Source: Candidatus Bathyarchaeia archaeon (GTDB lineage: Archaea > Thermoproteota > Bathyarchaeia > Bathyarchaeales > Bathycorpusculaceae). From it: a stretch of DNA of 64,000 nt. Below, piece after piece: positions 1 to 64,000 of the stretch (the first letter of the stretch is position 1; each line of letters starts with the position of its first letter). Made by a program: the position numbers and the translations under genes. The notes under the pieces were generated by a model. It was not told the DNA's origin. It saw only the letters and a program-made list of their open reading frames with translations, and searched no databases. Location of the stretch: the NCBI GenBank assembly GCA_041447175.1, contig CP166960.1:2000519-2064518 (forward strand), read 5' to 3'.

Positions 1-162
1 GCCATGGTTGAAGTCGTGGTTCGCATGCGCAAAGGCAACAAAACAGCCACAGCCACTGGAGTGCGCGAAGACATCGTCATGGCAAGCATGGACGCGGTAC
101 TTGCAGGCATGAACGTACTGACAGCGTTAAACGGCAACGGTACAAAAGCCGTGAACCAATAA
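1..162 (+). CDS. LeuA-family acyltransferase (2-isopropylmalate or citramalate synthase), C-terminal fragment
   Basis: The window opens inside a reading frame that encodes 53 residues and ends at a TAA. The stretch VREDIVMASMDAVLAGMN matches the end of the complete LeuA-family protein at 2356-3879 (AREDIVMASVEAMINGIN), which is the close of the LeuA dimerisation/allosteric domain. It is therefore a second LeuA-family paralogue, on the opposite strand. The catalytic HMGL domain lies outside the window, so isopropylmalate, citramalate and homocitrate-type activities cannot be told apart. Archaea often carry several such paralogues. Upstream neighbours are not visible. Confidence 0.75.
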   Translation, partial: AMVEVVVRMRKGNKTATATGVREDIVMASMDAVLAGMNVLTALNGNGTKAVNQ

Positions 163-172
163 ACAAAATAGA

Positions 173-208
173 CGGCAAATAAGTCGCCGCTCTTTTCTTC
201 TTTTATAC
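173..208 (+). terminator. Possible transcription terminator after the LeuA-family gene
   Basis: Ten bases after the TAA there is a short CGGC/GCCG inverted repeat, followed directly by a pyrimidine/T-rich run (tcttttcttctttta). Archaeal termination relies mainly on T-rich tracts, so this is a plausible end for the + strand transcript. No hairpin stability was calculated. Confidence 0.35.
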
Positions 209-336
209 AAAATTTTTTCCAAAAGGCGATAAACTTGGCGCTATCAGCAATCCAATAAACACCTACCCCATCAGAACTACAATTTTTTCTGTAAAAAGTC
301 TTAAAAACCCAAGCCACGTAGAAGATTCGATGCGAC

Positions 337-1518
337 GTGGTTGACATCTCCACTGCACTTATGATATGTGCTACCGTAATCATAGTAGGGTTCGTAGCGA
401 ACTACCTTTTCAACAAAACCCGAATACCGGACATGCTTATCCTAATCTTCATAGGTGCACTCGCAGGACCAATCTTGGGAGCAATAGAACCCGCTGCTGT
501 TCAGAGCTTTGCCCCCTACATCGCCGCTTTAGCGCTGGTTTACATACTGTTTGATGGCGGCATGGGTTTAACCATACAAAAAGTGGTAAAACACAGTCCA
601 AGAGCGGTAATTCTCGCAGTTGTCGGATTCATCCTAAGCGTTCTGGTCACCGCGGTCATAACCATCGTCGCCTTCGGCGTACCCATCCTTTACGGGTTAC
701 TGTTTGGAAGCATCTACGGCGGAAGCAGCTCCATCGTGGTAATCTCTGTAGCCTCAAAAATCAAAATTAGCGAAAAAGCCGCCACCACCCTAATCTTGGA
801 ATCCGCAATAACAGACATCCTCTGCATCGTCGTAAGCTTAGTCATAATCGGCGTAATAACCACAGGACAAACAAACTACTCCTCAATTGCAGTGGGTATC
901 GGAGGCAAATTCTTAATCGGCGCAGCCATCGGCGTGTTTGTCGGCCTCATCTGGCTACTGATCATGAGACGAGTTAACACACTTCCCTTCTCATACATAC
1001 TCACCCTAGCAATAGTCATGTTTGCATATGCCTTCTCAGAGAGCCTTGGCGGAAGCGGAGCACTTAGCGCACTGCTATTTGGATTAGTCTTGGGCAATGA
1101 ACAGCAAATCTTGAGCTTTTTCAAGCTTTCCGACAATGGAGAAGTCGCCATAACAGATGGCTTAAGACGATTCGAATCGGAAATCGCCTTCCTCATACGC
1201 ACCTTCTTCTTTGTGTTCCTAGGGATAATTGCCACCTTCTCAAGCCTCAGTCTTCTGGCGGTGGGAGTGATTTTGTCTGTTGCACTACTAGGGGCTAGAT
1301 ACGGCGCAGTATGGCTAACCACCATAAAAAGCGAAATGAGAACCGAAAGCAAACTGATGTCAACAATTCTCACCCGAGGCTTAGCCGCAGCCGTATTAGC
1401 CACATTACCCGCACAATACGGGCTACCCTACGCTGACCTATTCGTGAACACAGCCGTTGTGGTCATCGTGACAACTGCAATCATAGCCAGCATCGGCATA
1501 TTCACCAACAAAAAATAG
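337..1518 (+). CDS. Cation:proton antiporter (Na+/H+ exchanger family)
   Basis: This 393-residue protein is almost entirely hydrophobic, with about 11-12 predicted membrane segments. It matches the Na_H_Exchanger (CPA1/CPA2, KefB/NhaP-like) layout. Typical features are an early ILIFIGALAGPILG helix, a polar centre near GSIYGGSSSIVVISV, and SALLFGLVLGN in the second half. There is no C-terminal RCK/TrkA nucleotide-binding domain, so it is the short membrane-only form. The start is a GTG. It is a single gene, convergent with pheA across a 19-nt gap. It probably exchanges Na+ or K+ for protons at the cell membrane; ion specificity cannot be read from the sequence. Confidence 0.85.
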   Translation: MVDISTALMICATVIIVGFVANYLFNKTRIPDMLILIFIGALAGPILGAIEPAAVQSFAPYIAALALVYILFDGGMGLTIQKVVKHSPRAVILAVVGFILSVLVTAVITIVAFGVPILYGLLFGSIYGGSSSIVVISVASKIKISEKAATTLILESAITDILCIVVSLVIIGVITTGQTNYSSIAVGIGGKFLIGAAIGVFVGLIWLLIMRRVNTLPFSYILTLAIVMFAYAFSESLGGSGALSALLFGLVLGNEQQILSFFKLSDNGEVAITDGLRRFESEIAFLIRTFFFVFLGIIATFSSLSLLAVGVILSVALLGARYGAVWLTTIKSEMRTESKLMSTILTRGLAAAVLATLPAQYGLPYADLFVNTAVVVIVTTAIIASIGIFTNKK

Positions 1519-1537
1519 CACAAAAGTCTTGCCAAAA

Positions 1538-2359
1538 CTATGGCAGGCGATTAGCTTTAGGGTACGACCCTAAAATCTTTACAAAAGCCGCAAACTTCTC
1601 CAGCCCCTTAAGCGCCTCCACACAACGGGCTTCACTTCGGTGACCTTCAAAATCTAAATAAAAATTGTACTCCCAAGGCTTCTGCTTTGTGGGTCGGGAC
1701 TCAATTTTAGTCAAGTTTATGCCGCGTCTTGCAAATTCCCCCAAAGCATGGTAAAGGGAACCAGGCGAATGAGCCGCTGAGAAAATTATGGAGGTTTTGT
1801 CTTTGCCTGAAAACTGGGCGTCCTCTTGAGATAAAACAAAGAACCGCGTATAGTTTTCATGGTTATCCGCGATGTCGTTGGCAAGAATCTGCATGCCATA
1901 AAGTTTAGCTGCCCGTTCGCTGGCGATAGCCGCAGCGTTACGGAAACTGTTTTCTTTTAGCATCTTTACGCTACCCGCCGTGTCATATGTTGGGATAAGT
2001 TCAAACTTGGACCGTTCCAGAAACGTTCGACACTGAGCCAGCGCCTGCGGATGCGAATAAACCGCTTTTATGTCCGCCAGTGAGGTCCCGGGATTCACGA
2101 TGAGGCAGTGTTCAATTTTGACGATGACTTCCCCGCAGACCTTCAAGTCGTACTGCAAAAAAAGGTCATAGTTCTGGTTTACGCTGCCTTCTAAGCTGTT
2201 CTCTACAGGAACCACCCCAAAGGAGGTTTCTTGTTTTTGTACGCTTTCAAAGACGTCACGGAATTCGCGGCAGGGTTTCACCTGTGCGTTGGAACCAAAA
2301 AACTGGTACACTGCACTTTCGCTGTATGCGCCTTGTTCGCCTTGGAAGGCAACTTTCAC
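1538..2359 (-). CDS. pheA: Prephenate dehydratase
   Basis: This 273-residue enzyme decarboxylates and dehydrates prephenate to phenylpyruvate, the phenylalanine branch step. The N-terminal catalytic domain (about residues 1-180) has VAFQGEQGAYSE at the start and the NYTRFFVL motif, whose Thr-Arg-Phe is catalytic in the family. A C-terminal ACT domain (about 190-265) carries ESRPTKQKPWEYNFYLD, the usual Phe-binding/feedback segment, so allosteric control by phenylalanine is expected. Its ATG overlaps the end of the upstream leuA-family gene by 4 nt (ATGA), so it is the last gene of the leucine cluster. It is monofunctional: chorismate mutase is a separate gene at 29796-30056. Confidence 0.95.
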   Translation of the reverse strand: MKVAFQGEQGAYSESAVYQFFGSNAQVKPCREFRDVFESVQKQETSFGVVPVENSLEGSVNQNYDLFLQYDLKVCGEVIVKIEHCLIVNPGTSLADIKAVYSHPQALAQCRTFLERSKFELIPTYDTAGSVKMLKENSFRNAAAIASERAAKLYGMQILANDIADNHENYTRFFVLSQEDAQFSGKDKTSIIFSAAHSPGSLYHALGEFARRGINLTKIESRPTKQKPWEYNFYLDFEGHRSEARCVEALKGLEKFAAFVKILGSYPKANRLP

Positions 2360-3879
2360 TTGGGGTGTCCCTGCTTACGATTTTTTATAAGGCACTTGTT
2401 TATGCCGTTAATCATAGCTTCTACGCTTGCCATGACGATGTCTTCGCGGGCTGCACGCGCTGATACGATGTTGCCTTTCTCGTCCTCCACTTTTATGACT
2501 ACCTCGGCAACAGCGTTAGAGCCGCCAGTTATGGCTTCTAAACGATACTCCTTCAGCCGAATCTTCTCCAAGTTATTGGTCAAACTCTGAATAGATTTCA
2601 GCACAGCATCCACGGGACCCACGCCTGTTTCAGCAGCGACGTACTCTTTCCCATCCAAAGTCAAGCGGACGGACGCGGTCGGCAAAACCTTCACGCCAGT
2701 CATCACTGCCAAATCGCAGAGGTCCACAATTTTTTCTTCACCGATAACTTCGCCGATAACCGAACTTGTCAATGCGAGGAGGTCGGCGTCGGTGACCATT
2801 TTGCCCTTGTCGCCAAGCTCCTTAACTCGCTGTACGATATCTTTAAGCTGCGCTTCTGTCGGGTGGATACCGATTTCTTCCAGTTCCGCTTTGATGCCTC
2901 TTGTTCCAGCCAGTTTTCCAGCAACCAGCTTGCGGGTGCGACCAACCATTTCAGGGTCGATGGGCTCAAAGGTTAATGGTTTTTCAGTGACGCCACGCGT
3001 GTGGATACCTGACTCGTGCGCAAAGGCGTTTTCGCCGACAATCGCTTTGTTAGCTTGCACGGTAAGCCCTGATAGCGCTGAAACTAAACGGGAGGTGCTA
3101 TAGAGCAGTTTAGGGTTAACGTTAGTTTTGCAGTTGTAGAGCATATGCAAAGCCATCACAACCTCCTCTAAAGAGGCGTTGCCCGCACGTTCACCTAACC
3201 CGTTAACAGTACAATGAACCTGAGCGGCGCCTGCCTCAACAGCAGCCAACGAGTTCGCAACCGCCATCCCAAAATCATCGTGACAGTGCACACTAATTGG
3301 CACCGTAACAACGCTTTGGACTTCTTGGATAAGTTGGCTCATGGTTTTAGGAATCATTATACCCACAGTATCAGGCACATTCAAACGGTCCATGCCTGCA
3401 TCCTGCACTGCGACGCAGACTTGCTTTAGGAAGGGCAGTTCAGAGCGAGTTGCATCCATCGGAGAGAACTCGCAGGTTAAACCGTGCTTCTTCACGTATG
3501 CCACTGAGTCCGCGGCGGCAGAGAGAACCTGCTCAGGCGACATGTTAACTGCGTACTGCATCTGCACGGGCGAAGTTGGAATGAACACGTGAACCGCGTC
3601 TACATCGCAGTCTATGGCTGCGTCGATGTCGGTTTTGTTAGCGCGGCATAAACCAACAATTTCGGAGCCAACCTTTGATTTTACGATTTCTTTGACGACT
3701 TTTTTTTCGCCTTCTGAAGAGCTGGGAAACCCTGCTTCGATGGCATCCACTCCCAAAAGCCCCAATTGCCGCGCTATCTCTATCTTATCGTCTAAAGTTA
3801 AAGAAACGCCGGGCGACTGCTCGCCGTCTCTTAAGGTTGTATCAAAAATGCGGATGGGGGTTGGGAGTTTTGTTTCCAT
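2356..3879 (-). CDS. leuA: 2-isopropylmalate synthase / LeuA-family (R)-citramalate synthase
   Basis: This 507-residue LeuA-family enzyme condenses acetyl-CoA with a 2-oxo acid. The HMGL-like TIM barrel spans about residues 8-275, with FDTTLRDGEQSPGVS at the start and the metal-binding HCHDDFG. GLGERAGNASLEEVV follows. The LeuA dimer domain is at about 360-500. It lies directly behind leuB (7-nt gap) and overlaps pheA by 4 nt, so it belongs to the leu operon. Isopropylmalate synthase is the natural reading. Citramalate synthase (isoleucine from pyruvate) uses the same LeuBCD enzymes and cannot be excluded, especially since a second LeuA paralogue sits at the left edge. Confidence 0.85.
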   Translation of the reverse strand: METKLPTPIRIFDTTLRDGEQSPGVSLTLDDKIEIARQLGLLGVDAIEAGFPSSSEGEKKVVKEIVKSKVGSEIVGLCRANKTDIDAAIDCDVDAVHVFIPTSPVQMQYAVNMSPEQVLSAAADSVAYVKKHGLTCEFSPMDATRSELPFLKQVCVAVQDAGMDRLNVPDTVGIMIPKTMSQLIQEVQSVVTVPISVHCHDDFGMAVANSLAAVEAGAAQVHCTVNGLGERAGNASLEEVVMALHMLYNCKTNVNPKLLYSTSRLVSALSGLTVQANKAIVGENAFAHESGIHTRGVTEKPLTFEPIDPEMVGRTRKLVAGKLAGTRGIKAELEEIGIHPTEAQLKDIVQRVKELGDKGKMVTDADLLALTSSVIGEVIGEEKIVDLCDLAVMTGVKVLPTASVRLTLDGKEYVAAETGVGPVDAVLKSIQSLTNNLEKIRLKEYRLEAITGGSNAVAEVVIKVEDEKGNIVSARAAREDIVMASVEAMINGINKCLIKNRKQGHPK

Positions 3880-3886
3880 GTTTCAT

Positions 3887-4921
3887 TCAACCGGTGGTGT
3901 GAACAATGGCTTCTGCTATGGCTTCTGCCATGCCCAACGTGGTTTTGTCTCCGCCTAAGTCTGGAACAGTGTTCCTTGCCTCCAGCGTTTGAACCACAGC
4001 ATCTTCTATGGCAGCCGCCGCTTTTATGCATGTGTCATCCTCGTACCGTTCACCCAGCCAGTCCAGCATCATCTTCGCAGACAAAATCATGGACAACGGG
4101 TTAGCGGTTTGTTTACCAGCCCGATTAGGTGCAGAACCATGAATAGGCTCAAACAACGCGAAATTGTCACCGATGTTTGCGCCGGGAGCCATGCCTAAGC
4201 CGCCGACAAGTTGGGCTGCTTCATCACTGAGGATGTCACCAAACATGTTGCAAGTGCAGAGAACGTCAAATTCCTCGGGCTGCTTGATTAGCCGCATTGA
4301 AGCTGCATCCACGTAAAGCTCGTTAAATGCAATGTCAGGGTACTGTTTGGAGACTTCCCTGCATACGCTGGCAAATAAGCCGTCGGTGACGCGCATAACG
4401 TTGGCTTTGTGGATGGCGGTTACTTTCTTTTTACCGTTCCGCAGCCTAGCCATTTCAAAAGCGCGCTTGGCGATGCGTTCGCAAGCCTGTTTAGTTATGA
4501 CGCGCAGGCAGAGGGTGGTGTCGCCGATGGCGTATTCTAAGCCTTTGTAGACATCTTCAGTATTCTCTCTTACAAAGAACATGTCGATGTCTGGTCTTGC
4601 GGCAACCGCGGCGGGGTAAGTCTTTATGGGACGCAGGTTCGCATACAAATCAAACATTAAACGCAGCTTCACAATTACGTCAGCTGCGGTTTCACCTACG
4701 GGTCCTTTGAGGCAAGCGTGGCTGTCTTTGATTTTTTGAACACTGTCTTCAGGCAGGGGAACGCCGCGTTGCTCGTTGCAGGTGTCTCCCGCATCCGCGT
4801 AGACGATGTCAAATTCTATGCCAAATCGTTCTTGAACAGCTTCCAGAATTTCCAAAGTTGCTTCGGTTAGTTCTGGTCCTATACCGTCGCCTTGAATTAC
4901 GGAAATTGTGTATTTGCTCAT
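3887..4921 (-). CDS. leuB: 3-isopropylmalate dehydrogenase
   Basis: This 344-residue protein of the isocitrate/isopropylmalate dehydrogenase family carries out NAD-dependent oxidative decarboxylation of 3-isopropylmalate. Visible motifs are IQGDGIGPELTEATLE at the N-terminus, the RENTEDVYKGLEY segment, a metal-binding DILSDEAAQL, and EPIHGSAPNRAGK in the nucleotide-binding part. Length is normal for archaeal LeuB. Its ATG overlaps the end of leuD by 4 nt, indicating translational coupling. Homoisocitrate or isocitrate dehydrogenase activity is possible on sequence alone, but the leuC-leuD-leuB-leuA context supports isopropylmalate (or methylmalate) as substrate. Confidence 0.9.
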   Translation of the reverse strand: MSKYTISVIQGDGIGPELTEATLEILEAVQERFGIEFDIVYADAGDTCNEQRGVPLPEDSVQKIKDSHACLKGPVGETAADVIVKLRLMFDLYANLRPIKTYPAAVAARPDIDMFFVRENTEDVYKGLEYAIGDTTLCLRVITKQACERIAKRAFEMARLRNGKKKVTAIHKANVMRVTDGLFASVCREVSKQYPDIAFNELYVDAASMRLIKQPEEFDVLCTCNMFGDILSDEAAQLVGGLGMAPGANIGDNFALFEPIHGSAPNRAGKQTANPLSMILSAKMMLDWLGERYEDDTCIKAAAAIEDAVVQTLEARNTVPDLGGDKTTLGMAEAIAEAIVHTTG

Positions 4922-5418
4922 TGTTTGTTCATCCTCTTTCGTAAATTTTCAATTAATCCGCCGTCAGAGAGAATCTCCATTATGAATGGGGGCAACTTGG
5001 TTCCTTGCAGCGTCCGTTTTTGAGTCAGGTTTTCGATTTTACCCGCTTCCAAATCAACCGCCAACTCATCACCATCGTTCACGGCTGCAGAGATACCTGC
5101 GCACTCAATTACAGGTAAGCCGATGTTGATGCTGTTACGGTAGAATATGCGTGCAAACGACTCCGCCAACACGCACTGTACACCCGAATTTTTCAGCGCG
5201 ATAGGGGCTTGTTCACGACTGGAGCCGCAACCAAAGTTCTTTCCGCCCACAACGATTACGCCTGCAGCGGCTTTATTTGGGAACTCTGTGTCTAAGCCTT
5301 CTAAGGCGTGTTTTCCCAGCTCTTTGGGGTCAATCAGCGACAGCCATTTGCCGGGTAGGATAACGTCTGTGTCGATGTTGTTTCCGAATTTTATGACTTT
5401 TGCCTTAACTGCATTCAT
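4918..5418 (-). CDS. leuD: 3-isopropylmalate dehydratase small subunit
   Basis: This 166-residue swivel-domain subunit of the aconitase-like isopropylmalate isomerase pairs with LeuC. The key motif GKNFGCGSSREQAPIALK is present, and the early KFGNNIDTDVILPGKW segment is typical of archaeal LeuD/HacB small subunits. It starts 5 nt after the leuC stop and overlaps leuB by 4 nt, so leuC-leuD-leuB are tightly coupled. The enzyme isomerises 2- to 3-isopropylmalate and, in archaea, often citramalate to methylmalate as well. Confidence 0.93.
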   Translation of the reverse strand: MNAVKAKVIKFGNNIDTDVILPGKWLSLIDPKELGKHALEGLDTEFPNKAAAGVIVVGGKNFGCGSSREQAPIALKNSGVQCVLAESFARIFYRNSINIGLPVIECAGISAAVNDGDELAVDLEAGKIENLTQKRTLQGTKLPPFIMEILSDGGLIENLRKRMNKQ

Positions 5419-5423
5419 CGGGG

Positions 5424-6689
5424 TTATGCCTCCAGTTTCCTTGGGTCAGTTAACTTGCCCGTTAACGCGGAAGCCGCAACCACCGCTGGTGAAGCTAAGT
5501 AGACATCAGCTTGGGGACTGCCCATCCTGCCGATGAAGTTCCGGTTTGAGGTACTCACACATGCCTCACCAGAAGCCAACAATCCAATATGTCCACCTAA
5601 GCATGGACCACAGGTTGCGCCGCACACCATAGCACCTGCCTCAGTGAAGGTCTCCACCAAACCCTCCTTTAAGGCTTGAGCGTAAACTTCCTGAGATGCA
5701 GGAATGACCAAGGCGCGGACGCCAGTTTTGATTTTTTTGCCTTTCACAATTTTGGCGGCTACACGCAGGTCTTCTATTCTTCCGTTGGTGCAGGAGCCAA
5801 TGAAGGCTTGGTTAACCTCGATGTCGCCAACTTGGCTTATTGGTTTGACGTTGTCCACTGAACTGGGGCAGGCAACTTGAGGCCCCAGACCTGAAACATC
5901 TATGTTGATGGTTTTCTCGTATTTTGCGTCAGCATCACTCTTCCACTGTTCAATGTCGACTTTGCCAGAGGGCACACGGGTTTCTAAGAATTTGCGGGTG
6001 GTTTCGTCGGGTTCCACAATGCCGTTTTTGGCGCCCATCTCAACTGCCATGTTGCAGATGGTCATTCTTCCTGCGATACTCATTTCTCGCATTGTTTGCC
6101 CCGTGAACTCAACGGTTTTGTATATAGCGCCGTCAACGCCGATTTTTCCAATCATATGTAAAACCAGGTCTTTTGGAGTTACATATTTAGAGAATGCGCC
6201 TTCGATGTTGAATTTGATGGCTGGGGGAACTTTCATCCACAGCTTGCCCGTTGCGAAAACAGCGGCAGCTTCAGTTGAACCAATACCAGTGGAAAAAGCG
6301 CCAAACGCGCCGTAGGTACATGTGTGCGAATCAGCGCCTACAATCAAGGCTCCAGGGGCTACGTAGCCTTTTTCAGGCATAACTTGGTGGCAGATGCCGC
6401 CTTCGCCTACATCGTAGAGGCGGATGGATTGTTCTTTGGCGAATTTGCGCAGCATCTTGTGCAGCTCCGCCATCTTCACGGACTCGGCGGGGATTTGGTG
6501 GTCCAGAATTATGACTACTTTTTTGTTGTCCCAGACTTTTGAAACGCCTATTTTTTTGAAGGATTCTATCGCTAAAGGCCCTGTTAAGTCGTGAACCATT
6601 ATTACGTCAACTTTGGCGTCTACGATTTCGCCTGGCTGCACGACGGTTTTACCTGAGGCTTTAGCCAAGATTTTTTCTGATATGTTCAT
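5424..6689 (-). CDS. leuC: 3-isopropylmalate dehydratase large subunit
   Basis: This 421-residue aconitase-family subunit binds a [4Fe-4S] cluster; cluster cysteines are visible in GSCTNGRIEDL and in the CGATCGPCLGGH pair. The HxCTYGAFG region and GSPQADVYLASPAVVAASAL near the C-terminus are family hallmarks. I place the start at the ATG at 6689 because a GAGAGG ribosome binding site lies just upstream. A TTG 33 nt earlier would add 11 residues but is less convincing. About 200 nt separate it from ilvN, enough for its own promoter. Confidence 0.93.
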   Translation of the reverse strand: MNISEKILAKASGKTVVQPGEIVDAKVDVIMVHDLTGPLAIESFKKIGVSKVWDNKKVVIILDHQIPAESVKMAELHKMLRKFAKEQSIRLYDVGEGGICHQVMPEKGYVAPGALIVGADSHTCTYGAFGAFSTGIGSTEAAAVFATGKLWMKVPPAIKFNIEGAFSKYVTPKDLVLHMIGKIGVDGAIYKTVEFTGQTMREMSIAGRMTICNMAVEMGAKNGIVEPDETTRKFLETRVPSGKVDIEQWKSDADAKYEKTINIDVSGLGPQVACPSSVDNVKPISQVGDIEVNQAFIGSCTNGRIEDLRVAAKIVKGKKIKTGVRALVIPASQEVYAQALKEGLVETFTEAGAMVCGATCGPCLGGHIGLLASGEACVSTSNRNFIGRMGSPQADVYLASPAVVAASALTGKLTDPRKLEA

Positions 6690-6889
6690 TTTTGTGCCTC
6701 TCTCGGGTTTCGGGTGATTCAATTATTTTTTCTCACTGAGTTCCATTTTTTGTGGTGGGCAAGTTAAGTGTTTCTCTGGACAAGTCACTGTTGGAATGTT
6801 AACATTTGCCAGTCCACTTGCCTTAACCGTTCAATTTTGCTTACGCTTAACTGTTGTTAAATGAAAGGGAAAGAAAAGAGGTGCATTGG
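6690..6889 (-). promoter_or_regulatory. Intergenic leader/promoter region ahead of leuC
   Basis: This 200-nt gap interrupts an otherwise tightly packed operon. It holds a perfect 12-bp palindrome AATGTTAACATT at 6795-6806. This is enclosed by a longer GGCAAG (6758-6763) / CTTGCC inverted repeat, with repeated GGCAAG/TTAAG words. This looks like an operator or a foldable leader controlling leuCDBA-pheA separately from ilvBN. No clear TATA box was identified, so the role is inference. Confidence 0.35.
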
Positions 6890-7402
6890 CTACTCTTCGA
6901 TGTTGACGGCTTGGGGTCCTCGTGAGAGAGCTGTAATACCTGTTCGCGCTAACTCGATTACGCCAGAGGTTCTCATGAGGTTAAGGAAGGCGTCTATCTT
7001 GTCGGGTGTGCCTGTGATTTCCACCATCAGGCTTTCAGGTGAAACATCCACCACACGTCCTCTAAAGACATGTACGCAGCTGATTACGTCGGCGCGTTCC
7101 TTTGCACTTGGCACGTGAACTTTGATGAGTGCTAGCTCTCTTGTGACGATGCTTTTGGGGTTAAGCTCGGTGACTTTAACAACATCTACCAGCTTATCGA
7201 GTTGTTTGACGACTTGGTCAAGGGTTTTTTCGTCTGCGTTAACCGTTATGGTGATGCGTGCTATTTCTGGCTGTTCTGTAGCGCCTACAGTGATGCTTTC
7301 AATGTTGAAGTTGCGTCTGCGAAACAGGTTTGCTACGCTGTGAAGTACACCAGGTTTGTTCTCCACGATTGCTGAAACTACACGGTTGCTTCTTGTTTCC
7401 AT
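6890..7402 (-). CDS. ilvN: Acetolactate synthase regulatory (small) subunit
   Basis: This 170-residue protein has an N-terminal ACT domain (about residues 8-80, VSAIVENKPGVLHSVANLFRRR) and the C-terminal ALS small-subunit domain that contacts IlvB. It binds valine and makes acetolactate synthase feedback-sensitive. I choose the ATG at 7402 because it overlaps the ilvB stop as TAATG, the usual coupling. Upstream in-frame extension (11 residues) would run into ilvB. The protein acts in the cytoplasm with IlvB. Confidence 0.93.
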   Translation of the reverse strand: METRSNRVVSAIVENKPGVLHSVANLFRRRNFNIESITVGATEQPEIARITITVNADEKTLDQVVKQLDKLVDVVKVTELNPKSIVTRELALIKVHVPSAKERADVISCVHVFRGRVVDVSPESLMVEITGTPDKIDAFLNLMRTSGVIELARTGITALSRGPQAVNIEE

Positions 7403-9108
7403 TAGTAATCCCCCATTTGCTGTGGTAAGCCGCATCCCGGCGGAACAAAGGGCACCACGTCTTCCTCAGAGCCGATGGGCACATCGATTACTGTGGTGAC
7501 TTTGCTCTTAAGAGCTTTTTTAACGGCTGTTTGGAATTCCGCAATTGAGCCAACACGCATGCCTTGTGCTCCGTAGGCTTCAGCTAACTTGACAAAGTCA
7601 GGTGATTTGCCCAAGTTTACCGCCATGTATCTGCCTTTGTAGAGCATTCGTTGCCATTGCGCCACCATACCCAACACGGAGTTGTTGAGGACGATTACGA
7701 TTACGGGGATGTCTTCAGCTACGGAGCAGGCGAGCTCATTTTCAGTCATCAGGAAGCTGCCGTCACCAGCGATGTCAACAACGGGGCGGTCGGGGCAGGC
7801 TACTTTGGCTCCTAACGCGGCGGGGAAACCAAAACCCATGGTTCCTAAGCCACCTGAGCTGATGAAGGTTCGGGGTTTAAGCGCTTTGAAGTATAGTGCG
7901 GACCACATCTGGTTTTGACCCACTTCGGTGGTGACTATGGCGTTTTCGGGGAGCATCTTGCGCAGTTCCGTCAGCAGCATTTTGGGAACCAAATCCTGAG
8001 GGTTATCCTTGAGTATCGGACTGAGTTTTTCTTTAACTTCATTGACTCGCTTAGCCCAGGTGCTTTCTTCATTCTTTTGCAACTTCTTTTGGGTCGCTGC
8101 ATAAAGCGTCTGTAGGGAAACTTTGGCATCACCAAGTACAGACACATCTACGTCTATGTTTTTGCCAATTTCGGCTGCGTCAATGTCCATGTGGATTTTT
8201 TTGGCGTTCGGAGCAAAGCTGCTCAGGTTAGCGGTAGCGCGGTCAGAGAAACGGGTTCCAATTGCCAATAGCACGTCGGCTTCACCCATGAGCCTGTTTG
8301 CGGCGGGGTTTCCGTGCATCCCGATGCTGCCCACCGATAGCGGATGTCCTTCGGGAAATGCGCCTTTGCCCATGAAGGTTGTTGCCACTGGCGCAATTAG
8401 CAGGTCAGACATGTGGGTGAGTTCATCGGAAGCATTGGAGAGTATTACTCCACCCCCAGCCAAAATCAAGGGGCGTTCAGCGTTGGCTAGTAGGTCGGCT
8501 GCTTGGCTGATTGTGGTTAGGTCAGGTTCTAAGGTTGGGCAGTAGCCTCGTGCGTCAATTCGGGGAGTGTACTCGACTTCGGCAACCTCAGCCTGCACGT
8601 TTTTGGGCAAGTCAATCAGTACTGGTCCCGGGCGCCCTGTAGTAGCAATGTAGAATGCATTGTTCACTACAGTGGGAATTTCGGCTACGCTTCGGGGTTG
8701 ATAGTTATGTTTAGTTATCGGGGTGGTTATGCCGATGATGTCGGCTTCTTGGAAGGCGTCTCTGCCAATCATGTAGGAGGTGTTGACACCAACGGAGGGG
8801 ACCTGCCCAGTTAAGGCTATGACGGGGCTACTGTCCATGTACGCGTTGGCTATACCAGTGACCAGATTGGTTGCGCCTGGTCCTGAAGTTGCCATGCATA
8901 CGCCTGGTTTCCCAGAAGCTCTTGCGTATCCTTCGGCTGCGTGAGCTGCGCCTTGTTCATGTCGGGCTAGGATGTGCCGGATGGTTTTGTGTCCGCAGAG
9001 AGCGTCGTAAACGGGCAGGATTGCGCCGCCTAGGATTCCAAAGATTGTGTCTACTTTTTGTTTGTCTAGGGCATTGATTAGGGCGTTTGCGCCTGAGGTT
9101 TTGGTCAT
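7402..9108 (-). CDS. ilvB: Acetolactate synthase catalytic (large) subunit
   Basis: This 568-residue thiamine-diphosphate enzyme makes acetolactate or acetohydroxybutyrate, the first common step of Val/Leu/Ile synthesis. The activating glutamate lies in LARHEQGAAHAAEGYARASG. The central FAD-type domain follows, and the ThDP-binding GDGSFLMTENELACSVAEDI...NN motif is at about residues 430-460. Length and order of domains are normal. It is the first gene of the cluster and is coupled to ilvN by a 1-nt overlap. Ketol-acid reductoisomerase (ilvC), the next enzyme, is not in this cluster. Confidence 0.95.
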   Translation of the reverse strand: MTKTSGANALINALDKQKVDTIFGILGGAILPVYDALCGHKTIRHILARHEQGAAHAAEGYARASGKPGVCMATSGPGATNLVTGIANAYMDSSPVIALTGQVPSVGVNTSYMIGRDAFQEADIIGITTPITKHNYQPRSVAEIPTVVNNAFYIATTGRPGPVLIDLPKNVQAEVAEVEYTPRIDARGYCPTLEPDLTTISQAADLLANAERPLILAGGGVILSNASDELTHMSDLLIAPVATTFMGKGAFPEGHPLSVGSIGMHGNPAANRLMGEADVLLAIGTRFSDRATANLSSFAPNAKKIHMDIDAAEIGKNIDVDVSVLGDAKVSLQTLYAATQKKLQKNEESTWAKRVNEVKEKLSPILKDNPQDLVPKMLLTELRKMLPENAIVTTEVGQNQMWSALYFKALKPRTFISSGGLGTMGFGFPAALGAKVACPDRPVVDIAGDGSFLMTENELACSVAEDIPVIVIVLNNSVLGMVAQWQRMLYKGRYMAVNLGKSPDFVKLAEAYGAQGMRVGSIAEFQTAVKKALKSKVTTVIDVPIGSEEDVVPFVPPGCGLPQQMGDY

Positions 9109-9280
9109 GTGTTTTGGCTCCTTCTGTTACCTAAACTATTTGTGATTTGTGAAAACTCGGAGGTGTTGAATGAAGAATCAGTGCGGAGTTTCTTAGAGGG
9201 ATGCCTGGACAAAACGGCGAACGAATACTGCACAGAGGTGACAATCCCTCACGTTCTTTCCTCCAAGATATAAGTTCCTT
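9109..9280 (-). promoter_or_regulatory. ilvB promoter and leader
   Basis: On the minus strand a TATA-like CTTATATCTTGG lies at about 9263-9276, which would start transcription near 9240 and leave a leader of about 130 nt before the ilvB ATG at 9108. That is much longer than the leaders of the other genes here (about 20-40 nt), so a regulatory leader is possible. No specific structure was recognised. Confidence 0.4.
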
Positions 9281-9299
9281 TTTGATACGTTGAAATTAA

Positions 9300-9706
9300 A
9301 ATAAAAAGGTTGTGGTTTTCGAATTCGTGTGGAGCAAAATGTAGAAGGCTGCTTTTCGTTGTTAGTTGTTTGCTGCTGTGTTCTTTTTTGGGTTTATGTG
9401 TGCAATGATTGAGGGGAGGGAGGTTGTTTGTTTATACGTTTTGATATACGTTTTGTTTAACTGTTGTTTTGTGTTGTTGTGGGCGTCTTGTGTGGCGCTT
9501 CTTTTCGGGGTGGTTTTGTTTTGCTGTTGGGTTGTGGGATGCGGGTCTTTTTTCCACTTCCCTGCATGGCGGCATGCTGCGGGTTGCTGGTTGCGGTGTA
9601 CGTACATGTTGAGTGCGGCTGGAATCCACTTCCGTTTGCCTTTTTGGCTGGTGTCTGTTTTCTCTGTGTTCCGTGTTTTGGCGAATGAACACTTGATTTT
9701 TTTGTC
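9300..9706. other. G+T-skewed intergenic stretch with no convincing gene
   Basis: The + strand here is strongly enriched in G and T (runs such as gttgttttgtgttgttgtggg). The skew alone keeps several long frames open. The best of them, at 9366-9761 on + (131 aa), is a Cys/Phe/Val-rich hydrophobic sequence with no recognisable domain. It runs into the repeated structured element, so I do not call it a gene. No TATA/SD combination supports it. Confidence 0.5.
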
Positions 9707-9802
9707 GGGTTTGCTGGGGCTCTTGAGACGGAAATCAGGAGAGAAAGAAAATGAAAACTAACAAGCAAAGTTGGAATCATTTTCCAGAGCCCACTCAGCC
9801 CC
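9707..9802. repeat. 3' structured element, copy E1 (follows surface gene 1)
   Basis: First of eight copies of an unrecognised element of about 90-100 nt. Outer stem GCTG/CAGC with a 3-nt ACT bulge, then GGGCTCT pairing with AGAGCCC, then the invariant GGAGAGA, and an inner hairpin CTAAC/GTTGG around AAGCAAA. A 1-nt shift (GGAATCA versus GGAAATTCA in other copies) argues against a conserved peptide. It ends 68 nt before the stop codon of surface gene 1 (minus strand). Its strand of action is unknown. Confidence 0.8.
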
Positions 9803-9838
9803 TGTCTATGTTTCCCATACAAATTTTTCTAACTAAAC

Positions 9839-9855
9839 AAAAAAGGAAAAGAGGG
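9839..9855 (-). terminator. U-rich tract after surface gene 1
   Basis: On the minus strand the sequence just past the stop codon reads CCCCTCTTTTCCTTTTTTG. A CUCUUUCC-U(6-8) tract of this kind follows the stop of all nine surface genes at about 15-35 nt, which matches archaeal oligo-U termination. It lies between the stop codon and the structured element. Confidence 0.45.
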
Positions 9856-9870
9856 GAAGGCTGTTTGCTA

Positions 9871-12726
9871 TTACTTGCGTCTGCGTAATGCAAGTGCTGC
9901 TGCAACTGCGACGACAACGATGACTGCAGCTCCGATAGCAACATAGGTGGTTGTTGGCATACCACTGCTGGTTGGTGGTTGTGGAGCTTCGCTTGGTGAT
10001 GGTGACGCGGGTGTTGGCTGTGCTGGAGTTGGAACCGCTGTTTGAGAGGGCGCAGCACTTGGCGGACCTTGCGTTACTACAGGGCTAACCGTTGATTCCG
10101 TAACATAGAAGGAGGTTCCTGCTTTGCTTCCGTAGTAGGCAGCTGAGCCTTCGAATTCAGCCGTGACTTTGTACATGCCTGGAACTGGTGGCGTCCACTG
10201 TAGTGCAAAGTCGCCTTTAACATCGCTTGTGGCATAACCTATGTCTTGGGAGTTACCGTTGGGGTCAATCGCTGTTAGGTGTACGGTTACGCCTTCTGCG
10301 TCTTTGGGCTCAGATTGCTGCATGTAAAGGTGCTCCATCCATGCTTGCATGTCTTTGTCTGCGATTGCTGGAACACCATCGGTGAAGCCAAAATTGTCTG
10401 CGAGTTTTTTGGCGCCTGCAGATTGGTCTGTGACGGTGCCTTTGATAAGCACTGTGCTGCCTTGAGGTACAACGTCGTTCTGTATGTATGCGATTGTTGC
10501 GCTTGGACCTTTGCCGTAGCAGTATATTCTGTTGTCAAAAAGGTTTAGGTCAACGAGGTAGCCGTCTGCGATAGATGGATTGTTTCCCCAGTGTGTTATT
10601 CTCCACAGTTCAACTCCGTTTGATGCGTTAACGCACCTCATGTATGAAGCGCGCCACAAGGGTTGATTTGGTGAATGCTCATTTGAGTAAATGTAGAGTT
10701 TTCCGTCAGCGATGCAGCCGATACCTATCGGAACGTTCTCGTAGGGAGCTTCGAAGCCTGCGTTTCCGCTGGCGTAGTCCCATAAAACTTCTCCTGTCGT
10801 TAGGTTGTAGGCTATTATGTGTCCTGTGTAGCCAGCTACGTTTCCAAGTCCTGCGGCCACGCCTCCTCCCAGAAGCATGCCTTGGTAGATGATTTCGTCC
10901 ATGCCATAGAAGGCTCCGTCAGGTTCAGGTTCAGATGGTCCCCATAAGGGCTGCATTGTGTCAAGACTGTAGCACCATCTTTGTCCAGTCATGGTTTCTT
11001 CAAAGGTAAATACGCCATCTTCAGGGTCTACACTAGCCATGCTTACGGCGTGAGTAGTTCCTTTTGAGGAAGGCACCACTGTTTTAGGCGGCGTAAACGT
11101 TTTGTTCCACAGTAGCACACCTTCTTGTCCAAGCTCCAAACTTATTGCCCAAAGGTTGCCCTCAGTAATTCCTACATCATTGTTGCTTCCGCCAGTTCCG
11201 CCGATAACGTACTGGTCTTCACGAACGGCTAGAATGCTGCCCCCGACGTTGGGGATTGATGCGTTTAATGAGAAGCCCTTGCTTCCGTCGCAAGTGTTGT
11301 TAAGGTATGGTCTCCATTCCCAGTAGTAGAAACTGGAGAATGCTGCTGCTGGGTCATAAGTGGGACTGTCAAAGATTGGATTCCACCAGATAGCTCTGCT
11401 GGTATTCCAGACCTGCAAATACTTTTCAGGATGGGTTGCGTTTCCAAGATTGACGATATTATAACGCAGTATGCTTCCGTCTTTACCGTAGACAGAAGTA
11501 CCTGTAGCACCAGTTGTAACCGAAGCCCCATACCTAGTTTCAGTTTGAGTCACGTTAGCTATGCTGCAAATGTAGTTTCCTGTAAAGGCATCGTACATGT
11601 TCCATGTTGTATATTGCTGTGACGCCCCAAAGGGACCCATCACTGTTTTAGGTGTTCCGCCGTTTGTGCTCCATAAGTATGGGAAGCCACCGTGCTGGTT
11701 GGGCGAGTCATAGTTGTAGACTTGACCAAATGAAATTAGCTCGCCATTGATGCATCCTGAAGGGTTAGCGCCAGGATGACCTGTAGCCAAGTTTATCGAA
11801 CCAGTAGTGTTGTAGAAGTATTCTGTTTCGCCCGTGTAGAGATCAACACAGTAGTAGCCGTATCTTGGAGGGGTTTGAACGCTGTAGTAGAGTTTCCCGT
11901 TAAGGATTGTTGCAGGGTCCCAAAAGAGTTCGTATGACTGCCCCGTGTAGTAGCCTGCGTCGCCAGTCTGTCCGCCCATTACGCCTCCAGCCCAAAACTC
12001 TCGTGCCCACATAATGTGAGCGCTTTCAGGTCCTTCTGAATAGGGATTATACTTCCTAGTAGGACCTGCCCCAGGCGCGCCGGCTTCGGTATCGCCAGCG
12101 TTCAACCAGTTCCCTGCAATCTCCTGCCAGTTTCTGTTCATTCCGTTGATGGGGCGAGTCCAGAAGCTAGTCGGCAAAGGGGCTTCTTCGTATGCCGGTA
12201 TCGACTCATCTTGAACGGTGAGTATGTATTCGTCGCTTGTGCAAGCTGCATAGGTATCATTGACAGCGGCATTGTTCATCGGCACGCCTGAAGCGGTTGG
12301 AAGACCAGTTACTACGTTATCAGGGAAGTGGAGCACAACTTTGTAGATGCCCACTTGCGTAGGAACGTATCTGGCGTATCCGCCGCCTAGTGCATCCGAA
12401 GTGAAAGGACCAAGTGTTTCTTTGGAGCCATCAGGTGCGGTAATTTCCACGGTGAAACCTTGCCATCTGTCCCCGTAAGCGCCTAAAGCGGTTGGCGGGA
12501 TCGAATCAAGCCAGTAAACAAATAATGTTTCTTGGTTGACGCCAAGGGGGTTGGGTGTAGCGTAGATGTAAGCCCATGTTGGGACGGTCACTGGTGGATC
12601 ATGTGCTGTGGCAATTGGTAAAGCAAGTGAAATAGTGATAGTTGCGACCAGAATCAGAGCGATTGTTGCAGCTTTTGTTGGATTTCTTCGAGGTTTTGCG
12701 TTTGTCTTACGCATATTTATAGACAT
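9871..12726 (-). CDS. Surface protein 1: Ig-like / PQQ beta-propeller / Ig-like / C-terminal anchor
   Basis: This 951-residue secreted protein has an N-terminal signal segment (TIALILVATITISLALPIATAHD, about 20-42). An Ig-like domain follows (about 45-155, ending before a linker). A PQQ-type beta-propeller spans about 190-720, with repeats of the form CVDLYTGETEYFY, AYNLTTGEVLWDY and CVNASNGVELWRI. A second Ig-like domain (about 725-865) contains VHLTAIDPNGNSQDIG and VTAEFEGSAAYYGS. A Pro/Ser/Thr-rich linker, SGMPTTTYVAIGAAV helix and LRRRK end follow. It should be anchored in the membrane and face outward. Ligand and activity are unknown. The divergent TrmB-type gene at 12895 is its likely regulator. 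Confidence 0.85.
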   Translation of the reverse strand: MSINMRKTNAKPRRNPTKAATIALILVATITISLALPIATAHDPPVTVPTWAYIYATPNPLGVNQETLFVYWLDSIPPTALGAYGDRWQGFTVEITAPDGSKETLGPFTSDALGGGYARYVPTQVGIYKVVLHFPDNVVTGLPTASGVPMNNAAVNDTYAACTSDEYILTVQDESIPAYEEAPLPTSFWTRPINGMNRNWQEIAGNWLNAGDTEAGAPGAGPTRKYNPYSEGPESAHIMWAREFWAGGVMGGQTGDAGYYTGQSYELFWDPATILNGKLYYSVQTPPRYGYYCVDLYTGETEYFYNTTGSINLATGHPGANPSGCINGELISFGQVYNYDSPNQHGGFPYLWSTNGGTPKTVMGPFGASQQYTTWNMYDAFTGNYICSIANVTQTETRYGASVTTGATGTSVYGKDGSILRYNIVNLGNATHPEKYLQVWNTSRAIWWNPIFDSPTYDPAAAFSSFYYWEWRPYLNNTCDGSKGFSLNASIPNVGGSILAVREDQYVIGGTGGSNNDVGITEGNLWAISLELGQEGVLLWNKTFTPPKTVVPSSKGTTHAVSMASVDPEDGVFTFEETMTGQRWCYSLDTMQPLWGPSEPEPDGAFYGMDEIIYQGMLLGGGVAAGLGNVAGYTGHIIAYNLTTGEVLWDYASGNAGFEAPYENVPIGIGCIADGKLYIYSNEHSPNQPLWRASYMRCVNASNGVELWRITHWGNNPSIADGYLVDLNLFDNRIYCYGKGPSATIAYIQNDVVPQGSTVLIKGTVTDQSAGAKKLADNFGFTDGVPAIADKDMQAWMEHLYMQQSEPKDAEGVTVHLTAIDPNGNSQDIGYATSDVKGDFALQWTPPVPGMYKVTAEFEGSAAYYGSKAGTSFYVTESTVSPVVTQGPPSAAPSQTAVPTPAQPTPASPSPSEAPQPPTSSGMPTTTYVAIGAAVIVVVAVAAALALRRRK

Positions 12727-12770
12727 ATCTCTTGGTTCTCCTCAATTTGCGTGGGCTATATTCGAATATT

Positions 12771-12807
12771 CAAAATTTATAGGTTGGCTAGTGTTTCAGA
12801 CACTAGC
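12771..12807 (-). promoter_or_regulatory. Surface gene 1 promoter with 21-bp palindromic operator
   Basis: A minus-strand TATA box (CTATAAATTTTG, about 12771-12782) lies some 45 nt upstream of the surface gene 1 ATG. Immediately upstream of it, at 12787-12807, is a perfect inverted repeat: GCTAGTGT, 5-nt spacer, ACACTAGC. The same arm core (GCTAGT/ACTAGC, 21 bp overall) occurs at the same place before surface gene 4. Position just upstream of the TATA/BRE is typical of an activator site; the divergent TrmB-type protein is the obvious ligand. Confidence 0.65.
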
Positions 12808-12848
12808 AGAAGGCCAATTTATCGTTAGAAAATGAAGGTTTTTACAAA

Positions 12849-12891
12849 AGTTATATATACACATTTTGGCGTCACTGAAAAAAGGGAGAGA
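12849..12891 (+). promoter_or_regulatory. TATA box and RBS of the regulator gene 1
   Basis: AGTTATATATACAC at 12849-12860 is a strong TATA box, with GGGAGAGAG at 12883-12891 as ribosome binding site 3 nt before ATG 12895. This decides the start of the regulator: the longer reading frame from 12832 would begin before its own TATA box. Confidence 0.6.
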
Positions 12892-12894
12892 GAA

Positions 12895-13752
12895 ATGACC
12901 ATCAACGAGGAAAACCTAAGTGTATTTACTGAATTAGGCATGACAATACAACAAGCAAAAGTGTACGTAACCCTCAGCAAATTGGAACAAGCAACAGTAA
13001 AAACTATCGCGATAACTGCGCAAATGAACCGAGCCGAAGTTTATCGTGTTATACCAGAACTCCAAAGGCGTGGACTTGTGAAAAAAATCATAAGTGCACC
13101 CATTGCCTTTCAAGCAGCCCCATTATCTGAAGGATTCGCAATTCTGCTGGAGTATAACGCTGAAAAACACAGGAAAATCCAGCGGCAAACACAGCAATTT
13201 CTCCGGGAATTTGACAGCCACAATGAAAACACAAGCCAAGAAAACTCTGAATATTATTTGGCAACTGGACTACGAGCTGTGAAGCGAAATTATCGATCCG
13301 ACCTGCATGGAACCCAAACTAGCAAAGATTGCATTTTGGACTGGAAAACCATGTCAGATGCGGTTAATAGAGACTTTGAATACATCGAGGAAGCCATAGA
13401 AAGGGGCGCGAAAATTCGATACATCACATGCGCGCCTAAAGATGCAAAGATGCCGCAATTCATCAAAGCCTTGGCCAAAACTAATTCTTTTGAATTAAAA
13501 ACCGTTTCAGAAGTCCCAAAAGCAGGAGTGGATATATATGACAAAAAGATAATCCATTTTATCGTATCGAACACAAATGAGGAAGAAATTGAAGTTTTAC
13601 GGACAACAAGCTCGGCATTAGTAGAGTTAGCGCAAGACTATTTTGAGTTGAAGTGGCAGTCAGCAAAAAAACCCCGCTGGTACAAGAAAAAACGTCAACA
13701 GAAGACAAGCATGAGAGAGATGGTTTGCTGGGGCTCTGGGACGGAATCTTAG
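12895..13752 (+). CDS. TrmB-type transcriptional regulator (module 1)
   Basis: This 285-residue regulator has an N-terminal TrmB winged helix (about residues 8-85: LGMTIQQAKVYVTL...RAEVYRVIPELQRRGLVKKI). The C-terminal half carries the motif AIERGAKIRYITCAPKD and ends YFELKWQSA, shared by the other four TrmB-type proteins here. That half resembles the PLD-like effector region of archaeal TrmB-family regulators; the inducer is unknown. It is divergent from surface gene 1, with an operator-like palindrome between them. Its last codons and TAG stop lie inside element E2, so its 3' end overlaps that element. Confidence 0.85.
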   Translation: MTINEENLSVFTELGMTIQQAKVYVTLSKLEQATVKTIAITAQMNRAEVYRVIPELQRRGLVKKIISAPIAFQAAPLSEGFAILLEYNAEKHRKIQRQTQQFLREFDSHNENTSQENSEYYLATGLRAVKRNYRSDLHGTQTSKDCILDWKTMSDAVNRDFEYIEEAIERGAKIRYITCAPKDAKMPQFIKALAKTNSFELKTVSEVPKAGVDIYDKKIIHFIVSNTNEEEIEVLRTTSSALVELAQDYFELKWQSAKKPRWYKKKRQQKTSMREMVCWGSGTES

Positions 13753-13822
13753 GAGAGAAAGAAACGAAAATCCAAACAAAGAGCAAAGTTGGAAATTCAT
13801 GCCCAAAGCCCACTCAGCCCCC
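13722..13822. repeat. 3' structured element, copy E2 (follows surface gene 2)
   Basis: Begins GGTTTGCTGGGGCTCTGGG and closes CCCAAAGCCC-ACT-CAGC. It has GGAGAGA, and the inner hairpin is CCAA/TTGG around AGAGCAAA. One stem position is C-A on the + strand but U-G on the minus strand. The copy overlaps the 3' end of the module 1 regulator (stop TAG at 13750-13752) and ends 62 nt before the stop of surface gene 2. Confidence 0.8.
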
Positions 13823-13884
13823 ATATTGTAGCCATAACTTTTTTCCATAAAAAAAAGAAAGAGGTGGTATTTGGTCTCCTCTGT

Positions 13885-16389
13885 TTATTGTCGTCGACGA
13901 AGAGTGAAAGCTAAAGCTGCGGCAATTACTATGATGATGGAGACGATTGCAGCTATAACTATGTAGGTTGTTGTTGGCAATCCACTGGTTGGCTGAGGAG
14001 CAGGACTTGGTGAAGGTTCCTGAGCCTGTGTTGGCGGTGCAGTTGGTGCAGTGGTTTGAGTGGGAGTTGGTGTGAGGTCTGGGACTGGCGAAGCAAGTGG
14101 GGCTGCAGCGGTTTCTGTTGACACAGCAAACATGGTTACAGCATGCGAACTGAAGTAAGAGTCGCTTCCTTCGAAGGTGGCGGTTACTTTGTAGAGCCCT
14201 GGAACTGGCGGAGTCCAAGTCAAACCGAAAATGCCATCAGTGTCGCTTATGGCGTTCCCGATGTCTTGCAAGTTGCCGTTAGGGTCGATAGCGGTTAGAT
14301 GTACTGTTACACCGGTTGCGTCTGTGGGTTTTGGCTGCTGCATATATAGATACTCCATCCAATCAGTCATGACTTCGTCAGCAATTGCGGGAGTGCCGGC
14401 TGCTGGGATTCCCAGACAAGTATTACCTGGGGACTGGTCAGTTATGGTGCCTGTAAGCAACACTGTGGACCCTTGTGCCGAAACTGTAGGTGTAGCTTCT
14501 ATTGTGGTTGCTGTTTGGCCTTTGCCGAAGCAGTAGATTTGGTTGTCATTTCCGTTAAGGGATAGCAAGTAGCCATCTGCGACAACTGCGGGTCCCATTC
14601 CAGCTCCGCGTCCGCCTCCTGAGCCGCTCCATAAGCCTGAAACGGTCCATATGCCTTCGCCGGTTTCTGCGTCTATAGCGTGTAGTTTTTCGCCTTTCCA
14701 TACGGGTGCGCCTGGACTATGTTCGTTGGTTGCAACGTAAACTTTTCCATCTGCAACGGTTATTCCACCAAAGAAGGGATAGTGACCGTAAGGAGTTTCC
14801 AGTCCTGCGTTTCCACCGTAATAGTCCCAAAGGTGTGCGCCGTTTTTAATGTCGTAGCAGTGTACCATTCCGTCATAGCCGCATGTGTAGAGTTTACCGT
14901 AAGCGATAACGCCTCCTGCAGGGTATGAGGCCCAAGCATCAGTCATAGGCTCCGTCTCCCACAAGGCATCGCCGGTGGCAATGCTGAAGCCGTACCATTT
15001 CATTGTCTCTTTTGCAAACATTACGTAAACGCCTTCGCCGTAGGGTCTAGGGAAGTTGCCTCCGAAAATCAGCGGAACATCACCAGCTAGTGCAGTTCGG
15101 TTTTTGAGCCACAATTGTTCCCCTGTGCTTGCGCTGTATCCGATGTCAACCCATGTTTGCTGAACGTTGGTGCTCGCTGTTGAAGCCAGTACTATGCCGT
15201 CGGAAATTTGGTTGATAGACTGTGACCCTGTGACGTCGGGCACGGTTACGTTCCATTGAATTCCAGTGTTCCAGTCCAACTGTGACCCGCCGCGTGGTCT
15301 CCATTGCCATGCCGTCGTTCCCGATGTGCCTTCTACCATACCTTTTACCAGAGAAGAGTTCCAAAGTGCAAGCCAGTTGCGTGCTCCGCTAAGAATATAC
15401 ACCAACATGTCACCGTTGGAAGACATTACAAATTTTCCGTAGGTAGCATTTGCTAAAGTCAATATTTGCTCGCCTGTGAAGGCGTCATACATTATCCAGG
15501 TGTTGGTATGGCAGCTCCAGAGATAGGGTATAACACCGTGCTGGTTTGGTGACTCGTAGTCATACAGTTGACCTAACGTTAATGGACCGCCGTTGTTGTA
15601 GGAACTGGTGTCCTGTGTCCACAGTGTTTCCCCAGTTCGTATATCAACACACTGGAATCCTTGAAATGAAGAGGTCCCCAAAGGAGTATTGTAGTAAAGT
15701 CGACCATTGATGATTATTGGCGGTGCCCATTTACCTTCGTAGGTCAGTCCTGTGTAGAGGTTTATGTCTCCAAATTCGCCTCCAGTTAGGCCGCCTAATG
15801 CGAGAGACCTTGTCCATAATACGTGTGCAGTCTCGGGTGCGGTTGTGTATGGATTAAACGCTCCACCGTCGCCAAAGAAACCAGAGGTTCCACGATAGCT
15901 TATGTCGTAGCCAGCTTGGAGCCAATTTCCAGAAATAGATGCCCATTGCGTGTTTTCTGCGTATATTGGTCTTTGCCAGTAGTCGTCAGGAAGTGACGTT
16001 GACGGTAAATATTGCAGCTCATCCTGTTGGACTATGAGCACTACTTGAGAACTCATGCTGCTTTTGTAGTTTGTTGAGCCGATTGTTTGCCCAGTGTAGC
16101 GTAATAGGAAAGTGTAGTTGCCAAGCATGTCAGGAGTATATTTAGCCCATTGAGAGCCAACAGGGTCGGAAGAGAAGGGCCCAAGAGTTTCCCTTGTTCC
16201 ATCTGGCTTTGTCACATCTACTATAAAGTCCGCCCATGGGATGGCCCAGCCTTGAGTATCAAGTGGCGGGATGTTCGAGAGCCACATTGAAAGGGTCACG
16301 CTTTGACCGAGCCCAATAGGGTTAGGTGCGACAGCAAGAAAAGAGTAAGTACTGAGGTCTGCAGCATGCACATTTGAAATGGTGACCAT
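13885..16389 (-). CDS. Surface protein 2: Ig-like / PQQ beta-propeller / Ig-like / C-terminal anchor
   Basis: There are 834 residues from the first standard start codon, but that ATG lies in the signal peptide's end (TSMVTISNVHAAD). The frame continues upstream without a stop to about 16557 and encodes the hydrophobic core AVALLLILAIATS preceded by KTTKPKP. The true start must therefore be upstream, where I find no ATG, GTG or TTG in frame. The rest matches its paralogues: N-terminal Ig-like domain, propeller with CVDIRTGETLWTQ, CYDIKNGAHLWDY and AIDAETGEGIWTV, and second Ig-like domain (VHLTAIDPNGNLQDIG). Then come the linker, SGLPTTTYIVIAAIV helix and LRRRQ tail. It is either a rare-start gene, a silent copy, or an assembly error. 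Its neighbour is a divergent TrmB-type regulator. Confidence 0.8.
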   Translation of the reverse strand: MVTISNVHAADLSTYSFLAVAPNPIGLGQSVTLSMWLSNIPPLDTQGWAIPWADFIVDVTKPDGTRETLGPFSSDPVGSQWAKYTPDMLGNYTFLLRYTGQTIGSTNYKSSMSSQVVLIVQQDELQYLPSTSLPDDYWQRPIYAENTQWASISGNWLQAGYDISYRGTSGFFGDGGAFNPYTTAPETAHVLWTRSLALGGLTGGEFGDINLYTGLTYEGKWAPPIIINGRLYYNTPLGTSSFQGFQCVDIRTGETLWTQDTSSYNNGGPLTLGQLYDYESPNQHGVIPYLWSCHTNTWIMYDAFTGEQILTLANATYGKFVMSSNGDMLVYILSGARNWLALWNSSLVKGMVEGTSGTTAWQWRPRGGSQLDWNTGIQWNVTVPDVTGSQSINQISDGIVLASTASTNVQQTWVDIGYSASTGEQLWLKNRTALAGDVPLIFGGNFPRPYGEGVYVMFAKETMKWYGFSIATGDALWETEPMTDAWASYPAGGVIAYGKLYTCGYDGMVHCYDIKNGAHLWDYYGGNAGLETPYGHYPFFGGITVADGKVYVATNEHSPGAPVWKGEKLHAIDAETGEGIWTVSGLWSGSGGGRGAGMGPAVVADGYLLSLNGNDNQIYCFGKGQTATTIEATPTVSAQGSTVLLTGTITDQSPGNTCLGIPAAGTPAIADEVMTDWMEYLYMQQPKPTDATGVTVHLTAIDPNGNLQDIGNAISDTDGIFGLTWTPPVPGLYKVTATFEGSDSYFSSHAVTMFAVSTETAAAPLASPVPDLTPTPTQTTAPTAPPTQAQEPSPSPAPQPTSGLPTTTYIVIAAIVSIIIVIAAALAFTLRRRQ

Positions 16390-16553
16390 TGAGGTAGCAA
16401 TAGCCAGAATTAGGAGTAGAGCGACAGCAGCGGTTGCAGGTTTTGGTTTAGTTGTTTTTCGACAAGCGTGAAGTTTTTTTTCACAAGTTTTAAAGAGTTC
16501 AAAGTTGTTGATTTTTACTCGTATTTCCCCCTTTTTTTTGCCACCAGCTTTGT

Positions 16554-16572
16554 CTTAAAATCCTATTAAGAA
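16554..16572. promoter_or_regulatory. Inverted repeat in the surface gene 2 / regulator 2 divergent region
   Basis: TCTTAA, 7-nt spacer, TTAAGA forms a short inverted repeat in the 280-nt divergent region. A minus-strand TATA-like CTTAATAGG overlaps it, and a GGGGG run at about 16527-16531 could be the ribosome binding site of surface gene 2. The repeat is AT-rich and may be coincidental. Confidence 0.25.
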
Positions 16573-16669
16573 CTAAGGTGTGTACAATACAAACGTGAGT
16601 TTTAAAAACGGTTAAAAACGGACAGCATAATAGACAATGTATACCTCCTGAAAGAAACAGTGAGAATCA

Positions 16670-17461
16670 ATGATACTATCGGAGAGAGACATCCAGACAC
16701 TTGTTCGTGCTGGACTTAGCTACGCGCAGGCTAGAACATACCTAGTTCTGGTCATTATAGGTCGGACATCAACCAAAGTAATTGCACAGTTGGCTAGAAC
16801 AGACGCTGCCAACACCTATAGGGCAGTCGTGGGTCTTCAAAATTTATCATTAGTTAACAAGATTATAGCAAAACCAAACCTCTACGAAGCAATTCCAATA
16901 AAGGAAGGCATCGCGCTTTTAAACGAAAGGAGAAAAGACGAATTTGTCGAGGTCACACAGCTAACAACACTTCTAGGCGAAAAATTTGAAACACCCATCT
17001 GTGATCAACCTCAAATGTCTAAAGATCAATTCTTGATAGTTTCCCCCAGAACTTCATACATTAATGCCAGCATCAAAAACTATCAGAATGCTAAACACAG
17101 CATAGATATTATCTCGACTCAAAAAAGGTCCGCACAGTCGGCAGACATCTACGCTGATGCCGAGAAAAAGGCACTGGAACGAGGAGTAAAACTTCGTTCA
17201 ATAATAGAGAATCCAACCAATAAAATAGTCCAAAACCGCCCTGAACCTGAAGGAAAAAGGTTATCCAATAAACAACGGAGGTACATCACAGAGGTCCCTA
17301 AAGTTGTCGGCGCGATTTTCGACAATGAAGTAGCAACATTTCTAATCAAGCCCGATGCCAGCTATATGGAGTCTCCATGTCTTTTGACAAATCACGCAGG
17401 ATTCATCCTAATGTTCCGAAACTACTTTGACAAACTGTGGGAGTCTGCAATTCCTTTTTGA
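16670..17461 (+). CDS. TrmB-type transcriptional regulator (module 2)
   Basis: This 263-residue protein has a TrmB winged helix at about residues 8-80 (AGLSYAQARTYLVLVIIGRTS...NTYRAVVGLQNLSLVNKI). The C-terminal part carries ALERGVKLRSIIENP and ends YFDKLWESA, like the other TrmB-type proteins in the window. ATG 16670 gives the same N-terminal length as its paralogues. The 7-mer GGAGAGA falls just after the start here rather than before it. It is divergent from surface gene 2 and followed by an MFS transporter 92 nt downstream on the same strand. Confidence 0.82.
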   Translation: MILSERDIQTLVRAGLSYAQARTYLVLVIIGRTSTKVIAQLARTDAANTYRAVVGLQNLSLVNKIIAKPNLYEAIPIKEGIALLNERRKDEFVEVTQLTTLLGEKFETPICDQPQMSKDQFLIVSPRTSYINASIKNYQNAKHSIDIISTQKRSAQSADIYADAEKKALERGVKLRSIIENPTNKIVQNRPEPEGKRLSNKQRRYITEVPKVVGAIFDNEVATFLIKPDASYMESPCLLTNHAGFILMFRNYFDKLWESAIPF

Positions 17462-17553
17462 TTCAAAGCGATAAGAAAGAAGTTTTCTTTTTGCTGCATG
17501 AAACCCAGAAGAAAACTCCATTTAAGTGAATTCTCAAAAGGGTTAAATATTAA

Positions 17554-18876
17554 ATGGTTGGAAGGAGTTGGGATAGGGGGCTTACGGTGGGCTGCAGGTT
17601 CCTTTCCCCCAAAAGGAAAATTCAAACAGGACTCCTTCTTCCAGCGATAATCCTTGCAGTTTTTGCAACAACAATACTAGATGTCTCGGCACCGTTACTT
17701 CTTACAGACATCGCCAAAACCTTTCAAATTCAGGTTGGTATAGCAAGCAGCATACGATCGAGCTCATCAATCGCAGGAGTGATCTTTGGACTATTAATTG
17801 CTGTACTTAGCATTCGCTTTAAACATAAATCGCTTTTGTTATTTGGGTTGACCTGTGAATTTATCGCAAGCATAATAGCCTTTCTATCTCCAACGCTGGA
17901 CATCTTAAGATTGGCACACTTTCTTGACGGCGTTGGATCAGTTATAGTTCTTGCGATGGCATATTCGTTGGTGGGTGACTTTTATCCTCCAGAAAAGAGG
18001 GGTAAACCGATTGGCGGAATAGTCGCAGCTGGAAGCTTAGGTTTCATCGTTGGGGCACCACTAATCGGGCTAATTTCGAGTTTTGGAGACTGGCGGGTAG
18101 TTATGCTTTGGTTTGCGTTACCTATTTCATTGGTAAGCTTGGTTTTTTCCAAAATAGCCATTCAATCAAAACAACCAGAACCGGAAACACCCAGCGAGCC
18201 TGTTTTGCCAGGACTTAAACAAATTCTTTCGAACATATCCATTTTAGCTTGCCTTATTGGAATAATGTTTTTTGCGTCGGCAGGTGCGATGTCTGTGTAC
18301 TTGGTTTCTTTTTGGAAGCATCAATTTGCAATAACTACAAGCATGGCGTCTCTGACGATATTAGTTAACTCTTCAGTAGGCGTAGTTGCGGGTTTAGTTG
18401 CTGGTCGACTGCTAAATCGGACTGGACGAAAAATCCTCTTGATAACTGGGGGATTAGTCGAGAGTGTATTGATAATTTTGATGATGGTTATGCCGACCTT
18501 TGCTTTGTCATGGGGAGTAAGCACAGCCAGAATCTTATGCTTCAGCTTTGCGTCGACCGCGTTTGCAGGGCTGAACTTGGAGCAAACGTCAAATTTCCGT
18601 GGCACAATGATGTCTTTAAGCGGAGCATTTTCCAGTTTGGGTTCTCTTATCGGAATTACTATCGGCGGTCTAGCATTAAATGCATACAGTTATGAAGCGA
18701 CGGGGTTTGTGCTGGGCGCATCGGGAATTGTTTCGGTTATTGTGGTGGCTATGTTGGCTAAAGACCCCAAAAAAATTGTAACAATACCAAGTATTATTCC
18801 ACGTCAAGAACATCTAAATTTGCCCAAGCAACCAATTCAGGCAAATTATACTTCGAGCGAACGACCTGAAAAATAA
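17554..18876 (+). CDS. MFS transporter
   Basis: This 440-residue membrane protein has 12 predicted helices in two halves. It carries MFS signatures: an early LDVSAPLLLTDIAKTFQI helix and the GDFYPPEKRGKPIGGIVAAGSLGFIVGAPL stretch typical of the drug/metabolite:H+ antiporter (DHA) type. The first 11 codons are doubtful. A TATA-like TTAAATATTAAAT lies at 17542-17554, so transcription should start near 17575, and a GTG at 17587 preceded by a GGGGG run is a better start. Substrate is unknown. It is the only classical transporter within a surface-protein module and may move what surface protein 2 handles; this is inference from proximity. Confidence 0.82.
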   Translation: MVGRSWDRGLTVGCRFLSPKRKIQTGLLLPAIILAVFATTILDVSAPLLLTDIAKTFQIQVGIASSIRSSSSIAGVIFGLLIAVLSIRFKHKSLLLFGLTCEFIASIIAFLSPTLDILRLAHFLDGVGSVIVLAMAYSLVGDFYPPEKRGKPIGGIVAAGSLGFIVGAPLIGLISSFGDWRVVMLWFALPISLVSLVFSKIAIQSKQPEPETPSEPVLPGLKQILSNISILACLIGIMFFASAGAMSVYLVSFWKHQFAITTSMASLTILVNSSVGVVAGLVAGRLLNRTGRKILLITGGLVESVLIILMMVMPTFALSWGVSTARILCFSFASTAFAGLNLEQTSNFRGTMMSLSGAFSSLGSLIGITIGGLALNAYSYEATGFVLGASGIVSVIVVAMLAKDPKKIVTIPSIIPRQEHLNLPKQPIQANYTSSERPEK

Positions 18877-18957
18877 AGCACCCCTAAACCGTGGTTTTCA
18901 AAATGGATTTGACGAAATATGAAACGCCATTTACAGAAAAAGGAAATAGCGCTGAAA

Positions 18958-19056
18958 GGGTTTGCTGGGGTTTTGGGACGGATCTTAGGAGAGAAAGAAA
19001 CAAACGTCCAAACAAAGAGCAAAGTTGGAAATTCATTCCCAAAGCCCACTCAGCCC
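18958..19056. repeat. 3' structured element, copy E3 (follows surface gene 3)
   Basis: GCTGGGGTTTTGGG pairs with CCCAAAGCCC-ACT-CAGC, with one G-U pair that is valid only if read on the + strand. It has GGAGAGA, and the inner stem CCAA/TTGG surrounds AGAGCAAA. It lies between the convergent MFS gene and surface gene 3, ending 55 nt before the stop codon of the latter. Confidence 0.8.
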
Positions 19057-19111
19057 ATTTTTCGCTCCGTTAAACTCATTTTTCCACAAAAAAAGGAAAG
19101 GTGTTTGGGGT

Positions 19112-21772
19112 TTATTTTCGTCTAAGCACTAACACTGCAGCAGCTGCAACAACTACGATGACGGCTACGGCGATAGTGATGTAGATGGTTGCTGGTGTAC
19201 CTGCGGTGGTGGATGGTTGTGGAGCTTCACTGGGTGAAGGCGAGGCGGGCGTTGGTGTTACTACGGCTGGTGTTGCTGTGTCAGATGGCTGGGTTGGCAC
19301 CACAGCTGGCGCGGCTGCTGTGGCTTCTGAAACGATAAAGGCTGCTCCTGCTTGGCTGCGGTAGTATGATTCTGAGCCATCAAAGGTTGCAGTCACCGTG
19401 TATGTTCCTGGAACGGGCGGAGTCCACGCATACGCAAAATTGCCAAGAGAGTCAGTAACTGTGGTCGCAATATCCTGTGTATTTCCATTGGGGTCAACAG
19501 CAGTCAAATGCACTGAAACGCCTAAAACATCGTTAGGCTTAGGCTTCTGCATGTACACATACTCCATCCAAGCACTCATGCAATCATCAGAAACCGCAGG
19601 AACACCATTGGGGAAGCGAGTTGTCTGTTCGTTTTGGTTTGTGCCCGCCGCGATGTCAGTGACGGTACCTTGGATTAGTACGGGGGTTCCTTGGGGTACA
19701 GCAATGTTTGGTGCGGTGACGGTGGTTGCGGTTGGACCTTTACCTAGGGCGTAGAGTTGGCTGTCGTAGGTGTTGAAATAGACTAGGTAACCGTCGGCAA
19801 TTACGCCGGCTCTGTTAGCGTGGTTGGTTGAAGAAGGCCAGCTAAGTAAACTCCAGATTTGTTCGCCGGTTGTTGCGTTGATACAGTATACCATTGCGTC
19901 TTTGCGTGAGGGTTTATCGTTTGAGTGCTCGTAGGTGAAGGTGTAGATTTTTCCGTCAGCGATGTTGCCTATGTAAATTGGCCAGTTGGGGTAGGGTTCT
20001 CCTAGTGGTGTGTGCGTGCTGTTTCCTGGACCGCCGTTGCCAAATGTCCACAAAAGGTCGCCTGTCTTTATGTCCATAGCATAGATTATTCCGCCTGTTC
20101 CTGCAGAGTACAATATGCCGTTAGCTAGGGATTGTGCACCAGCATGATAGCCGCCCATTCCACCGTAAGAGTAGTAGTTGAAGGCGGTTTCGTCGCCGAC
20201 TGGCCCCCAAAGCAAGCTTCCGTCATCCATGCTGTAGCCGGACCACTGCATTGTCTGCTGGTCTGCAAGCGTAAACACGCGGTTTTCGATGTCAGTTAGA
20301 CCCCATTGGCGTGTGACGTTTCCGACAGTGGTGTAATCCTTGATCCATAAGAGTTCGCCTCGTGATTCGGGTTTCAGGCTAATTGCAAACACGGTGTATG
20401 CCAATTCAGTCTCTGTGTGGTATCTCGTAGTTGAGGCGGAACCGAAGCTTCCAAGCAGCATGTCTTCAGGGATGACTTTGCGCACTGTTGGATTGCCATA
20501 GCCGTTAAGGCGGGGGATTGTTACGTTCCAAGTATAGGCGCTGCTCATGTCAACTGATTTCCCGTTAGGTCTCCATTGATAAGCTGCAGTGCTTGTTTCA
20601 TCGGTGGCGCCTTCTAAGCCCACATTGTGCTGAGTATTGTTCCACAAAGCAAGCCAATGGTTATTGTTTTCAATGACGTAACGTACTATTTCGCCGCGCG
20701 GACCGTACATGATGTTGCTGCCTGACGGAACGTTGGTTAAGTTGTAGAGCCAAAGCCCAGTTAATGAATCGTATGCCATCCAAGTTGTTCCACTTACACG
20801 CCACAGAGTTCCATCGGGTATAACGCCGTGCTGATTTTGAGATTCATAGTCGAAGAGTTGACCAAACGATGGAAGAGCGGTTGTCCATTCTTGTGACCAG
20901 AGGGTTTCGCCAGTGGTCAAATCAACACACAAGTAGCCGCCGCCAGAGTTCGCATGCCCCAACGGCAGTGGATAGTAGAGTCTTCCATGTATGATCATTG
21001 GATTGCCAAAGCGCACCTCGTATGATTCTCCAGCATAGTATGTTATGTCCGAAACAGGGTAGCTTCCGCCGACAACACCTCCATCTTGGAGGGGCTTTGT
21101 CCACATAACATGTGGGCTGTTTGGAGCCGCACCATTTGGCTGAACATTATATGTTTCAGCGGGTCCTGCACCAACAAGCCAGTTGGATGCGATAGTAGCC
21201 CAAGCAGTGTTTTGTCCTTCTATGGGTCGCGTCCAGTACTCCGTTGGAAGGGGATAGCTTGAGGGTGGAGACACTTCGTCTTGTTGCACCACTAAGTCAA
21301 GTGTGGCGCTGCTGGGCAGGAAAGTGTCGTTTACGTAGTCGCTGGGTTGGCCGATTTCACCTGTTGGTCCATACAACGAGAGGACCTGCCCTGGGAACTT
21401 GAAGGTCATGGTGTATGTTCCAATGGAGTCAGGGGTGTACATAGCGTAGCCTCCTCCAATAGGGTCAGACGTGAAAGGACCCAAAGTTTCGGTGGTTCCG
21501 TCTGGCTTGTTGATTTCTACGGTTAAGTCACGCCACCTGTCGCCGCCCAATCCTTGAGAGGTTGCGGGCACTTGGTTAATCCAAAAAACAATAAGGACAG
21601 TCTGGTCCACGCCGACGGGGTTGGGTGAAGCTGAAATATAAGCCCATGTTGGGACATCCAAAGCGGGTTCATGCGCGATGGCGGTTGGCAAAGCAAATAA
21701 TGTGGCAGCGATTGAAAGCGTCATAATCAGTGTAGCCACGGTTGCGATTTTTTTATTTTTTAAACTTATCAT
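19112..21772 (-). CDS. Surface protein 3: Ig-like / PQQ beta-propeller / Ig-like / C-terminal anchor (GGDRW subfamily)
   Basis: This 886-residue secreted protein has a signal segment (ATLIMTLSIAATLFALPTAIAHE) and an N-terminal Ig-like domain with the GGDRW motif shared with surface proteins 5, 6 and 8. A PQQ-type propeller has CVDLTTGETLWSQ, AMDIKTGDLLWTF and CINATTGEQIWSL. The second Ig-like domain contains VHLTAVDPNGNTQDIA and VTATFDGSESYYRS. The end is a Pro/Thr/Ser linker, TAGTPATIYITIAVAV helix and LRRK. ATG 21772 has GGAG about a dozen bases upstream. The divergent regulator is an Lrp/AsnC-type protein, as for the other GGDRW members. Confidence 0.85.
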   Translation of the reverse strand: MISLKNKKIATVATLIMTLSIAATLFALPTAIAHEPALDVPTWAYISASPNPVGVDQTVLIVFWINQVPATSQGLGGDRWRDLTVEINKPDGTTETLGPFTSDPIGGGYAMYTPDSIGTYTMTFKFPGQVLSLYGPTGEIGQPSDYVNDTFLPSSATLDLVVQQDEVSPPSSYPLPTEYWTRPIEGQNTAWATIASNWLVGAGPAETYNVQPNGAAPNSPHVMWTKPLQDGGVVGGSYPVSDITYYAGESYEVRFGNPMIIHGRLYYPLPLGHANSGGGYLCVDLTTGETLWSQEWTTALPSFGQLFDYESQNQHGVIPDGTLWRVSGTTWMAYDSLTGLWLYNLTNVPSGSNIMYGPRGEIVRYVIENNNHWLALWNNTQHNVGLEGATDETSTAAYQWRPNGKSVDMSSAYTWNVTIPRLNGYGNPTVRKVIPEDMLLGSFGSASTTRYHTETELAYTVFAISLKPESRGELLWIKDYTTVGNVTRQWGLTDIENRVFTLADQQTMQWSGYSMDDGSLLWGPVGDETAFNYYSYGGMGGYHAGAQSLANGILYSAGTGGIIYAMDIKTGDLLWTFGNGGPGNSTHTPLGEPYPNWPIYIGNIADGKIYTFTYEHSNDKPSRKDAMVYCINATTGEQIWSLLSWPSSTNHANRAGVIADGYLVYFNTYDSQLYALGKGPTATTVTAPNIAVPQGTPVLIQGTVTDIAAGTNQNEQTTRFPNGVPAVSDDCMSAWMEYVYMQKPKPNDVLGVSVHLTAVDPNGNTQDIATTVTDSLGNFAYAWTPPVPGTYTVTATFDGSESYYRSQAGAAFIVSEATAAAPAVVPTQPSDTATPAVVTPTPASPSPSEAPQPSTTAGTPATIYITIAVAVIVVVAAAAVLVLRRK

Positions 21773-21829
21773 TCATCCTCATTCTCCTATATTTTTTGCC
21801 TTTCTTCAGAACACTACGAGGGACTCCAA

Positions 21830-21871
21830 ACATAAAATTATCGGGAATTTACGATTTTTGTTGTAAAAATC
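21830..21871 (-). promoter_or_regulatory. Surface gene 3 promoter with inverted repeat
   Basis: A minus-strand TATA-like TAATTTTATG (about 21831-21840) is followed upstream by a perfect inverted repeat, GATTTTT (21853-21859), 5-nt spacer, AAAAATC (21865-21871). The arrangement, inverted repeat just upstream of the TATA box, is the one seen at surface genes 1, 4, 7 and 9, but the sequence differs. The arms are AT-rich, so chance is a real possibility. Confidence 0.4.
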
Positions 21872-21971
21872 TAAAAATTACGCTAACAAACCCAAAAGTA
21901 GCCGTAAATATTCGGAAGTAAAAGATAAAGAACAGCCTACATCAATAATACAAGAAAACGGTTGCAACGAA

Positions 21972-22931
21972 ATGGATGAAACAGACGCAAAAATATTATG
22001 GGAACTACTAGAAGACGGAAGAAAAACTTTTGCAACAATAGCAAAAAACTGCAACGTATCTCAGGACGTTGTCTGGAAACGTTACAAAGAAATGAAAGAA
22101 AACGGCATCATCGTTGGCGCCACCATTCAATTCAACTACCGCAACTTCGGTTACAGCGGAGTAGCAATGGTGCTGCTTAACGTGGAATCACAATATGTCA
22201 ACGACGTATTGTCACGTCTTAACAAAATCCCCGACGTCAGAAGCATGCGAAACTACAATGCAACAAACAACATTTCATCCATAACCACGCTACGTGATTT
22301 GAGTGATTTGGATGTGGTTAAAGAAACCATAACAAGACAAAACCCCGTAAACGAAATGAAAACGTACATTTGGACTGACGTGAGGAATATTCCAGAAAAC
22401 ATCGTCACAAGCTTTCTTAAGGAAACGCCAAACAACACTACGAGCGGTAGTTCAAGTTTCAGAAAAATCAATCAACTAAAACTTGACGAGATAGACACCC
22501 AGATAATAGATAAGCTCACCGCTGATGGACGTATACCGTTTAGTAAAATTGCGCAGGAACTGGGGATTTCGACAGAAACGGTTAGTCGAAGATATGAACG
22601 GCTAAAAAAGAACAGCTACATCAAAGCCTCGATACAAATCAACCCCAAAAAACTGGGTTTCAAAATAATTTTGGATACGCGTATTTCGATAGCGATACAA
22701 AGCGAAACAAACAAAATAGTGGAGACGTTGTGCAAAATACCCGGGGTAAGCCATGTTGTCAAATTGAGTGGTGACTATGATTTGTCGGTAGCCGTTTTAA
22801 TAAAGGACTGCGACGATATTGTTGCTTTTAACGATAAATTAACGAAAATACCCTACATCAAGAAAATTGAGTGCAGCATGAGGGAAACGTACCGCTGGCC
22901 AGGGCCTAGACAGTACCTCACCACTTTCTAA
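21972..22931 (+). CDS. Double-domain Lrp/AsnC-type transcriptional regulator (module 3)
   Basis: This 319-residue protein contains two tandem Lrp/AsnC units. The first HTH is at about residues 1-55 (MDETDAKILWELLEDGRKTFATIAKNCNVSQDVVWKRYKEM), followed by a RAM/AsnC ligand domain. The second HTH is at about 170-225 (LDEIDTQIIDKLTADGRIPFSKIAQELGIS), followed by a second ligand domain ending at W-P-G-P. The duplicated layout is also seen at 46924-47961 and, split, at 56478-57432. It is divergent from surface gene 3 and probably controls it. Effector unknown; family members usually sense amino acids. Confidence 0.85.
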   Translation: MDETDAKILWELLEDGRKTFATIAKNCNVSQDVVWKRYKEMKENGIIVGATIQFNYRNFGYSGVAMVLLNVESQYVNDVLSRLNKIPDVRSMRNYNATNNISSITTLRDLSDLDVVKETITRQNPVNEMKTYIWTDVRNIPENIVTSFLKETPNNTTSGSSSFRKINQLKLDEIDTQIIDKLTADGRIPFSKIAQELGISTETVSRRYERLKKNSYIKASIQINPKKLGFKIILDTRISIAIQSETNKIVETLCKIPGVSHVVKLSGDYDLSVAVLIKDCDDIVAFNDKLTKIPYIKKIECSMRETYRWPGPRQYLTTF

Positions 22932-22955
22932 ACCTAAATCAAATCGGGTGCGCCT

Positions 22956-23516
22956 TTACCCTTGCTTAGTTGTTTTAACTCGTTGATACAGGCGATAGCC
23001 TAGATAACCGCCAGCTAAAGACTCCACGATAGTCACAGGCAAAAGCATGACAAAAACGGAAACAAAGGTAGAAAAAAAGGCAGGGGCATACAAAAAGGTA
23101 GAAATAAGGATACTTACAAGCGGCTGCAGCACCCAATAAAACAAACCGTTAAGGACACTCCACAATTTCAGCTTTTTACGACCACTGAAAACAGGATACA
23201 GACTGTTGACTACAATATCAACCACAAAAGCGGTAACAACGATGTAGATTTTACCCAGCAGATCAAAGGGCAACCCACCCAAATATGTAGGGACAATAAG
23301 CAGCATGAAAATCGTCATCTGAGCAAAAAACCTCCAACGCCTGCCCTCGTACATAAGAAGAGAAAAACTGGTCAAAGTAGCCAAAATAACCGTAAAAACA
23401 GCATTCGCCCCCGGAATCCCTGTAATCATAGAAGCGCTCTGCACAACTAGCAAAGTCAAAACTAAACCAACAACCGCCAGAGAAACAACCATCGTGAGGT
23501 CTTTTGTGCTCCACAT
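22956..23516 (-). CDS. Integral membrane protein resembling an ECF-transporter substrate-binding (S) component
   Basis: The 186 residues form five or six membrane helices, with a W-[ST]-TKDL start and a basic C-terminus after GGYLGYRLYQRVK. The size, the short cytoplasmic ends and the GANAVFTVILATLTSFSLLMYEGRRWRFFAQ pattern resemble S components of energy-coupling-factor vitamin transporters. No substrate motif can be identified, and no EcfA/EcfT genes are nearby. It is convergent with the module 3 Lrp gene (24-nt gap). A generic membrane protein is the alternative reading. Confidence 0.5.
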   Translation of the reverse strand: MWSTKDLTMVVSLAVVGLVLTLLVVQSASMITGIPGANAVFTVILATLTSFSLLMYEGRRWRFFAQMTIFMLLIVPTYLGGLPFDLLGKIYIVVTAFVVDIVVNSLYPVFSGRKKLKLWSVLNGLFYWVLQPLVSILISTFLYAPAFFSTFVSVFVMLLPVTIVESLAGGYLGYRLYQRVKTTKQG

Positions 23517-23646
23517 AGTTCTTTACTTTTAATTGTGGTACGCTAATAAATTTAGCCTGAAAACCTGAAAACTGTGTAAACAAACAACTTCAGAAGCGGC
23601 AGTTGAGCAAAGAAAAAAACACATTTGAAGCCGCCAGCAGATTTTT

Positions 23647-23741
23647 GGTTTGCTGGGGCTCTGGAACAAAAATGTCAGGAGAGAAGAATTAAGACCCAAC
23701 GAGCAAGGGGGAAATTCATCTTTCCAGAGCTCACTCAGCCC
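23647..23741. repeat. 3' structured element, copy E4 (follows surface gene 4)
   Basis: GCTGGGGCTCTGGA pairs with TCCAGAGCTC-ACT-CAGC, with one G-U pair on the + strand. The inner stem is CCC/GGG around AACGAGCAA, a compensatory change from the CCAAC/GTTGG of most copies. Its GGAGAGAAGAA is identical over 11 nt to the ribosome binding site of the module 4 regulator. It ends 52 nt before the stop of surface gene 4. Confidence 0.8.
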
Positions 23742-23793
23742 AATCCTGCTTCGGTTCTTGTGGGGAATAAAAAAAGGAAAGAGGGGTTTGCGT

Positions 23794-26670
23794 TTATTTG
23801 CGTCGTCTAAGGAGGACTGCTGCGGCTGCCACTATAATGACGACTGCTGCGGCTGCGATGACAATGTATGTTGTGGTGGTTAATCCGCTGGTGGGCATTG
23901 GAGCTTCTGCTTGGCTGGGAGAGGGAGAAGTTAAAGTTGCTGTCGGAGCTTGTGTTGGGTTTGCAGTTTGCGGTGGACTGCTGGGCGTGACTTGTGCTAC
24001 CGCTACTTCGCTCACTAGTAAGCTGGTTTGTGCGCTTGAGCCACCGTAGCTGTCAGAGCCTTCAAACGTAGCTGTTATGGTGTAGACTCCGGGGACGGGT
24101 GGATCCCAAGACAGCGCGAAGTTGCCCGTCAGGTCTGTTGTCACAGTGTCGATTTCTTGAGTGTTGCCGTTAGGGTCAACTGCCGTTAAACAAACGGGAA
24201 CACCCGTAGCATCTGTTGGCTTTGATTGTTGACAGTAAAGGTACTCCATCCATGCACCCATCGATTCATCAGAAACTGCTGGGGTACCAGCGGCTGAGGC
24301 GCCAAAGCAGGTTGTTCCAGGGGACTGGTCAGTCACTGTGCCCGTAATCAACACTTCAGTGCCAAGGGGTGCTGCGAAGTCTTGGGTCTCAACGGTTGTG
24401 GCGCTGGGTCCTTTGCCGATGCAGTATATCTTGTTGTCATATTGGCTGGAGCTTATGAGGTAGCCGTCTGCTACAGCAATTCCCTGACTGAAACATGCCA
24501 GTTTCCAGACTTCCTCACCGTTATCTATGCTGATGCCGCGTACGTAGGATTGGCGCCAGAGGGGATTGGTTGGCGAGTGCTCAGTGGAGTAAACGTAAAC
24601 CATTCCGTCGCAGACTGCACCTATGCTAAGTGGCATGTTTTCTCCGTAGTTGCTTTCAAAACCGTAGGGTGCTGATGATGCTCTGTAAACCCAAAGTTCT
24701 TGACCCGTAATAGCGTCGTATGCGTACATTGCTCCAGTGTATTGTCCCGTAACTAGGAGTACACCATCGTAGACGGCGGCGCGTTGACTGTAGTAGTAGA
24801 ATTGTTCATTTGGAGGCGGCGTTGCAGTGGGTCCCCATTTCAGGTTTCCAGTTGCTAACTCATAAGCCCAGAGTTGACCTGTTTGTGCACATCTTAGAAC
24901 AAAGATGCCACTGTCATAGTCCACTGTGGCGATGCTCCAAGTGTGGTTTTGTCCCGGCAACGGAACTGTTATGTCCTTGTTATAGTCCAGTGTGATAGTG
25001 AAGCCAAGGTTGGTGTTAACGCAGGGGTCTAAAGTTGGCCAAGGACTGTAATCTGTAGCATGCTCATTTATTGTTGCAAGCCATATGGCGATTGTGTCTC
25101 CAGTACAGGAGCCTCCGATGCTGCCGTAAGTGGAAGCGATCGATGAACCAAATATCTGCTTGGGTACGCGTTGGCTATCTTGAAGTATCGTCATGGACCC
25201 CGGCAGACCTTTGAGGGAGTCGTCGGTTACGTTCATTGTGTAGCCTGAGTGCGGAGTCAGCAATGCAGTTTGTAGGTCGGGTTCAAAACTGCTGCCCCAA
25301 GTTGTGCTGGCATTTAACCAGGCTGTATCGTTAACCGCGTCGATTACTGCGCCTAATGCAGGTCGGAAAACCTGTGCACCGCTCGATGTTGCGCCTCCAG
25401 GATAAATAGCCTTACTTGAATTCCAGCAGAGAAAGTTGCCATTGGCACTGTCGTACTGATAGATCAGCAGACTTCCATCTTCGCCTGTTGCTGAGGTGCC
25501 TCTGGGCACGTTTGTCAGGGTCAGGATTACGTTTCCAGTTGTGGAGTCAAGCATGTACCACGTTGACATTGAGGTAGCGAATGTTGTAGCCATTTGCTGC
25601 TGCATCCACAGGAACGAGGCGACTCCATCGCCATTAACTGAGTTGTAGTGGTATAGTTGACCGCAGGATAGCACGTAGAATTGTTGCGCGTATGAAGGGG
25701 CGGTGGATATGTGGCTGGGTGTAGTTATTGAGTAAGGATTGTCAAGGCCATTGTCGGTGCCGTTCTTATACCAAATCTGGTTTCCAGTGTAGAGGTCAAC
25801 TGCGTAGTAACCATATTTTGCCGTCTGTTGAGTTGTAGGCGCATTATAGTAGAGTATTCCGTTCATGATTATGGGGTTGCGAAAAGAACTCTGATAGTCG
25901 TTTATGTTGTTAGATATCGAGGGCCATTGTGCATCGGCGATGCCCCCTGGGTAGCCACTGCTTGAGGGTGATTCAGCACAAAGCGATGCTGCCCACAACA
26001 CGTGAGCACTTTTTGGTCCAGTGCCGGCTCTTTGGAAACTGTTAGTTAGCCAGGTGCCCCCCAACCAGTTGCTTGCAAGTTGGGACCAATCTCGGTTTTG
26101 GCTGTTTATGGGCGTGGTCCAATATCCATCGGGAAGGGATGCTTCAGGCCAATAAGATACGGGGTCGGCAGTTACGACAAGGGAGCAGGGTTCACTTGTT
26201 GAGCCAAGAAATTCGTCACCAATTGTGGGCGTATCATAGGTGGCTGCACTGGACTTGACGGTGCCTCCAGGCCAACTGAACACTATAGTGTAATTGCCAA
26301 TTTGGTCAGGCGTGTACGACACGAAGTCGCTGGCGACTGCACTGGAACAGGTCCATGGTCCTATCGTCTCGGTGGTTCCGTCAGGTTTGGTGATATCCAA
26401 CTGGTAGCCTTCCCAGACTTGACCAACTGCGCCGCCGGCTGTAGGCGAATACCGGTCAGTGTACACAACGATTAGGCAACGTTGGTTAACGCCGATGGGG
26501 TTTGGAGTAACAGTGACGTAGGCGCTGGTTGGAATGACCCAAGGAGGCGAATAGGCATGAGAAGAGGGCAAAAGCACAAGAGCAGAAGTCATGCTGAGAA
26601 TCAAAAGCAATGCAATTGCGGCTGCTGTGGTTTTGTTTCTTGAATAGGGTTTTTTCCCAAAATTTTTCAT
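23794..26670 (-). CDS. Surface protein 4: Ig-like / PQQ beta-propeller / Ig-like / C-terminal anchor
   Basis: At 958 residues this is the longest of the nine. The start is ATG 26670, which has GGAGAAAGAG just upstream; a further in-frame start 30 nt earlier is less likely. Signal segment is TAAAIALLLILSMTSALVLL. The N-terminal Ig-like domain is followed by a propeller with AVDLYTGNQIWYK, AYELATGNLKWGP and AYDAITGQELWVY. The second Ig-like domain has VCLTAVDPNGNTQEID and ITATFEGSDSYGGS. Linker, SGLTTTTYIVIAAAA helix and LLRRRK end the protein. It is exported and anchored; function unknown. Its regulator is the divergent TrmB-type gene at 26832, with a shared-type operator between them. Confidence 0.85.
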   Translation of the reverse strand: MKNFGKKPYSRNKTTAAAIALLLILSMTSALVLLPSSHAYSPPWVIPTSAYVTVTPNPIGVNQRCLIVVYTDRYSPTAGGAVGQVWEGYQLDITKPDGTTETIGPWTCSSAVASDFVSYTPDQIGNYTIVFSWPGGTVKSSAATYDTPTIGDEFLGSTSEPCSLVVTADPVSYWPEASLPDGYWTTPINSQNRDWSQLASNWLGGTWLTNSFQRAGTGPKSAHVLWAASLCAESPSSSGYPGGIADAQWPSISNNINDYQSSFRNPIIMNGILYYNAPTTQQTAKYGYYAVDLYTGNQIWYKNGTDNGLDNPYSITTPSHISTAPSYAQQFYVLSCGQLYHYNSVNGDGVASFLWMQQQMATTFATSMSTWYMLDSTTGNVILTLTNVPRGTSATGEDGSLLIYQYDSANGNFLCWNSSKAIYPGGATSSGAQVFRPALGAVIDAVNDTAWLNASTTWGSSFEPDLQTALLTPHSGYTMNVTDDSLKGLPGSMTILQDSQRVPKQIFGSSIASTYGSIGGSCTGDTIAIWLATINEHATDYSPWPTLDPCVNTNLGFTITLDYNKDITVPLPGQNHTWSIATVDYDSGIFVLRCAQTGQLWAYELATGNLKWGPTATPPPNEQFYYYSQRAAVYDGVLLVTGQYTGAMYAYDAITGQELWVYRASSAPYGFESNYGENMPLSIGAVCDGMVYVYSTEHSPTNPLWRQSYVRGISIDNGEEVWKLACFSQGIAVADGYLISSSQYDNKIYCIGKGPSATTVETQDFAAPLGTEVLITGTVTDQSPGTTCFGASAAGTPAVSDESMGAWMEYLYCQQSKPTDATGVPVCLTAVDPNGNTQEIDTVTTDLTGNFALSWDPPVPGVYTITATFEGSDSYGGSSAQTSLLVSEVAVAQVTPSSPPQTANPTQAPTATLTSPSPSQAEAPMPTSGLTTTTYIVIAAAAVVIIVAAAAVLLRRRK

Positions 26671-26711
26671 GTCTCTTTCTCCGTTTGCATAATGGTTCAC
26701 AAATTCTTTCT

Positions 26712-26751
26712 GAACCGCTTATAGCGGTTTGCTAGTATTGTACGTACTAGC
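26712..26751 (-). promoter_or_regulatory. Surface gene 4 promoter with 21-bp palindromic operator
   Basis: At 26731-26751 an inverted repeat GCTAGTA, 7-nt spacer, TACTAGC lies 6 nt upstream of the minus-strand TATA box (CTATAAG, about 26718-26724). The TATA is itself inside a second inverted repeat, AACCGC/GCGGTT (26713-26729). Arm core, total length and distance to the TATA match the operator of surface gene 1, so the two modules may share a regulator specificity. Confidence 0.65.
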
Positions 26752-26831
26752 AGCGAAGTGTAGCACGCGAGGATTCCGAGTTAAATTTATATTCACAACT
26801 TAAGAAAAATGGAAGCTGGAGAGAAGAAATA

Positions 26832-27689
26832 TTGAATTTTAAAACTGAAGAACTCGAGATCCTAAACCTGCTTGGGTTGACCACCCGGCAAGCCGAAGTT
26901 TACATAACCATGGTTCAATTGGGACCCTCACGGGTCACATCAATCGCGAAAAACGCCCAGATTGAACGGTCCGAAGTCTTCCGAGTGATGCCCATACTCC
27001 GACAACTGGGCTTGGTTAGAAAAATCTTGACAAACCCAGTCACCTACGAGGCACTCACCATCACCGAGGGAATCACTGCACTTTTAGAGCAAGCAAACGA
27101 GGAGCATGAGGCAATTAAAGTCAGAGCTCATCAAATAGTTAAACACCATAGAAAAAGGGTTTTTGAAAGAAAAGAGCACGAGGAGCCTAAATACTTCTTA
27201 ATTTATGGCCAGAAGGCAGAAAGAAGAGAGTTAATGGCGACTCTTAAGAAGGTTGAAAGCACGATAGATTGCATAGTAGAGTGGAATCAGTTTCTTAGAG
27301 TGCTTGACAAACATTTTGAGCTTTTTGAGAATGCTCTAAAACGGGGAGTTATTATACGAACTCTCACAAATGCCTCGATACATCAGGGAATACCCAAAAG
27401 CGTTCTATCATTAAAGAAAGAAGGCGATTTAGAAATTAGACATCTTTCAACTGCACCACCTGCAATTCTGGCTTTAGTTGATGGCAAAACTTCGGAGATA
27501 GTAACCTATGACCCCCTGAATTCTGAAGCGCTAACAAGTCTATGGTCAAATAATAGAGAGTTCATTGCAGTAATGCGAGACTACTTTAGCATGAAATGGA
27601 ACCTTGCAGCCGAGCAGACAGAATTTCAGAAAATTGGCAAAATTGGTTCATTATTGGAGTTAGAGAAAAGATACGGTGTAAGGGAATGA
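26832..27689 (+). CDS. TrmB-type transcriptional regulator (module 4)
   Basis: This 285-residue regulator starts with TTG 26832, preceded by GGAGAGAAG at 26818-26826. The TrmB winged helix is at about residues 8-85 (LGLTTRQAEVYITMVQLG...RSEVFRVMPILRQLGLVRKI). The C-terminal half has ALKRGVIIRTLTNAS and ends YFSMKWNLA. It is close in length and sequence to the module 1 regulator, in keeping with the matching operators. It is the last + strand gene before the minus-strand aromatic operon. Confidence 0.85.
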   Translation: MNFKTEELEILNLLGLTTRQAEVYITMVQLGPSRVTSIAKNAQIERSEVFRVMPILRQLGLVRKILTNPVTYEALTITEGITALLEQANEEHEAIKVRAHQIVKHHRKRVFERKEHEEPKYFLIYGQKAERRELMATLKKVESTIDCIVEWNQFLRVLDKHFELFENALKRGVIIRTLTNASIHQGIPKSVLSLKKEGDLEIRHLSTAPPAILALVDGKTSEIVTYDPLNSEALTSLWSNNREFIAVMRDYFSMKWNLAAEQTEFQKIGKIGSLLELEKRYGVRE

Positions 27690-27809
27690 ACCAGGTCACA
27701 AATCGAGGGGGTTCTCAGGCAGTATGCATGCCATGATTGCTTCTTCCTTCTTGAAAGGCCATTAAAAGCTACTTGACGCGGCGCAACCTGCAAGTCGAAC
27801 AGTTAAAGG

Positions 27810-28682
27810 CTATTTTTCTGTTGACTCAAGCATTTTGTACATGACTTCATAGGATTTAACGAAGTCAGCGTCAGATTTCTCCAACTTTTGCTTAAGCTGC
27901 TTCATCCGTTCAGTGATGGTTGCTGAATCTTGCTGTTTTATCAGGTCTAGCCACTCCTGGGCTTTCGTGATGAATTGCGCCTCGATTTCCCGAATTTTGG
28001 GCAGTTTTGTTTGAAGATTAGCAAACAAATCAGGTGTTTCTAGCGCTGTGGCTTCTGCTAACGTGAACAGCATGCGGTACGTGGTTCCCGCCACCTGCTT
28101 GGTCTCGGCAAAATCAGGTTGCTCCAGCAACGTTTCACAAGCGGCAAGGCCAAGAAAGTGCGGCATCCCCAAAACCACAGAAATCAACGCATCATGCTTT
28201 TCCGGCGACATTACAAAAACGTGGGCACCTTCCTTATCGAGCCATTTGCGAAATTCGTCGGCGTAGGCAGTTTCTTGGGCGTTGGTGGGTGTGAGGATGT
28301 AGGTTTTGTGTTTGACGCCTTTGCTTCCTGGACCAAAAAGGGGGTGAGTCCCCAAAACCAAGCCACGCGTCAAGTTCTCATGCATCACCTTAACAGGGTA
28401 CTCTTTGATTGAGCAGATGTCCATGATGACTTGGTCTTCGCGTGTGTTAGGGGCGATTGTTTTGACCACTTCCTCAAAGGAACTTATGGAAACGCAGAGC
28501 ATTATGCGGTCGGCGGCTTTCACGGCGTCAGTGAAAGTGGCGGTTTGTACGCCAAGCTCTTCTCCCAGCACCGCAAGCTTCTGCGTGTTTCTGCTTGCGA
28601 GGATAACGTGGTCTCCGTTTTCTTTGCAGAACTTCGCGAACCAGACGCCCATTTTTCCTGCGCCCAGAATCGCGGTGTTCAT
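27810..28682 (-). CDS. tyrA: Prephenate dehydrogenase
   Basis: This 290-residue NAD(P)-dependent enzyme oxidises prephenate to 4-hydroxyphenylpyruvate for tyrosine. It has a Rossmann start (AILGAGKMGVWFAKF), the catalytic histidine region LGTHPLFGPGS, and the helical C-terminal dimerisation domain with a charged end. It starts 1 nt after the aminotransferase stop and is the last gene of the aromatic operon. No chorismate mutase or ACT domain is fused to it. Confidence 0.93.
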   Translation of the reverse strand: MNTAILGAGKMGVWFAKFCKENGDHVILASRNTQKLAVLGEELGVQTATFTDAVKAADRIMLCVSISSFEEVVKTIAPNTREDQVIMDICSIKEYPVKVMHENLTRGLVLGTHPLFGPGSKGVKHKTYILTPTNAQETAYADEFRKWLDKEGAHVFVMSPEKHDALISVVLGMPHFLGLAACETLLEQPDFAETKQVAGTTYRMLFTLAEATALETPDLFANLQTKLPKIREIEAQFITKAQEWLDLIKQQDSATITERMKQLKQKLEKSDADFVKSYEVMYKMLESTEK

Positions 28683-28683
28683 T

Positions 28684-29817
28684 TTACTGAGCCTCGCAGA
28701 TGCGTTGTAGCGCAGTTTCTATCTGGTCGCGTGGTGCCGTCAAAGAGATGCGGAAGTGTTCAAGGTAGTCTCCAAAAGAGGAGCCTGGAGCGATGGCGAC
28801 GCCTTTGTCAAGCAGGTCCATGGTGAATTTTTCGGAGTTTAACCCGTCGCGTTTGGGAAACACGTAGAAGGGGGCTTCGGGTTTAGAGAAGGAAAAGCCC
28901 GCTTTTGCTAGCATCTCGCTTGCTATGTCAGCGCGTTCTTTGTACTCGTTTTTGATGGCGGTCGCGATTTTTTCTCGCAGCTCTAAACCTTTCATGGCGG
29001 CTTCTTGAACGAAAACGGGGACGTTGTTGATTGTTATTTGGTTTAGTTTGGTTATCTTGTCCACCAGCATTTTTTCGGCGATGATGTAGCCGATACGCCA
29101 GCCGGTCATTGTGAAGGTTTTGCTAAAGCCGTTACTGAGGATGTGTTTACATTCGCCGTCGTATTCCAAGATGCTTTTGGTTTTGGTGAAGGCGATGGCA
29201 GCGTAGACTTCGTCGGAGAGTATGGTTATGCCTCTGCGGTTGGCAACTTCAACCACGGCATCAAGGGTTTTGTCATCCATGATTTTGCTGGTGGGGTTGT
29301 TTGGGTTATTGAGAATAATCATTTTGGTGTCTTGGTCAATAAGCGCCTCAAGTTCAGCGGGGTCTACTTTCCAGCCGTTCTCCAATTTGGTTGGAAGAAG
29401 TTTTACGGTGGCACCTATGTTTTTTGCAATCAGGCTGTAGGCGGTCCAGTAAGGTGTGGGGATAATGATGTTGCCGCCGTTTCGCGTCATTAAATACATG
29501 GTGGCAAAGACGCCCCACTTAGAGCCAGGGGTGATTACAACGTTTTCGGCTTTGACGCCGTGAATTTGGGCGATTTCTTCGCGGAGTTTCATTTCGCCGT
29601 AAGCAGAAGAGTACTTGGTTTTTCCTGCCTTCATTGCAGCGTACGCGGATTCTACAATTTCAGGAGGCGTGTCTAAGTCGGGGTCGCCCAAGTTAAGTCG
29701 GATTATTTTTTTACCTTCACTTTCCAGTTTTAGGGCTTTCTCATTTATTTCATATAGCATACAGGTTACTCTCCGTAAAGAGTTAGCGTAAGTTCCTATT
29801 CTTGAACGGAACTGCAC
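28684..29817 (-). CDS. Class I/II aminotransferase, probably aromatic/aspartate
   Basis: This 377-residue PLP enzyme of fold type I (subgroup I-gamma like) has LNLGDPDLDTPPEIV near the start and the NNPNNPTSKI asparagine region. The Schiff-base lysine lies in SNGFSKTFTMTGWRIGYI and the phosphate/carboxylate-binding arginine in FRISLTAP. The GTG at 29817 is needed to include the family's N-terminal SRIGTYANSLRRVTCM segment; it overlaps the chorismate mutase 3' end by 22 nt. Between chorismate mutase and tyrA, its likely job is transamination of phenylpyruvate and hydroxyphenylpyruvate. Confidence 0.88.
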   Translation of the reverse strand: MQFRSRIGTYANSLRRVTCMLYEINEKALKLESEGKKIIRLNLGDPDLDTPPEIVESAYAAMKAGKTKYSSAYGEMKLREEIAQIHGVKAENVVITPGSKWGVFATMYLMTRNGGNIIIPTPYWTAYSLIAKNIGATVKLLPTKLENGWKVDPAELEALIDQDTKMIILNNPNNPTSKIMDDKTLDAVVEVANRRGITILSDEVYAAIAFTKTKSILEYDGECKHILSNGFSKTFTMTGWRIGYIIAEKMLVDKITKLNQITINNVPVFVQEAAMKGLELREKIATAIKNEYKERADIASEMLAKAGFSFSKPEAPFYVFPKRDGLNSEKFTMDLLDKGVAIAPGSSFGDYLEHFRISLTAPRDQIETALQRICEAQ

Positions 29818-30056
29818 ATATTAACTATTTCGCGGTAAACTGCCTCAACTAAAACGGGGTCAATCCCCAACTGCTCGGCTTGGTCTCGAATGCGCTGGTA
29901 AAGCAGTTTTTCACGCGCCAAATCCTTCACGGGCAACCCCTGCAGCTTCTTTGCAGAGCCGATGTCTTCGCAGATTTTCACGCGGTCAGCAAGCAAACGC
30001 AAAATCTGCTCATCTACAAAGTCAATTTTTTTGCGCATGTCTTTGAGGTTAGCCAT
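29796..30056 (-). CDS. aroQ: Chorismate mutase, AroQ type
   Basis: This 86-residue all-helical enzyme rearranges chorismate to prephenate. The first helix (KKIDFVDEQILRLLADRVKICEDIGSAK) carries the active-site arginine and lysine positions of the AroQ fold, and the third helix ends EAVYREIVNMC. It is stand-alone, not fused to pheA or tyrA. Its ATG overlaps the aroC stop as TGATG. Confidence 0.92.
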   Translation of the reverse strand: MANLKDMRKKIDFVDEQILRLLADRVKICEDIGSAKKLQGLPVKDLAREKLLYQRIRDQAEQLGIDPVLVEAVYREIVNMCSSVQE

Positions 30057-31168
30057 CAGTCTTGCCTCTTGAGGACTTGGGGTAAGAAGCCTGCCCTAAT
30101 CAGGTGGTCGGCTAAGGTTATTGCAACGGCGGCTTCCACGGCGGGAACCGCTTTGGGAACCACGCAGGGGTCGTGTCTGCCCCCAACTTTGACTTTGGCG
30201 TTTTCCATTTTGGAGAGGTCAACGGTTTGCTGCTCCTTGGTGATGGAGGGGGTAGGTTTGATGGCTACGCGCAAAGTTATGGGCATACCTGACGATATGC
30301 CGCCCAAAATGCCTCCAGACTGATTAGTTGCCGTTGCCACTTTGTTGGCCTGCATTTGGAAGGCATCGTTAGCTTGGGAACCAAGAAGTTCGGTTATACG
30401 AAAGCCTGCGCCAAACTCAACGCCTTTGACCGCAGGAACCGCAAACAAGTTCTTTGCAAGGTCTGCATCTAAAGTATCATACAACGGTTCCCCAACACCA
30501 ACAGGAACATTAAGAGCGATGCATTCCACGATGCCGCCCAAGCTGTCGCCGGCTTTGCGTGCTTCTAAAATGGCTTCCTCCATGCGCTGCGCACAAGCTA
30601 GGTGGGGGCACCTTGATGCTGACTGGTAAGTGTTTTGCCGAATAGTTTCAAGGCTTGGCAACTCTTCAACGCGGTTTCTGCCAATGGACACTGTATAGGC
30701 TAACACGTCAACACCTAAATGATTCAGCAGTTTTTTTGCTAAAGCACCCGCCATTATAAGCGCTACCGTGACTCTGCCCGAAAATCTTCCACCACCACGA
30801 TAGTCATTGAAGCTGCCGTACTTGACTTTGGCGGGGTAGTCGGCGTGGGCGGGTCGGGGCAGGTTTTGGAGGCTGTCGTAGTCGCTGGAGCGGGTTTCTC
30901 GGTTCGCTACTATCATGCAAATCGGGGCGCCCGTCGTGAATCCGTTAAAGACCCCCGAAAGAATCTGAACAACATCCTTTTCCACTCGTCCTGAAACCAA
31001 TTCGGGTTTTTGCAGGGGAATCCGCCTGTCCAAATCTGCCTGCACATCCACCTCAGAAAAAGGCAGCCCCGCGGGGCAACCGTCAACAACTACGCCTATC
31101 TGGCGTCCGTGGCTTTCCCCAAAACTTGTAACAGTGAATTCTTTACCTATCGAGTTCCCCAACGACAT
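30056..31168 (-). CDS. aroC: Chorismate synthase
   Basis: This 370-residue FMN-dependent enzyme eliminates phosphate from EPSP to give chorismate. Signatures present are GNSIGKEFTVTSFGESHG at the start, GGGRFSGRVTVALIMAGA in the middle and GGRHDPCVVPKAVPAVEA near the C-terminus. It overlaps aroA by 26 nt at its 5' end and chorismate mutase by 1 nt at its 3' end. Confidence 0.95.
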   Translation of the reverse strand: MSLGNSIGKEFTVTSFGESHGRQIGVVVDGCPAGLPFSEVDVQADLDRRIPLQKPELVSGRVEKDVVQILSGVFNGFTTGAPICMIVANRETRSSDYDSLQNLPRPAHADYPAKVKYGSFNDYRGGGRFSGRVTVALIMAGALAKKLLNHLGVDVLAYTVSIGRNRVEELPSLETIRQNTYQSASRCPHLACAQRMEEAILEARKAGDSLGGIVECIALNVPVGVGEPLYDTLDADLAKNLFAVPAVKGVEFGAGFRITELLGSQANDAFQMQANKVATATNQSGGILGGISSGMPITLRVAIKPTPSITKEQQTVDLSKMENAKVKVGGRHDPCVVPKAVPAVEAAVAITLADHLIRAGFLPQVLKRQD

Positions 31169-32444
31169 CGGCTCCTAACGCAGTTAAATCAGTGAAGAAC
31201 CGCGGATAAGACTTTCTGACACATTCAGCGTCCTGAATCACCGTTTCGCCCTCGGCTCGCAAAGCGGCGACAGCGCACGCCATGGCAATTCGGTGGTCGT
31301 TGTGGGTGTCTATTGAGGTGCCGTGAAGTTTGCAAGGTCCCTTGATGGTTAAGCTGCTTTCATCCATAGCAATATCCGCGCCCATCTTGGATAGCTCCGC
31401 GTAAAGTGTGGCTAAACGGTCAGATTCCTTGAACTTTAAGCGTTCCGCGTCATGAATCCGCGAGGTTCCGTCAGCGTAGCAGGCAAGCACTGTACATATG
31501 GGAACAAGGTCAGGGATGTCTCGTGCATCCACGTCCCCAGCAGTCAGCAGGTTGCCATCGCCTTCGATTTCAATTTGGTTCTCACAAACTTTGACGTTGA
31601 CACCCATCTCCTTGAGGATACGCACGATGGCTTTGTCGCCTTGAATTGAGCCATAGTCAAGGTTTTTGATGGCAACGTTGGATTCAGTGAGGGCTGCTGC
31701 TGCAAGCAGAAAAGCCGCCGAAGAGAAATCGCCTGGAACCATGCTGTCTAAGGGAGTGTAGGTTTGGTCGGCGGGGATTTTTACGCGGCTAAAATCCTCA
31801 GAAATATCGACTTTGACGCCGTGTTTGTCCAAAACATTTTCGGTCATGAGCACGTAGCTTTTGGATTCCATCAGCGACGTTAAAGTCAACAAGGTGTCGG
31901 CTTTTGCCAAGGGGCAGGCAAACATGAGCCCAGAAACGAATTGGCTGCTTACATCGCCAGGCATGGAGGTTCGTCCGCCGTGTATGCCTCCACCTTCCAC
32001 AACAACAGACGTTTTTCCCCGCATCGTCTGAATTTGGGTTGGGGCACCAAGTTTTTTCAGACTCTCCAGCAACGGCGCTATGGGTCGTTTTGCTAAGCCT
32101 TTTCCGAGGACAAAAACGGATGGTTCAGGTGCTAAAGCGGCAACGGGAATCATGAACCTTAGGGTAGCGCCTGATTCGCCGCAGTCTATGGGTTTTTTTG
32201 CGCCTTTTAGTTGAGTTGTGCCTTCAACAATCCAGCAGTTCTCTGTTTCTGTGACTTTTGCGCCCAGTGCCTTGACGGCTCGCAGGGTGGCTTGGGTGTC
32301 TTCAGAGATTAGTGGGTTAGACAGCTTGGATTTGCCGCAGGCTAGAGCGGTTGCGATGAGCATTCGCTGGGTGTAGGGTTTGGATGGAGGGGCGCATACG
32401 TCGCCTCGGAGTTTTTCGGTTCTTTGAACTGTGAGGTTGGTCAT
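31143..32444 (-). CDS. aroA: 3-phosphoshikimate 1-carboxyvinyltransferase (EPSP synthase)
   Basis: This 433-residue two-domain enzyme transfers enolpyruvate from PEP to shikimate 3-phosphate. Visible motifs are PPSKPYTQRMLIATALACG (substrate loop), GESGATLRFMIPVAAL, RLKFKESDRL and the DHRIAMACAVAAL near the end. The start overlaps the shikimate kinase gene by 4 nt. It belongs to the aromatic operon. Confidence 0.95.
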   Translation of the reverse strand: MTNLTVQRTEKLRGDVCAPPSKPYTQRMLIATALACGKSKLSNPLISEDTQATLRAVKALGAKVTETENCWIVEGTTQLKGAKKPIDCGESGATLRFMIPVAALAPEPSVFVLGKGLAKRPIAPLLESLKKLGAPTQIQTMRGKTSVVVEGGGIHGGRTSMPGDVSSQFVSGLMFACPLAKADTLLTLTSLMESKSYVLMTENVLDKHGVKVDISEDFSRVKIPADQTYTPLDSMVPGDFSSAAFLLAAAALTESNVAIKNLDYGSIQGDKAIVRILKEMGVNVKVCENQIEIEGDGNLLTAGDVDARDIPDLVPICTVLACYADGTSRIHDAERLKFKESDRLATLYAELSKMGADIAMDESSLTIKGPCKLHGTSIDTHNDHRIAMACAVAALRAEGETVIQDAECVRKSYPRFFTDLTALGADVVGELDR

Positions 32445-33322
32445 TGTTGGGTCATCACTTTAGCTTTTTGGTGGTTTAACCCTGCCGTTATTACTTCGCC
32501 TGTGTGCCGCTCAAGGGCGGTCTTAACGTGGTCAATTGCGTCGGGGGAAACCACCGTGGTTACGGCGGGACCTTTTCCGCAGAGCCCCGCAGCGAGTGCT
32601 CCTGCGTTGAGGGCATCTATTGCCACGGAGCAGTCGTAGCCTAACGCTGCGGAGTAGATTAACCCGTTTAGGGAGAGGGCAGTCCAGTAGTTTTCTTGGA
32701 GGGTTTCTTTGTAGGCTACGTCCACAAGCGGCTTAACAGTTTGCAGTTTTGCTACGTTGGAGTCGCCCGTGTAAGCCTTCTTGGAGGGCACATGGAACAG
32801 GACAGATAAACCCTCGGGCAATATTGAATGTTTGACAAGTCTCCTCTTTAAGTTATCTGTCACCACGATGCCGCCCAGAAACGATGCACACGCATCATCA
32901 AAGGCACCCGTCACAGTAACCCGTGCATCAAAGGCGGCGTCCACACCCAAATTGACCACCGCCAAGTCGTCAAGAGATTTTCCTAAAGCGGCAACAGTTG
33001 CCAGCGCCACAGCGTTTGCGGCGACGCTGCTGCTTTTTAAGCCGCGGGCAACGGGAATGTTTGAGGTTGTGGTCACTTTGGCGCCAAACTGCGTTTCCGC
33101 CTTAAAATGCTCCAGCACTCTGGTTGCGGCACGTTCAATTAACAGTGTATTCTCTGAGGGGTCCGAAACAATTTTGGCTTGGATCAGGTTTGGTTCGCTG
33201 GTAAGCTCCACTTCAGCCTTAGTCCAAAGGTCCACGCCGAAAGCTGCGCCTGCCCCGGTGGCGATGGCGTTCACGATTGTAGCTGCCCCGTGTGCGATGG
33301 CTGTTGCTTTTCCCAGAGTCAC
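32441..33322 (-). CDS. aroK: Shikimate kinase, archaeal GHMP type
   Basis: This 293-residue kinase of the GHMP superfamily is unrelated to bacterial AroK. The ATP-binding motif VARGLKSSSVAANAVALATV is clear, and the N-terminal GKATAIAHGAATIVNAIATGAGAAFG is typical of archaeal shikimate kinase. It phosphorylates shikimate at O-3. Placed between aroE and aroA in strict pathway order, which secures the assignment against homoserine kinase or mevalonate kinase relatives. Confidence 0.92.
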   Translation of the reverse strand: MTLGKATAIAHGAATIVNAIATGAGAAFGVDLWTKAEVELTSEPNLIQAKIVSDPSENTLLIERAATRVLEHFKAETQFGAKVTTTSNIPVARGLKSSSVAANAVALATVAALGKSLDDLAVVNLGVDAAFDARVTVTGAFDDACASFLGGIVVTDNLKRRLVKHSILPEGLSVLFHVPSKKAYTGDSNVAKLQTVKPLVDVAYKETLQENYWTALSLNGLIYSAALGYDCSVAIDALNAGALAAGLCGKGPAVTTVVSPDAIDHVKTALERHTGEVITAGLNHQKAKVMTQQ

Positions 33323-33332
33323 CTTTTATCAC

Positions 33333-34193
33333 CTATTGATGCAACTGTGATAGTGCTGCCTTCCTCATAACTCCTACGGGCGCAGCTTTGCCTGTCCATA
33401 GCTCAAAAGACGCCGCGCCTTGATAGAGCAGCATTTCCACACCGCTGACCACGCGGGCACCCGCCGTTTTGGCGTCTTTAGCTAACTGGGTTTCCAGCGG
33501 GTTGTACACGATGTCCATAACAGTCAAACGGGAAGTTAACCATTCTGGCTTCACAAGACTCAGGCGGGGTTGGGGTTGCATGCCCACGTTGGTAGCGTTA
33601 ATCAGTATGTCGGCGTCCTGCAGGTTTTGCCGGATATCGTCAGGGGCAGTTGAGGCGACGGCAACTTTTTTGCGGAATTTCTGGTTCAAGGTCTCCGCTA
33701 AACCAGCCAACTTCTGAGGCGTTCGGTTCAAAAGAACCAGCTCGTCAACTTCTCGTGCAAGAGCATAAGCAATGGCTTTTGCTGCACCGCCCGCGCCAAG
33801 CAAAACCAGCTTTTTTCCCGCCAATTCTGCCCCGTTTTCTTCCAGCGCGCGGTGGGCACCTGTGCCGTCGGTGCTAAAGCCGCGCAGTTTGCCGTTGTCG
33901 TTAAAGATTGTGTTAACTGATTCGAGAAACTGGGCGGTTTCGTCAACTTCATCCAAAAAGGGGATAACCGCTTTTTTGTGAGGCATCGTCACGTTCAAGC
34001 CGCGTATGCCCAAGCTGCGTACGCCGTTCATGGCGGCTTCAACTTGGCTGGGTAACACGTGAAAAGCCAAAAAAACGTCGTCTAGGTTTAGTGCTTGGAA
34101 AGCGGCGTTCTGCAGGGCGGGGCTTAAAGTGTGCTCTATGGGGTCGCCTATAACGCCGTATAGGGCGGTTTTTCCAGATATGTTCATGGTCAT
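33333..34193 (-). CDS. aroE: Shikimate dehydrogenase
   Basis: This 286-residue NADP-dependent enzyme reduces 3-dehydroshikimate. It has the substrate-binding GVIGDPIEHTLSPALQNAAF, the catalytic lysine region NVTMPHKKAVIPFLDE, and a Rossmann motif GAGGAAKAIAYALA. The ATG overlaps the end of aroD by 4 nt; a second ATG two codons in is possible. Confidence 0.94.
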   Translation of the reverse strand: MTMNISGKTALYGVIGDPIEHTLSPALQNAAFQALNLDDVFLAFHVLPSQVEAAMNGVRSLGIRGLNVTMPHKKAVIPFLDEVDETAQFLESVNTIFNDNGKLRGFSTDGTGAHRALEENGAELAGKKLVLLGAGGAAKAIAYALAREVDELVLLNRTPQKLAGLAETLNQKFRKKVAVASTAPDDIRQNLQDADILINATNVGMQPQPRLSLVKPEWLTSRLTVMDIVYNPLETQLAKDAKTAGARVVSGVEMLLYQGAASFELWTGKAAPVGVMRKAALSQLHQ

Positions 34194-34852
34194 TTGAGTC
34201 CCAATAACTCGTAAGCCGAACGCATCTCCGTAACCGTCATTTGCCCAGGCGCTGTTTCAGAGCCCCGTTCCAATGCGGCAAACGTGAAGAAGCCCCCGCA
34301 AAGAGGCGACAGAAGCCGCGAAACCTTGCCCAATGCCCCCATTGCAAAGCACACGGGTTTTTTCCTCACGGGGGCTGCCTGAAGAAACTGCAGCAGGGTA
34401 AGGTTGTCTTCCATTTTGTTGGCGGTGGTTACGATTTTGCAGACGTCGGCGCCGCTGGAGATTTCCCGCTCCAAGATGCGGTTTAGGTCGGGGATGCTTG
34501 GGGTTTTGGTGTAGTCGTGGAAGGAAACGACGCATTTGGCGCCGCGGGATTTGGCTTCGGTGACAAAGTTTTGAAGTTTAGGAGTAGACAACTCAGCATC
34601 CACATATCGAAAGCCACTTAACGCGGCGTGCAACAGAAACTCTTGCCGGTCCGCCTCTTTCTTTTGAGATTTATCCGTGGCAATCAGGGGGACACTGTGT
34701 TGTGCGGTTAAATCGGAAAGTTTAACGTTTTTTTCCAGGCAGTCTAATCGGACTTCAACAAAATCCACCTGTGACTCTTCGGCTTGTGCGATTAGCTTTT
34801 GGGCTTCCGCTACGGTTTTGGGAAGAATCGACACGCAGATTCGAATGGTCAA
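34190..34852 (-). CDS. aroD: 3-dehydroquinate dehydratase, type I
   Basis: This 220-residue TIM-barrel enzyme forms a Schiff base with 3-dehydroquinate. The EVRLDCLE motif, the catalytic histidine in VVSFHDYTKTPS and the lysine in VCKIVTTANKMED are present. It overlaps both neighbours by 4 nt, so the three genes are translationally coupled. Confidence 0.93.
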   Translation of the reverse strand: MTIRICVSILPKTVAEAQKLIAQAEESQVDFVEVRLDCLEKNVKLSDLTAQHSVPLIATDKSQKKEADRQEFLLHAALSGFRYVDAELSTPKLQNFVTEAKSRGAKCVVSFHDYTKTPSIPDLNRILEREISSGADVCKIVTTANKMEDNLTLLQFLQAAPVRKKPVCFAMGALGKVSRLLSPLCGGFFTFAALERGSETAPGQMTVTEMRSAYELLGLK

Positions 34853-35865
34853 CGTTCAATCACCGTTTCTTCCGTGACGGAGACGCCAAAATGCCTGCCG
34901 CCTTTCGCTGAGAGGTGAACCATAACTTCGTCGCCCTCTTTGAGCTCGGTGACTGGGGTGGAACCGTTTGGGGTGACGACGCGGATGGTTTCAGCATTTT
35001 GTAGGATGGTTTTGATGGTTTTGCCTTCCACTTGGGCTTCAATGAGCATAAGGGGGCGGATTTCGATTTTTACTCTACCAACGTTGGCTTTTCGGGTTTT
35101 GCCCTCACGGTTGACGACTATTACTTCGTCGCCTGCCTTGAGTTCAGAGAGGTACCGTGTGTTTTGTAGTGAACCCAACGTGTACATGGAAAGCGAGCCG
35201 GCGTTGACCCTGAACGGACGCGCCGCCACATAGGGATTCTCGTGCACCTCGGCTTCCACCAGAAAGAGCCCAGCGCTTTGGCTTCCGATAAGCATGCCTT
35301 CGCCTGCTTCCATCAGGTCACAGGTGTCCACACAGACCCGTGCGCCGTTGCCTATGGGTTTTGTGAGGGAGATTTTTGCGGTTGTCAACTCAGTTTTCAG
35401 CGCCTTGGGTTTTGCAACGACGACGGTCTTAAGCAACTCGTCAGCATCAGAGGTTTTGAGCAGCACACCATCGGTGCCTAACTCTAGGGTTTCAAGCACG
35501 ACGCGGGCTTCTTCAGCGTTGGCGACCTCGGCGACGAGTTTGCTTTTGCCGCGGGTTTTGGCGATGAGGTTCTCCAGTGGAATAACCCGCCAATCCGCAC
35601 AGTCAATAACGATGTATTTGACGCCTAACTCGGCGGCGTGAACCGCGAAATTTTCTGATTCCTTGCCTTTAATGGTTATGCGTAAAGCCTGAGGTAGAGT
35701 GGATAGGTTTTCTATCGGTTGCTGTTCTGCGGCTAAGTCTGTGAGGGTGACTTCGGATTGGTCGGCGGTGAAGACTATTTTGTTGCCGTTCACAACTGCG
35801 TCGCCGTACTGAGAAGCCAGCCCGCACAGGTTTTCTTGGTTGGTTTGTATCCAGAGTTCCTTCAA
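34849..35865 (-). CDS. aroB': 3-dehydroquinate synthase II (archaeal AroB')
   Basis: This 338-residue enzyme of the archaeal DHQ synthase II family oxidatively deaminates and cyclises 2-amino-3,7-dideoxy-D-threo-hept-6-ulosonate to 3-dehydroquinate. It starts KELWIQTNQENLCGLASQYGDAVV. The second half contains AGSLSMYTLGSLQNTRYLSELKAGDEV and ends in a beta-rich KEGDEVMVHLSAKGGRHFG. It overlaps the AroA' gene by 4 nt, the known partner of this non-classical entry to the shikimate pathway. Confidence 0.92.
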   Translation of the reverse strand: MKELWIQTNQENLCGLASQYGDAVVNGNKIVFTADQSEVTLTDLAAEQQPIENLSTLPQALRITIKGKESENFAVHAAELGVKYIVIDCADWRVIPLENLIAKTRGKSKLVAEVANAEEARVVLETLELGTDGVLLKTSDADELLKTVVVAKPKALKTELTTAKISLTKPIGNGARVCVDTCDLMEAGEGMLIGSQSAGLFLVEAEVHENPYVAARPFRVNAGSLSMYTLGSLQNTRYLSELKAGDEVIVVNREGKTRKANVGRVKIEIRPLMLIEAQVEGKTIKTILQNAETIRVVTPNGSTPVTELKEGDEVMVHLSAKGGRHFGVSVTEETVIER

Positions 35866-36653
35866 GGTTGCCCCTCCAAAATTGCCTTTGCTTGGTCAAC
35901 GGATGCGCCGCCGTGGACGATTGCTGAGAGCGCTTTAACCATGAGGGCGGGTTTTTCGTGTTGGAACACGTTTCGCCCGATGGATAAGCCTGCGCTGCCT
36001 GCGGTTAGGGCTTCGGCGGTCATTTCCAAGATGTCGGAGGCTGTTTTGGCTTTAGGTCCCCCTGCTATAACGACAGGAACCGCACAGCATTCCACGACAG
36101 CTTTGAATGATTCCACGTTGCCTGTGTAGTTGGTTTTGATGATGTCAGCGCCCAACTCCGCACCCAGCCTAGCCGCATGTGCCACGACATCGAGGGCGTG
36201 TTCGTCGTTTATTTTTGGTCCTCGCGGGTACATCATGGCTAAAAGGGGCATGCCGAAAAGGTCGCATTCCTCCGCAACTTTGCCTAACATGGCAAGCATT
36301 TGGTCTTCGTCTTGTGCCCCCACGTTAATGTGCACTGAAACCCCGTCGGCGCCTATGCGTACGGCTTCCTGCACGCTGCAAACTTGCACTTTTTTGTTCT
36401 GGTTTGGGCTCAAGTTTGAAGCCCCAGAAAGCATAACGATAAGTCCAGCTTTTCCCGTGTCAACCCTTTTTGCGATGCCCTTGTGAACTAAAACGGCGTC
36501 CACGTTTCCGTCAAGAAGGTTGTTGATTGTTTTCTGCATGTTCTGTATGCCCGCACATGGCCCAATGGTTACGCCGTGATCCATGGGCACAATGACGGTT
36601 CGGTTGTCTTCCCTGAATATTCGGGTTAATCGCCGTTTTTTCCCTACATCCAT
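35862..36653 (-). CDS. aroA': 2-amino-3,7-dideoxy-D-threo-hept-6-ulosonate synthase (archaeal AroA')
   Basis: This 263-residue class I aldolase condenses aspartate semialdehyde with a 6-deoxy-5-ketofructose-phosphate-derived donor, bypassing erythrose 4-phosphate. It shows RTVIVPMDHGVTIGP, the MYPRG tyrosine, and the Schiff-base lysine in ADIIKTNYTGN. ATG 36653 is preferred; a TTG at 36674 would add seven residues. LysC directly upstream feeds the aspartate semialdehyde branch, which explains the pairing. Confidence 0.92.
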   Translation of the reverse strand: MDVGKKRRLTRIFREDNRTVIVPMDHGVTIGPCAGIQNMQKTINNLLDGNVDAVLVHKGIAKRVDTGKAGLIVMLSGASNLSPNQNKKVQVCSVQEAVRIGADGVSVHINVGAQDEDQMLAMLGKVAEECDLFGMPLLAMMYPRGPKINDEHALDVVAHAARLGAELGADIIKTNYTGNVESFKAVVECCAVPVVIAGGPKAKTASDILEMTAEALTAGSAGLSIGRNVFQHEKPALMVKALSAIVHGGASVDQAKAILEGQP

Positions 36654-36704
36654 CCCTTGTATTCCGCTCCACAAATAAACTCGTGATTTCTGGGGAGTTC
36701 CATC

Positions 36705-37949
36705 TCATTTGCTCCTTAAGGAGTTTCTGATTAACTCCAACGCTTTTTCTCGTTCACTCCAATCCACAAACAGCAAAATACTTGAGGTTATGGTCAATAT
36801 ACCCGCGATGTTTATGCCGTTCACCCGTAAGACCTCGCTAACTTTGCCAATTATGCCCTGCGTTTCCTCCAAGCCGACCCCGCGGATTTTCAGAAAAACA
36901 ATATCCTTTTTGACCGCCATAGCTTTGGCTTCTTCGTTTTCAAGGACGGTTTGGTGGATGTCGTTAAAGAGGGCATCGAGGTTTTTATCGGCGGACACGT
37001 AGAGGAGAGCAGAATTAGTATTCATTGATAGGGCGAGTAGGGCAGCGTGTTTTTTGGCTTTGGCAACCAACCCTTCAACAAGCTTGAAGTTGTCGGAAAG
37101 CCGATGACCCACAATGGTTATTTCCGCGATGGGTGACTCGTTTGCTTGCTCTACATCCAGCTCGGTTTCTAAGGCACCAGTGATTATTGTGCCCTCTCGG
37201 GTTAAATCACCATACGTGCTGCTTATTACACGCACGTTAATGGCGGGTGGCTTGTATTTGAGGGCTTTGCGGTGAATGAATTTGGCTCCTGAATCCGCCA
37301 GCCCCACAAGAGTGTTTACGTCTATTTCGGGCAGGCGTTTAGAAGAGGTGACAACTTTGGGGTCAGCAGACATTATGCCGTCGGCGTCAGTGGCTAAAAC
37401 CACTTCATCTGCACAGAGGGCTTCAGCTAAAAGGAACGCGGTGGTGTCGCTTCCGCCTCGTCCAAGGGTGGTCACGTTACCTTTTTCTGTTTTGCCCACG
37501 AACCCCGCGATAACTGGAACAATGCCGTTGTCGACTATGGGAAGCACATAGTCGCGGATTTTCTGCTCGCAGAGTTGCCGTTGAGGATTCGCGTTAGAGA
37601 AACAGTCATCTGTTATGATTGGCCAATCCTCGTCTCGTGGGTCAAAGTATCGGGAGTCAACACCGTTAGTGCGCAGGGCAGCAGAAAATATACGTACGCT
37701 TGTCCGCTCACCCATCGAGAGAATGTCGTCAAGTTCGTGTTTCTCAAGTTTTCCGTTGGAGGTGTTTTTGGCGGTGTTCATAAGCACATCCGTTGTTTTG
37801 CCCATCGCTGAGACAACCACAGCTATCCTTGTGCCTGTTTTGGCTTCGTTAACCACGGCAGCTACCGCTTTGGAAAGCCGCTCAGGGTCAGCTAGGCTAG
37901 AACCACCGAATTTAACCACGATTTTTTTGCAAGATTTTTCAGGTTTCAT
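36705..37949 (-). CDS. lysC: Aspartate kinase
   Basis: This 414-residue kinase makes aspartyl phosphate, the first step to aspartate semialdehyde. It has the N-terminal VVKFGGSSLADPERL, GRGGSDTTAFLLAEAL in the kinase core, and two C-terminal ACT domains (from about residue 265), so feedback control is expected. I choose ATG 37949, preceded by GGATGG; a TTG at 37982 would run through an inverted repeat. It heads the aromatic operon and supplies both AroA' and the neighbouring homocysteine genes. Confidence 0.92.
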   Translation of the reverse strand: MKPEKSCKKIVVKFGGSSLADPERLSKAVAAVVNEAKTGTRIAVVVSAMGKTTDVLMNTAKNTSNGKLEKHELDDILSMGERTSVRIFSAALRTNGVDSRYFDPRDEDWPIITDDCFSNANPQRQLCEQKIRDYVLPIVDNGIVPVIAGFVGKTEKGNVTTLGRGGSDTTAFLLAEALCADEVVLATDADGIMSADPKVVTSSKRLPEIDVNTLVGLADSGAKFIHRKALKYKPPAINVRVISSTYGDLTREGTIITGALETELDVEQANESPIAEITIVGHRLSDNFKLVEGLVAKAKKHAALLALSMNTNSALLYVSADKNLDALFNDIHQTVLENEEAKAMAVKKDIVFLKIRGVGLEETQGIIGKVSEVLRVNGINIAGILTITSSILLFVDWSEREKALELIRNSLRSK

Positions 37950-38020
37950 TTGCCATCCATCCGCGCCCAGAACTTTGCTCAAAAGTTTTGTTCTGGGCTC
38001 AGTTATAGGGATAATAAAAG
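37950..38020 (-). promoter_or_regulatory. lysC/aromatic operon promoter with inverted repeat
   Basis: A minus-strand TATA-like CTTTTATTAT lies at 38011-38020. Between it and the ATG is a perfect inverted repeat, CCCAGAAC (37966-37973) and GTTCTGGG (37990-37997), with a nested AACTTT/AAAGTT repeat. The outer arm would overlap the predicted transcription start near 37985-37990, a classic repressor position; a leader hairpin is the alternative. Confidence 0.45.
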
Positions 38021-38248
38021 TAGTACTCGAAGCTAGGGAAACGTGCAGAAAATTCTTTCGCGTTTTGGTGCGAATTCATGAGTATAGCCTCGAACCTGCT
38101 AATGTTTTTCGAGCTTAAAAAATAAAAGTTTTTCGGAGCCAAACTCTGCGACCTGAAGCGAATGCCGTGGGCAAATCAGCAAAGAAACTAAAAGGGTAGA
38201 GGGATAGGGGTCTACCCAAAAGTAGTTAACCTACACACCAACGGGCGT
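38021..38248. other. Intergenic region between lysC and UPF0280 gene, nothing recognised
   Basis: This 228-nt stretch has no open frame with plausible coding features, no tRNA-like cloverleaf and no copy of the repeated structured element. It separates the homocysteine gene trio from the aromatic operon on the same strand. Confidence 0.5.
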
Positions 38249-38959
38249 TTATTGTGTTGTTGGGTTGACTTTGATTATCTGTGGAATCTTGCCCCATGTG
38301 CCTACGTTCCCCTGATATACAATCATCACGCCCTCCACACCAACAATGGACTTAGAAACCGAGATGCCACGTTCAATTGCCGCCTTGAAGTCTTCGCCCT
38401 TCACCACGTTTGCCACTGCCGTTGCTGCCGCATCCGCCAACCCCGCTTCCCTGCAGAAAACCGTCGCCGCCTCAGCATCCCCAAAACTCAACGCGTGACT
38501 AAACCTGCCAGAGCTGGTACCTAAACCGACGGGAAACTCGGTCAAACGAAAACCGAAGCGTCTTGACAATGGTTCATCTCCGACTACAACGGCTACATCA
38601 ACTGGGATGTTAGAAACAGCAGAAATTTCGCCGCCGTCCTCAACAACCGCTACCCTGCAACCATTTGTGACCATGTCTTGGACGGCTAAATCCGCCAGCA
38701 CACCCGCAACGGCAGCCATTGGACCCACGTCGGCTTTTTCTGCGGCTTGAGCCATCAACTTTGCCACAGGGGGTTCTGTGGGTGGGGGAAAAGGTTTGAG
38801 GGTGTAGTTGAATTTTGGGTGCTTTTCGATGAAGGCTTCAAGTTGGGTGTAATGATGTTGAATTGAGGTTTTGGCGGCTTGGATACCGCGCTCAATGTCG
38901 GAGACGATGGTGCATTGGGAGTCTTTGTAGGTGAAAGCTTCTTTGAACAGTTTTGTCAT
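38249..38959 (-). CDS. UPF0280 (COG2122, ApbE-like) protein, homocysteine biosynthesis partner
   Basis: This 236-residue member of the UPF0280/ApbE-like family contains VGPMAAVAGVLADLAVQDMV and EDGGEISAVSNIP, the conserved core. In methanogens the COG2122 protein is genetically required, with a COG1900 protein and a NIL-ferredoxin, for homocysteine synthesis from aspartate semialdehyde and sulfide. All three are adjacent here in one run (22-nt gap to the NIL-ferredoxin), which supports the same role. Biochemical function of the family is not settled. Confidence 0.82.
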   Translation of the reverse strand: MTKLFKEAFTYKDSQCTIVSDIERGIQAAKTSIQHHYTQLEAFIEKHPKFNYTLKPFPPPTEPPVAKLMAQAAEKADVGPMAAVAGVLADLAVQDMVTNGCRVAVVEDGGEISAVSNIPVDVAVVVGDEPLSRRFGFRLTEFPVGLGTSSGRFSHALSFGDAEAATVFCREAGLADAAATAVANVVKGEDFKAAIERGISVSKSIVGVEGVMIVYQGNVGTWGKIPQIIKVNPTTQ

Positions 38960-38981
38960 GCTGACTATTGTGCCGCCTCTT

Positions 38982-39389
38982 CTAATGCGAATTGTTCTGT
39001 TTAACAGATTTTATGGCTTTCGCGGGACAAGCATCCACGCAGGCACTGCAGGTGCTGCCGACGCATTTCTCCTGGTCAAAGACAATCGACCAATCTTTCG
39101 CCACGGTGATGGCGTCCACTGGGCACAAAGAAACGCAGGAGCCGCAGCTGATGCATTTGTCAGTGTCTACTTCAATTAGTTTGGGGAAGCTGACAATGAC
39201 CCCTTTTTTGCGGAAAGCCGCCACAACCTTATCCAAGGCTTCATTGGGAACCTCAACGAGGACTTCGCCGCCTTTGCTGTTCACGTAAGCAGTTAGAATG
39301 TTGAGGGGCACTTTCAAGTCGAGGATAATCTGGGAAACAATGGGCTGCTCAACAGTTTCCTCAAAGAATCTGAGAAGAATCCGCACCAT
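38982..39389 (-). CDS. NIL-domain 2x[4Fe-4S] ferredoxin
   Basis: This 135-residue protein has an N-terminal NIL domain (about residues 1-72) and a bacterial-type ferredoxin domain. The first cluster motif is regular (CISCGSCVSLCP). The second, CVGSTCSACVDACP, has a two-residue-longer first spacing. It starts at ATG 39389, 4 nt after the stop of the COG1900 gene, with GGAGG upstream. It is the presumed electron or sulfur-relay partner of that enzyme in homocysteine synthesis. Confidence 0.88.
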   Translation of the reverse strand: MVRILLRFFEETVEQPIVSQIILDLKVPLNILTAYVNSKGGEVLVEVPNEALDKVVAAFRKKGVIVSFPKLIEVDTDKCISCGSCVSLCPVDAITVAKDWSIVFDQEKCVGSTCSACVDACPAKAIKSVKQNNSH

Positions 39390-39393
39390 CCGC

Positions 39394-40977
39394 TTATTTC
39401 CTCCCCAACAGTTTAGAGACATCCTCAGAGGTAACTATCCCCAAAACCTTCTTGTCATTGTCAATTACCGGAAGCGCAGAAATGTTGTGCTGAGCCAAAC
39501 GCTTTGATGCAGTTTCCAGCGGCTCATCAGGTTTTGCCGTAAACACCCGCCGAGTAACAATATCAGCCAAAGCAGATTTGCCTTCGGCTAACGCACGAGT
39601 GATGTCCCATGAAGTCACTATACCATTGAGTTTGCCTGAATCGTCAACAACTACGATGTGGTTAACGGATTTAGTCACAATTCGTTTGGCTATGTCGCCG
39701 ATGGCTTCGGTTTCGTTGCAGGTCACCGCTTTTTGCATTACGTTGACCACAAAAGCTGTGGCTTCGGTTTGCTTCATCGGTTTGGAAATCGTGTCCAAAG
39801 GCAACCGCTCCACAGGCAAAGACAAAAAGAACTCGCCGTCCGCAATCCACTGCTTTAGGGTTCCAGCAACTTTGCGGGCTGTTTTCATGCTGGAAAGCGA
39901 GCTGACCTTTATTCGTTTGTCGCCCAAGGTTATGCTGCCTGATTTTAATTCTTTGTAGCTAACTTTAGCCAATTTAGGTCGGTCTCTGCGGGGAACCCCA
40001 TAATCCACTACGTCCGTAAAGATTTCTTCGTCGCGGATAGCGGTTTTCTTCACCAACCCCTCATTAAGGATGGGAATAGGTATGCCTAAACCAACGTACA
40101 GGGTTGTGCCATACCGCGTAAATGATGCCCCACGCAGAAACTCGGGACTCATTTTCTTGGCGTCCCCCCGAACCATCAACGTGCCATTCTGGCTTTTGGC
40201 TTCATGCTGAGTGCCTTCGCCGATAACGTAACCCTGCGCGCCGCCCAGAAAGATGCGAGTTCCAATGCCGATGGTCTCGTAGTCAGGGTCATTCATGAGG
40301 GGATTAAGCTCGCCGGCACCTGAAAAGGTGGCGTTATGCATTCGCGGAAACAGTTTCCCCATGTAAGTGTAGATGGTTTCGTCTCGGCTATTTACCGCAC
40401 AGTTGTAATGCTGGTAGCAGTTACGGAAGTTAAGCAGATAAAACTGGTTAAAGTCATCTTTAGTCAGGGTTGTCTTCAGCTCTGTCCGCGGATAACAATC
40501 AGTGCCGCACGCAGTGGCATCTAGCTCAACCTCTTTGCCCGCAACAAGGTCCTCAATTAAATGTCCACCACCATACTCAAACGGCTGCGTTTCGGACATG
40601 GCAGTGGCGCCAATGTACAAGTCCACGGCTGCGCCGGGATGACTGATGGGAACGTTGTTAATGTGGACATTTTCAAGTTTCATAGGCGGGTCAGGGTGCC
40701 CCACATTTAGGATAGCACCTGAACTGCACATTGCCCCAAAAGTGCCCGTTGTTACAACATCAACTTCTTTAAACGCAACTTCCACACCGCTACTTTCTAC
40801 AAGACGCTTCATTTCTTGAGCGGTCAGAACCTGCGCATCGCCTTTCCTAATTTTTTGGTTTATTTCTTCGATTGTTCGTGTATTTTTTTGAGGTTTTAGC
40901 GCGTTTACCTCCAACCAATGCCATCTGATTGGTCTGCGCTTATTAATAGGTTTTGCAGAACAAGTACACAGACGCAT
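39394..40977 (-). CDS. L-aspartate semialdehyde sulfurtransferase (COG1900/DUF39) with C-terminal CBS pair
   Basis: About 520 residues. The DUF39/COG1900 catalytic region (about 30-390) has conserved cysteines in TFGAMCSSGAI and ATACGTDCYPR. Two CBS domains follow (about 400-525, ending GIVTSEDVSKLLG). The methanogen homologue makes homocysteine from aspartate semialdehyde. The first 25-30 codons are doubtful: conserved sequence begins near IEEINQKIRKG, a GGAGG lies inside the extension, and no good start codon follows it. It leads the three-gene homocysteine set upstream of lysC. Confidence 0.85.
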   Translation of the reverse strand: MRLCTCSAKPINKRRPIRWHWLEVNALKPQKNTRTIEEINQKIRKGDAQVLTAQEMKRLVESSGVEVAFKEVDVVTTGTFGAMCSSGAILNVGHPDPPMKLENVHINNVPISHPGAAVDLYIGATAMSETQPFEYGGGHLIEDLVAGKEVELDATACGTDCYPRTELKTTLTKDDFNQFYLLNFRNCYQHYNCAVNSRDETIYTYMGKLFPRMHNATFSGAGELNPLMNDPDYETIGIGTRIFLGGAQGYVIGEGTQHEAKSQNGTLMVRGDAKKMSPEFLRGASFTRYGTTLYVGLGIPIPILNEGLVKKTAIRDEEIFTDVVDYGVPRRDRPKLAKVSYKELKSGSITLGDKRIKVSSLSSMKTARKVAGTLKQWIADGEFFLSLPVERLPLDTISKPMKQTEATAFVVNVMQKAVTCNETEAIGDIAKRIVTKSVNHIVVVDDSGKLNGIVTSWDITRALAEGKSALADIVTRRVFTAKPDEPLETASKRLAQHNISALPVIDNDKKVLGIVTSEDVSKLLGRK

Positions 40978-41076
40978 TCAAAGCCATTTCAATAAAGTTA
41001 CAATTTAATACTCTTCAGATGAACACAGTAACATACTTTGAAAACGATTTGGAATAAGAAAAAACATCTTGTTGAA

Positions 41077-41164
41077 GGGTTTGCCGAAACTCTGGACCGA
41101 TCTAGGAGAGATGATGAACAATCAAACGAGCAAGTGTGATTGCTCCCAGAGTTAACTCGGCCCC
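41077..41164. repeat. 3' structured element, copy E5 (divergent copy, follows surface gene 5)
   Basis: The most diverged copy, and the best evidence for a fold. The outer stem is GCCGA (41083-41087) with TCGGC (41157-41161). The next stem is AACTCTGG (41088-41095) with CCAGAGTT (41146-41153), with an AAC bulge. The inner stem is AATCA/TGATT around an AACGAGCAA loop. Nearly every difference from the other copies is matched by its partner base. GGAGAGA and AGCAA are unchanged. It ends 58 nt before the stop of surface gene 5. Confidence 0.8.
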
Positions 41165-41222
41165 TCCAACAAGCCAAGCGTTCCGGTTTTCAAAGAAAAA
41201 AGGGATGTTTGTTGTTTTGGCA

Positions 41223-43871
41223 TCACTTTCGTTTCTTCAAGATGAGGGCTACTGCTACAAGGGCAATGATAACCACTGCAGCGCCTATTGCCAGATAGGT
41301 TGCGGTTGGAGCACCACTAGTTGGTTGAACTGCTTGGGAGGGTGAAGGGGAAAGTGTCTGCGTAGGTGTTGAAGTTGGTGGGGATGTCGGAGCGGAAGTT
41401 TGTGGGGGTGTTGCTGTAACGATTGGCTCAGGGGCAGAGGTTACGCCGATAGCGGTCACTGCATGGGAAGGCCAGTATGAGCAGGTTCCTTCGAAGGTGG
41501 CGGTTATGGTGTATTCGCCTTCAACTGGTGGGGTCCAAAGTTTCTTGAACATACCGTCTTTGTCAGTTGTTACTGAGCCGATGATTTGCGTGTTGCCGTT
41601 GGGGTCAAGAGCAGTCAACTCTACTGTGACGCCAGTTGCGTCTGAGGGCAGGGGTTTTTGCATGTAAAGGTACTCCATCCATTCGCTCATGCTTTCGTCG
41701 GAAATTGCGGGGGTGCCTGCCGCGGGGATGCCAAGGCAAGTTTGACCAGGTGATTGGTCGGTGACTGCGCCTTCGATTAGGACGCTGCTACCTTGGGTTG
41801 TGACTTTGGGTGACGCCGAGACGGCTGTGGCGCTCAGTCCTTGGCCAAAGCAGTATATTTGCATGTCATAGAGGTTCAGGTAGATTACGTATCCGTCGGC
41901 GACTGCAACGCTGCCGTCTGCGCCCCATCCAGCGACATTCCAAAGTTCGGTGCCGTTGAATGCGTCGATGCATCGGAATTTAGAGCCTGTCCAGTGGGGT
42001 GCGTTTGCTGAGTGCTCGTAGCTGTAGGCGTAGAGTTTGCCATCTGCGACCGCGCCAATTAGCAAGGAGAAGGCACCATAGGGCGTTGCGAACGTGGGTG
42101 GTTGAGTGTAGTTCCAAAGCAGGTCACCGGTTTTCATGTCGTAACAGTAGATTATGCCAGAGTAGCCAGTGGTGTATAGTCGTCCGTAGTTGACCGCGGA
42201 TGCGCCTACGCCGAAGGCTCCAGTGGTTAGGGCATAGAAGTTCCAGTCATCTTCTGATTGGGTTGGTCCCCAAACTTGCGCTCCGGTGTCCATGCTGTAG
42301 CCTACCCATTGGATGGTTTCTTTGTAGTAGAGGGTGAATACGCGGCTGATTGGGTCAATTTGTCCCATTGAAACGGAAATGTTGCCGCTGGGAGCAGTCA
42401 TTGGTTGTGTCCACAACACTTTGCCTATGTCTCCCTTGGAGGCATTGAGGTTTATTGCCCAAAGCGTGTAGTCAGACCATGAAGTTCCAACTGTTGGAAA
42501 AGCGCCTGTTCTGCCAATAACCATGTCACCGTACACTGCTTTTAAGATGGAAGCCCCCGCGCCTACGGATGAGGGAAGGGTGACGTTCCATGAATAGGCA
42601 TTGCTTGCATCAGTGACTTTGCCTACGGGGCGCCATTGGAATGCGCCGCTGCTGGTTGTGTCTGTTGGGGAGGTAGCGCCAGTTAATGCTTGAACTGCCG
42701 TGTTATTCCACAGGGCTAACCAGTTGCCTGTTGGGCTGAGTTGGTAGATTAGGATTTCACCGTTTGGACCATACACGTTGGTTCCTGCAGGAACGCCAGT
42801 CAGAGTGAATAGCCAGTTTCCGTCAATTGGGTCATATGCAGTCCAGTTAGCTGGGCCCACGGGACCAAAAAAGCCGCCGCCTGTGGTTGCCCACATGAAG
42901 CCGTTTGGAACAACCCCGTGTTGGTTCATTGATTCATAGTCGTAAAGCTGAGCAAAAGAGGGCATAGGCATGTTTTGCCAGTAAATTTGTTCGCCTGTGC
43001 GTAAGTCGACGCAGACATAGCCGTCGCCTGAGGGAACGTCGCTTCGGGGCAGATTGTAGTAGAGTCTGCCGTTGATGATTAGGGCGCTACTCATTTTTCC
43101 TTCGTATGCGGTTCCAGAGTAGTAGGTCATGCCGTCGGTTCCAGTTCGAGTTCCACCCACAACGCCTCCGAACGAGAGGGGTTTTGTCCACATGATGTGC
43201 GCAGTGTTAGCGGCTGCGCCGTCTAGTTGTACACGTCCTGAAATTTGTGGGCTGCCAAGCCAGTTTGAAGCTAATGTAGCCCAGTTGGTGTTTTGTCCTT
43301 CAATTGGGCGCGTCCAATAGTTGGTTGGAAGCGGATAGCTTTCGGGGGTAGGCAACCGTTCTTGCTGAACTATAAGGGTAGTGGTTGCAGTGCTAGCGGA
43401 GAAAGTGTCATTTACGTAGTTGCTGGGTGAGCCAGGGACACCAGTGGGACCGTTCAACGCGGCTACTTGCCCTGGGAAGTTAAAGACGAAAGTGTAAGTA
43501 CCAATCTGGTCAGGTGTGTAGGCAGTGTAAGCACCACCCACAGGGTCAGATGTGAATGGCCCCAAAAGCTCAGTTTGTCCATCAGGTTTAGTGACTTCAA
43601 TGGTTAAGTCTACCCAGCGGTCACCACCAGAACCAGCAGCGGTTGGTGGAGGCCAGTTAAGCCAAAAGACTACGGCAGCGATTTCGCCGACACCCACAGT
43701 TTTGGGTGCAGCCGTGATGTAGGCATAAGTGGGTATGGTCCATGCAGGGTCATGAGCGGCAGCAATAGGGAGGACGGAGAAAACAGAGACAACAAGTGCA
43801 AAAAACAGCGTGGCAGCAAGGAGTTCGTTTTTTCTAATTTTAAACCTTTTAGTTAACGGATTATTTTTCAT
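41223..43871 (-). CDS. Surface protein 5: Ig-like / PQQ beta-propeller / Ig-like / C-terminal anchor (GGDRW subfamily)
   Basis: This 882-residue protein has a signal segment LLAATLFFALVVSVFSVLPIAAAHD. The GGDRW-type N-terminal Ig-like domain is followed by a propeller with CVDLRTGEQIYWQ, CYDMKTGDLLWNY and CIDAFNGTELWNV. The second Ig-like domain has VELTALDPNGNTQIIG and ITATFEGTCSYWPS. The end is a linker, SGAPTATYLAIGAAVV helix and LKKRK. ATG 43871 has GGAGAGAAGG upstream. It is the only surface gene without its own divergent regulator: surface gene 6 lies upstream on the same strand. Confidence 0.85.
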   Translation of the reverse strand: MKNNPLTKRFKIRKNELLAATLFFALVVSVFSVLPIAAAHDPAWTIPTYAYITAAPKTVGVGEIAAVVFWLNWPPPTAAGSGGDRWVDLTIEVTKPDGQTELLGPFTSDPVGGAYTAYTPDQIGTYTFVFNFPGQVAALNGPTGVPGSPSNYVNDTFSASTATTTLIVQQERLPTPESYPLPTNYWTRPIEGQNTNWATLASNWLGSPQISGRVQLDGAAANTAHIMWTKPLSFGGVVGGTRTGTDGMTYYSGTAYEGKMSSALIINGRLYYNLPRSDVPSGDGYVCVDLRTGEQIYWQNMPMPSFAQLYDYESMNQHGVVPNGFMWATTGGGFFGPVGPANWTAYDPIDGNWLFTLTGVPAGTNVYGPNGEILIYQLSPTGNWLALWNNTAVQALTGATSPTDTTSSGAFQWRPVGKVTDASNAYSWNVTLPSSVGAGASILKAVYGDMVIGRTGAFPTVGTSWSDYTLWAINLNASKGDIGKVLWTQPMTAPSGNISVSMGQIDPISRVFTLYYKETIQWVGYSMDTGAQVWGPTQSEDDWNFYALTTGAFGVGASAVNYGRLYTTGYSGIIYCYDMKTGDLLWNYTQPPTFATPYGAFSLLIGAVADGKLYAYSYEHSANAPHWTGSKFRCIDAFNGTELWNVAGWGADGSVAVADGYVIYLNLYDMQIYCFGQGLSATAVSASPKVTTQGSSVLIEGAVTDQSPGQTCLGIPAAGTPAISDESMSEWMEYLYMQKPLPSDATGVTVELTALDPNGNTQIIGSVTTDKDGMFKKLWTPPVEGEYTITATFEGTCSYWPSHAVTAIGVTSAPEPIVTATPPQTSAPTSPPTSTPTQTLSPSPSQAVQPTSGAPTATYLAIGAAVVIIALVAVALILKKRK

Positions 43872-43911
43872 TTCCTTCTCTCCTTGAGGTTTTCTTCAAT
43901 TACCAATCTTG

Positions 43912-43928
43912 TCAGCATATATAAGATT
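43912..43928 (-). promoter_or_regulatory. Surface gene 5 TATA box
   Basis: Minus-strand ATCTTATATATGCTG lies about 45 nt upstream of ATG 43871, so this gene has its own promoter and is not simply co-transcribed with surface gene 6. The 175-nt gap between the two genes contains no structured element. Confidence 0.5.
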
Positions 43929-44046
43929 TTTCTTTAAACATACACAGAAAGAAAAAAAATAAATTTATAGACAATAAAAACAGCCGAAAATACCCAAAAA
44001 AAAGGGAGTGTATAAGAAACAGGCAAAAAAAGAAAAGAAAGGGAGG

Positions 44047-46731
44047 TTACTTGCGACGCTTAAGCATCAAGGCAGCTGCAGCCACCACAACAATGACCAC
44101 TACTGCACCGATGGCGATGTATGTCGTTGTGGGTTCACCGCTGGTCGGTTGAGGGGCAATGCTAGGCGAGGGAGAAGTTGGCGTTTGCGTGGGTGCCTGA
44201 GTCTGCGCCGGCGAAGTGGGTGCTATTGTCGGGGAGGGCGTTGTGACTATGGGTGCGGCTGCTTCCATTACGCCGATTGCTGTTTCTGCACTTGAGGGCC
44301 AGTAAGAGCTGCTTCCTTCAAATGTGGCAATAACTGTGTATTTTCCAGGCACTGGTGGCGACCACAAATAGCTGTACAGTCCGCTTTTGTCTGTTGTTAC
44401 GTTGCCCATGTCTTGAGTGTTTCCGTTGGGGTCAAGAGCAGTCAAATGCACTTGCACACCCTCCACATTTGTCGGCATTGGTTTCTGCATGTAAAGATAC
44501 TCCATCCATTCACCCATGCTTGCGTCAGAAACTGCGGGGACAGTGTTGAATTCGCCGCTGTCAACCAGTTGTTTTGCGCCTGCTGCGCGGTCGGTAACTG
44601 TTCCACGGATTATCAGGCTTTGACCGTGGTTTATGGCTACGGAGGGGGCGTCAACCGTTACTTCGCTGGGTCCTTTGCCGATGCAGTAGACTTGCATGTC
44701 ATAGAGGTTAAGGTAAACAAAGTAGCCGTCTGCAATTGCTGCACCGCCGTCACCGTATGACGAGGCGCCGTGTGCATATAGAGTCCACAGTTCGTCACCA
44801 TTGGTTACATCTAAACAGCGCACTTTTGCCTGCTTCCAGTAAGGCGCACCAGAAGAGTGTTCGTTAGTGGCCAAGTATATCTTGCCATCAGCAATTCCAG
44901 AAATGCCAAGCGGATAGCCGCTGTAGGGTGTTTCCAGCCCAGAAGGCGCATTATAAGTCCACAGGACATCACCATTTGTCAGGTCATAGCAGTATACTTC
45001 ACCAGAGTATCCAGTTGAGAAAAGCTTGCCGTATGCTGCTGCGGAGGTTGTCATGGCACCGCCTGCGCCTGAATAGAAGTTCCAGGGGTTTTCAGAGGCG
45101 GTCGTCCAAAGTTCCGAGCCAGTGTCCATGCTGTAGCCGGTCCATGAAATGGTCTCTTTGTCAAAGTAGGTAAAGACACGTGCAGTCGCATCAATTGCCC
45201 CGAAGGCGCGGGTGGCATTTCCTGACGGCGCGGGCATCTCCATCGTCCACAGCAGTTGACCGCGGTTTTCTTCTTTCAAACTCAAAGCGCTAACGGTGGT
45301 GATTGCAGGGGTGCCAAAGCCAAGGAAAGAAGTCAAGGGAGTGCTGACAATAACCATGTCATCGTAGACCACGGCGACTATGGAGGAGCCAGATGTTAGT
45401 TGGGGTATTGTCACGTTCCAAGAGTATGCGTTGCTTGCATCAACTGTTTTGCCTACGGGACGCCATTGATAATAGTCGGTGCTTGTGTAGTCGGCGGGGT
45501 TTGTGGATGCAGTCAGGGCTTGCACTGCCGTGTTATTCCATAGAGCCAACCAGCCATTCTGAACGTTGAGGATATAACGCAGTATCTCGCCGTGTGGACC
45601 CATGATTTCTGTGCCAGTGGGTACGTTTGTCAGCGTGAATAACCATTCGCCATTTAGCGGGTCGTATGCAGTCCAGTTAGCGGGACCTACAGGTCCAAAG
45701 AAGCCACCGCCTGTTGTAGACCACAAGTAACCGTTGGGGATAACTCCGTGCTGATTCATTGATTCGTAGTCGTAAAGCTGAGCAAACGAGGGCGCCTTTA
45801 GAGTGTTACCTAAAGTGGTGCTATGCCAAAGTTCCTCGCCTGTTTGTAAGTCAACACAAACGTATCCGCCGCCGGTGGTAGCGTCGCTTTTAGGTAGGCT
45901 GTAGTAGAGTCTGCCGTTGAGAATTATAGGGTCACCAAATTTGCCTTCATAGTTGGTTCCATCATAATAGGTGATGTCGTTTGGAAGGGTATTGCTTCCT
46001 CCTACGACACCTCCGAAGGAGAGCGGTTTGGTCCACATTATGTGAGCACTTGCTGGAGCAACACCATCAGGTTGGAAGTGCCCAGTTATTGCGCTTCCAG
46101 ACAGAGAGTTCGATGCGATGGTTGCCCAGTTGGTGTTTTGTCCTTCAATGGGTCGGGTCCAGTAGCTTGTCGGCAAAGGAAAATCTGCGACTGCTGATAC
46201 CGCTGCTGGTTGAACAACAAGCGTTGCCGTTGCTGTGCTAGCGAGGTAGGTGTCGTTGACATAGGCGCTTGGGCTACCAATCAAACCCGTTAGAGGGTTA
46301 TATAGACTGGCAACCTGACCAGGAAAGGTGAACACAAAAGTGTACTTTCCTGTCTGGTCAGGGGTGTAACTAGCGTAACCGCCGCCAACTGGGTCGGAAG
46401 TCAGTGGCCCTAAGGTTTCGGTGTGTCCATCGGGTTTGGTGACTTCAATTGTCATATCAACCCAGCGGTCACCGCCAAAGCCAGCTGCGGTAGGCGGAAC
46501 CTTATCCAGCCAGAAGATGAGAGATACTGGTTGTCCAACGCCCACGGGGTCAGGAGCAGCGGTAAGATAAGCATATGTTGGGACTTCTTGCGGGGGATCA
46601 TGTGCAGAGACGTTTGGCAGAGCAACGAGCGTGGAAGTAAGGATAAGTGCCAGAAATAGCGTGGTCAGAGTTGCCGCAACTTTGTGGGTTGAGGTCTTTC
46701 TCATGAGAATGTTTCCTATCGAAACGTTCAT
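44047..46731 (-). CDS. Surface protein 6: Ig-like / PQQ beta-propeller / Ig-like / C-terminal anchor (GGDRW subfamily)
   Basis: 894 residues from ATG 46731, which has GGAGAAAAG upstream; a longer frame exists but would start before the TATA box. The signal segment is LTTLFLALILTSTLVALPNVSAHD. It has a GGDRW-type Ig-like domain, a propeller with CVDLQTGEELWHS, CYDLTNGDVLWTY and CLDVTNGDELWTL, and a second Ig-like domain with VHLTALDPNGNTQDMG. The end is a linker, SGEPTTTYIAIGAVVV helix and LKRRK. It is the closest relative of surface protein 8, with patches of identical DNA. The divergent Lrp/AsnC-type gene at 46924 is its likely regulator. No structured element follows it; a purine-rich/U-rich tract does. 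Confidence 0.85.
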   Translation of the reverse strand: MNVSIGNILMRKTSTHKVAATLTTLFLALILTSTLVALPNVSAHDPPQEVPTYAYLTAAPDPVGVGQPVSLIFWLDKVPPTAAGFGGDRWVDMTIEVTKPDGHTETLGPLTSDPVGGGYASYTPDQTGKYTFVFTFPGQVASLYNPLTGLIGSPSAYVNDTYLASTATATLVVQPAAVSAVADFPLPTSYWTRPIEGQNTNWATIASNSLSGSAITGHFQPDGVAPASAHIMWTKPLSFGGVVGGSNTLPNDITYYDGTNYEGKFGDPIILNGRLYYSLPKSDATTGGGYVCVDLQTGEELWHSTTLGNTLKAPSFAQLYDYESMNQHGVIPNGYLWSTTGGGFFGPVGPANWTAYDPLNGEWLFTLTNVPTGTEIMGPHGEILRYILNVQNGWLALWNNTAVQALTASTNPADYTSTDYYQWRPVGKTVDASNAYSWNVTIPQLTSGSSIVAVVYDDMVIVSTPLTSFLGFGTPAITTVSALSLKEENRGQLLWTMEMPAPSGNATRAFGAIDATARVFTYFDKETISWTGYSMDTGSELWTTASENPWNFYSGAGGAMTTSAAAYGKLFSTGYSGEVYCYDLTNGDVLWTYNAPSGLETPYSGYPLGISGIADGKIYLATNEHSSGAPYWKQAKVRCLDVTNGDELWTLYAHGASSYGDGGAAIADGYFVYLNLYDMQVYCIGKGPSEVTVDAPSVAINHGQSLIIRGTVTDRAAGAKQLVDSGEFNTVPAVSDASMGEWMEYLYMQKPMPTNVEGVQVHLTALDPNGNTQDMGNVTTDKSGLYSYLWSPPVPGKYTVIATFEGSSSYWPSSAETAIGVMEAAAPIVTTPSPTIAPTSPAQTQAPTQTPTSPSPSIAPQPTSGEPTTTYIAIGAVVVIVVVAAAALMLKRRK

Positions 46732-46775
46732 TTTCTTTTCTCCTAATTTTCCGTAAAGGACACCTTTCAGCAGAA

Positions 46776-46790
46776 TTTGTATATAACATT
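46776..46790 (-). promoter_or_regulatory. Surface gene 6 TATA box
   Basis: Minus-strand GTTATATACAAATT at about 46776-46789, some 48 nt before ATG 46731, the same spacing as in the other surface genes. No clear inverted repeat follows it; upstream there is a short direct repeat AAAACTGACAAAAACTGACA on the + strand. Confidence 0.5.
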
Positions 46791-46923
46791 TATCCAAATA
46801 TCGGCAAAAAAAGAAAAAAAACCAACCAAAACTGACAAAAACTGACAGAAAAGAAGTGTTCAAAAGCTTTAACTGTAACGAAAAAAATACTTAAAGAAAA
46901 TAACTGGCAGCAAGGATACAGAA

Positions 46924-47961
46924 TTGCTTGATAACCCTAAAATAGACGAAATTGACGCACGAATCCTAAAGAATTTGCTAAAAGAAGCACGCACTACATT
47001 CACAGACATCGCAGCAGAATGTGGAATTTCAGTTAGCGCCGTGAGAGTACGGTTTGAAAGGTTAAAAAAAGAAAAAGTAATCACTGGAGAAATAATGCAG
47101 GTAAACCCCAAAGCCATAGGATACAATTTTGTCGCAGACTTGGGCATCACTACAAACATTGAAGATGAAAAAGAAGTTTTAGAGTTCCTTCGAGCAAACC
47201 CATACACAGCAATGAGTGGACCAGCTCCATTTTGGAAATCTAACATTGGAACATTCACAGTTCTACCAAGTGTCGAAAAACTAGCCCAAATCCAAGAAGA
47301 AATTGAAGCTAACCCACGAATAAAAAGTTTGGAAACCATGATTTGGGTTGAAACAACAAACATGGACCTCCCAGAAAACTTGCTTATTCACCCTGCACTC
47401 GATGACAAGAAACAACCAATAAAGGTTCTGTATCCAGCCACGTCTTATGTCTCAAGTGTAAAAATTGATCAAAACGACCTGGAAATCGCAAAGACGCTAG
47501 TTCGGAATGCCAGAAAGCCCTTCAAAAAAATAGCTGAAGAGCTAAATATTTCAACCAAGAACGTCATCCAGAGATACAGCAGGCTTAAAGACAAATTGCT
47601 CACGCTTTCAACAATCACGGTTGATTTGAAGAAACTCGGCTACAACGCTATGGCTAACGTATTCATCAAAGTTGCTAACAAAAGTGAAATCCCAGCGATT
47701 TACAGCCAGATTCTAGAAATCCCCAATGTTATTGTTATAATCAGAATTATTGGACGCTATGACCTGCGGTTCATGGTTGCATTAAGAGACTTTGAAGACC
47801 TGTTCAAAGTTAAAGAGCAGGTTCGCAAAGTTAAAGGCATTGAGGAATCAGAATTTGTTATTCACAAACCTTTCCGTGAATGGCCACTTAACGTTTTTGC
47901 GTCGTTAATTTTAGACGAAAAAAAGGCGCCCCTAATCACTTCGCCAAGTAGGAAAAACTGA
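46924..47961 (+). CDS. Double-domain Lrp/AsnC-type transcriptional regulator (module 5/6)
   Basis: 345 residues, starting at TTG 46924. The first HTH is at about residues 5-60 (IDEIDARILKNLLKEARTTFTDIAAECGIS), with a ligand domain after it. The second HTH is at about 185-235 (QNDLEIAKTLVRNARKPFKKIAEELNIS), with a second AsnC ligand domain ending in REWPLNVF. It has the same layout as the regulator of surface gene 3. It is divergent from surface gene 6 and convergent with apgM (4-nt gap). It may serve both surface genes 5 and 6. Confidence 0.85.
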   Translation: MLDNPKIDEIDARILKNLLKEARTTFTDIAAECGISVSAVRVRFERLKKEKVITGEIMQVNPKAIGYNFVADLGITTNIEDEKEVLEFLRANPYTAMSGPAPFWKSNIGTFTVLPSVEKLAQIQEEIEANPRIKSLETMIWVETTNMDLPENLLIHPALDDKKQPIKVLYPATSYVSSVKIDQNDLEIAKTLVRNARKPFKKIAEELNISTKNVIQRYSRLKDKLLTLSTITVDLKKLGYNAMANVFIKVANKSEIPAIYSQILEIPNVIVIIRIIGRYDLRFMVALRDFEDLFKVKEQVRKVKGIEESEFVIHKPFREWPLNVFASLILDEKKAPLITSPSRKN

Positions 47962-47965
47962 GACC

Positions 47966-49180
47966 CTATTTTTGTCCTGCCCATAGGAGAAGGGACAGTA
48001 GGCTTTCAGCAGTTACGAGCCCAAAGCCACCGTTTTTAGCCGAGACCTCGTCAAAGGTTGCAACGTCGTCGGCTTGTATTGTGGGGGAAGAAATTGTGAA
48101 GGGTACGGGGTCTCGGGTATGCGTTCCAACTGTAATTGGAGTCGGGTGGTCAGGAAGCAACGCAACCGCACAAGGCGCATCAAGACCGTTAAGCAGTCTG
48201 CCCAACAGTCGCTGGTCAAGGTCCTCGATTGTTTTCACCTTCAACGCAGAATCTTTCACATGACCCGCTTCATCGGGGGCTTCCACATGTACAAAAACCA
48301 AATCGTTGTCTTCCAAAGCTTTCAATGCGGCGTCGGCTTTGCCCTCATAATTGGTGTCGCTCAAACCTGTGGCGCCCGCAACGGTTATGACTTGCATGCC
48401 CGCGTATGCGCCAATTCCTTTGACCAAATCCACTGCCGAAATCACAGCTGCCTTCAAACCGTACTTCTGTTTAAAAGTCTCCATGGAGGGTTTTGGTCCG
48501 CCGCCCCAAAGCCAAATCATGTTCGCGGGGTTTTTGCCAGTGTTCATTCGGGCAGCGTTAACGGGGTGGTTTTCTAAGATAATTTTGGATTTCTCAATCA
48601 ACGTTTTGAGTTGAGTTACCGTTTCTTGAGCACAGGGAGACTCAGTTTTAGGGAGCACCTCGGAGATTTTTGCACCCACAGCATCGTGAGGTGGAAAGCA
48701 AGTAAGACTTTTAGAGTGGAGAACGTTACGCAGAATCAGAAAGTGCCGATAGTCAAGCCCCGAATAAAACTCGACTTTTCCAGGTACGCCAAAGGCTTCG
48801 TTTAGGGCGTGGATTAACTGTTCAGCTTCAGGAGTTGTAATGTGCCCTGCTGCGTAGTCCACTAAAACCCCATCTTTTTCCGTTATAAAGTTACATCGGA
48901 AGGCAACATCGTTTTCGTTGAGGGTTATGCCTCTGGCGGGTGTCTCAAGTGGTCCCCTGCCCGTGCAGTAGATGTGGGGGTCATAGCCCAGAAGCGAAAG
49001 GATGGCGGTTTCGGAGCCGGGATTCATGTCGTCAGGAACGTTTTTAATGAGCCCACTTCGCCCTTTAGCGGCTAAGGCGTCCATGTTGGGTTTATGTGCC
49101 ACCTGAAGGGGAGTTTTATTGCTTAATTCGGGGACAGGGTAATCTGCCATGCCGTCGCCGACGACTAACAGGTACTTCAT
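47966..49180 (-). CDS. apgM: 2,3-bisphosphoglycerate-independent phosphoglycerate mutase, archaeal type
   Basis: This 404-residue enzyme interconverts 2- and 3-phosphoglycerate in glycolysis and gluconeogenesis. The alkaline-phosphatase-fold metal motifs are visible: VVGDGMADYPVPELSNKTPL at the start, a serine in NPGSETAILSLLGYDP, VHVEAPDEAGH, and LPDHPTPITVGTHTRDPVPF. ATG 49180 (GGTGA upstream) matches the usual N-terminus; an 18-residue extension is unlikely. It is a housekeeping gene lying between two surface-protein modules. Confidence 0.93.
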   Translation of the reverse strand: MKYLLVVGDGMADYPVPELSNKTPLQVAHKPNMDALAAKGRSGLIKNVPDDMNPGSETAILSLLGYDPHIYCTGRGPLETPARGITLNENDVAFRCNFITEKDGVLVDYAAGHITTPEAEQLIHALNEAFGVPGKVEFYSGLDYRHFLILRNVLHSKSLTCFPPHDAVGAKISEVLPKTESPCAQETVTQLKTLIEKSKIILENHPVNAARMNTGKNPANMIWLWGGGPKPSMETFKQKYGLKAAVISAVDLVKGIGAYAGMQVITVAGATGLSDTNYEGKADAALKALEDNDLVFVHVEAPDEAGHVKDSALKVKTIEDLDQRLLGRLLNGLDAPCAVALLPDHPTPITVGTHTRDPVPFTISSPTIQADDVATFDEVSAKNGGFGLVTAESLLSLLLWAGQK

Positions 49181-49496
49181 TTGGTCACCGTTGTGTTTGC
49201 TGCGTTGTTTTTGTATGTAAAGTTTGCCCTTCAATATTTGTCTACTGATGCCGTTGGCGTTTTGCGGGCGCTCTGTATTGGCGCTATTTCTGTTAGACTC
49301 CCCTACGTTTTTGTTGGGCTTGTTTTGGGCTGTTTTTTTGTTTCTGCGTCGGAAATGGGCTTAACATGCGTCGGGGATAGGCGGGATGTGACAGGGAACG
49401 GCGGGAAACGTCAAATTTTGTCACAAAAGGGCAGGCAGCCTTCCAAAGTTCGACCGAAAACGCGTCGTCAAAATGTGTCTCAAAGGCATTTTGGGA
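49181..49496. other. Intergenic region upstream of apgM, G+T-skewed, no gene recognised
   Basis: The + strand is again rich in G and T (for example tgtttgctgcgttgtttttg), keeping a + frame open from 49181 through the structured element, without domain, RBS or sensible composition. The region must hold the apgM promoter on the minus strand, but no clear TATA box was found. Confidence 0.45.
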
Positions 49497-49593
49497 GGGC
49501 TTGCTGGGGCTCTGGACGGGCGTTCATAGGAGAGAAAGAACGAAAAACCAACAAGCAAGTTGGAAATTCATTTCCAGAGCCCACTCAGCCCCC
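49497..49593. repeat. 3' structured element, copy E6 (follows surface gene 7)
   Basis: The most regular copy: GCTG, GGGCTCTGGA / TCCAGAGCCC, ACT bulge, CAGC, and inner hairpin CCAAC-AAGCAA-GTTGG. ATAGGAGAGAA is identical to the ribosome binding site region of the module 7 regulator. A T6 run follows the stem on the + strand (CCCCCGTTTTTT). It ends 54 nt before the stop of surface gene 7. Confidence 0.82.
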
Positions 49594-49647
49594 GTTTTTT
49601 CCAATTGAACTTTATTTCTTTCAAAAAAAGAGAAAGAAGGTAGGTGC

Positions 49648-52248
49648 TTACTTGTGTCTTTTCAGAACGACTGCTGCTACGACTACGGCTATGATAACTG
49701 CTGCCGCGGTTATCGCAATGTAAGTTGTCGGCGGTACACCGCTAGTTGCTGGCTGTGGAGCTTCGCTAGGCAAGGGTGAAGGCGCAACTGACTGTACTGG
49801 AGCTGAAGAGGACGATGTTGGTGTCTGAGATGCCGGTTGAGTTGGCGTGGCTATCGCTGGCGCTGCTGCTTCCGATACAAAGAAAGCTGCTGTTTTTGAC
49901 GATGAACCATAGTAGGATGCGCTTCCTTCGAAAGTTGCCGTAACTACGTACTTGCCGGATACTGGTGGAACCCATAGAGTACTATAGGAGCCCGTATAGT
50001 CGCTAGTTATGTAGCCTAGGTCTTGGAAGTTACCGTTCGGGTCAATGGCCGTCAAATGCACTTCAACACCAGTCACGTCAGTTGGCTTTGGCTGCTGCTC
50101 GTACACGTATTCCATCCATTGAGTCATGCTCTCATCAGAAACACACGGAAGACCATACGGAAAGTTTGCTGCAACCGCTTCCTGATAAGAACCAGCAGAA
50201 ATATCAATTACCGTTCCCTGAAGCAGTACTTCATTGCCTAACGACTGAACAGAGTCGGGTGCCGTAACTGTTGTGGCGCTTGGACCTTTACCATACGCGT
50301 AAATCTGATTGTCATAGTCGTTGTGTGCTAAAAGGACACCATCTGCTATAACGAGGTTATCAGTGGTGAACGAACTGGTGCTCCAAAGCAAGACTCCAGA
50401 AGTGGCGTTTACGCAGTAAAGTTGCATGCCTCGAAACAGTGGGTCTCCATGCGAGACGCCATTTGTTACATATACTTTTCCGTCCGCAACAAGGATTGCA
50501 GCGTGTATGAAAGGATAGTAGTTGAAGCTCGGAACGTCCGCGCCACTCTGATATCCACTAAATGACCACAGTTCCTGGCCATTTGTTAGGTTAAAAGCTC
50601 GAACACCAGCTGCAGTTACTCCATATAGAACTCCGCTAGAGATTGCAGAACCACCGGAAACGGGCACTGAACCCCAGGGATCAGGATCAGGTACTGTCGG
50701 ACCCCACAACAGCTCTCCAGTGTAAGCATTCCAGCCATACCACTGCATAGCATAAGCATCATACGTAGTAAACACACCATCAGCCATAGGCCCCATTTGA
50801 TAGGCATAGGAGGTTGCAGGCCCCGACGGGAGTGTTACATTAGCAACCCAAAGCTGTTGCCCTGTTGTCGAGTCATAACCTACTATCATTGTAGAGCCGA
50901 GTGGACTAACAGACGCACTTTGTCCGCTAATTTGAGCCGTAAGTACTACGCCTGAATTAATTTTTGTTATTGATTCTCCAGAGTAAGTTGTTACCGAAAC
51001 GTTCCATTGTAAACCAGCACTCCAGCTAAGACTCGCATTGATTCCAGGTCTCCAAGTCCAGTCGTCAATGTGCCTAAAGAGGTTATATTGAGTGGATTCT
51101 TGGATGCACTGAGATGAGTTCCACATTGCTATCCAACCCTTTCCGAGAATGTATGCCAGCAACTCACCGTTAGGGCCTGTCACCATAGTGCCGCTTGTTG
51201 CACCATTAATTTGCAATATCTGATTTCCTGTGTTAGCATCGTACATATACCAAGTGGAGCCTGCAGTATTCCACAAGTATGGTGTACCGCCCTCTTGATT
51301 TGGGGTATCAAAGCTGTAAACTTGACCTAATGTTATTGCTTGCGGTCGATTAGGATTAGTTGCAGGACTGGTGGCATTGCAGCACCACAGGGTCTGTCCT
51401 GTTTTCAGATTTACCGCATAGTATCCCTGGTAAGGAGCAATGGGCGCATTATAGTAAAGTACTCCGTTGATTACGACTGGGGGAGTGAAGGCCTGTTGAT
51501 AATCCCGACCTTGATAGTAATTGCTTGTAAGACTGCTTCCGAATTCGCCCCCGATTAGTCCTCCAGCCATCAGAGGCTTTGTCCAAAGAATATGAGCACT
51601 ATCAGGACCCGTTGTGTATGGGGCAGCATAGTCACTGTAACTGTCAGCTTCTGCTGGAGTTGTAGCAAACCAATTTCCTGAGACCGAGTACCACTCTTGG
51701 TTTTGAGAGTTTATTGGACGTGCCCAGTAACTTGTGGGAAGTGAAGCTTGTGGCGTTGACGATGAGGATATGTTTTGTACTGTGAGCGTTGTCGAGAAAC
51801 TGCTTGGTGCGTAATAAGCGTCTACAGGTGCTCCGAGAACTCCAGTTCCTGTAACATGCTGTCCTGGAAAACTGAACTTTAGGGTGTAGTTGCCAATTTG
51901 ATCAGGTGCATATAGAGTGTTTGCAAATGCTGCGTTGTCTGCTGTAAACGGACCCAACGTTTGACTGGTTCCGTCCGGCTTAGTTATTGCCATTGTGTAA
52001 CCATCCCATCTAACGCCAGTATCGATTATGTCTGTTGTTAGTGGATTGATTATGTTCAGCCACATTGAGATGGTTACTTGCTGATTAATTCCTGCTGGAT
52101 TTGGGGAAGCGCTAAGATATGCATACGTAGGAAGAGTTGTCTGAGCATTAGCCAATGACAAGGAAGCCATTAGCATTGAAGTGACAAGCACCATCAAAAC
52201 AAAAACTGATATTGCTTTGTTTAGTTTTTTTTTAAAGCTATTTTCCAA
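49648..52248 (-). CDS. Surface protein 7: Ig-like / PQQ beta-propeller / Ig-like / C-terminal anchor
   Basis: 866 residues from TTG 52248 (GAGG upstream). The signal segment is AISVFVLMVLVTSMLMASLSLANAQ. The N-terminal Ig-like domain lacks GGDRW. The propeller contains AVNLKTGQTLWCC, AFNLTNGQELWSF and CVNATSGVLLWST. The second Ig-like domain has VHLTAIDPNGNFQDLG and VTATFEGSASYYGS. The end is a linker rich in Ser/Pro, SGVPPTTYIAITAAAV helix and LKRHK. Divergent from a TrmB-type regulator, with a long near-palindrome between them. Function unknown. Confidence 0.85.
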   Translation of the reverse strand: MENSFKKKLNKAISVFVLMVLVTSMLMASLSLANAQTTLPTYAYLSASPNPAGINQQVTISMWLNIINPLTTDIIDTGVRWDGYTMAITKPDGTSQTLGPFTADNAAFANTLYAPDQIGNYTLKFSFPGQHVTGTGVLGAPVDAYYAPSSFSTTLTVQNISSSSTPQASLPTSYWARPINSQNQEWYSVSGNWFATTPAEADSYSDYAAPYTTGPDSAHILWTKPLMAGGLIGGEFGSSLTSNYYQGRDYQQAFTPPVVINGVLYYNAPIAPYQGYYAVNLKTGQTLWCCNATSPATNPNRPQAITLGQVYSFDTPNQEGGTPYLWNTAGSTWYMYDANTGNQILQINGATSGTMVTGPNGELLAYILGKGWIAMWNSSQCIQESTQYNLFRHIDDWTWRPGINASLSWSAGLQWNVSVTTYSGESITKINSGVVLTAQISGQSASVSPLGSTMIVGYDSTTGQQLWVANVTLPSGPATSYAYQMGPMADGVFTTYDAYAMQWYGWNAYTGELLWGPTVPDPDPWGSVPVSGGSAISSGVLYGVTAAGVRAFNLTNGQELWSFSGYQSGADVPSFNYYPFIHAAILVADGKVYVTNGVSHGDPLFRGMQLYCVNATSGVLLWSTSSFTTDNLVIADGVLLAHNDYDNQIYAYGKGPSATTVTAPDSVQSLGNEVLLQGTVIDISAGSYQEAVAANFPYGLPCVSDESMTQWMEYVYEQQPKPTDVTGVEVHLTAIDPNGNFQDLGYITSDYTGSYSTLWVPPVSGKYVVTATFEGSASYYGSSSKTAAFFVSEAAAPAIATPTQPASQTPTSSSSAPVQSVAPSPLPSEAPQPATSGVPPTTYIAITAAAVIIAVVVAAVVLKRHK

Positions 52249-52287
52249 ACTTATTCCTCTTCAATTTTCAGAACGGTGTGTAGTTAT

Positions 52288-52324
52288 GAAATATAACGTG
52301 TTGCGATTGAAAGTTTCAACCGCA
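52288..52324 (-). promoter_or_regulatory. Surface gene 7 promoter with 23-bp near-palindromic operator
   Basis: A minus-strand TATA box (CGTTATATTTC, about 52288-52298) lies some 45 nt upstream of the TTG start. Just upstream, at 52302-52324, two 11-nt arms TGCGATTGAAA and TTTCAACCGCA surround one base with a single mismatch. The place is the same as for the operators of surface genes 1 and 4, but the sequence is different, suggesting a different binding specificity. Confidence 0.6.
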
Positions 52325-52436
52325 GGTATGTGGCGACAAAATCAAGAAGCAAACGTTAGAACGAAATTGGAAAGTGATAAATACGTTTAATAAATATGAC
52401 CCTCTCCGCACGAACCAAGATAGGAGAGAATTAGTC

Positions 52437-53246
52437 ATGGCGGAGGATGAAAGCATCCAGATATTAACTAAATTAGGCTTCACTGCTTCGCAGGCTAAGG
52501 TCTATTTGACACTTGTCAAATTGGACAAATCAAAAGTTAGCACAATCGCCAAGATTGCACATTTGGACAGGGCAGAAACATATCGCTCAATAACTCAACT
52601 TGAAGAGAAAGGCTTCCTGCTAAAGATTTTAACAAATCCAGTCGAGTACAAGGCGACCCCGCTAAAAGAGCTACTGCAAATCTTGTTTAATAAGCAGAAA
52701 TCTGAAGTCATCCAAATTCAGAAAGATGCCACCCGCATTTTTGAGCATTCAATTGGTCACAGGGAAATTTTGCAGCAAGAAGAGTGCACTTTCTGTGTCC
52801 CAAGAGCAGAAATGGCTTATCACACCATGGAAAAGGAAATGAAAAAAGTGGAAAGAAGCGTAAAAAACCTAACTTCAGAAAGACTGCTACAAGAATATGG
52901 CTTACCACTGTTCAGGGAAAAGTTTGCTAATGCATATCTTGATGCATTGAAAAGAGGAGTAAAAATAACCGTATTATTGTATAAACCTAGCAATGAAAAA
53001 AACATCTTAGCATTGGCAAAAGAATTAACCCAATTAACTCAATACCAAAATTTCATACTGAAAGTTCTTCCTTATTCTGAGGGGGTTCTTTTATCCATTC
53101 GTGATGATAAGAGAGTGTGGATATGCACTTCAAATGAACGCCCTGGCGAAAGCTCTCGAATAGTGTCAAACAACCCTCATATCGTAGAGTTGGCTAAGAG
53201 TTACTTTGAAAGGGCACTTGAAACAGCAAATGTAGGGAATATGTAG
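52437..53246 (+). CDS. TrmB-type transcriptional regulator (module 7)
   Basis: 269 residues from ATG 52437, preceded by AGGAGAGAA at 52422-52430 and a TATA-like TTTAATAAATA at about 52386-52396. The TrmB winged helix is at about residues 8-85 (LGFTASQAKVYLTLVKLDKS...RAETYRSITQLEEKGFLLKI). The C-terminal half has ALKRGVKITVLLYKPSNEK and ends YFERALETA. It is divergent from surface gene 7, with its probable operator between them. Confidence 0.85.
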   Translation: MAEDESIQILTKLGFTASQAKVYLTLVKLDKSKVSTIAKIAHLDRAETYRSITQLEEKGFLLKILTNPVEYKATPLKELLQILFNKQKSEVIQIQKDATRIFEHSIGHREILQQEECTFCVPRAEMAYHTMEKEMKKVERSVKNLTSERLLQEYGLPLFREKFANAYLDALKRGVKITVLLYKPSNEKNILALAKELTQLTQYQNFILKVLPYSEGVLLSIRDDKRVWICTSNERPGESSRIVSNNPHIVELAKSYFERALETANVGNM

Positions 53247-53427
53247 GTTTCCAGCGTTCACTTGCGGGAAAAGGGTTTCTCTGCCTCAAACATTAGGATA
53301 GGTAGGACACCTTTTAATCAACACATAAAATTCTGCCCTCGAGGCACTTAGTTTCTTAAATAACTCTTTGAACTTTCAGAACAAATTTGTCATGTTTCCT
53401 CACGGATAACGCATTTAGAAGAAAGAA
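53247..53427. other. Intergenic stretch before element E7, nothing recognised
   Basis: 180 nt between the end of the module 7 regulator and element E7. No coding frame, tRNA-like fold or promoter is evident; the two surrounding genes are convergent. Confidence 0.5.
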
Positions 53428-53524
53428 GGTTTGCTGGGGCTTTGGAACGCAATCTTTTAGGAGAGATGAAAGAAAAACCAACAAGCAAAGTTGGAAATTC
53501 ATCGCCAAAACCCATTCAGCCCCA
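53428..53524. repeat. 3' structured element, copy E7 (follows surface gene 8)
   Basis: GCTGGGGCTTTGG pairs with CCAAAACCC-ATT-CAGC; one position is C-A on the + strand but U-G on the minus strand. GGAGAGA is present, and the inner hairpin is CCAAC-AAGCAAA-GTTGG. It ends 62 nt before the stop of surface gene 8. Confidence 0.8.
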
Positions 53525-53586
53525 AACTTTACTCACATGGCTATTTTTCAAGAAAAAAGGAAAAAGGGGAGTGTTTTTTGCGGATA

Positions 53587-56262
53587 TCATTTGCGTTTCC
53601 GTAGTACAAGAACCGCTGCTGCAACGATGATGACAAGGACTGCTGCGGCTATGGCAACATATGTGATTGTTGGCGTGCCTGCGCTAGTTGGTTGTGGAGC
53701 TTCGCTGGGGGAAGGTGAAACGGGCTGTGTGGGGGTTGGGGTGGGTGCAACTGGAGTGGGTGTTGGTGCGGGTGGAGTTGGCGTTATCACAGCTGCTGCG
53801 GCTTCAGAGACAACAAACGAAGTTCCTGCCTCACTTGGATAGTAAGAGTTGGAACCTTCAAAGGTAGCGGTGACAATGTACACGCCTTCAACTGGCGGAG
53901 TCCACGGAATAGCATAGTTGCCTAAGTCATTGCTAATTGCTGTACCGATATCTTGACTGTTGCCGTTGGGGTCAATGGCAGTTAAATGCACTTCAACGCC
54001 AGTTACATCAGTGGGTTTTGGCTTTTGCATATGTATGTAATTCATCCAGTCGCCCATGCTTTCGTCAGACATCGCTGGAACAGTGTTGAATTCGCCGCTC
54101 TCAACTAACTGTTTAGCGCCTGCTGCTTTGTCGGTCACTGTTCCGCGGAGGAGCAGAGTTTGTCCCAGAGAAACAGCAGTCAAAGGTGCATCAACAGTAA
54201 CTTCACTTGGACCTTTACCGATGCAGTAGATTTGCATGTCGTAGTTGTTTAAGTATACAAAGTAGCCGTCTGCAATAGCCGCGCCAGCGTTACCAGAAGT
54301 TGAGGCGCCGTGACCATACAGAGTCCACAGTTCTGTGCCATCTGAAGTGTCTACGCATCGAACCAATACGCCTTTCCAGTATGGAGCGTTACATGAGTGC
54401 TCATTTGTGTGCAAATAGATTTTTCCATCCGCAACGCCAGCAATGCCCAGTGGGTATCCAGTGTAAGGGGTGTCTAACCCTGAGGGTGCATTATAAGTCC
54501 AAAGCAGGTCGCCTGTCTCTAGGTCGTAGCAGTAGAGTACGCCTGAATATCCAGTTGAGTAAAGTTTGCCTCCAGCTAACGAAACTGTGCTCATGGCGCC
54601 GCCGCCTCCAGAATAGAAGTTCCACGGGTTCTCAGAGGGCGTTGGACCCCAAAGTTCGTGCCCATCATCCATGCTGTAAGCGGTGTAAGAGATGGTTTCT
54701 TTGTCAAAGTAAACGAATGCACGAGCTGTGGCGTCTAATCCTACGAAGGAGCGCGTCTGGTTGCCAGCGGGTGCTGAAATGTCGACTGTCCACAGAATTT
54801 GACCTTTAGTTTCATCGTCTTTAACGCTTATTCCACTCACTGTGGTAGTTTCGGGTGTACCAAAGCCCAAGAAGCCCGTTAGGGGTGTACTAACAATCAC
54901 CACATCATTGTAGGATGCCCCGATTATGGAGGAGCCTGGAGCTAGTTGGGGTATTGTCACGTTCCAAGAGTATGCGTTGCTTGCATCAACTGTTTTGCCT
55001 ACGGGACGCCATTGGTTATAGTCTGTGCTTGTGTAGTCTGTCGGGTTCGCTGAGCCGGTTAAATCGTGGGGTGCAGTGTTATTCCAAAGTCCAAGCCAGT
55101 TACCCTGTGTGTTGAGTACGTATCGGAGTATCTCGCCGTTTGGTCCCCGAATCTCAGTGCCAGGAGGAACATTAGTTAGCTTGAATAGCATTTCGCCATC
55201 AAGTGGGTCATACGCCGTCCAATTTTCTGGACCTCCAGGACCAAAGAAACCACCGCCGCCACTAGTTGACCACAGATAGCCGTTAGGGATAACACCGTGC
55301 TGGTTTAAGGATTCGTAATCGTAGAGTTGTCCAAAGCTGGGTGCTGTTAGGGTATTGCCCAAATCAGTTCTGCTCCATAGTTCTTCGCCAGTTTGTAGGT
55401 CTACACAGACGTAGCCGCCGCCTATTACATCATTAAATCCGCCTGGTTGTGAGTTGCTTCGGGGGATTGTGTAGTAGAGTCGCCCGTACAGGATTATTGG
55501 GTTGCCGAATTTGTTTTCGTAGTTGGTCCCGTCATAGAAAGTTATGCCATTGGGAAGGGTAGTGCTTCCGCCGACAACACCGCCGAACTGAATTGGTCTA
55601 GTCCACATCACGTGTGCACTGCCAGGGGCATCACCGTCAGGCTGATATCTAGTTTTGATAGCACTTCCAGAAAGCCAATTCGAGGCAACTGTAGCCCAAT
55701 TGGTGTTTTGCCCATCTATAGGTCGCGTCCAGTAACCGCTCGGAAGAGGGAAGTCTTCTGTCGGACTTATCGGCGCAGACTGCACTGTCAGGGAAGTTGA
55801 AAAGCTGCTTGGCAGGTAGTAGTCGCCGATGTAGGGGCTTGAACTACCAGGTAAGCCGGTGACAGGGTTGTTGAGACCCAAGACTTGACCTGGAAAGTTG
55901 AAGACAAAATTGTAAACCCCCACTTGGTCAGGCGTGTATAGGGCATAACCGCCTCCTACAGGGTCAGATACAAAGGGGCCCAAGGTTTCGGTGTGTCCAT
56001 CGGGTTTGGTGACTTCAATTGTCATATCTGTCCAGCGGTCACCGCCAAAGCCAGCTGCGGTAGGCGGATATTTGTCAAGCCAGAAAACAAGGGTTATTTG
56101 TTGGTCCACACCAATGGGGTCAGGGGCAGCGGTAAGATAAGCATATGTTGGGACTTCTTGCGGGGGATCATGTGCGACTGCGTTTGGCAAAGCAAGCATA
56201 GACATAGCGATTGTCAGAATCAAGATTGTCGAAACTATAATTTTGTTTATTTTTCTCTCCAA
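53587..56262 (-). CDS. Surface protein 8: Ig-like / PQQ beta-propeller / Ig-like / C-terminal anchor (GGDRW subfamily)
   Basis: 891 residues from TTG 56262; the signal segment is KIIVSTILILTIAMSMLALPNAVAHD. It has a GGDRW-type Ig-like domain and a propeller with CVDLQTGEELWSR, CYDLETGDLLWTY and CVDTSDGTELWTL. The second Ig-like domain has VHLTAIDPNGNSQDIG and VTATFEGSNSYYPS. The end is a Pro/Thr repeat linker, SAGTPTITYVAIAAAV helix and LRKRK. DNA is identical to surface gene 6 over a 72-nt run (54943-55014) and other long patches. The divergent Lrp/AsnC-type regulator is split in two. Confidence 0.85.
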   Translation of the reverse strand: MERKINKIIVSTILILTIAMSMLALPNAVAHDPPQEVPTYAYLTAAPDPIGVDQQITLVFWLDKYPPTAAGFGGDRWTDMTIEVTKPDGHTETLGPFVSDPVGGGYALYTPDQVGVYNFVFNFPGQVLGLNNPVTGLPGSSSPYIGDYYLPSSFSTSLTVQSAPISPTEDFPLPSGYWTRPIDGQNTNWATVASNWLSGSAIKTRYQPDGDAPGSAHVMWTRPIQFGGVVGGSTTLPNGITFYDGTNYENKFGNPIILYGRLYYTIPRSNSQPGGFNDVIGGGYVCVDLQTGEELWSRTDLGNTLTAPSFGQLYDYESLNQHGVIPNGYLWSTSGGGGFFGPGGPENWTAYDPLDGEMLFKLTNVPPGTEIRGPNGEILRYVLNTQGNWLGLWNNTAPHDLTGSANPTDYTSTDYNQWRPVGKTVDASNAYSWNVTIPQLAPGSSIIGASYNDVVIVSTPLTGFLGFGTPETTTVSGISVKDDETKGQILWTVDISAPAGNQTRSFVGLDATARAFVYFDKETISYTAYSMDDGHELWGPTPSENPWNFYSGGGGAMSTVSLAGGKLYSTGYSGVLYCYDLETGDLLWTYNAPSGLDTPYTGYPLGIAGVADGKIYLHTNEHSCNAPYWKGVLVRCVDTSDGTELWTLYGHGASTSGNAGAAIADGYFVYLNNYDMQIYCIGKGPSEVTVDAPLTAVSLGQTLLLRGTVTDKAAGAKQLVESGEFNTVPAMSDESMGDWMNYIHMQKPKPTDVTGVEVHLTAIDPNGNSQDIGTAISNDLGNYAIPWTPPVEGVYIVTATFEGSNSYYPSEAGTSFVVSEAAAAVITPTPPAPTPTPVAPTPTPTQPVSPSPSEAPQPTSAGTPTITYVAIAAAVLVIIVAAAVLVLRKRK

Positions 56263-56305
56263 TGTTATCGCTCTCTTTTTTTGAATAACCTACCTCTTAG
56301 GAGTA

Positions 56306-56319
56306 TGCATATAAATTTT
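56306..56319 (-). promoter_or_regulatory. Surface gene 8 TATA box
   Basis: Minus-strand AAATTTATATGCATAC at about 56304-56319, some 45-50 nt before the TTG start at 56262. This spacing supports that start. No inverted repeat was seen directly upstream. Confidence 0.5.
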
Positions 56320-56477
56320 TCCACAATACACCAACCAAACGTAAAAAAAACTCAATTCATCAACTGTTTTGAAGTTTTTATTCCATTCAGAGATACATAA
56401 AGGTACATTTGCAAACCGCAACATAGAGAAGCTTAATATTTTGATTAGGGCGCTTTAAGGTAGGCGGCGTTCACCTC

Positions 56478-56969
56478 TTGGGAAAACACCGAAAAATTGA
56501 CAAAATAGACGTAACCATTTTAAAGGCTCTACTAAAGGATGCACGCACTAGTTTTGTAGAAATCGCCAAAGACTGCGCGGTCCACCCCAACTTGATAAGA
56601 ACACACTACAACCGGCTAAAACAGGATGGAATAATCACGGGTGAAATCACAGAAATGAACCCGCAATCTTTTGGGTACAAGTTTTTTGCCTACGGAGGGC
56701 TAAGAGTTGACCCCGATAAGATGGCACGGGTTATCAGTAAATTAGAGAAGATACCCACAATTATGCAGACTGCCGAAGGAGTTGGAGGAAGAAACATCCT
56801 GTGTTTCATAATAGCCCGCGACATACCAGATTTAAACAAAACAATAACCCAATTAAGGGAAATTGAGGGCGTAACGGCAGTAGACTCAAACCCTGTTATC
56901 CAAACCAATCGAACAGTTTTCCCAGAGAACCTTCAAATCGCTGAAGAGGAACAAGATGGACGAAATTGA
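56478..56969 (+). CDS. Lrp/AsnC-type regulator, N-terminal unit of a split double-domain protein (module 8)
   Basis: 163 residues from TTG 56478. HTH at about residues 5-60 (IDKIDVTILKALLKDARTSFVEIAKDCAVHPNLIRTHYNRL), then a ligand domain ending ENLQIAEEEQDGRN. It corresponds to the first half of the fused regulators at 21972 and 46924, and it stops exactly at the linker. The second half follows in another frame with a 14-nt overlap. It is either a genuine two-gene version or a one-base indel in the linker. Divergent from surface gene 8. Confidence 0.75.
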   Translation: MGKHRKIDKIDVTILKALLKDARTSFVEIAKDCAVHPNLIRTHYNRLKQDGIITGEITEMNPQSFGYKFFAYGGLRVDPDKMARVISKLEKIPTIMQTAEGVGGRNILCFIIARDIPDLNKTITQLREIEGVTAVDSNPVIQTNRTVFPENLQIAEEEQDGRN

Positions 56970-57432
56970 TAAAGAAATAGCAAAAATTGTATCAAAAGAC
57001 GCGCGCATCCCCTTCAAAGACATCGCAAAACAGCTGGGAATTTCACCTCAGATGGTAATCAGACGATACAATAACCTGAAAAAAACCGCGTTCGCGTATT
57101 GCTCGATAACAGTCAATCTGAAAAAACTTGGCTTTGAAGCCTCAGTTGGGTTCACTTTAAAAATCAGAGAAGAAAACCACAGAGAAATCGACCAAATATA
57201 CGACAAAATAACAAAATTCCCCAATGTGATTATTGCGGACAAAATGCTCGGACCATGTGATATGTCCTTTCTCATTCCAGTGCGAAGCTTTGAAGAAATT
57301 TTTAAATTTCAAGAACAACTCGCCAGCATAAAAGGCATCGAAAAAATAGAAATGACCTTATATCGGGCACACGAGAACTGGCCTAGACAAATCTGCACCA
57401 AGCTTCTACAAGAGCAACATGAAAAAGAATAA
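56956..57432 (+). CDS. Lrp/AsnC-type regulator, C-terminal unit of a split double-domain protein (module 8)
   Basis: 158 residues from ATG 56956, with GAGG about 6 nt upstream, so it could be translated by re-initiation. HTH at about residues 1-50 (MDEIDKEIAKIVSKDARIPFKDIAKQLGIS) plus AsnC ligand domain ending ENWPRQICTKLL. It matches the second half of the fused paralogues. As two chains the halves could form a heterodimer; a frameshift joining them is the alternative. Confidence 0.75.
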   Translation: MDEIDKEIAKIVSKDARIPFKDIAKQLGISPQMVIRRYNNLKKTAFAYCSITVNLKKLGFEASVGFTLKIREENHREIDQIYDKITKFPNVIIADKMLGPCDMSFLIPVRSFEEIFKFQEQLASIKGIEKIEMTLYRAHENWPRQICTKLLQEQHEKE

Positions 57433-57487
57433 AGTCAATTCTTCGCAAGCCAATCAGCACACTTAAGTGCCTCTCCATATCTCATGC

Positions 57488-57581
57488 GGTTTGCTGGGGC
57501 TTTGGAGCAGAAAACAAGGAGAGAAAGAAAATGAGCCCAACGAGCAAGGTGAAACTTCATGCTCCAGAGCCTTCTCAGCCC
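57488..57581. repeat. 3' structured element, copy E8 (follows surface gene 9)
   Basis: GCTGGGGCTTTGGAGC pairs with GCTCCAGAGCC-TTCT-CAGC, with G-U pairs valid on the + strand and a stem extended by two pairs. The inner hairpin is short (CC/GG around AACGAGCAA). GGAGAGA is present. It ends 53 nt before the stop of surface gene 9. Confidence 0.78.
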
Positions 57582-57634
57582 ATGTTTTTCTTTCAACTTT
57601 CAAACAAAAAAGGGAAGAAGGAGAGTGCAATGGT

Positions 57635-60229
57635 TTATTTTCGTCTTCTCAACACAAGAACAGCTGCAACTGCAATTATGACTATTACGGCTGCACCTAT
57701 CGCGATGTAGGTTGTGGTCGGCATAGCGCTGGTTGGTGGCGGGGGTGCTTCGCTGGGGGAAGGTGAAACTGACTGCAGGGGTGTTGGAGTGGAGACCGTT
57801 GGGATTGTTGGAGCTACTACTGCAGGTACCGCTGCGGATGTTTCTGAGACTACAAAGGAGGTTCCTGCCTCGCTGCCGTAGTAGGCGTTGGAGCCTTCGA
57901 AAGTTGCAGTGACCGTGTAAAAGCCAGATACTGGTGGCGTCCATGGAACTGCAAAGTTGCCCAGTTCATCCGTGGTTACTGTTCCGATTTCTTGGGTGTT
58001 GCCGTTGGGGTCAAGAGCAGTCAGATACACTGATACGCCTGTCACATCTGGCTTTGGAAATTGTTTGTAGACGTAGAGCATCCAGTCACTCATACTTTCA
58101 TCCGATACAGCGGGTACACCGTTGGGGAAGCGGGCGGTTAGGGCGTATTCTTGGGTGCCTGGGGAGATGTCAGTCACGGTGCCACGCATTACTAAGCTGT
58201 TGCCTGCGGCTATGCCAGTCAGGGGCGCCTCCACGGTTGTCGCGCTGGGTCCTTTGCCTATGGCATAAATACGCTGGTCGTAGGTGTCCATTGTTGCGAT
58301 TATGCTGTCGCCGATGATAGCACGTCCACCCCAGCGGGTTTGTCGGAACATGCCATCTACTTTCCAGATTTCTTCGCCAGTTTCAGCATCCAGACAAATG
58401 AAGGGTGCACCTCTTGGTCGGGGGTCAATAGCTGAATGTTCGTAGTGACCGACGTAGAGTTTTCCGTCCGTAACAAACAGAGGTCTTAGCCACCAAGTGT
58501 TAGCCCACAAGATTTCGGTGTATGTGTCGTTGGCTTCATATTTCCAGAGGCGGTCACCGGTTTGGACGTCATAGCAGTATACGATACCGCTGACGCTTGC
58601 CGAGTAGAGTTTTCCGTAGGCGATGACTCGGGCTCCAGCTTTAGTGTCGTCCAAAGCATCTAAGTAGTACTGGGATTCGGTTGGTCCCCACATGTACTCG
58701 CCTGTTGTTAGGCTAAAGCCATAGTTTTGGCAGGTTTCCTTTGAGAACAGAACGCCAACGTTATCTTCCGCGCTTGCGGTCATCCATTGCACAGTTTGGT
58801 TGCCTGAAACCCAATCAGCGGGAGCAGCCCAGGTGTTATCGAATAGCAAAGTGCCTTCCTGACCTTGTTTGAGGCTTAAGCCCCACATTCTAACGGAGGA
58901 AGAGGTTATTTGTGCACCAACAACTTTGTCGTCGTAGTATGTCGCTACGACGCTACCAGTCAGCCCTGTGGGTATGGTGATGTTCCATTGGATTCCACGG
59001 GAAGCAGGGAACACTCGGGGGTACTGTGCAGTGTTTAGGTATCGACCCCAACTGCCGTCTTGGCTGCTACCTGTGTCTTGGGGGTTAACGGTTTTGCTTG
59101 AATTCCAAAGAGTCATCCAACCTGCATCTGTGTTGAGGGTGTATCGGTAGATTTCGCCATGTGGACCGTATACGTTGCTGCCTGAAGGCACATCGGTTAC
59201 AGTGTATGACCAGTCACCAGTGAAAGCATCATATGCGTTCCAGGTGGTGCCGCTGGTTGTCCACAGGTAAGTGAAAACGCCGTGCCCGTTGAATCCGTCC
59301 CAGTAGAAGGTTTGACCAAACGATAAGCTTTGAACCACGCCGTTAGCGTCTAAGAGGGGTTTACACCAGAGTTCTTCGCCTGTGTGCAGGTCAACTGCGC
59401 AGACCTCCTGGTTTTCTATAGCTACGCTTCCTCTGCCTTGGGTGTTAATTGTGTTGTAGTAGAGAATTCCGTTGATAATCACGGACGAGAGGAATTTGCC
59501 TTCGTAAGCATCCCCCATCTCCATAGAGTGCCCATCAAGGTCACCTCCTACCAATCCGCCCATTTCAAGCGGTTTTGTCCAGAGCACGTGGGCACTTTCA
59601 GGTCCATCATTGTATGGTGCGTACAGGTTGTCAGGTGAAGCGACCCAGCTTCCTGCAATTGATGCCCATTCCCTGATTTGAGAGTCAATTGGACGTGTCC
59701 AGTATTCTGTTGGAAGTGAAAAGCCAGGATAGGACGGAGGCATTGTTTCTTGAACAACAACCGAAAGAGGTTCGCTACTGCTGGCTAAAAGCAATGTACC
59801 TGCTGCGCCAGTTCCACTTATGGTCGCCGTGAGTGGCCCTTGATCAGGAGAGTGAGTTTGGAAGGTGTATATGCCAACTTGATCGGCCATGTAAACGGTG
59901 CCTGTTCCGCCGGTTAAGTCAGTAGTAAGGGGACCCAAGGTCTCTTTTGTGCCGTCGGGTCTTGTGACATCCACGGTCAGACCTGTCCAAGGTCCTTGTT
60001 GCCAATTTGAGGCATCTGTAATTCCCACGTGCAACAGGATTTCTTGTCCAACACCAGCAGGGTTAGGCAAAGCCCCGATGTAAGCGTAAGTTTGCTTCTG
60101 AACTTGAGCATTAGAGGTTGGAAGGGTAAGCAGAGGCATTGCAAGAGCTATCAATAGGAGTAGACAGAAAGCTTTGGAGAGTTGCCGTTGTTGAGTCTTC
60201 CGATTTGTAAAATATTGTATTATAGACAT
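57635..60229 (-). CDS. Surface protein 9: Ig-like / PQQ beta-propeller / Ig-like / C-terminal anchor
   Basis: 864 residues from ATG 60229 (GGAGACGAAG upstream). The signal segment is LSKAFCLLLLIALAMPLLTLPTSNAQ. The N-terminal Ig-like domain is without GGDRW. The propeller has AVDLHTGEELWCK, CYDVQTGDRLWKY and CLDAETGEEIWKV. The second Ig-like domain has VYLTALDPNGNTQEIG and VTATFEGSNAYYGS. The end is a linker, SAMPTTTYIAIGAAV helix and LRRRK. Divergent from a TrmB-type regulator. Last member of the array in this window. Confidence 0.85.
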   Translation of the reverse strand: MSIIQYFTNRKTQQRQLSKAFCLLLLIALAMPLLTLPTSNAQVQKQTYAYIGALPNPAGVGQEILLHVGITDASNWQQGPWTGLTVDVTRPDGTKETLGPLTTDLTGGTGTVYMADQVGIYTFQTHSPDQGPLTATISGTGAAGTLLLASSSEPLSVVVQETMPPSYPGFSLPTEYWTRPIDSQIREWASIAGSWVASPDNLYAPYNDGPESAHVLWTKPLEMGGLVGGDLDGHSMEMGDAYEGKFLSSVIINGILYYNTINTQGRGSVAIENQEVCAVDLHTGEELWCKPLLDANGVVQSLSFGQTFYWDGFNGHGVFTYLWTTSGTTWNAYDAFTGDWSYTVTDVPSGSNVYGPHGEIYRYTLNTDAGWMTLWNSSKTVNPQDTGSSQDGSWGRYLNTAQYPRVFPASRGIQWNITIPTGLTGSVVATYYDDKVVGAQITSSSVRMWGLSLKQGQEGTLLFDNTWAAPADWVSGNQTVQWMTASAEDNVGVLFSKETCQNYGFSLTTGEYMWGPTESQYYLDALDDTKAGARVIAYGKLYSASVSGIVYCYDVQTGDRLWKYEANDTYTEILWANTWWLRPLFVTDGKLYVGHYEHSAIDPRPRGAPFICLDAETGEEIWKVDGMFRQTRWGGRAIIGDSIIATMDTYDQRIYAIGKGPSATTVEAPLTGIAAGNSLVMRGTVTDISPGTQEYALTARFPNGVPAVSDESMSDWMLYVYKQFPKPDVTGVSVYLTALDPNGNTQEIGTVTTDELGNFAVPWTPPVSGFYTVTATFEGSNAYYGSEAGTSFVVSETSAAVPAVVAPTIPTVSTPTPLQSVSPSPSEAPPPPTSAMPTTTYIAIGAAVIVIIAVAAVLVLRRRK

Positions 60230-60273
60230 ATCTTCGTCTCCATAATTAATGAAACAACAGGTGGACTAGTTTG

Positions 60274-60308
60274 GTTTTTAAAATGTCCCAGTAAGTCGCC
60301 CGACTACC
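60274..60308 (-). promoter_or_regulatory. Surface gene 9 promoter with short palindrome
   Basis: A minus-strand TATA-like CATTTTAAAAACC (about 60273-60285) lies about 45 nt before ATG 60229. Ten bases upstream is a 12-bp inverted repeat AGTCG-CC-CGACT (60294-60305). The position mirrors the operators of surface genes 1, 4 and 7, with yet another sequence. Confidence 0.4.
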
Positions 60309-60504
60309 AATTGTTTAAAGAAATAGAGATTAGAAAAGACTAAAGAAACGGATTCGCAGAGGCAACAGTCAAAGAAGAGCAACAAAAAGTAAACTATAGT
60401 TCCAGAATCAAGACCATTTTGATTAAGGCTACGTGTTTTAGAAAAAATCTTAAAAAAGGAAGGACAGATATTTTTTACACGCAATCTTTGGAGAGAGATA
60501 ATAG

Positions 60505-61335
60505 TTGTTTCAAGAAGGGATAGTGCAAACACTTGCAGATTTGGGTCTCACGGTACTGCAGGCAAGAGTCTACATCGCTCTTACAAAAACAGGAACCTCA
60601 ACGGGAAGAGCAACCGCAAAAATGGCTAAAGTAGCCTCACAAGACGTTTACCGTGTGTTGTCAGAGCTTCAAGAAAAAGGATTTGTGGAAAAAATAATCG
60701 CCAAACCCAACAGGTATAAACCCATACCCATTGAAGAAGGGCTCTCGATGCTGCTTGAACGCAGAGACCAACAGACTATGGCGTTGGAGAGGGAATGCGA
60801 GGAAATATCAAGAGCTATCAAAGGTATGGCTGGAAAAAAGGAGGTACGAGGCGAAATTGGCGACTTCATTTTGATTCCCCAGAAAGAGCCGATTGAGAAA
60901 AACTTTGTTAAAATGTGGCAGACGAGCAAAGTAAGTGTTGACATGATTAATTATTTCCAAGAAGGAATTGTGGGGCATGAAAGAAAGTTTGAGTTAGAGG
61001 TTGAAGCCTTAGACAGAGGAGTAAAAATTAGGGACATACTTTACAGGTCAGAGGTGCCGTATCGGTTGCCAGCGTCTGTTTTGGCGTTACAGAAAAGAAA
61101 ACCCCAGTTTAGCCTAAGATTTACCCAGCGCTCCCCGCCAGCCATCGTAGTTATAAAAGATAACAGAGAAGTGTTCATTTCAACCATGACCAGAGTGCAC
61201 ACATTAGCGCAGCCTTATCTTTGGTCAAACAACCTCAATCTTGTGCGACTAACAAAGCAGTGGTATAATATGATGTGGGAAAAAGCAACGGAACTTTTTG
61301 AAAGTGTCAGTCAATCAACAACCATCTTGCTTTAG
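60505..61335 (+). CDS. TrmB-type transcriptional regulator (module 9)
   Basis: 276 residues from TTG 60505, preceded by GGAGAGAGA at 60490-60498. The TrmB winged helix is at about residues 6-80 (LGLTVLQARVYIALTKTGTS...SQDVYRVLSELQEKGFVEKI). The C-terminal half has ALDRGVKIRDILYRSEV and ends QWYNMMWEKA, as in the other four. It is divergent from surface gene 9 and convergent with carB (52-nt gap). Confidence 0.85.
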   Translation: MFQEGIVQTLADLGLTVLQARVYIALTKTGTSTGRATAKMAKVASQDVYRVLSELQEKGFVEKIIAKPNRYKPIPIEEGLSMLLERRDQQTMALERECEEISRAIKGMAGKKEVRGEIGDFILIPQKEPIEKNFVKMWQTSKVSVDMINYFQEGIVGHERKFELEVEALDRGVKIRDILYRSEVPYRLPASVLALQKRKPQFSLRFTQRSPPAIVVIKDNREVFISTMTRVHTLAQPYLWSNNLNLVRLTKQWYNMMWEKATELFESVSQSTTILL

Positions 61336-61387
61336 GCTTCAAAAAGAAAGAGAACGTGAAGCCCAACATCCAAAAGAAAAAATTTGG

Positions 61388-64000
61388 TTACCAGAGCTTC
61401 CAAGGCAGAGCATTCATGTATTCGTTGAGGGAACGTATGGTGGTGCCGTTGTGTTGCTGCAACACATGGACAAGCGCCGACGCCAATTCTAAGTTCACGA
61501 TAACAGGAACGTTAAACTCTACCGCTTGCCGCCGTATGATGTAGCCATCGGTCAACACGTCTGCGTAGCTGGTGCGTTTGTTAGGCAAAGGCACATTGAT
61601 GACTAAGTCAATTTTGCGGTCCTGCAAGAAATCCAAGATGTTGGGGTTTTCGCCAGCTTCCTTAATCTTGTAGAGGGTGTTAACGCTGTCTACCCCGCCC
61701 GCATGCATAACTTCTGCAGTGTGTTTGGTGGCGTAGATTTTAAAGCCCATCGCCTCAAACGCCTTCGCCAACTCAACCGCACGTCGTTTAGGTTCGTCGC
61801 CGCCAACCGTTATGAGCACGGAGCCGTTTTGAGGGGGCATACGAAACTCGGCGGACTGAAGCGCTTTAGAAAATGCGTCAGCAAAGTTTTCTCCCAAACA
61901 AGCCACTTCACCCGTACTGAGCATCTCAACGCCCAAAACGGGGTCAGCGCCGCTTAAACGCATGAAACTGAATTGGGGCACCTTCACGCCCACATGCTGT
62001 ATGGGGGGCAAATCGCAGCTTTTGAGGGCTACACCAAATTTCTTATCCAACATCGCCAAAGTGGCGAGTTCAATAAGATTTACGCCGCGGGTCTTGCTTA
62101 CAAACGGAATGGAGCGGGAAGCGCGCAGGTTGCATTCGATAACGCTCACTTCGCCGTCTTTCACAAGGTACTGGATGTTATAGGGACCTTTGATTTTGAG
62201 GGCTTTGACAATTTTTTGGGTTGCATCTTCCACTTTCTTAAGAATGTCAGGAGTTAACGTTTGCGGCGGAATAGTCATGGTTGCATCGCCGCTGTGGACG
62301 CCCGCGTTTTCCACATGCTCAATGACTGCGCCGATGAGGCAGGTTTCGCCGTCTGAGACGCCGTCAGCTTCGACTTCCTTGGCGCCCTCGATGAATTTAG
62401 AAATAACAACGGGTTGGTCGCGGCTTACTTTGGCAGCCAACTTCAAAAAGTTGTCAAGCGAGGTTTCGTCGTAGGCGACCCGCATAGCCGAGCCCGAAAG
62501 CACATAGCTGGGACGCACTATAACGGGGTAGCCGATTTTTTCGGCGAACAGTTTGGCGCCTTCGATGCTGGCGAGCTTGCTCCATGGCGGCTGGGGGATG
62601 TCGAGTTTGTCAAGGAGTTCGCTGAATTTGGAGCGGTCTTCAGCGCGGTCGATGTCTTCGGCGGCAGTGCCAAGCAGTTTAACTCCGCTGTGAGCCAATT
62701 TCATGGCAAGGGTATTGGGGATTTGTCCGCCTACGCTGGCTATGAGTCCCTGCGGGTTTTCCTTCTCGTAAATGTCCAGTATGCGTTCAGGACTTAACTC
62801 TTCAAAGTACAGTTTGTCCGAAACGTCATAGTCGGTGCTGACGGTTTCAGGATTATAGTTAACCATGATGGCTTCTTGGACGCCGTACTTTTTGAGCGCC
62901 CAAACCGTGTTAACCCCGCACCAGTCAAACTCTACACTGGAACCAATACGGAACACGCCCGCACCCAAAACTAAGACTTTACTTTTAGATTTGCTCAGTT
63001 CAATGTCGTCTTCGTCGCCGCCATAAGTCAAGTACAGGTAGTTGGTTTTAGCGGGGTACTCAGCCGCCAAAGTGTCAATCTGCTTCACCACAGGCACAAT
63101 ACCAGCGGTTTTTCTGAACTGCCGCACTTCAGGCTCGGTCGTGTCCGTGCAGATAGCGATTTGCTCATCAGAGAAGCCGAGGCGTTTTGCTTCGCGTACG
63201 GTTTCGGTGGCGGTGCTGTCTTTGAGGTGAAGCTCCCGCAGTTTGGTTTCCATGTTGATGATGTTTTGGATTTTATGTAAAAAGAAGGGATCCACGCCGC
63301 TAAGCTGATAGATTTCTTCGATGGATAACCCCATTTTGAGGGCTTTGACCAACTTGTAGAGCCGTTGGTCAGTGGGGTTTTGAAGAACTTCACGGATACG
63401 TTCTATGGGTTCAATCTCGGAGTCCTCAGGGTTACAAACCAAACCCAGCTTGCCCGTGTCAAGCATACGTACAGCTTTCTGCAGGGCTTCTTCAAGGCAT
63501 CGCCCAATAGACATAACTTCCCCGACGCTACGCATTTGGGGTCCAACGTGGCGGTCGGCGTACTTGAATTTCTGCAGGTCCCAGCGGGGAATTTTGACGG
63601 TGATGTAGTCTAGGGCGGGTTCAAAGCAGGCGGTGGTGACTTGGGTGACTTGGTTGAGCAATTCAGGCAACGTGTAGCCGATGGTCAGCTTTGTGGCTAT
63701 GTAGGCGAGGGGGTAGCCTGTGACTTTGCTGGCAAGGGCACTGCTTCGGCTCATGCGGCTGTTGACTTCTATGACACGGTACTCTTCGCTTTTTGGGTGC
63801 AACGCCCATTGAATGTTGCATTCGCCCACGATACCTAAGGCGCGGATAGCGTTTATGGAGGTGCTGCGGATAAGGTGATATTCACGGTTAGTCATGGTCT
63901 GCGAGGGCGCCACAACAATAGAGTCACCCGTGTGGACCCCCATAGGGTCAAAGTTTTCCATGTTACAGACGGTGAGGCAGTTATCGTTAAAGTCACGCAT
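61388..64000 (-). CDS. carB: Carbamoyl-phosphate synthase large subunit (5' end outside window)
   Basis: 870 residues are visible of an expected total near 1070, so roughly the first 200 are missing. The sequence enters within the first ATP-grasp half (VHTGDSIVVAPSQTMTNREYH), passes through the oligomerisation domain, and includes the second ATP-grasp half (VLVLGAGVFRIGSSVEFDWCGVN...NYNPETVSTDYD). It ends in the MGS-like allosteric domain (SVLITVGGDEPKRRAVELAKAFEAMGFKIYATKHTAEV). It makes carbamoyl phosphate for pyrimidines and arginine, with a CarA subunit not visible here. Confidence 0.95.
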   Translation of the reverse strand: MRDFNDNCLTVCNMENFDPMGVHTGDSIVVAPSQTMTNREYHLIRSTSINAIRALGIVGECNIQWALHPKSEEYRVIEVNSRMSRSSALASKVTGYPLAYIATKLTIGYTLPELLNQVTQVTTACFEPALDYITVKIPRWDLQKFKYADRHVGPQMRSVGEVMSIGRCLEEALQKAVRMLDTGKLGLVCNPEDSEIEPIERIREVLQNPTDQRLYKLVKALKMGLSIEEIYQLSGVDPFFLHKIQNIINMETKLRELHLKDSTATETVREAKRLGFSDEQIAICTDTTEPEVRQFRKTAGIVPVVKQIDTLAAEYPAKTNYLYLTYGGDEDDIELSKSKSKVLVLGAGVFRIGSSVEFDWCGVNTVWALKKYGVQEAIMVNYNPETVSTDYDVSDKLYFEELSPERILDIYEKENPQGLIASVGGQIPNTLAMKLAHSGVKLLGTAAEDIDRAEDRSKFSELLDKLDIPQPPWSKLASIEGAKLFAEKIGYPVIVRPSYVLSGSAMRVAYDETSLDNFLKLAAKVSRDQPVVISKFIEGAKEVEADGVSDGETCLIGAVIEHVENAGVHSGDATMTIPPQTLTPDILKKVEDATQKIVKALKIKGPYNIQYLVKDGEVSVIECNLRASRSIPFVSKTRGVNLIELATLAMLDKKFGVALKSCDLPPIQHVGVKVPQFSFMRLSGADPVLGVEMLSTGEVACLGENFADAFSKALQSAEFRMPPQNGSVLITVGGDEPKRRAVELAKAFEAMGFKIYATKHTAEVMHAGGVDSVNTLYKIKEAGENPNILDFLQDRKIDLVINVPLPNKRTSYADVLTDGYIIRRQAVEFNVPVIVNLELASALVHVLQQHNGTTIRSLNEYMNALPWKLW

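What the first reader, a model, noticed from the sequence alone, without database searches (positions are those of the whole stretch)
41077..41164. Compensatory base changes in the diverged copy E5 support a real fold
Compared with the other copies, E5 changes U-A to C-G in the outer stem and two G-C pairs to A-U in the next stem. All five pairs of the inner stem are replaced (CCAAC/GTTGG to AATCA/TGATT), while GGAGAGA and AGCAA stay the same. E4 also swaps the inner stem to CCC/GGG. Sequence changes but pairing is kept, as expected for a structured RNA or single-stranded DNA, not for a peptide or protein-binding linear site.
Basis: seen in the sequence. Interest (0 to 1): 0.72.

Follow-up and report, generated by a model that had tools for sequence, protein, structure and literature searches.

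The report
Archaeal 3'-end RNA fold matching start sites
Dozens of surface-protein genes in uncultured Bathyarchaeia archaea carry, just past their stop codon, the same folded ~95-base RNA-like element whose exposed loop is complementary to those genes' own translation start signals, which suggests a family-wide switch on making these proteins that nobody appears to have described.

Summary
E5 is one of 8 copies in the window, ~37 in this genome, and copies occur in 39 of 251 Bathyarchaeia genomes. At least 114 of 144 copies lie past the stop codon (mode ~60 nt) of a long opposite-strand gene, in the window PQQ/beta-propeller genes. Over ~140 copies the outer stems covary strongly: 29 same-branch Watson-Crick to Watson-Crick double changes versus 0-7 for slid partners. 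Uneven wobbles (70 vs 42 steps) and folding energies indicate RNA read in the PQQ-gene direction, i.e. the 3' UTR. Read that way, a mostly unpaired pyrimidine loop (CAU-N6-9-CUCC) is the reverse complement of a Shine-Dalgarno + AUG start site. It pairs much better with PQQ start sites than with other genes' (-17.0 vs -9.9 kcal/mol), same direction in 13 of 14 genomes, but no better with its own gene than with paralogues. Best explanation: a 3'-UTR anti-start-site regulator acting across the PQQ family; it works like the S. aureus icaR 3' UTR but is unrelated to it. No Rfam match. Expression is untested, and a conserved U-tract terminator lies just upstream.

The parts
41078..41164 (-). Element E5 (most diverged window copy); functional reading probably the - strand, 3' UTR side of the PQQ gene 41223-43871
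   Evidence: R1 hit 75.2 bits, E 4e-16; fold z -3.71 on - strand
41083..41086 (.). P1 arm GCCG, pairs with 41158-41161 (CGGC); U-A to C-G change in E5
   Evidence: P1 counts
41158..41161 (.). P1 arm CGGC
41087..41095 (.). P2 arm AAACTCTGG, pairs with 41146-41154; two G-C to A-U changes, one A.A mismatch
41146..41154 (.). P2 arm CCAGAGTTA
41155..41157 (.). Conserved 3-nt bulge ACT (AGU on - strand)
   Evidence: sequence; conserved in position in most copies
41080..41082 (.). Conserved 3-nt bulge TTT (AAA on - strand)
   Evidence: sequence
41120..41141 (.). Variable apical hairpin of E5 (AATCA..TGATT around ACGAGCAAGT)
   Evidence: sequence differs between genomes but folds
41103..41117 (-). Anti-start-site loop; + strand CTAGGAGAGATGATGA region, - strand complementary to Shine-Dalgarno and AUG of PQQ mRNAs
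41191..41207 (-). U-tract (CATCCCTTTTTTCTTTG on - strand) between PQQ stop and element; probable archaeal terminator
   Evidence: conserved in 97 listed 3' flanks and also in the 13 element-free PQQ genes
41223..43871 (-). PQQ_2 / beta-propeller surface protein gene, 882 aa, host gene of E5
   Evidence: Pfam PF13360 E 3.9e-9
43866..43886 (-). Start site of the host gene (AAGGAGAGAAGGAAATG), predicted pairing partner class of the loop
44047..46863 (-). Upstream paralogue, 938 aa, 175 nt before the 41223-43871 gene and without its own element (possibly co-transcribed)
9708..9802 (-). Element copy, downstream of PQQ-family gene 9871-12726
   Evidence: 91.4 bits
13722..13821 (-). Element copy, downstream of PQQ gene 13885-16389
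   Evidence: 81.7 bits
18959..19057 (-). Element copy, downstream of PQQ gene 19112-21772
   Evidence: 80.6 bits
23647..23742 (-).
   Evidence: 87.9 bits
49498..49592 (-). Element copy, downstream of PQQ gene 49648-52248
   Evidence: 98.4 bits
53428..53523 (-). Element copy, downstream of PQQ gene 53587-56262
   Evidence: 89.9 bits
57488..57582 (-). Element copy, downstream of PQQ gene 57635-60229
   Evidence: 75.2 bits

Best explanation
The element is a conserved structured RNA in the 3'-flanking transcript of PQQ/beta-propeller surface-protein genes. Shown: a two-part outer stem with fixed bulges, a variable apical hairpin, fixed placement after PQQ stop codons, and a mostly exposed pyrimidine loop complementary to the Shine-Dalgarno + AUG region of PQQ mRNAs as a class. 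Inferred: that the element is transcribed in the PQQ direction (by readthrough of the U-tract, or as the downstream product of terminator cleavage); that the loop pairs with PQQ start sites in cis or in trans; and that this masks the ribosome-binding site and damps translation of the whole paralogous family. The stems would present the loop.
For: Covariation of P1/P2: 29 WC-to-WC double events vs 0-7 slid; 71 vs 17.9 +/- 3.3. Strand: parsimony steps to A.C on + (G.U on the PQQ strand) 70 vs 42 to G.U on +; inner-region fold z -1.57 on the PQQ strand vs -0.86 on +. Placement: 114 of 144 next to a long opposite-strand ORF stop, mode ~60 nt; 38 of the 39 element-bearing genomes have PF13360 hits. 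Loop: CUCC segment unpaired probability 0.77 vs 0.42 overall; + strand GGAG-N6-9-ATG spacing peak, ATG in 93 of 142 vs 28 +/- 4 in shuffles. Targets: consensus loop vs PQQ start sites -17.0, other genes -9.9 kcal/mol, p 6e-11; difference -7.1 vs -2.1 +/- 1.0 for shuffled loops; PQQ sites stronger in 13 of 14 genomes; loop and PQQ start sites covary by genome, p 0.033 after removing row and column effects. Precedents: icaR 3' UTR anti-SD (PMC3868564); archaeal sRNA162 masks a ribosome-binding site (PMC3510493).
Against: No transcript data. A conserved U-tract, the usual archaeal terminator (PMC8716108), lies ~26 nt before the element, so the main mRNA may end before it. The loop pairs no better with its own gene's start than with paralogues' (permutation p 0.96), so cis action is not specifically supported. 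The genome-level loop/start-site covariation is weak (p 0.033) and not phylogenetically independent. The strand bias is moderate (53 vs 34 by genome and position). PQQ start sites are purine-rich and my start-codon choice used SD strength (in one search the words used to pick starts included GGAGAGA), which may inflate energies; one search used generic SD words only and several of its genomes are not significant alone. 13 PQQ genes of this genome lack the element.
Confidence: 0.5

Rival explanations
1. 3'-end processing or protection hairpin: the element only stabilises or finishes PQQ transcripts that escape the U-tract (blocks 3'-to-5' decay, or acts as a backup termination/cleavage site with its own U-rich loop).
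For: Fixed position after the U-tract; stable outer stem; located after the last gene where two PQQ genes lie in tandem (41223-46863); element-free PQQ genes keep only the U-tract.
Against: Does not explain the conserved CAU-N6-9-CUCC spacing or the excess complementarity to PQQ start sites over shuffled loops.
Confidence: 0.2
2. RNA on the + strand: a small RNA whose loop is itself a start-site mimic (SD + AUG), acting as ribosome decoy or attractor.
For: + strand GGAG-N6-9-ATG looks like this organism's own start sites; genome-level similarity to PQQ start sites is equally expected.
Against: Wobble bias and folding energies favour the other strand; no open reading frame is conserved (phases 30/29/22); by eye no shared promoter-like sequence 5' of the element on that strand (no formal scan); a same-strand gene of >=150 aa ends nearby in only 42 of 144.
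Confidence: 0.12
3. DNA-level element (cruciform or protein-bound inverted repeat, or recombination site for PQQ gene amplification) duplicated along with the genes.
For: Copies travel with a tandemly expanded family; a PQQ gene fused right at the element in L040; several elements in a row at 1407956-1408725.
Against: A DNA-only inverted repeat should show equal A.C and G.T intermediates; 70 vs 42 seen. Conserved asymmetric bulges and a conserved one-sided loop are unusual for a cruciform or dyad site.
Confidence: 0.12
4. Passive relic: the 3' flank is conserved only because paralogues are young.
For: Some copies are recent duplicates (A05DMB-2 group).
Against: Spacer sequences between stop and element have diverged while the arms stay conserved across two families of an order, with compensatory changes.
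Confidence: 0.03

Closest known systems
S. aureus icaR mRNA 3'-UTR / 5'-UTR pairing (PMC3868564)
   Same: A pyrimidine motif in a 3' UTR complementary to a Shine-Dalgarno region, able to act in cis or in trans
   Different: Bacterial, single gene, no shared structured module or homology; here an archaeal, multi-copy, family-wide structured element whose loop matches SD and AUG together
Methanosarcina mazei sRNA162 (PMC3510493)
   Same: Archaeal RNA whose single-stranded region masks a ribosome-binding site
   Different: Its own gene and different targets; not a 3'-flank module of a paralogous family
Staphylococcal UCCCC-motif sRNAs (RsaE, RNAIII; discussed in PMC3868564)
   Different: Unrelated sequence and fold; stand-alone sRNAs; bacterial
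Archaeal U-tract / aCPSF1 terminator (PMC8716108)
   Same: A U-tract of the same kind lies between PQQ stop codons and the element
   Different: The element lies beyond the U-tract and adds a structured module; element-free PQQ genes have the U-tract alone

Membership tests
Any Rfam 15 family | Score at or above a family's gathering threshold | tested here: not met
   0 hits in window; best E5-region chance hits 10-21 bits against cut-offs of 37-55
3'-UTR anti-Shine-Dalgarno regulator (icaR-like mode) | Located 3' of the coding sequence in the sense orientation | tested here: met
   114 of 144 copies, mode ~60 nt past the stop
3'-UTR anti-Shine-Dalgarno regulator (icaR-like mode) | Exposed motif complementary to the SD region of the target | tested here: met
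   predicted only:
3'-UTR anti-Shine-Dalgarno regulator (icaR-like mode) | Present in the mature transcript | not testable with these tools
   no transcriptome; a U-tract lies upstream
3'-UTR anti-Shine-Dalgarno regulator (icaR-like mode) | Pairing with its own mRNA specifically | tested here: not met
   matched pairs no better than permuted, p 0.96
3'-UTR anti-Shine-Dalgarno regulator (icaR-like mode) | Loss or change of the motif alters translation | not testable with these tools
   needs a reporter experiment
Integron attC site (considered) | Paired R/L core sites and diverse cassette genes beside an integrase | tested here: not met
   no GTTRRRY/RYYYAAC core at the arm ends (sequence); one gene family only; no search for an integrase was made
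MITE or IS-derived repeat (considered) | Insertions at varied sites, terminal repeats with target duplication | tested here: not met
   fixed orientation and distance to one gene family; target duplications not tested
Translated small ORF on + strand | Conserved reading frame after the ATG | tested here: not met
   phases 30/29/22

The most novel reading that the evidence does not exclude
Cleavage at each PQQ gene's U-tract terminator releases the downstream product as a structured small RNA whose loop silences the start sites of the whole PQQ family in trans: a pooled, dosage-sensing feedback that caps expression of a ~45-gene surface-protein family using its own terminator by-products.
Probability: 0.2. 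Interest if true: 0.85.

Novelty: new variant of a known kind. Interest (0 to 1): 0.66.

Why it matters
Post-transcriptional control in archaea is poorly charted, and 3'-UTR anti-start-site control is known mostly from single bacterial genes. If right, this is a structured RNA family of uncultured archaea that coordinates one of the largest expanded gene families of Bathyarchaeia, secreted PQQ-domain proteins proposed to act in lignin redox chemistry (PMC11697101). It is directly testable from metatranscriptomes.

Tried and rejected
Rfam, gathering and permissive: nothing. Conserved peptide on + strand: phases uniform. Gene-specific 3'/5' pairing: not supported (p 0.96). Pseudoknot between the purine-rich spacer and the loop: matched pairs no better than within-genome permutations (p 0.48). 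R-scape-like G-test with a tree null: 8 of the 12 best column pairs were proposed P2 pairs, but E-values were ~1-7 because the null had heavy tails; replaced by same-branch double substitutions and slid controls. Integron attC and MITE readings: orientation, spacing and single gene family argue against. Viral copies: the two IMG/VR pattern hits lack PQQ homology and are chance matches (one appears to be a tRNA). A pair count on A1 used a misregistered bracket string and is disregarded.

Full report
Observation. E5 (41078-41164) has the two outer stems and the complementary inner arms described; U-A to C-G and two G-C to A-U changes are there, plus one lost pair not mentioned. It folds far better than dinucleotide shuffles on either strand (z -4.25 and -3.71). 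The 'five replaced pairs' are a rebuilt, register-shifted stem rather than five column-by-column replacements.

Extent. A pattern search found ~30 places in the 2.73-Mb genome. An exact pattern scan of genome-contig hit only records titled Bathyarchaeota or Crenarchaeota (39 stretches). A covariance model found ~37 copies in the own genome and matches in 39 of 251 genomes of the class, in two families of one order. Of the 39, 38 are also listed with PF13360 hits; G216 is the exception.

Context. Of 144 copies, 114 lie 9-183 nt (nearly all 28-89, mode ~60) beyond the stop of a long opposite-strand ORF. Sampled window genes are PQQ_2/beta-propeller proteins (the 9871 gene hits only weak Ig-like models there but is in the family). 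Several of the 30 exceptions are contig ends, PQQ remnants or copies 5' of another PQQ gene. In the gene's sense: stop, A/C-rich spacer, CUUUCCCCUUUUUUAGU-like U-tract, ~26 nt, element. The 13 element-free PQQ genes examined keep a U-tract and have no detectable element.

Structure. Arm-anchored comparison of 142 copies with a tree gave 29 same-branch Watson-Crick double changes at P1/P2 versus 0-7 for slid partners, and 55 double changes of any kind versus 23.9 +/- 4.2 expected. The CM alignment agrees. The apical hairpin differs between genomes; its fold is supported by energies (inner z -1.57 on the PQQ strand) but its covariation is less clean (68.7% of cells paired).

Strand. Departures from Watson-Crick run 70 to A.C(+), i.e. 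G.U on the PQQ strand, versus 42 to G.U(+); by distinct genome, position and type 53 versus 34. The PQQ strand folds lower in 102 of 142 copies, the other in 38. The bias is moderate, so a DNA-level or + strand element is not excluded.

Loop. On the PQQ strand the conserved tract reads UUUUCAUUUUCUUUCUCUCCUAA. Its CUCC part is unpaired with mean probability 0.77. On the other strand this is GGAG-N6-9-ATG, the spacing of a start site, and ATG is present far above shuffles (93 vs 28 +/- 4). No frame is conserved. Predicted duplexes with PQQ start sites average -17.0 kcal/mol versus -9.9 for other genes in the own genome, in the same direction in 13 of 14 genomes. Own-gene pairing is not better than permuted. 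Loop and start sites covary by genome only weakly. The spacer pseudoknot is not supported.

Mechanism and status. Shown: conservation, structure, placement, complementarity. Inferred: transcription of the element, pairing in the cell, and repression. The chief difficulty is the U-tract before the element; readthrough, or the downstream product of cleavage after the U-tract (aCPSF1 cleaves downstream of U-rich motifs, PMC8716108), would both supply the RNA.

Known work. I found no description of this element: no Rfam match, and the paper on the PQQ expansion in Bathy-6 has no hit for 'intergenic', 'repeat' or 'untranslated' (PMC11697101). The closest working precedents are icaR (PMC3868564) and sRNA162 (PMC3510493). 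The literature search covered open-licence PMC papers only.

Noticed in passing
L040 1935-2029 (+): The first ~22 codons of a PQQ-like gene (start site and signal-peptide region) run straight into an element, as if the gene body had been deleted exactly up to it; a complete PQQ gene follows.
   Followed up: partly
G000:C1:1407956-1408725 (L015 1457-2226): Three elements in a row in the same orientation beyond one PQQ gene; two more in a row at G000:C1:335695-336359. Possibly remains of lost PQQ genes.
   Followed up: no
window 41223-46863: Two PQQ genes in tandem 175 nt apart with only the second followed by an element, as if the element marks the end of a transcription unit.
   Followed up: partly
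G000, 13 PQQ gene ends (L141-L153): PQQ genes without the element keep the U-tract (CYTTTTTT) right after the stop codon, so U-tract and element are separate modules.
   Followed up: yes
window 50-114 and 2398-2462: 65-nt inverted repeat, 74% complementary, arms 2283 nt apart.
   Followed up: no
own genome PQQ start sites: PQQ genes use GGAGAGA or GGAGAAA Shine-Dalgarno words in 17 of 33 cases versus 16 of 176 for other genes.
   Followed up: partly
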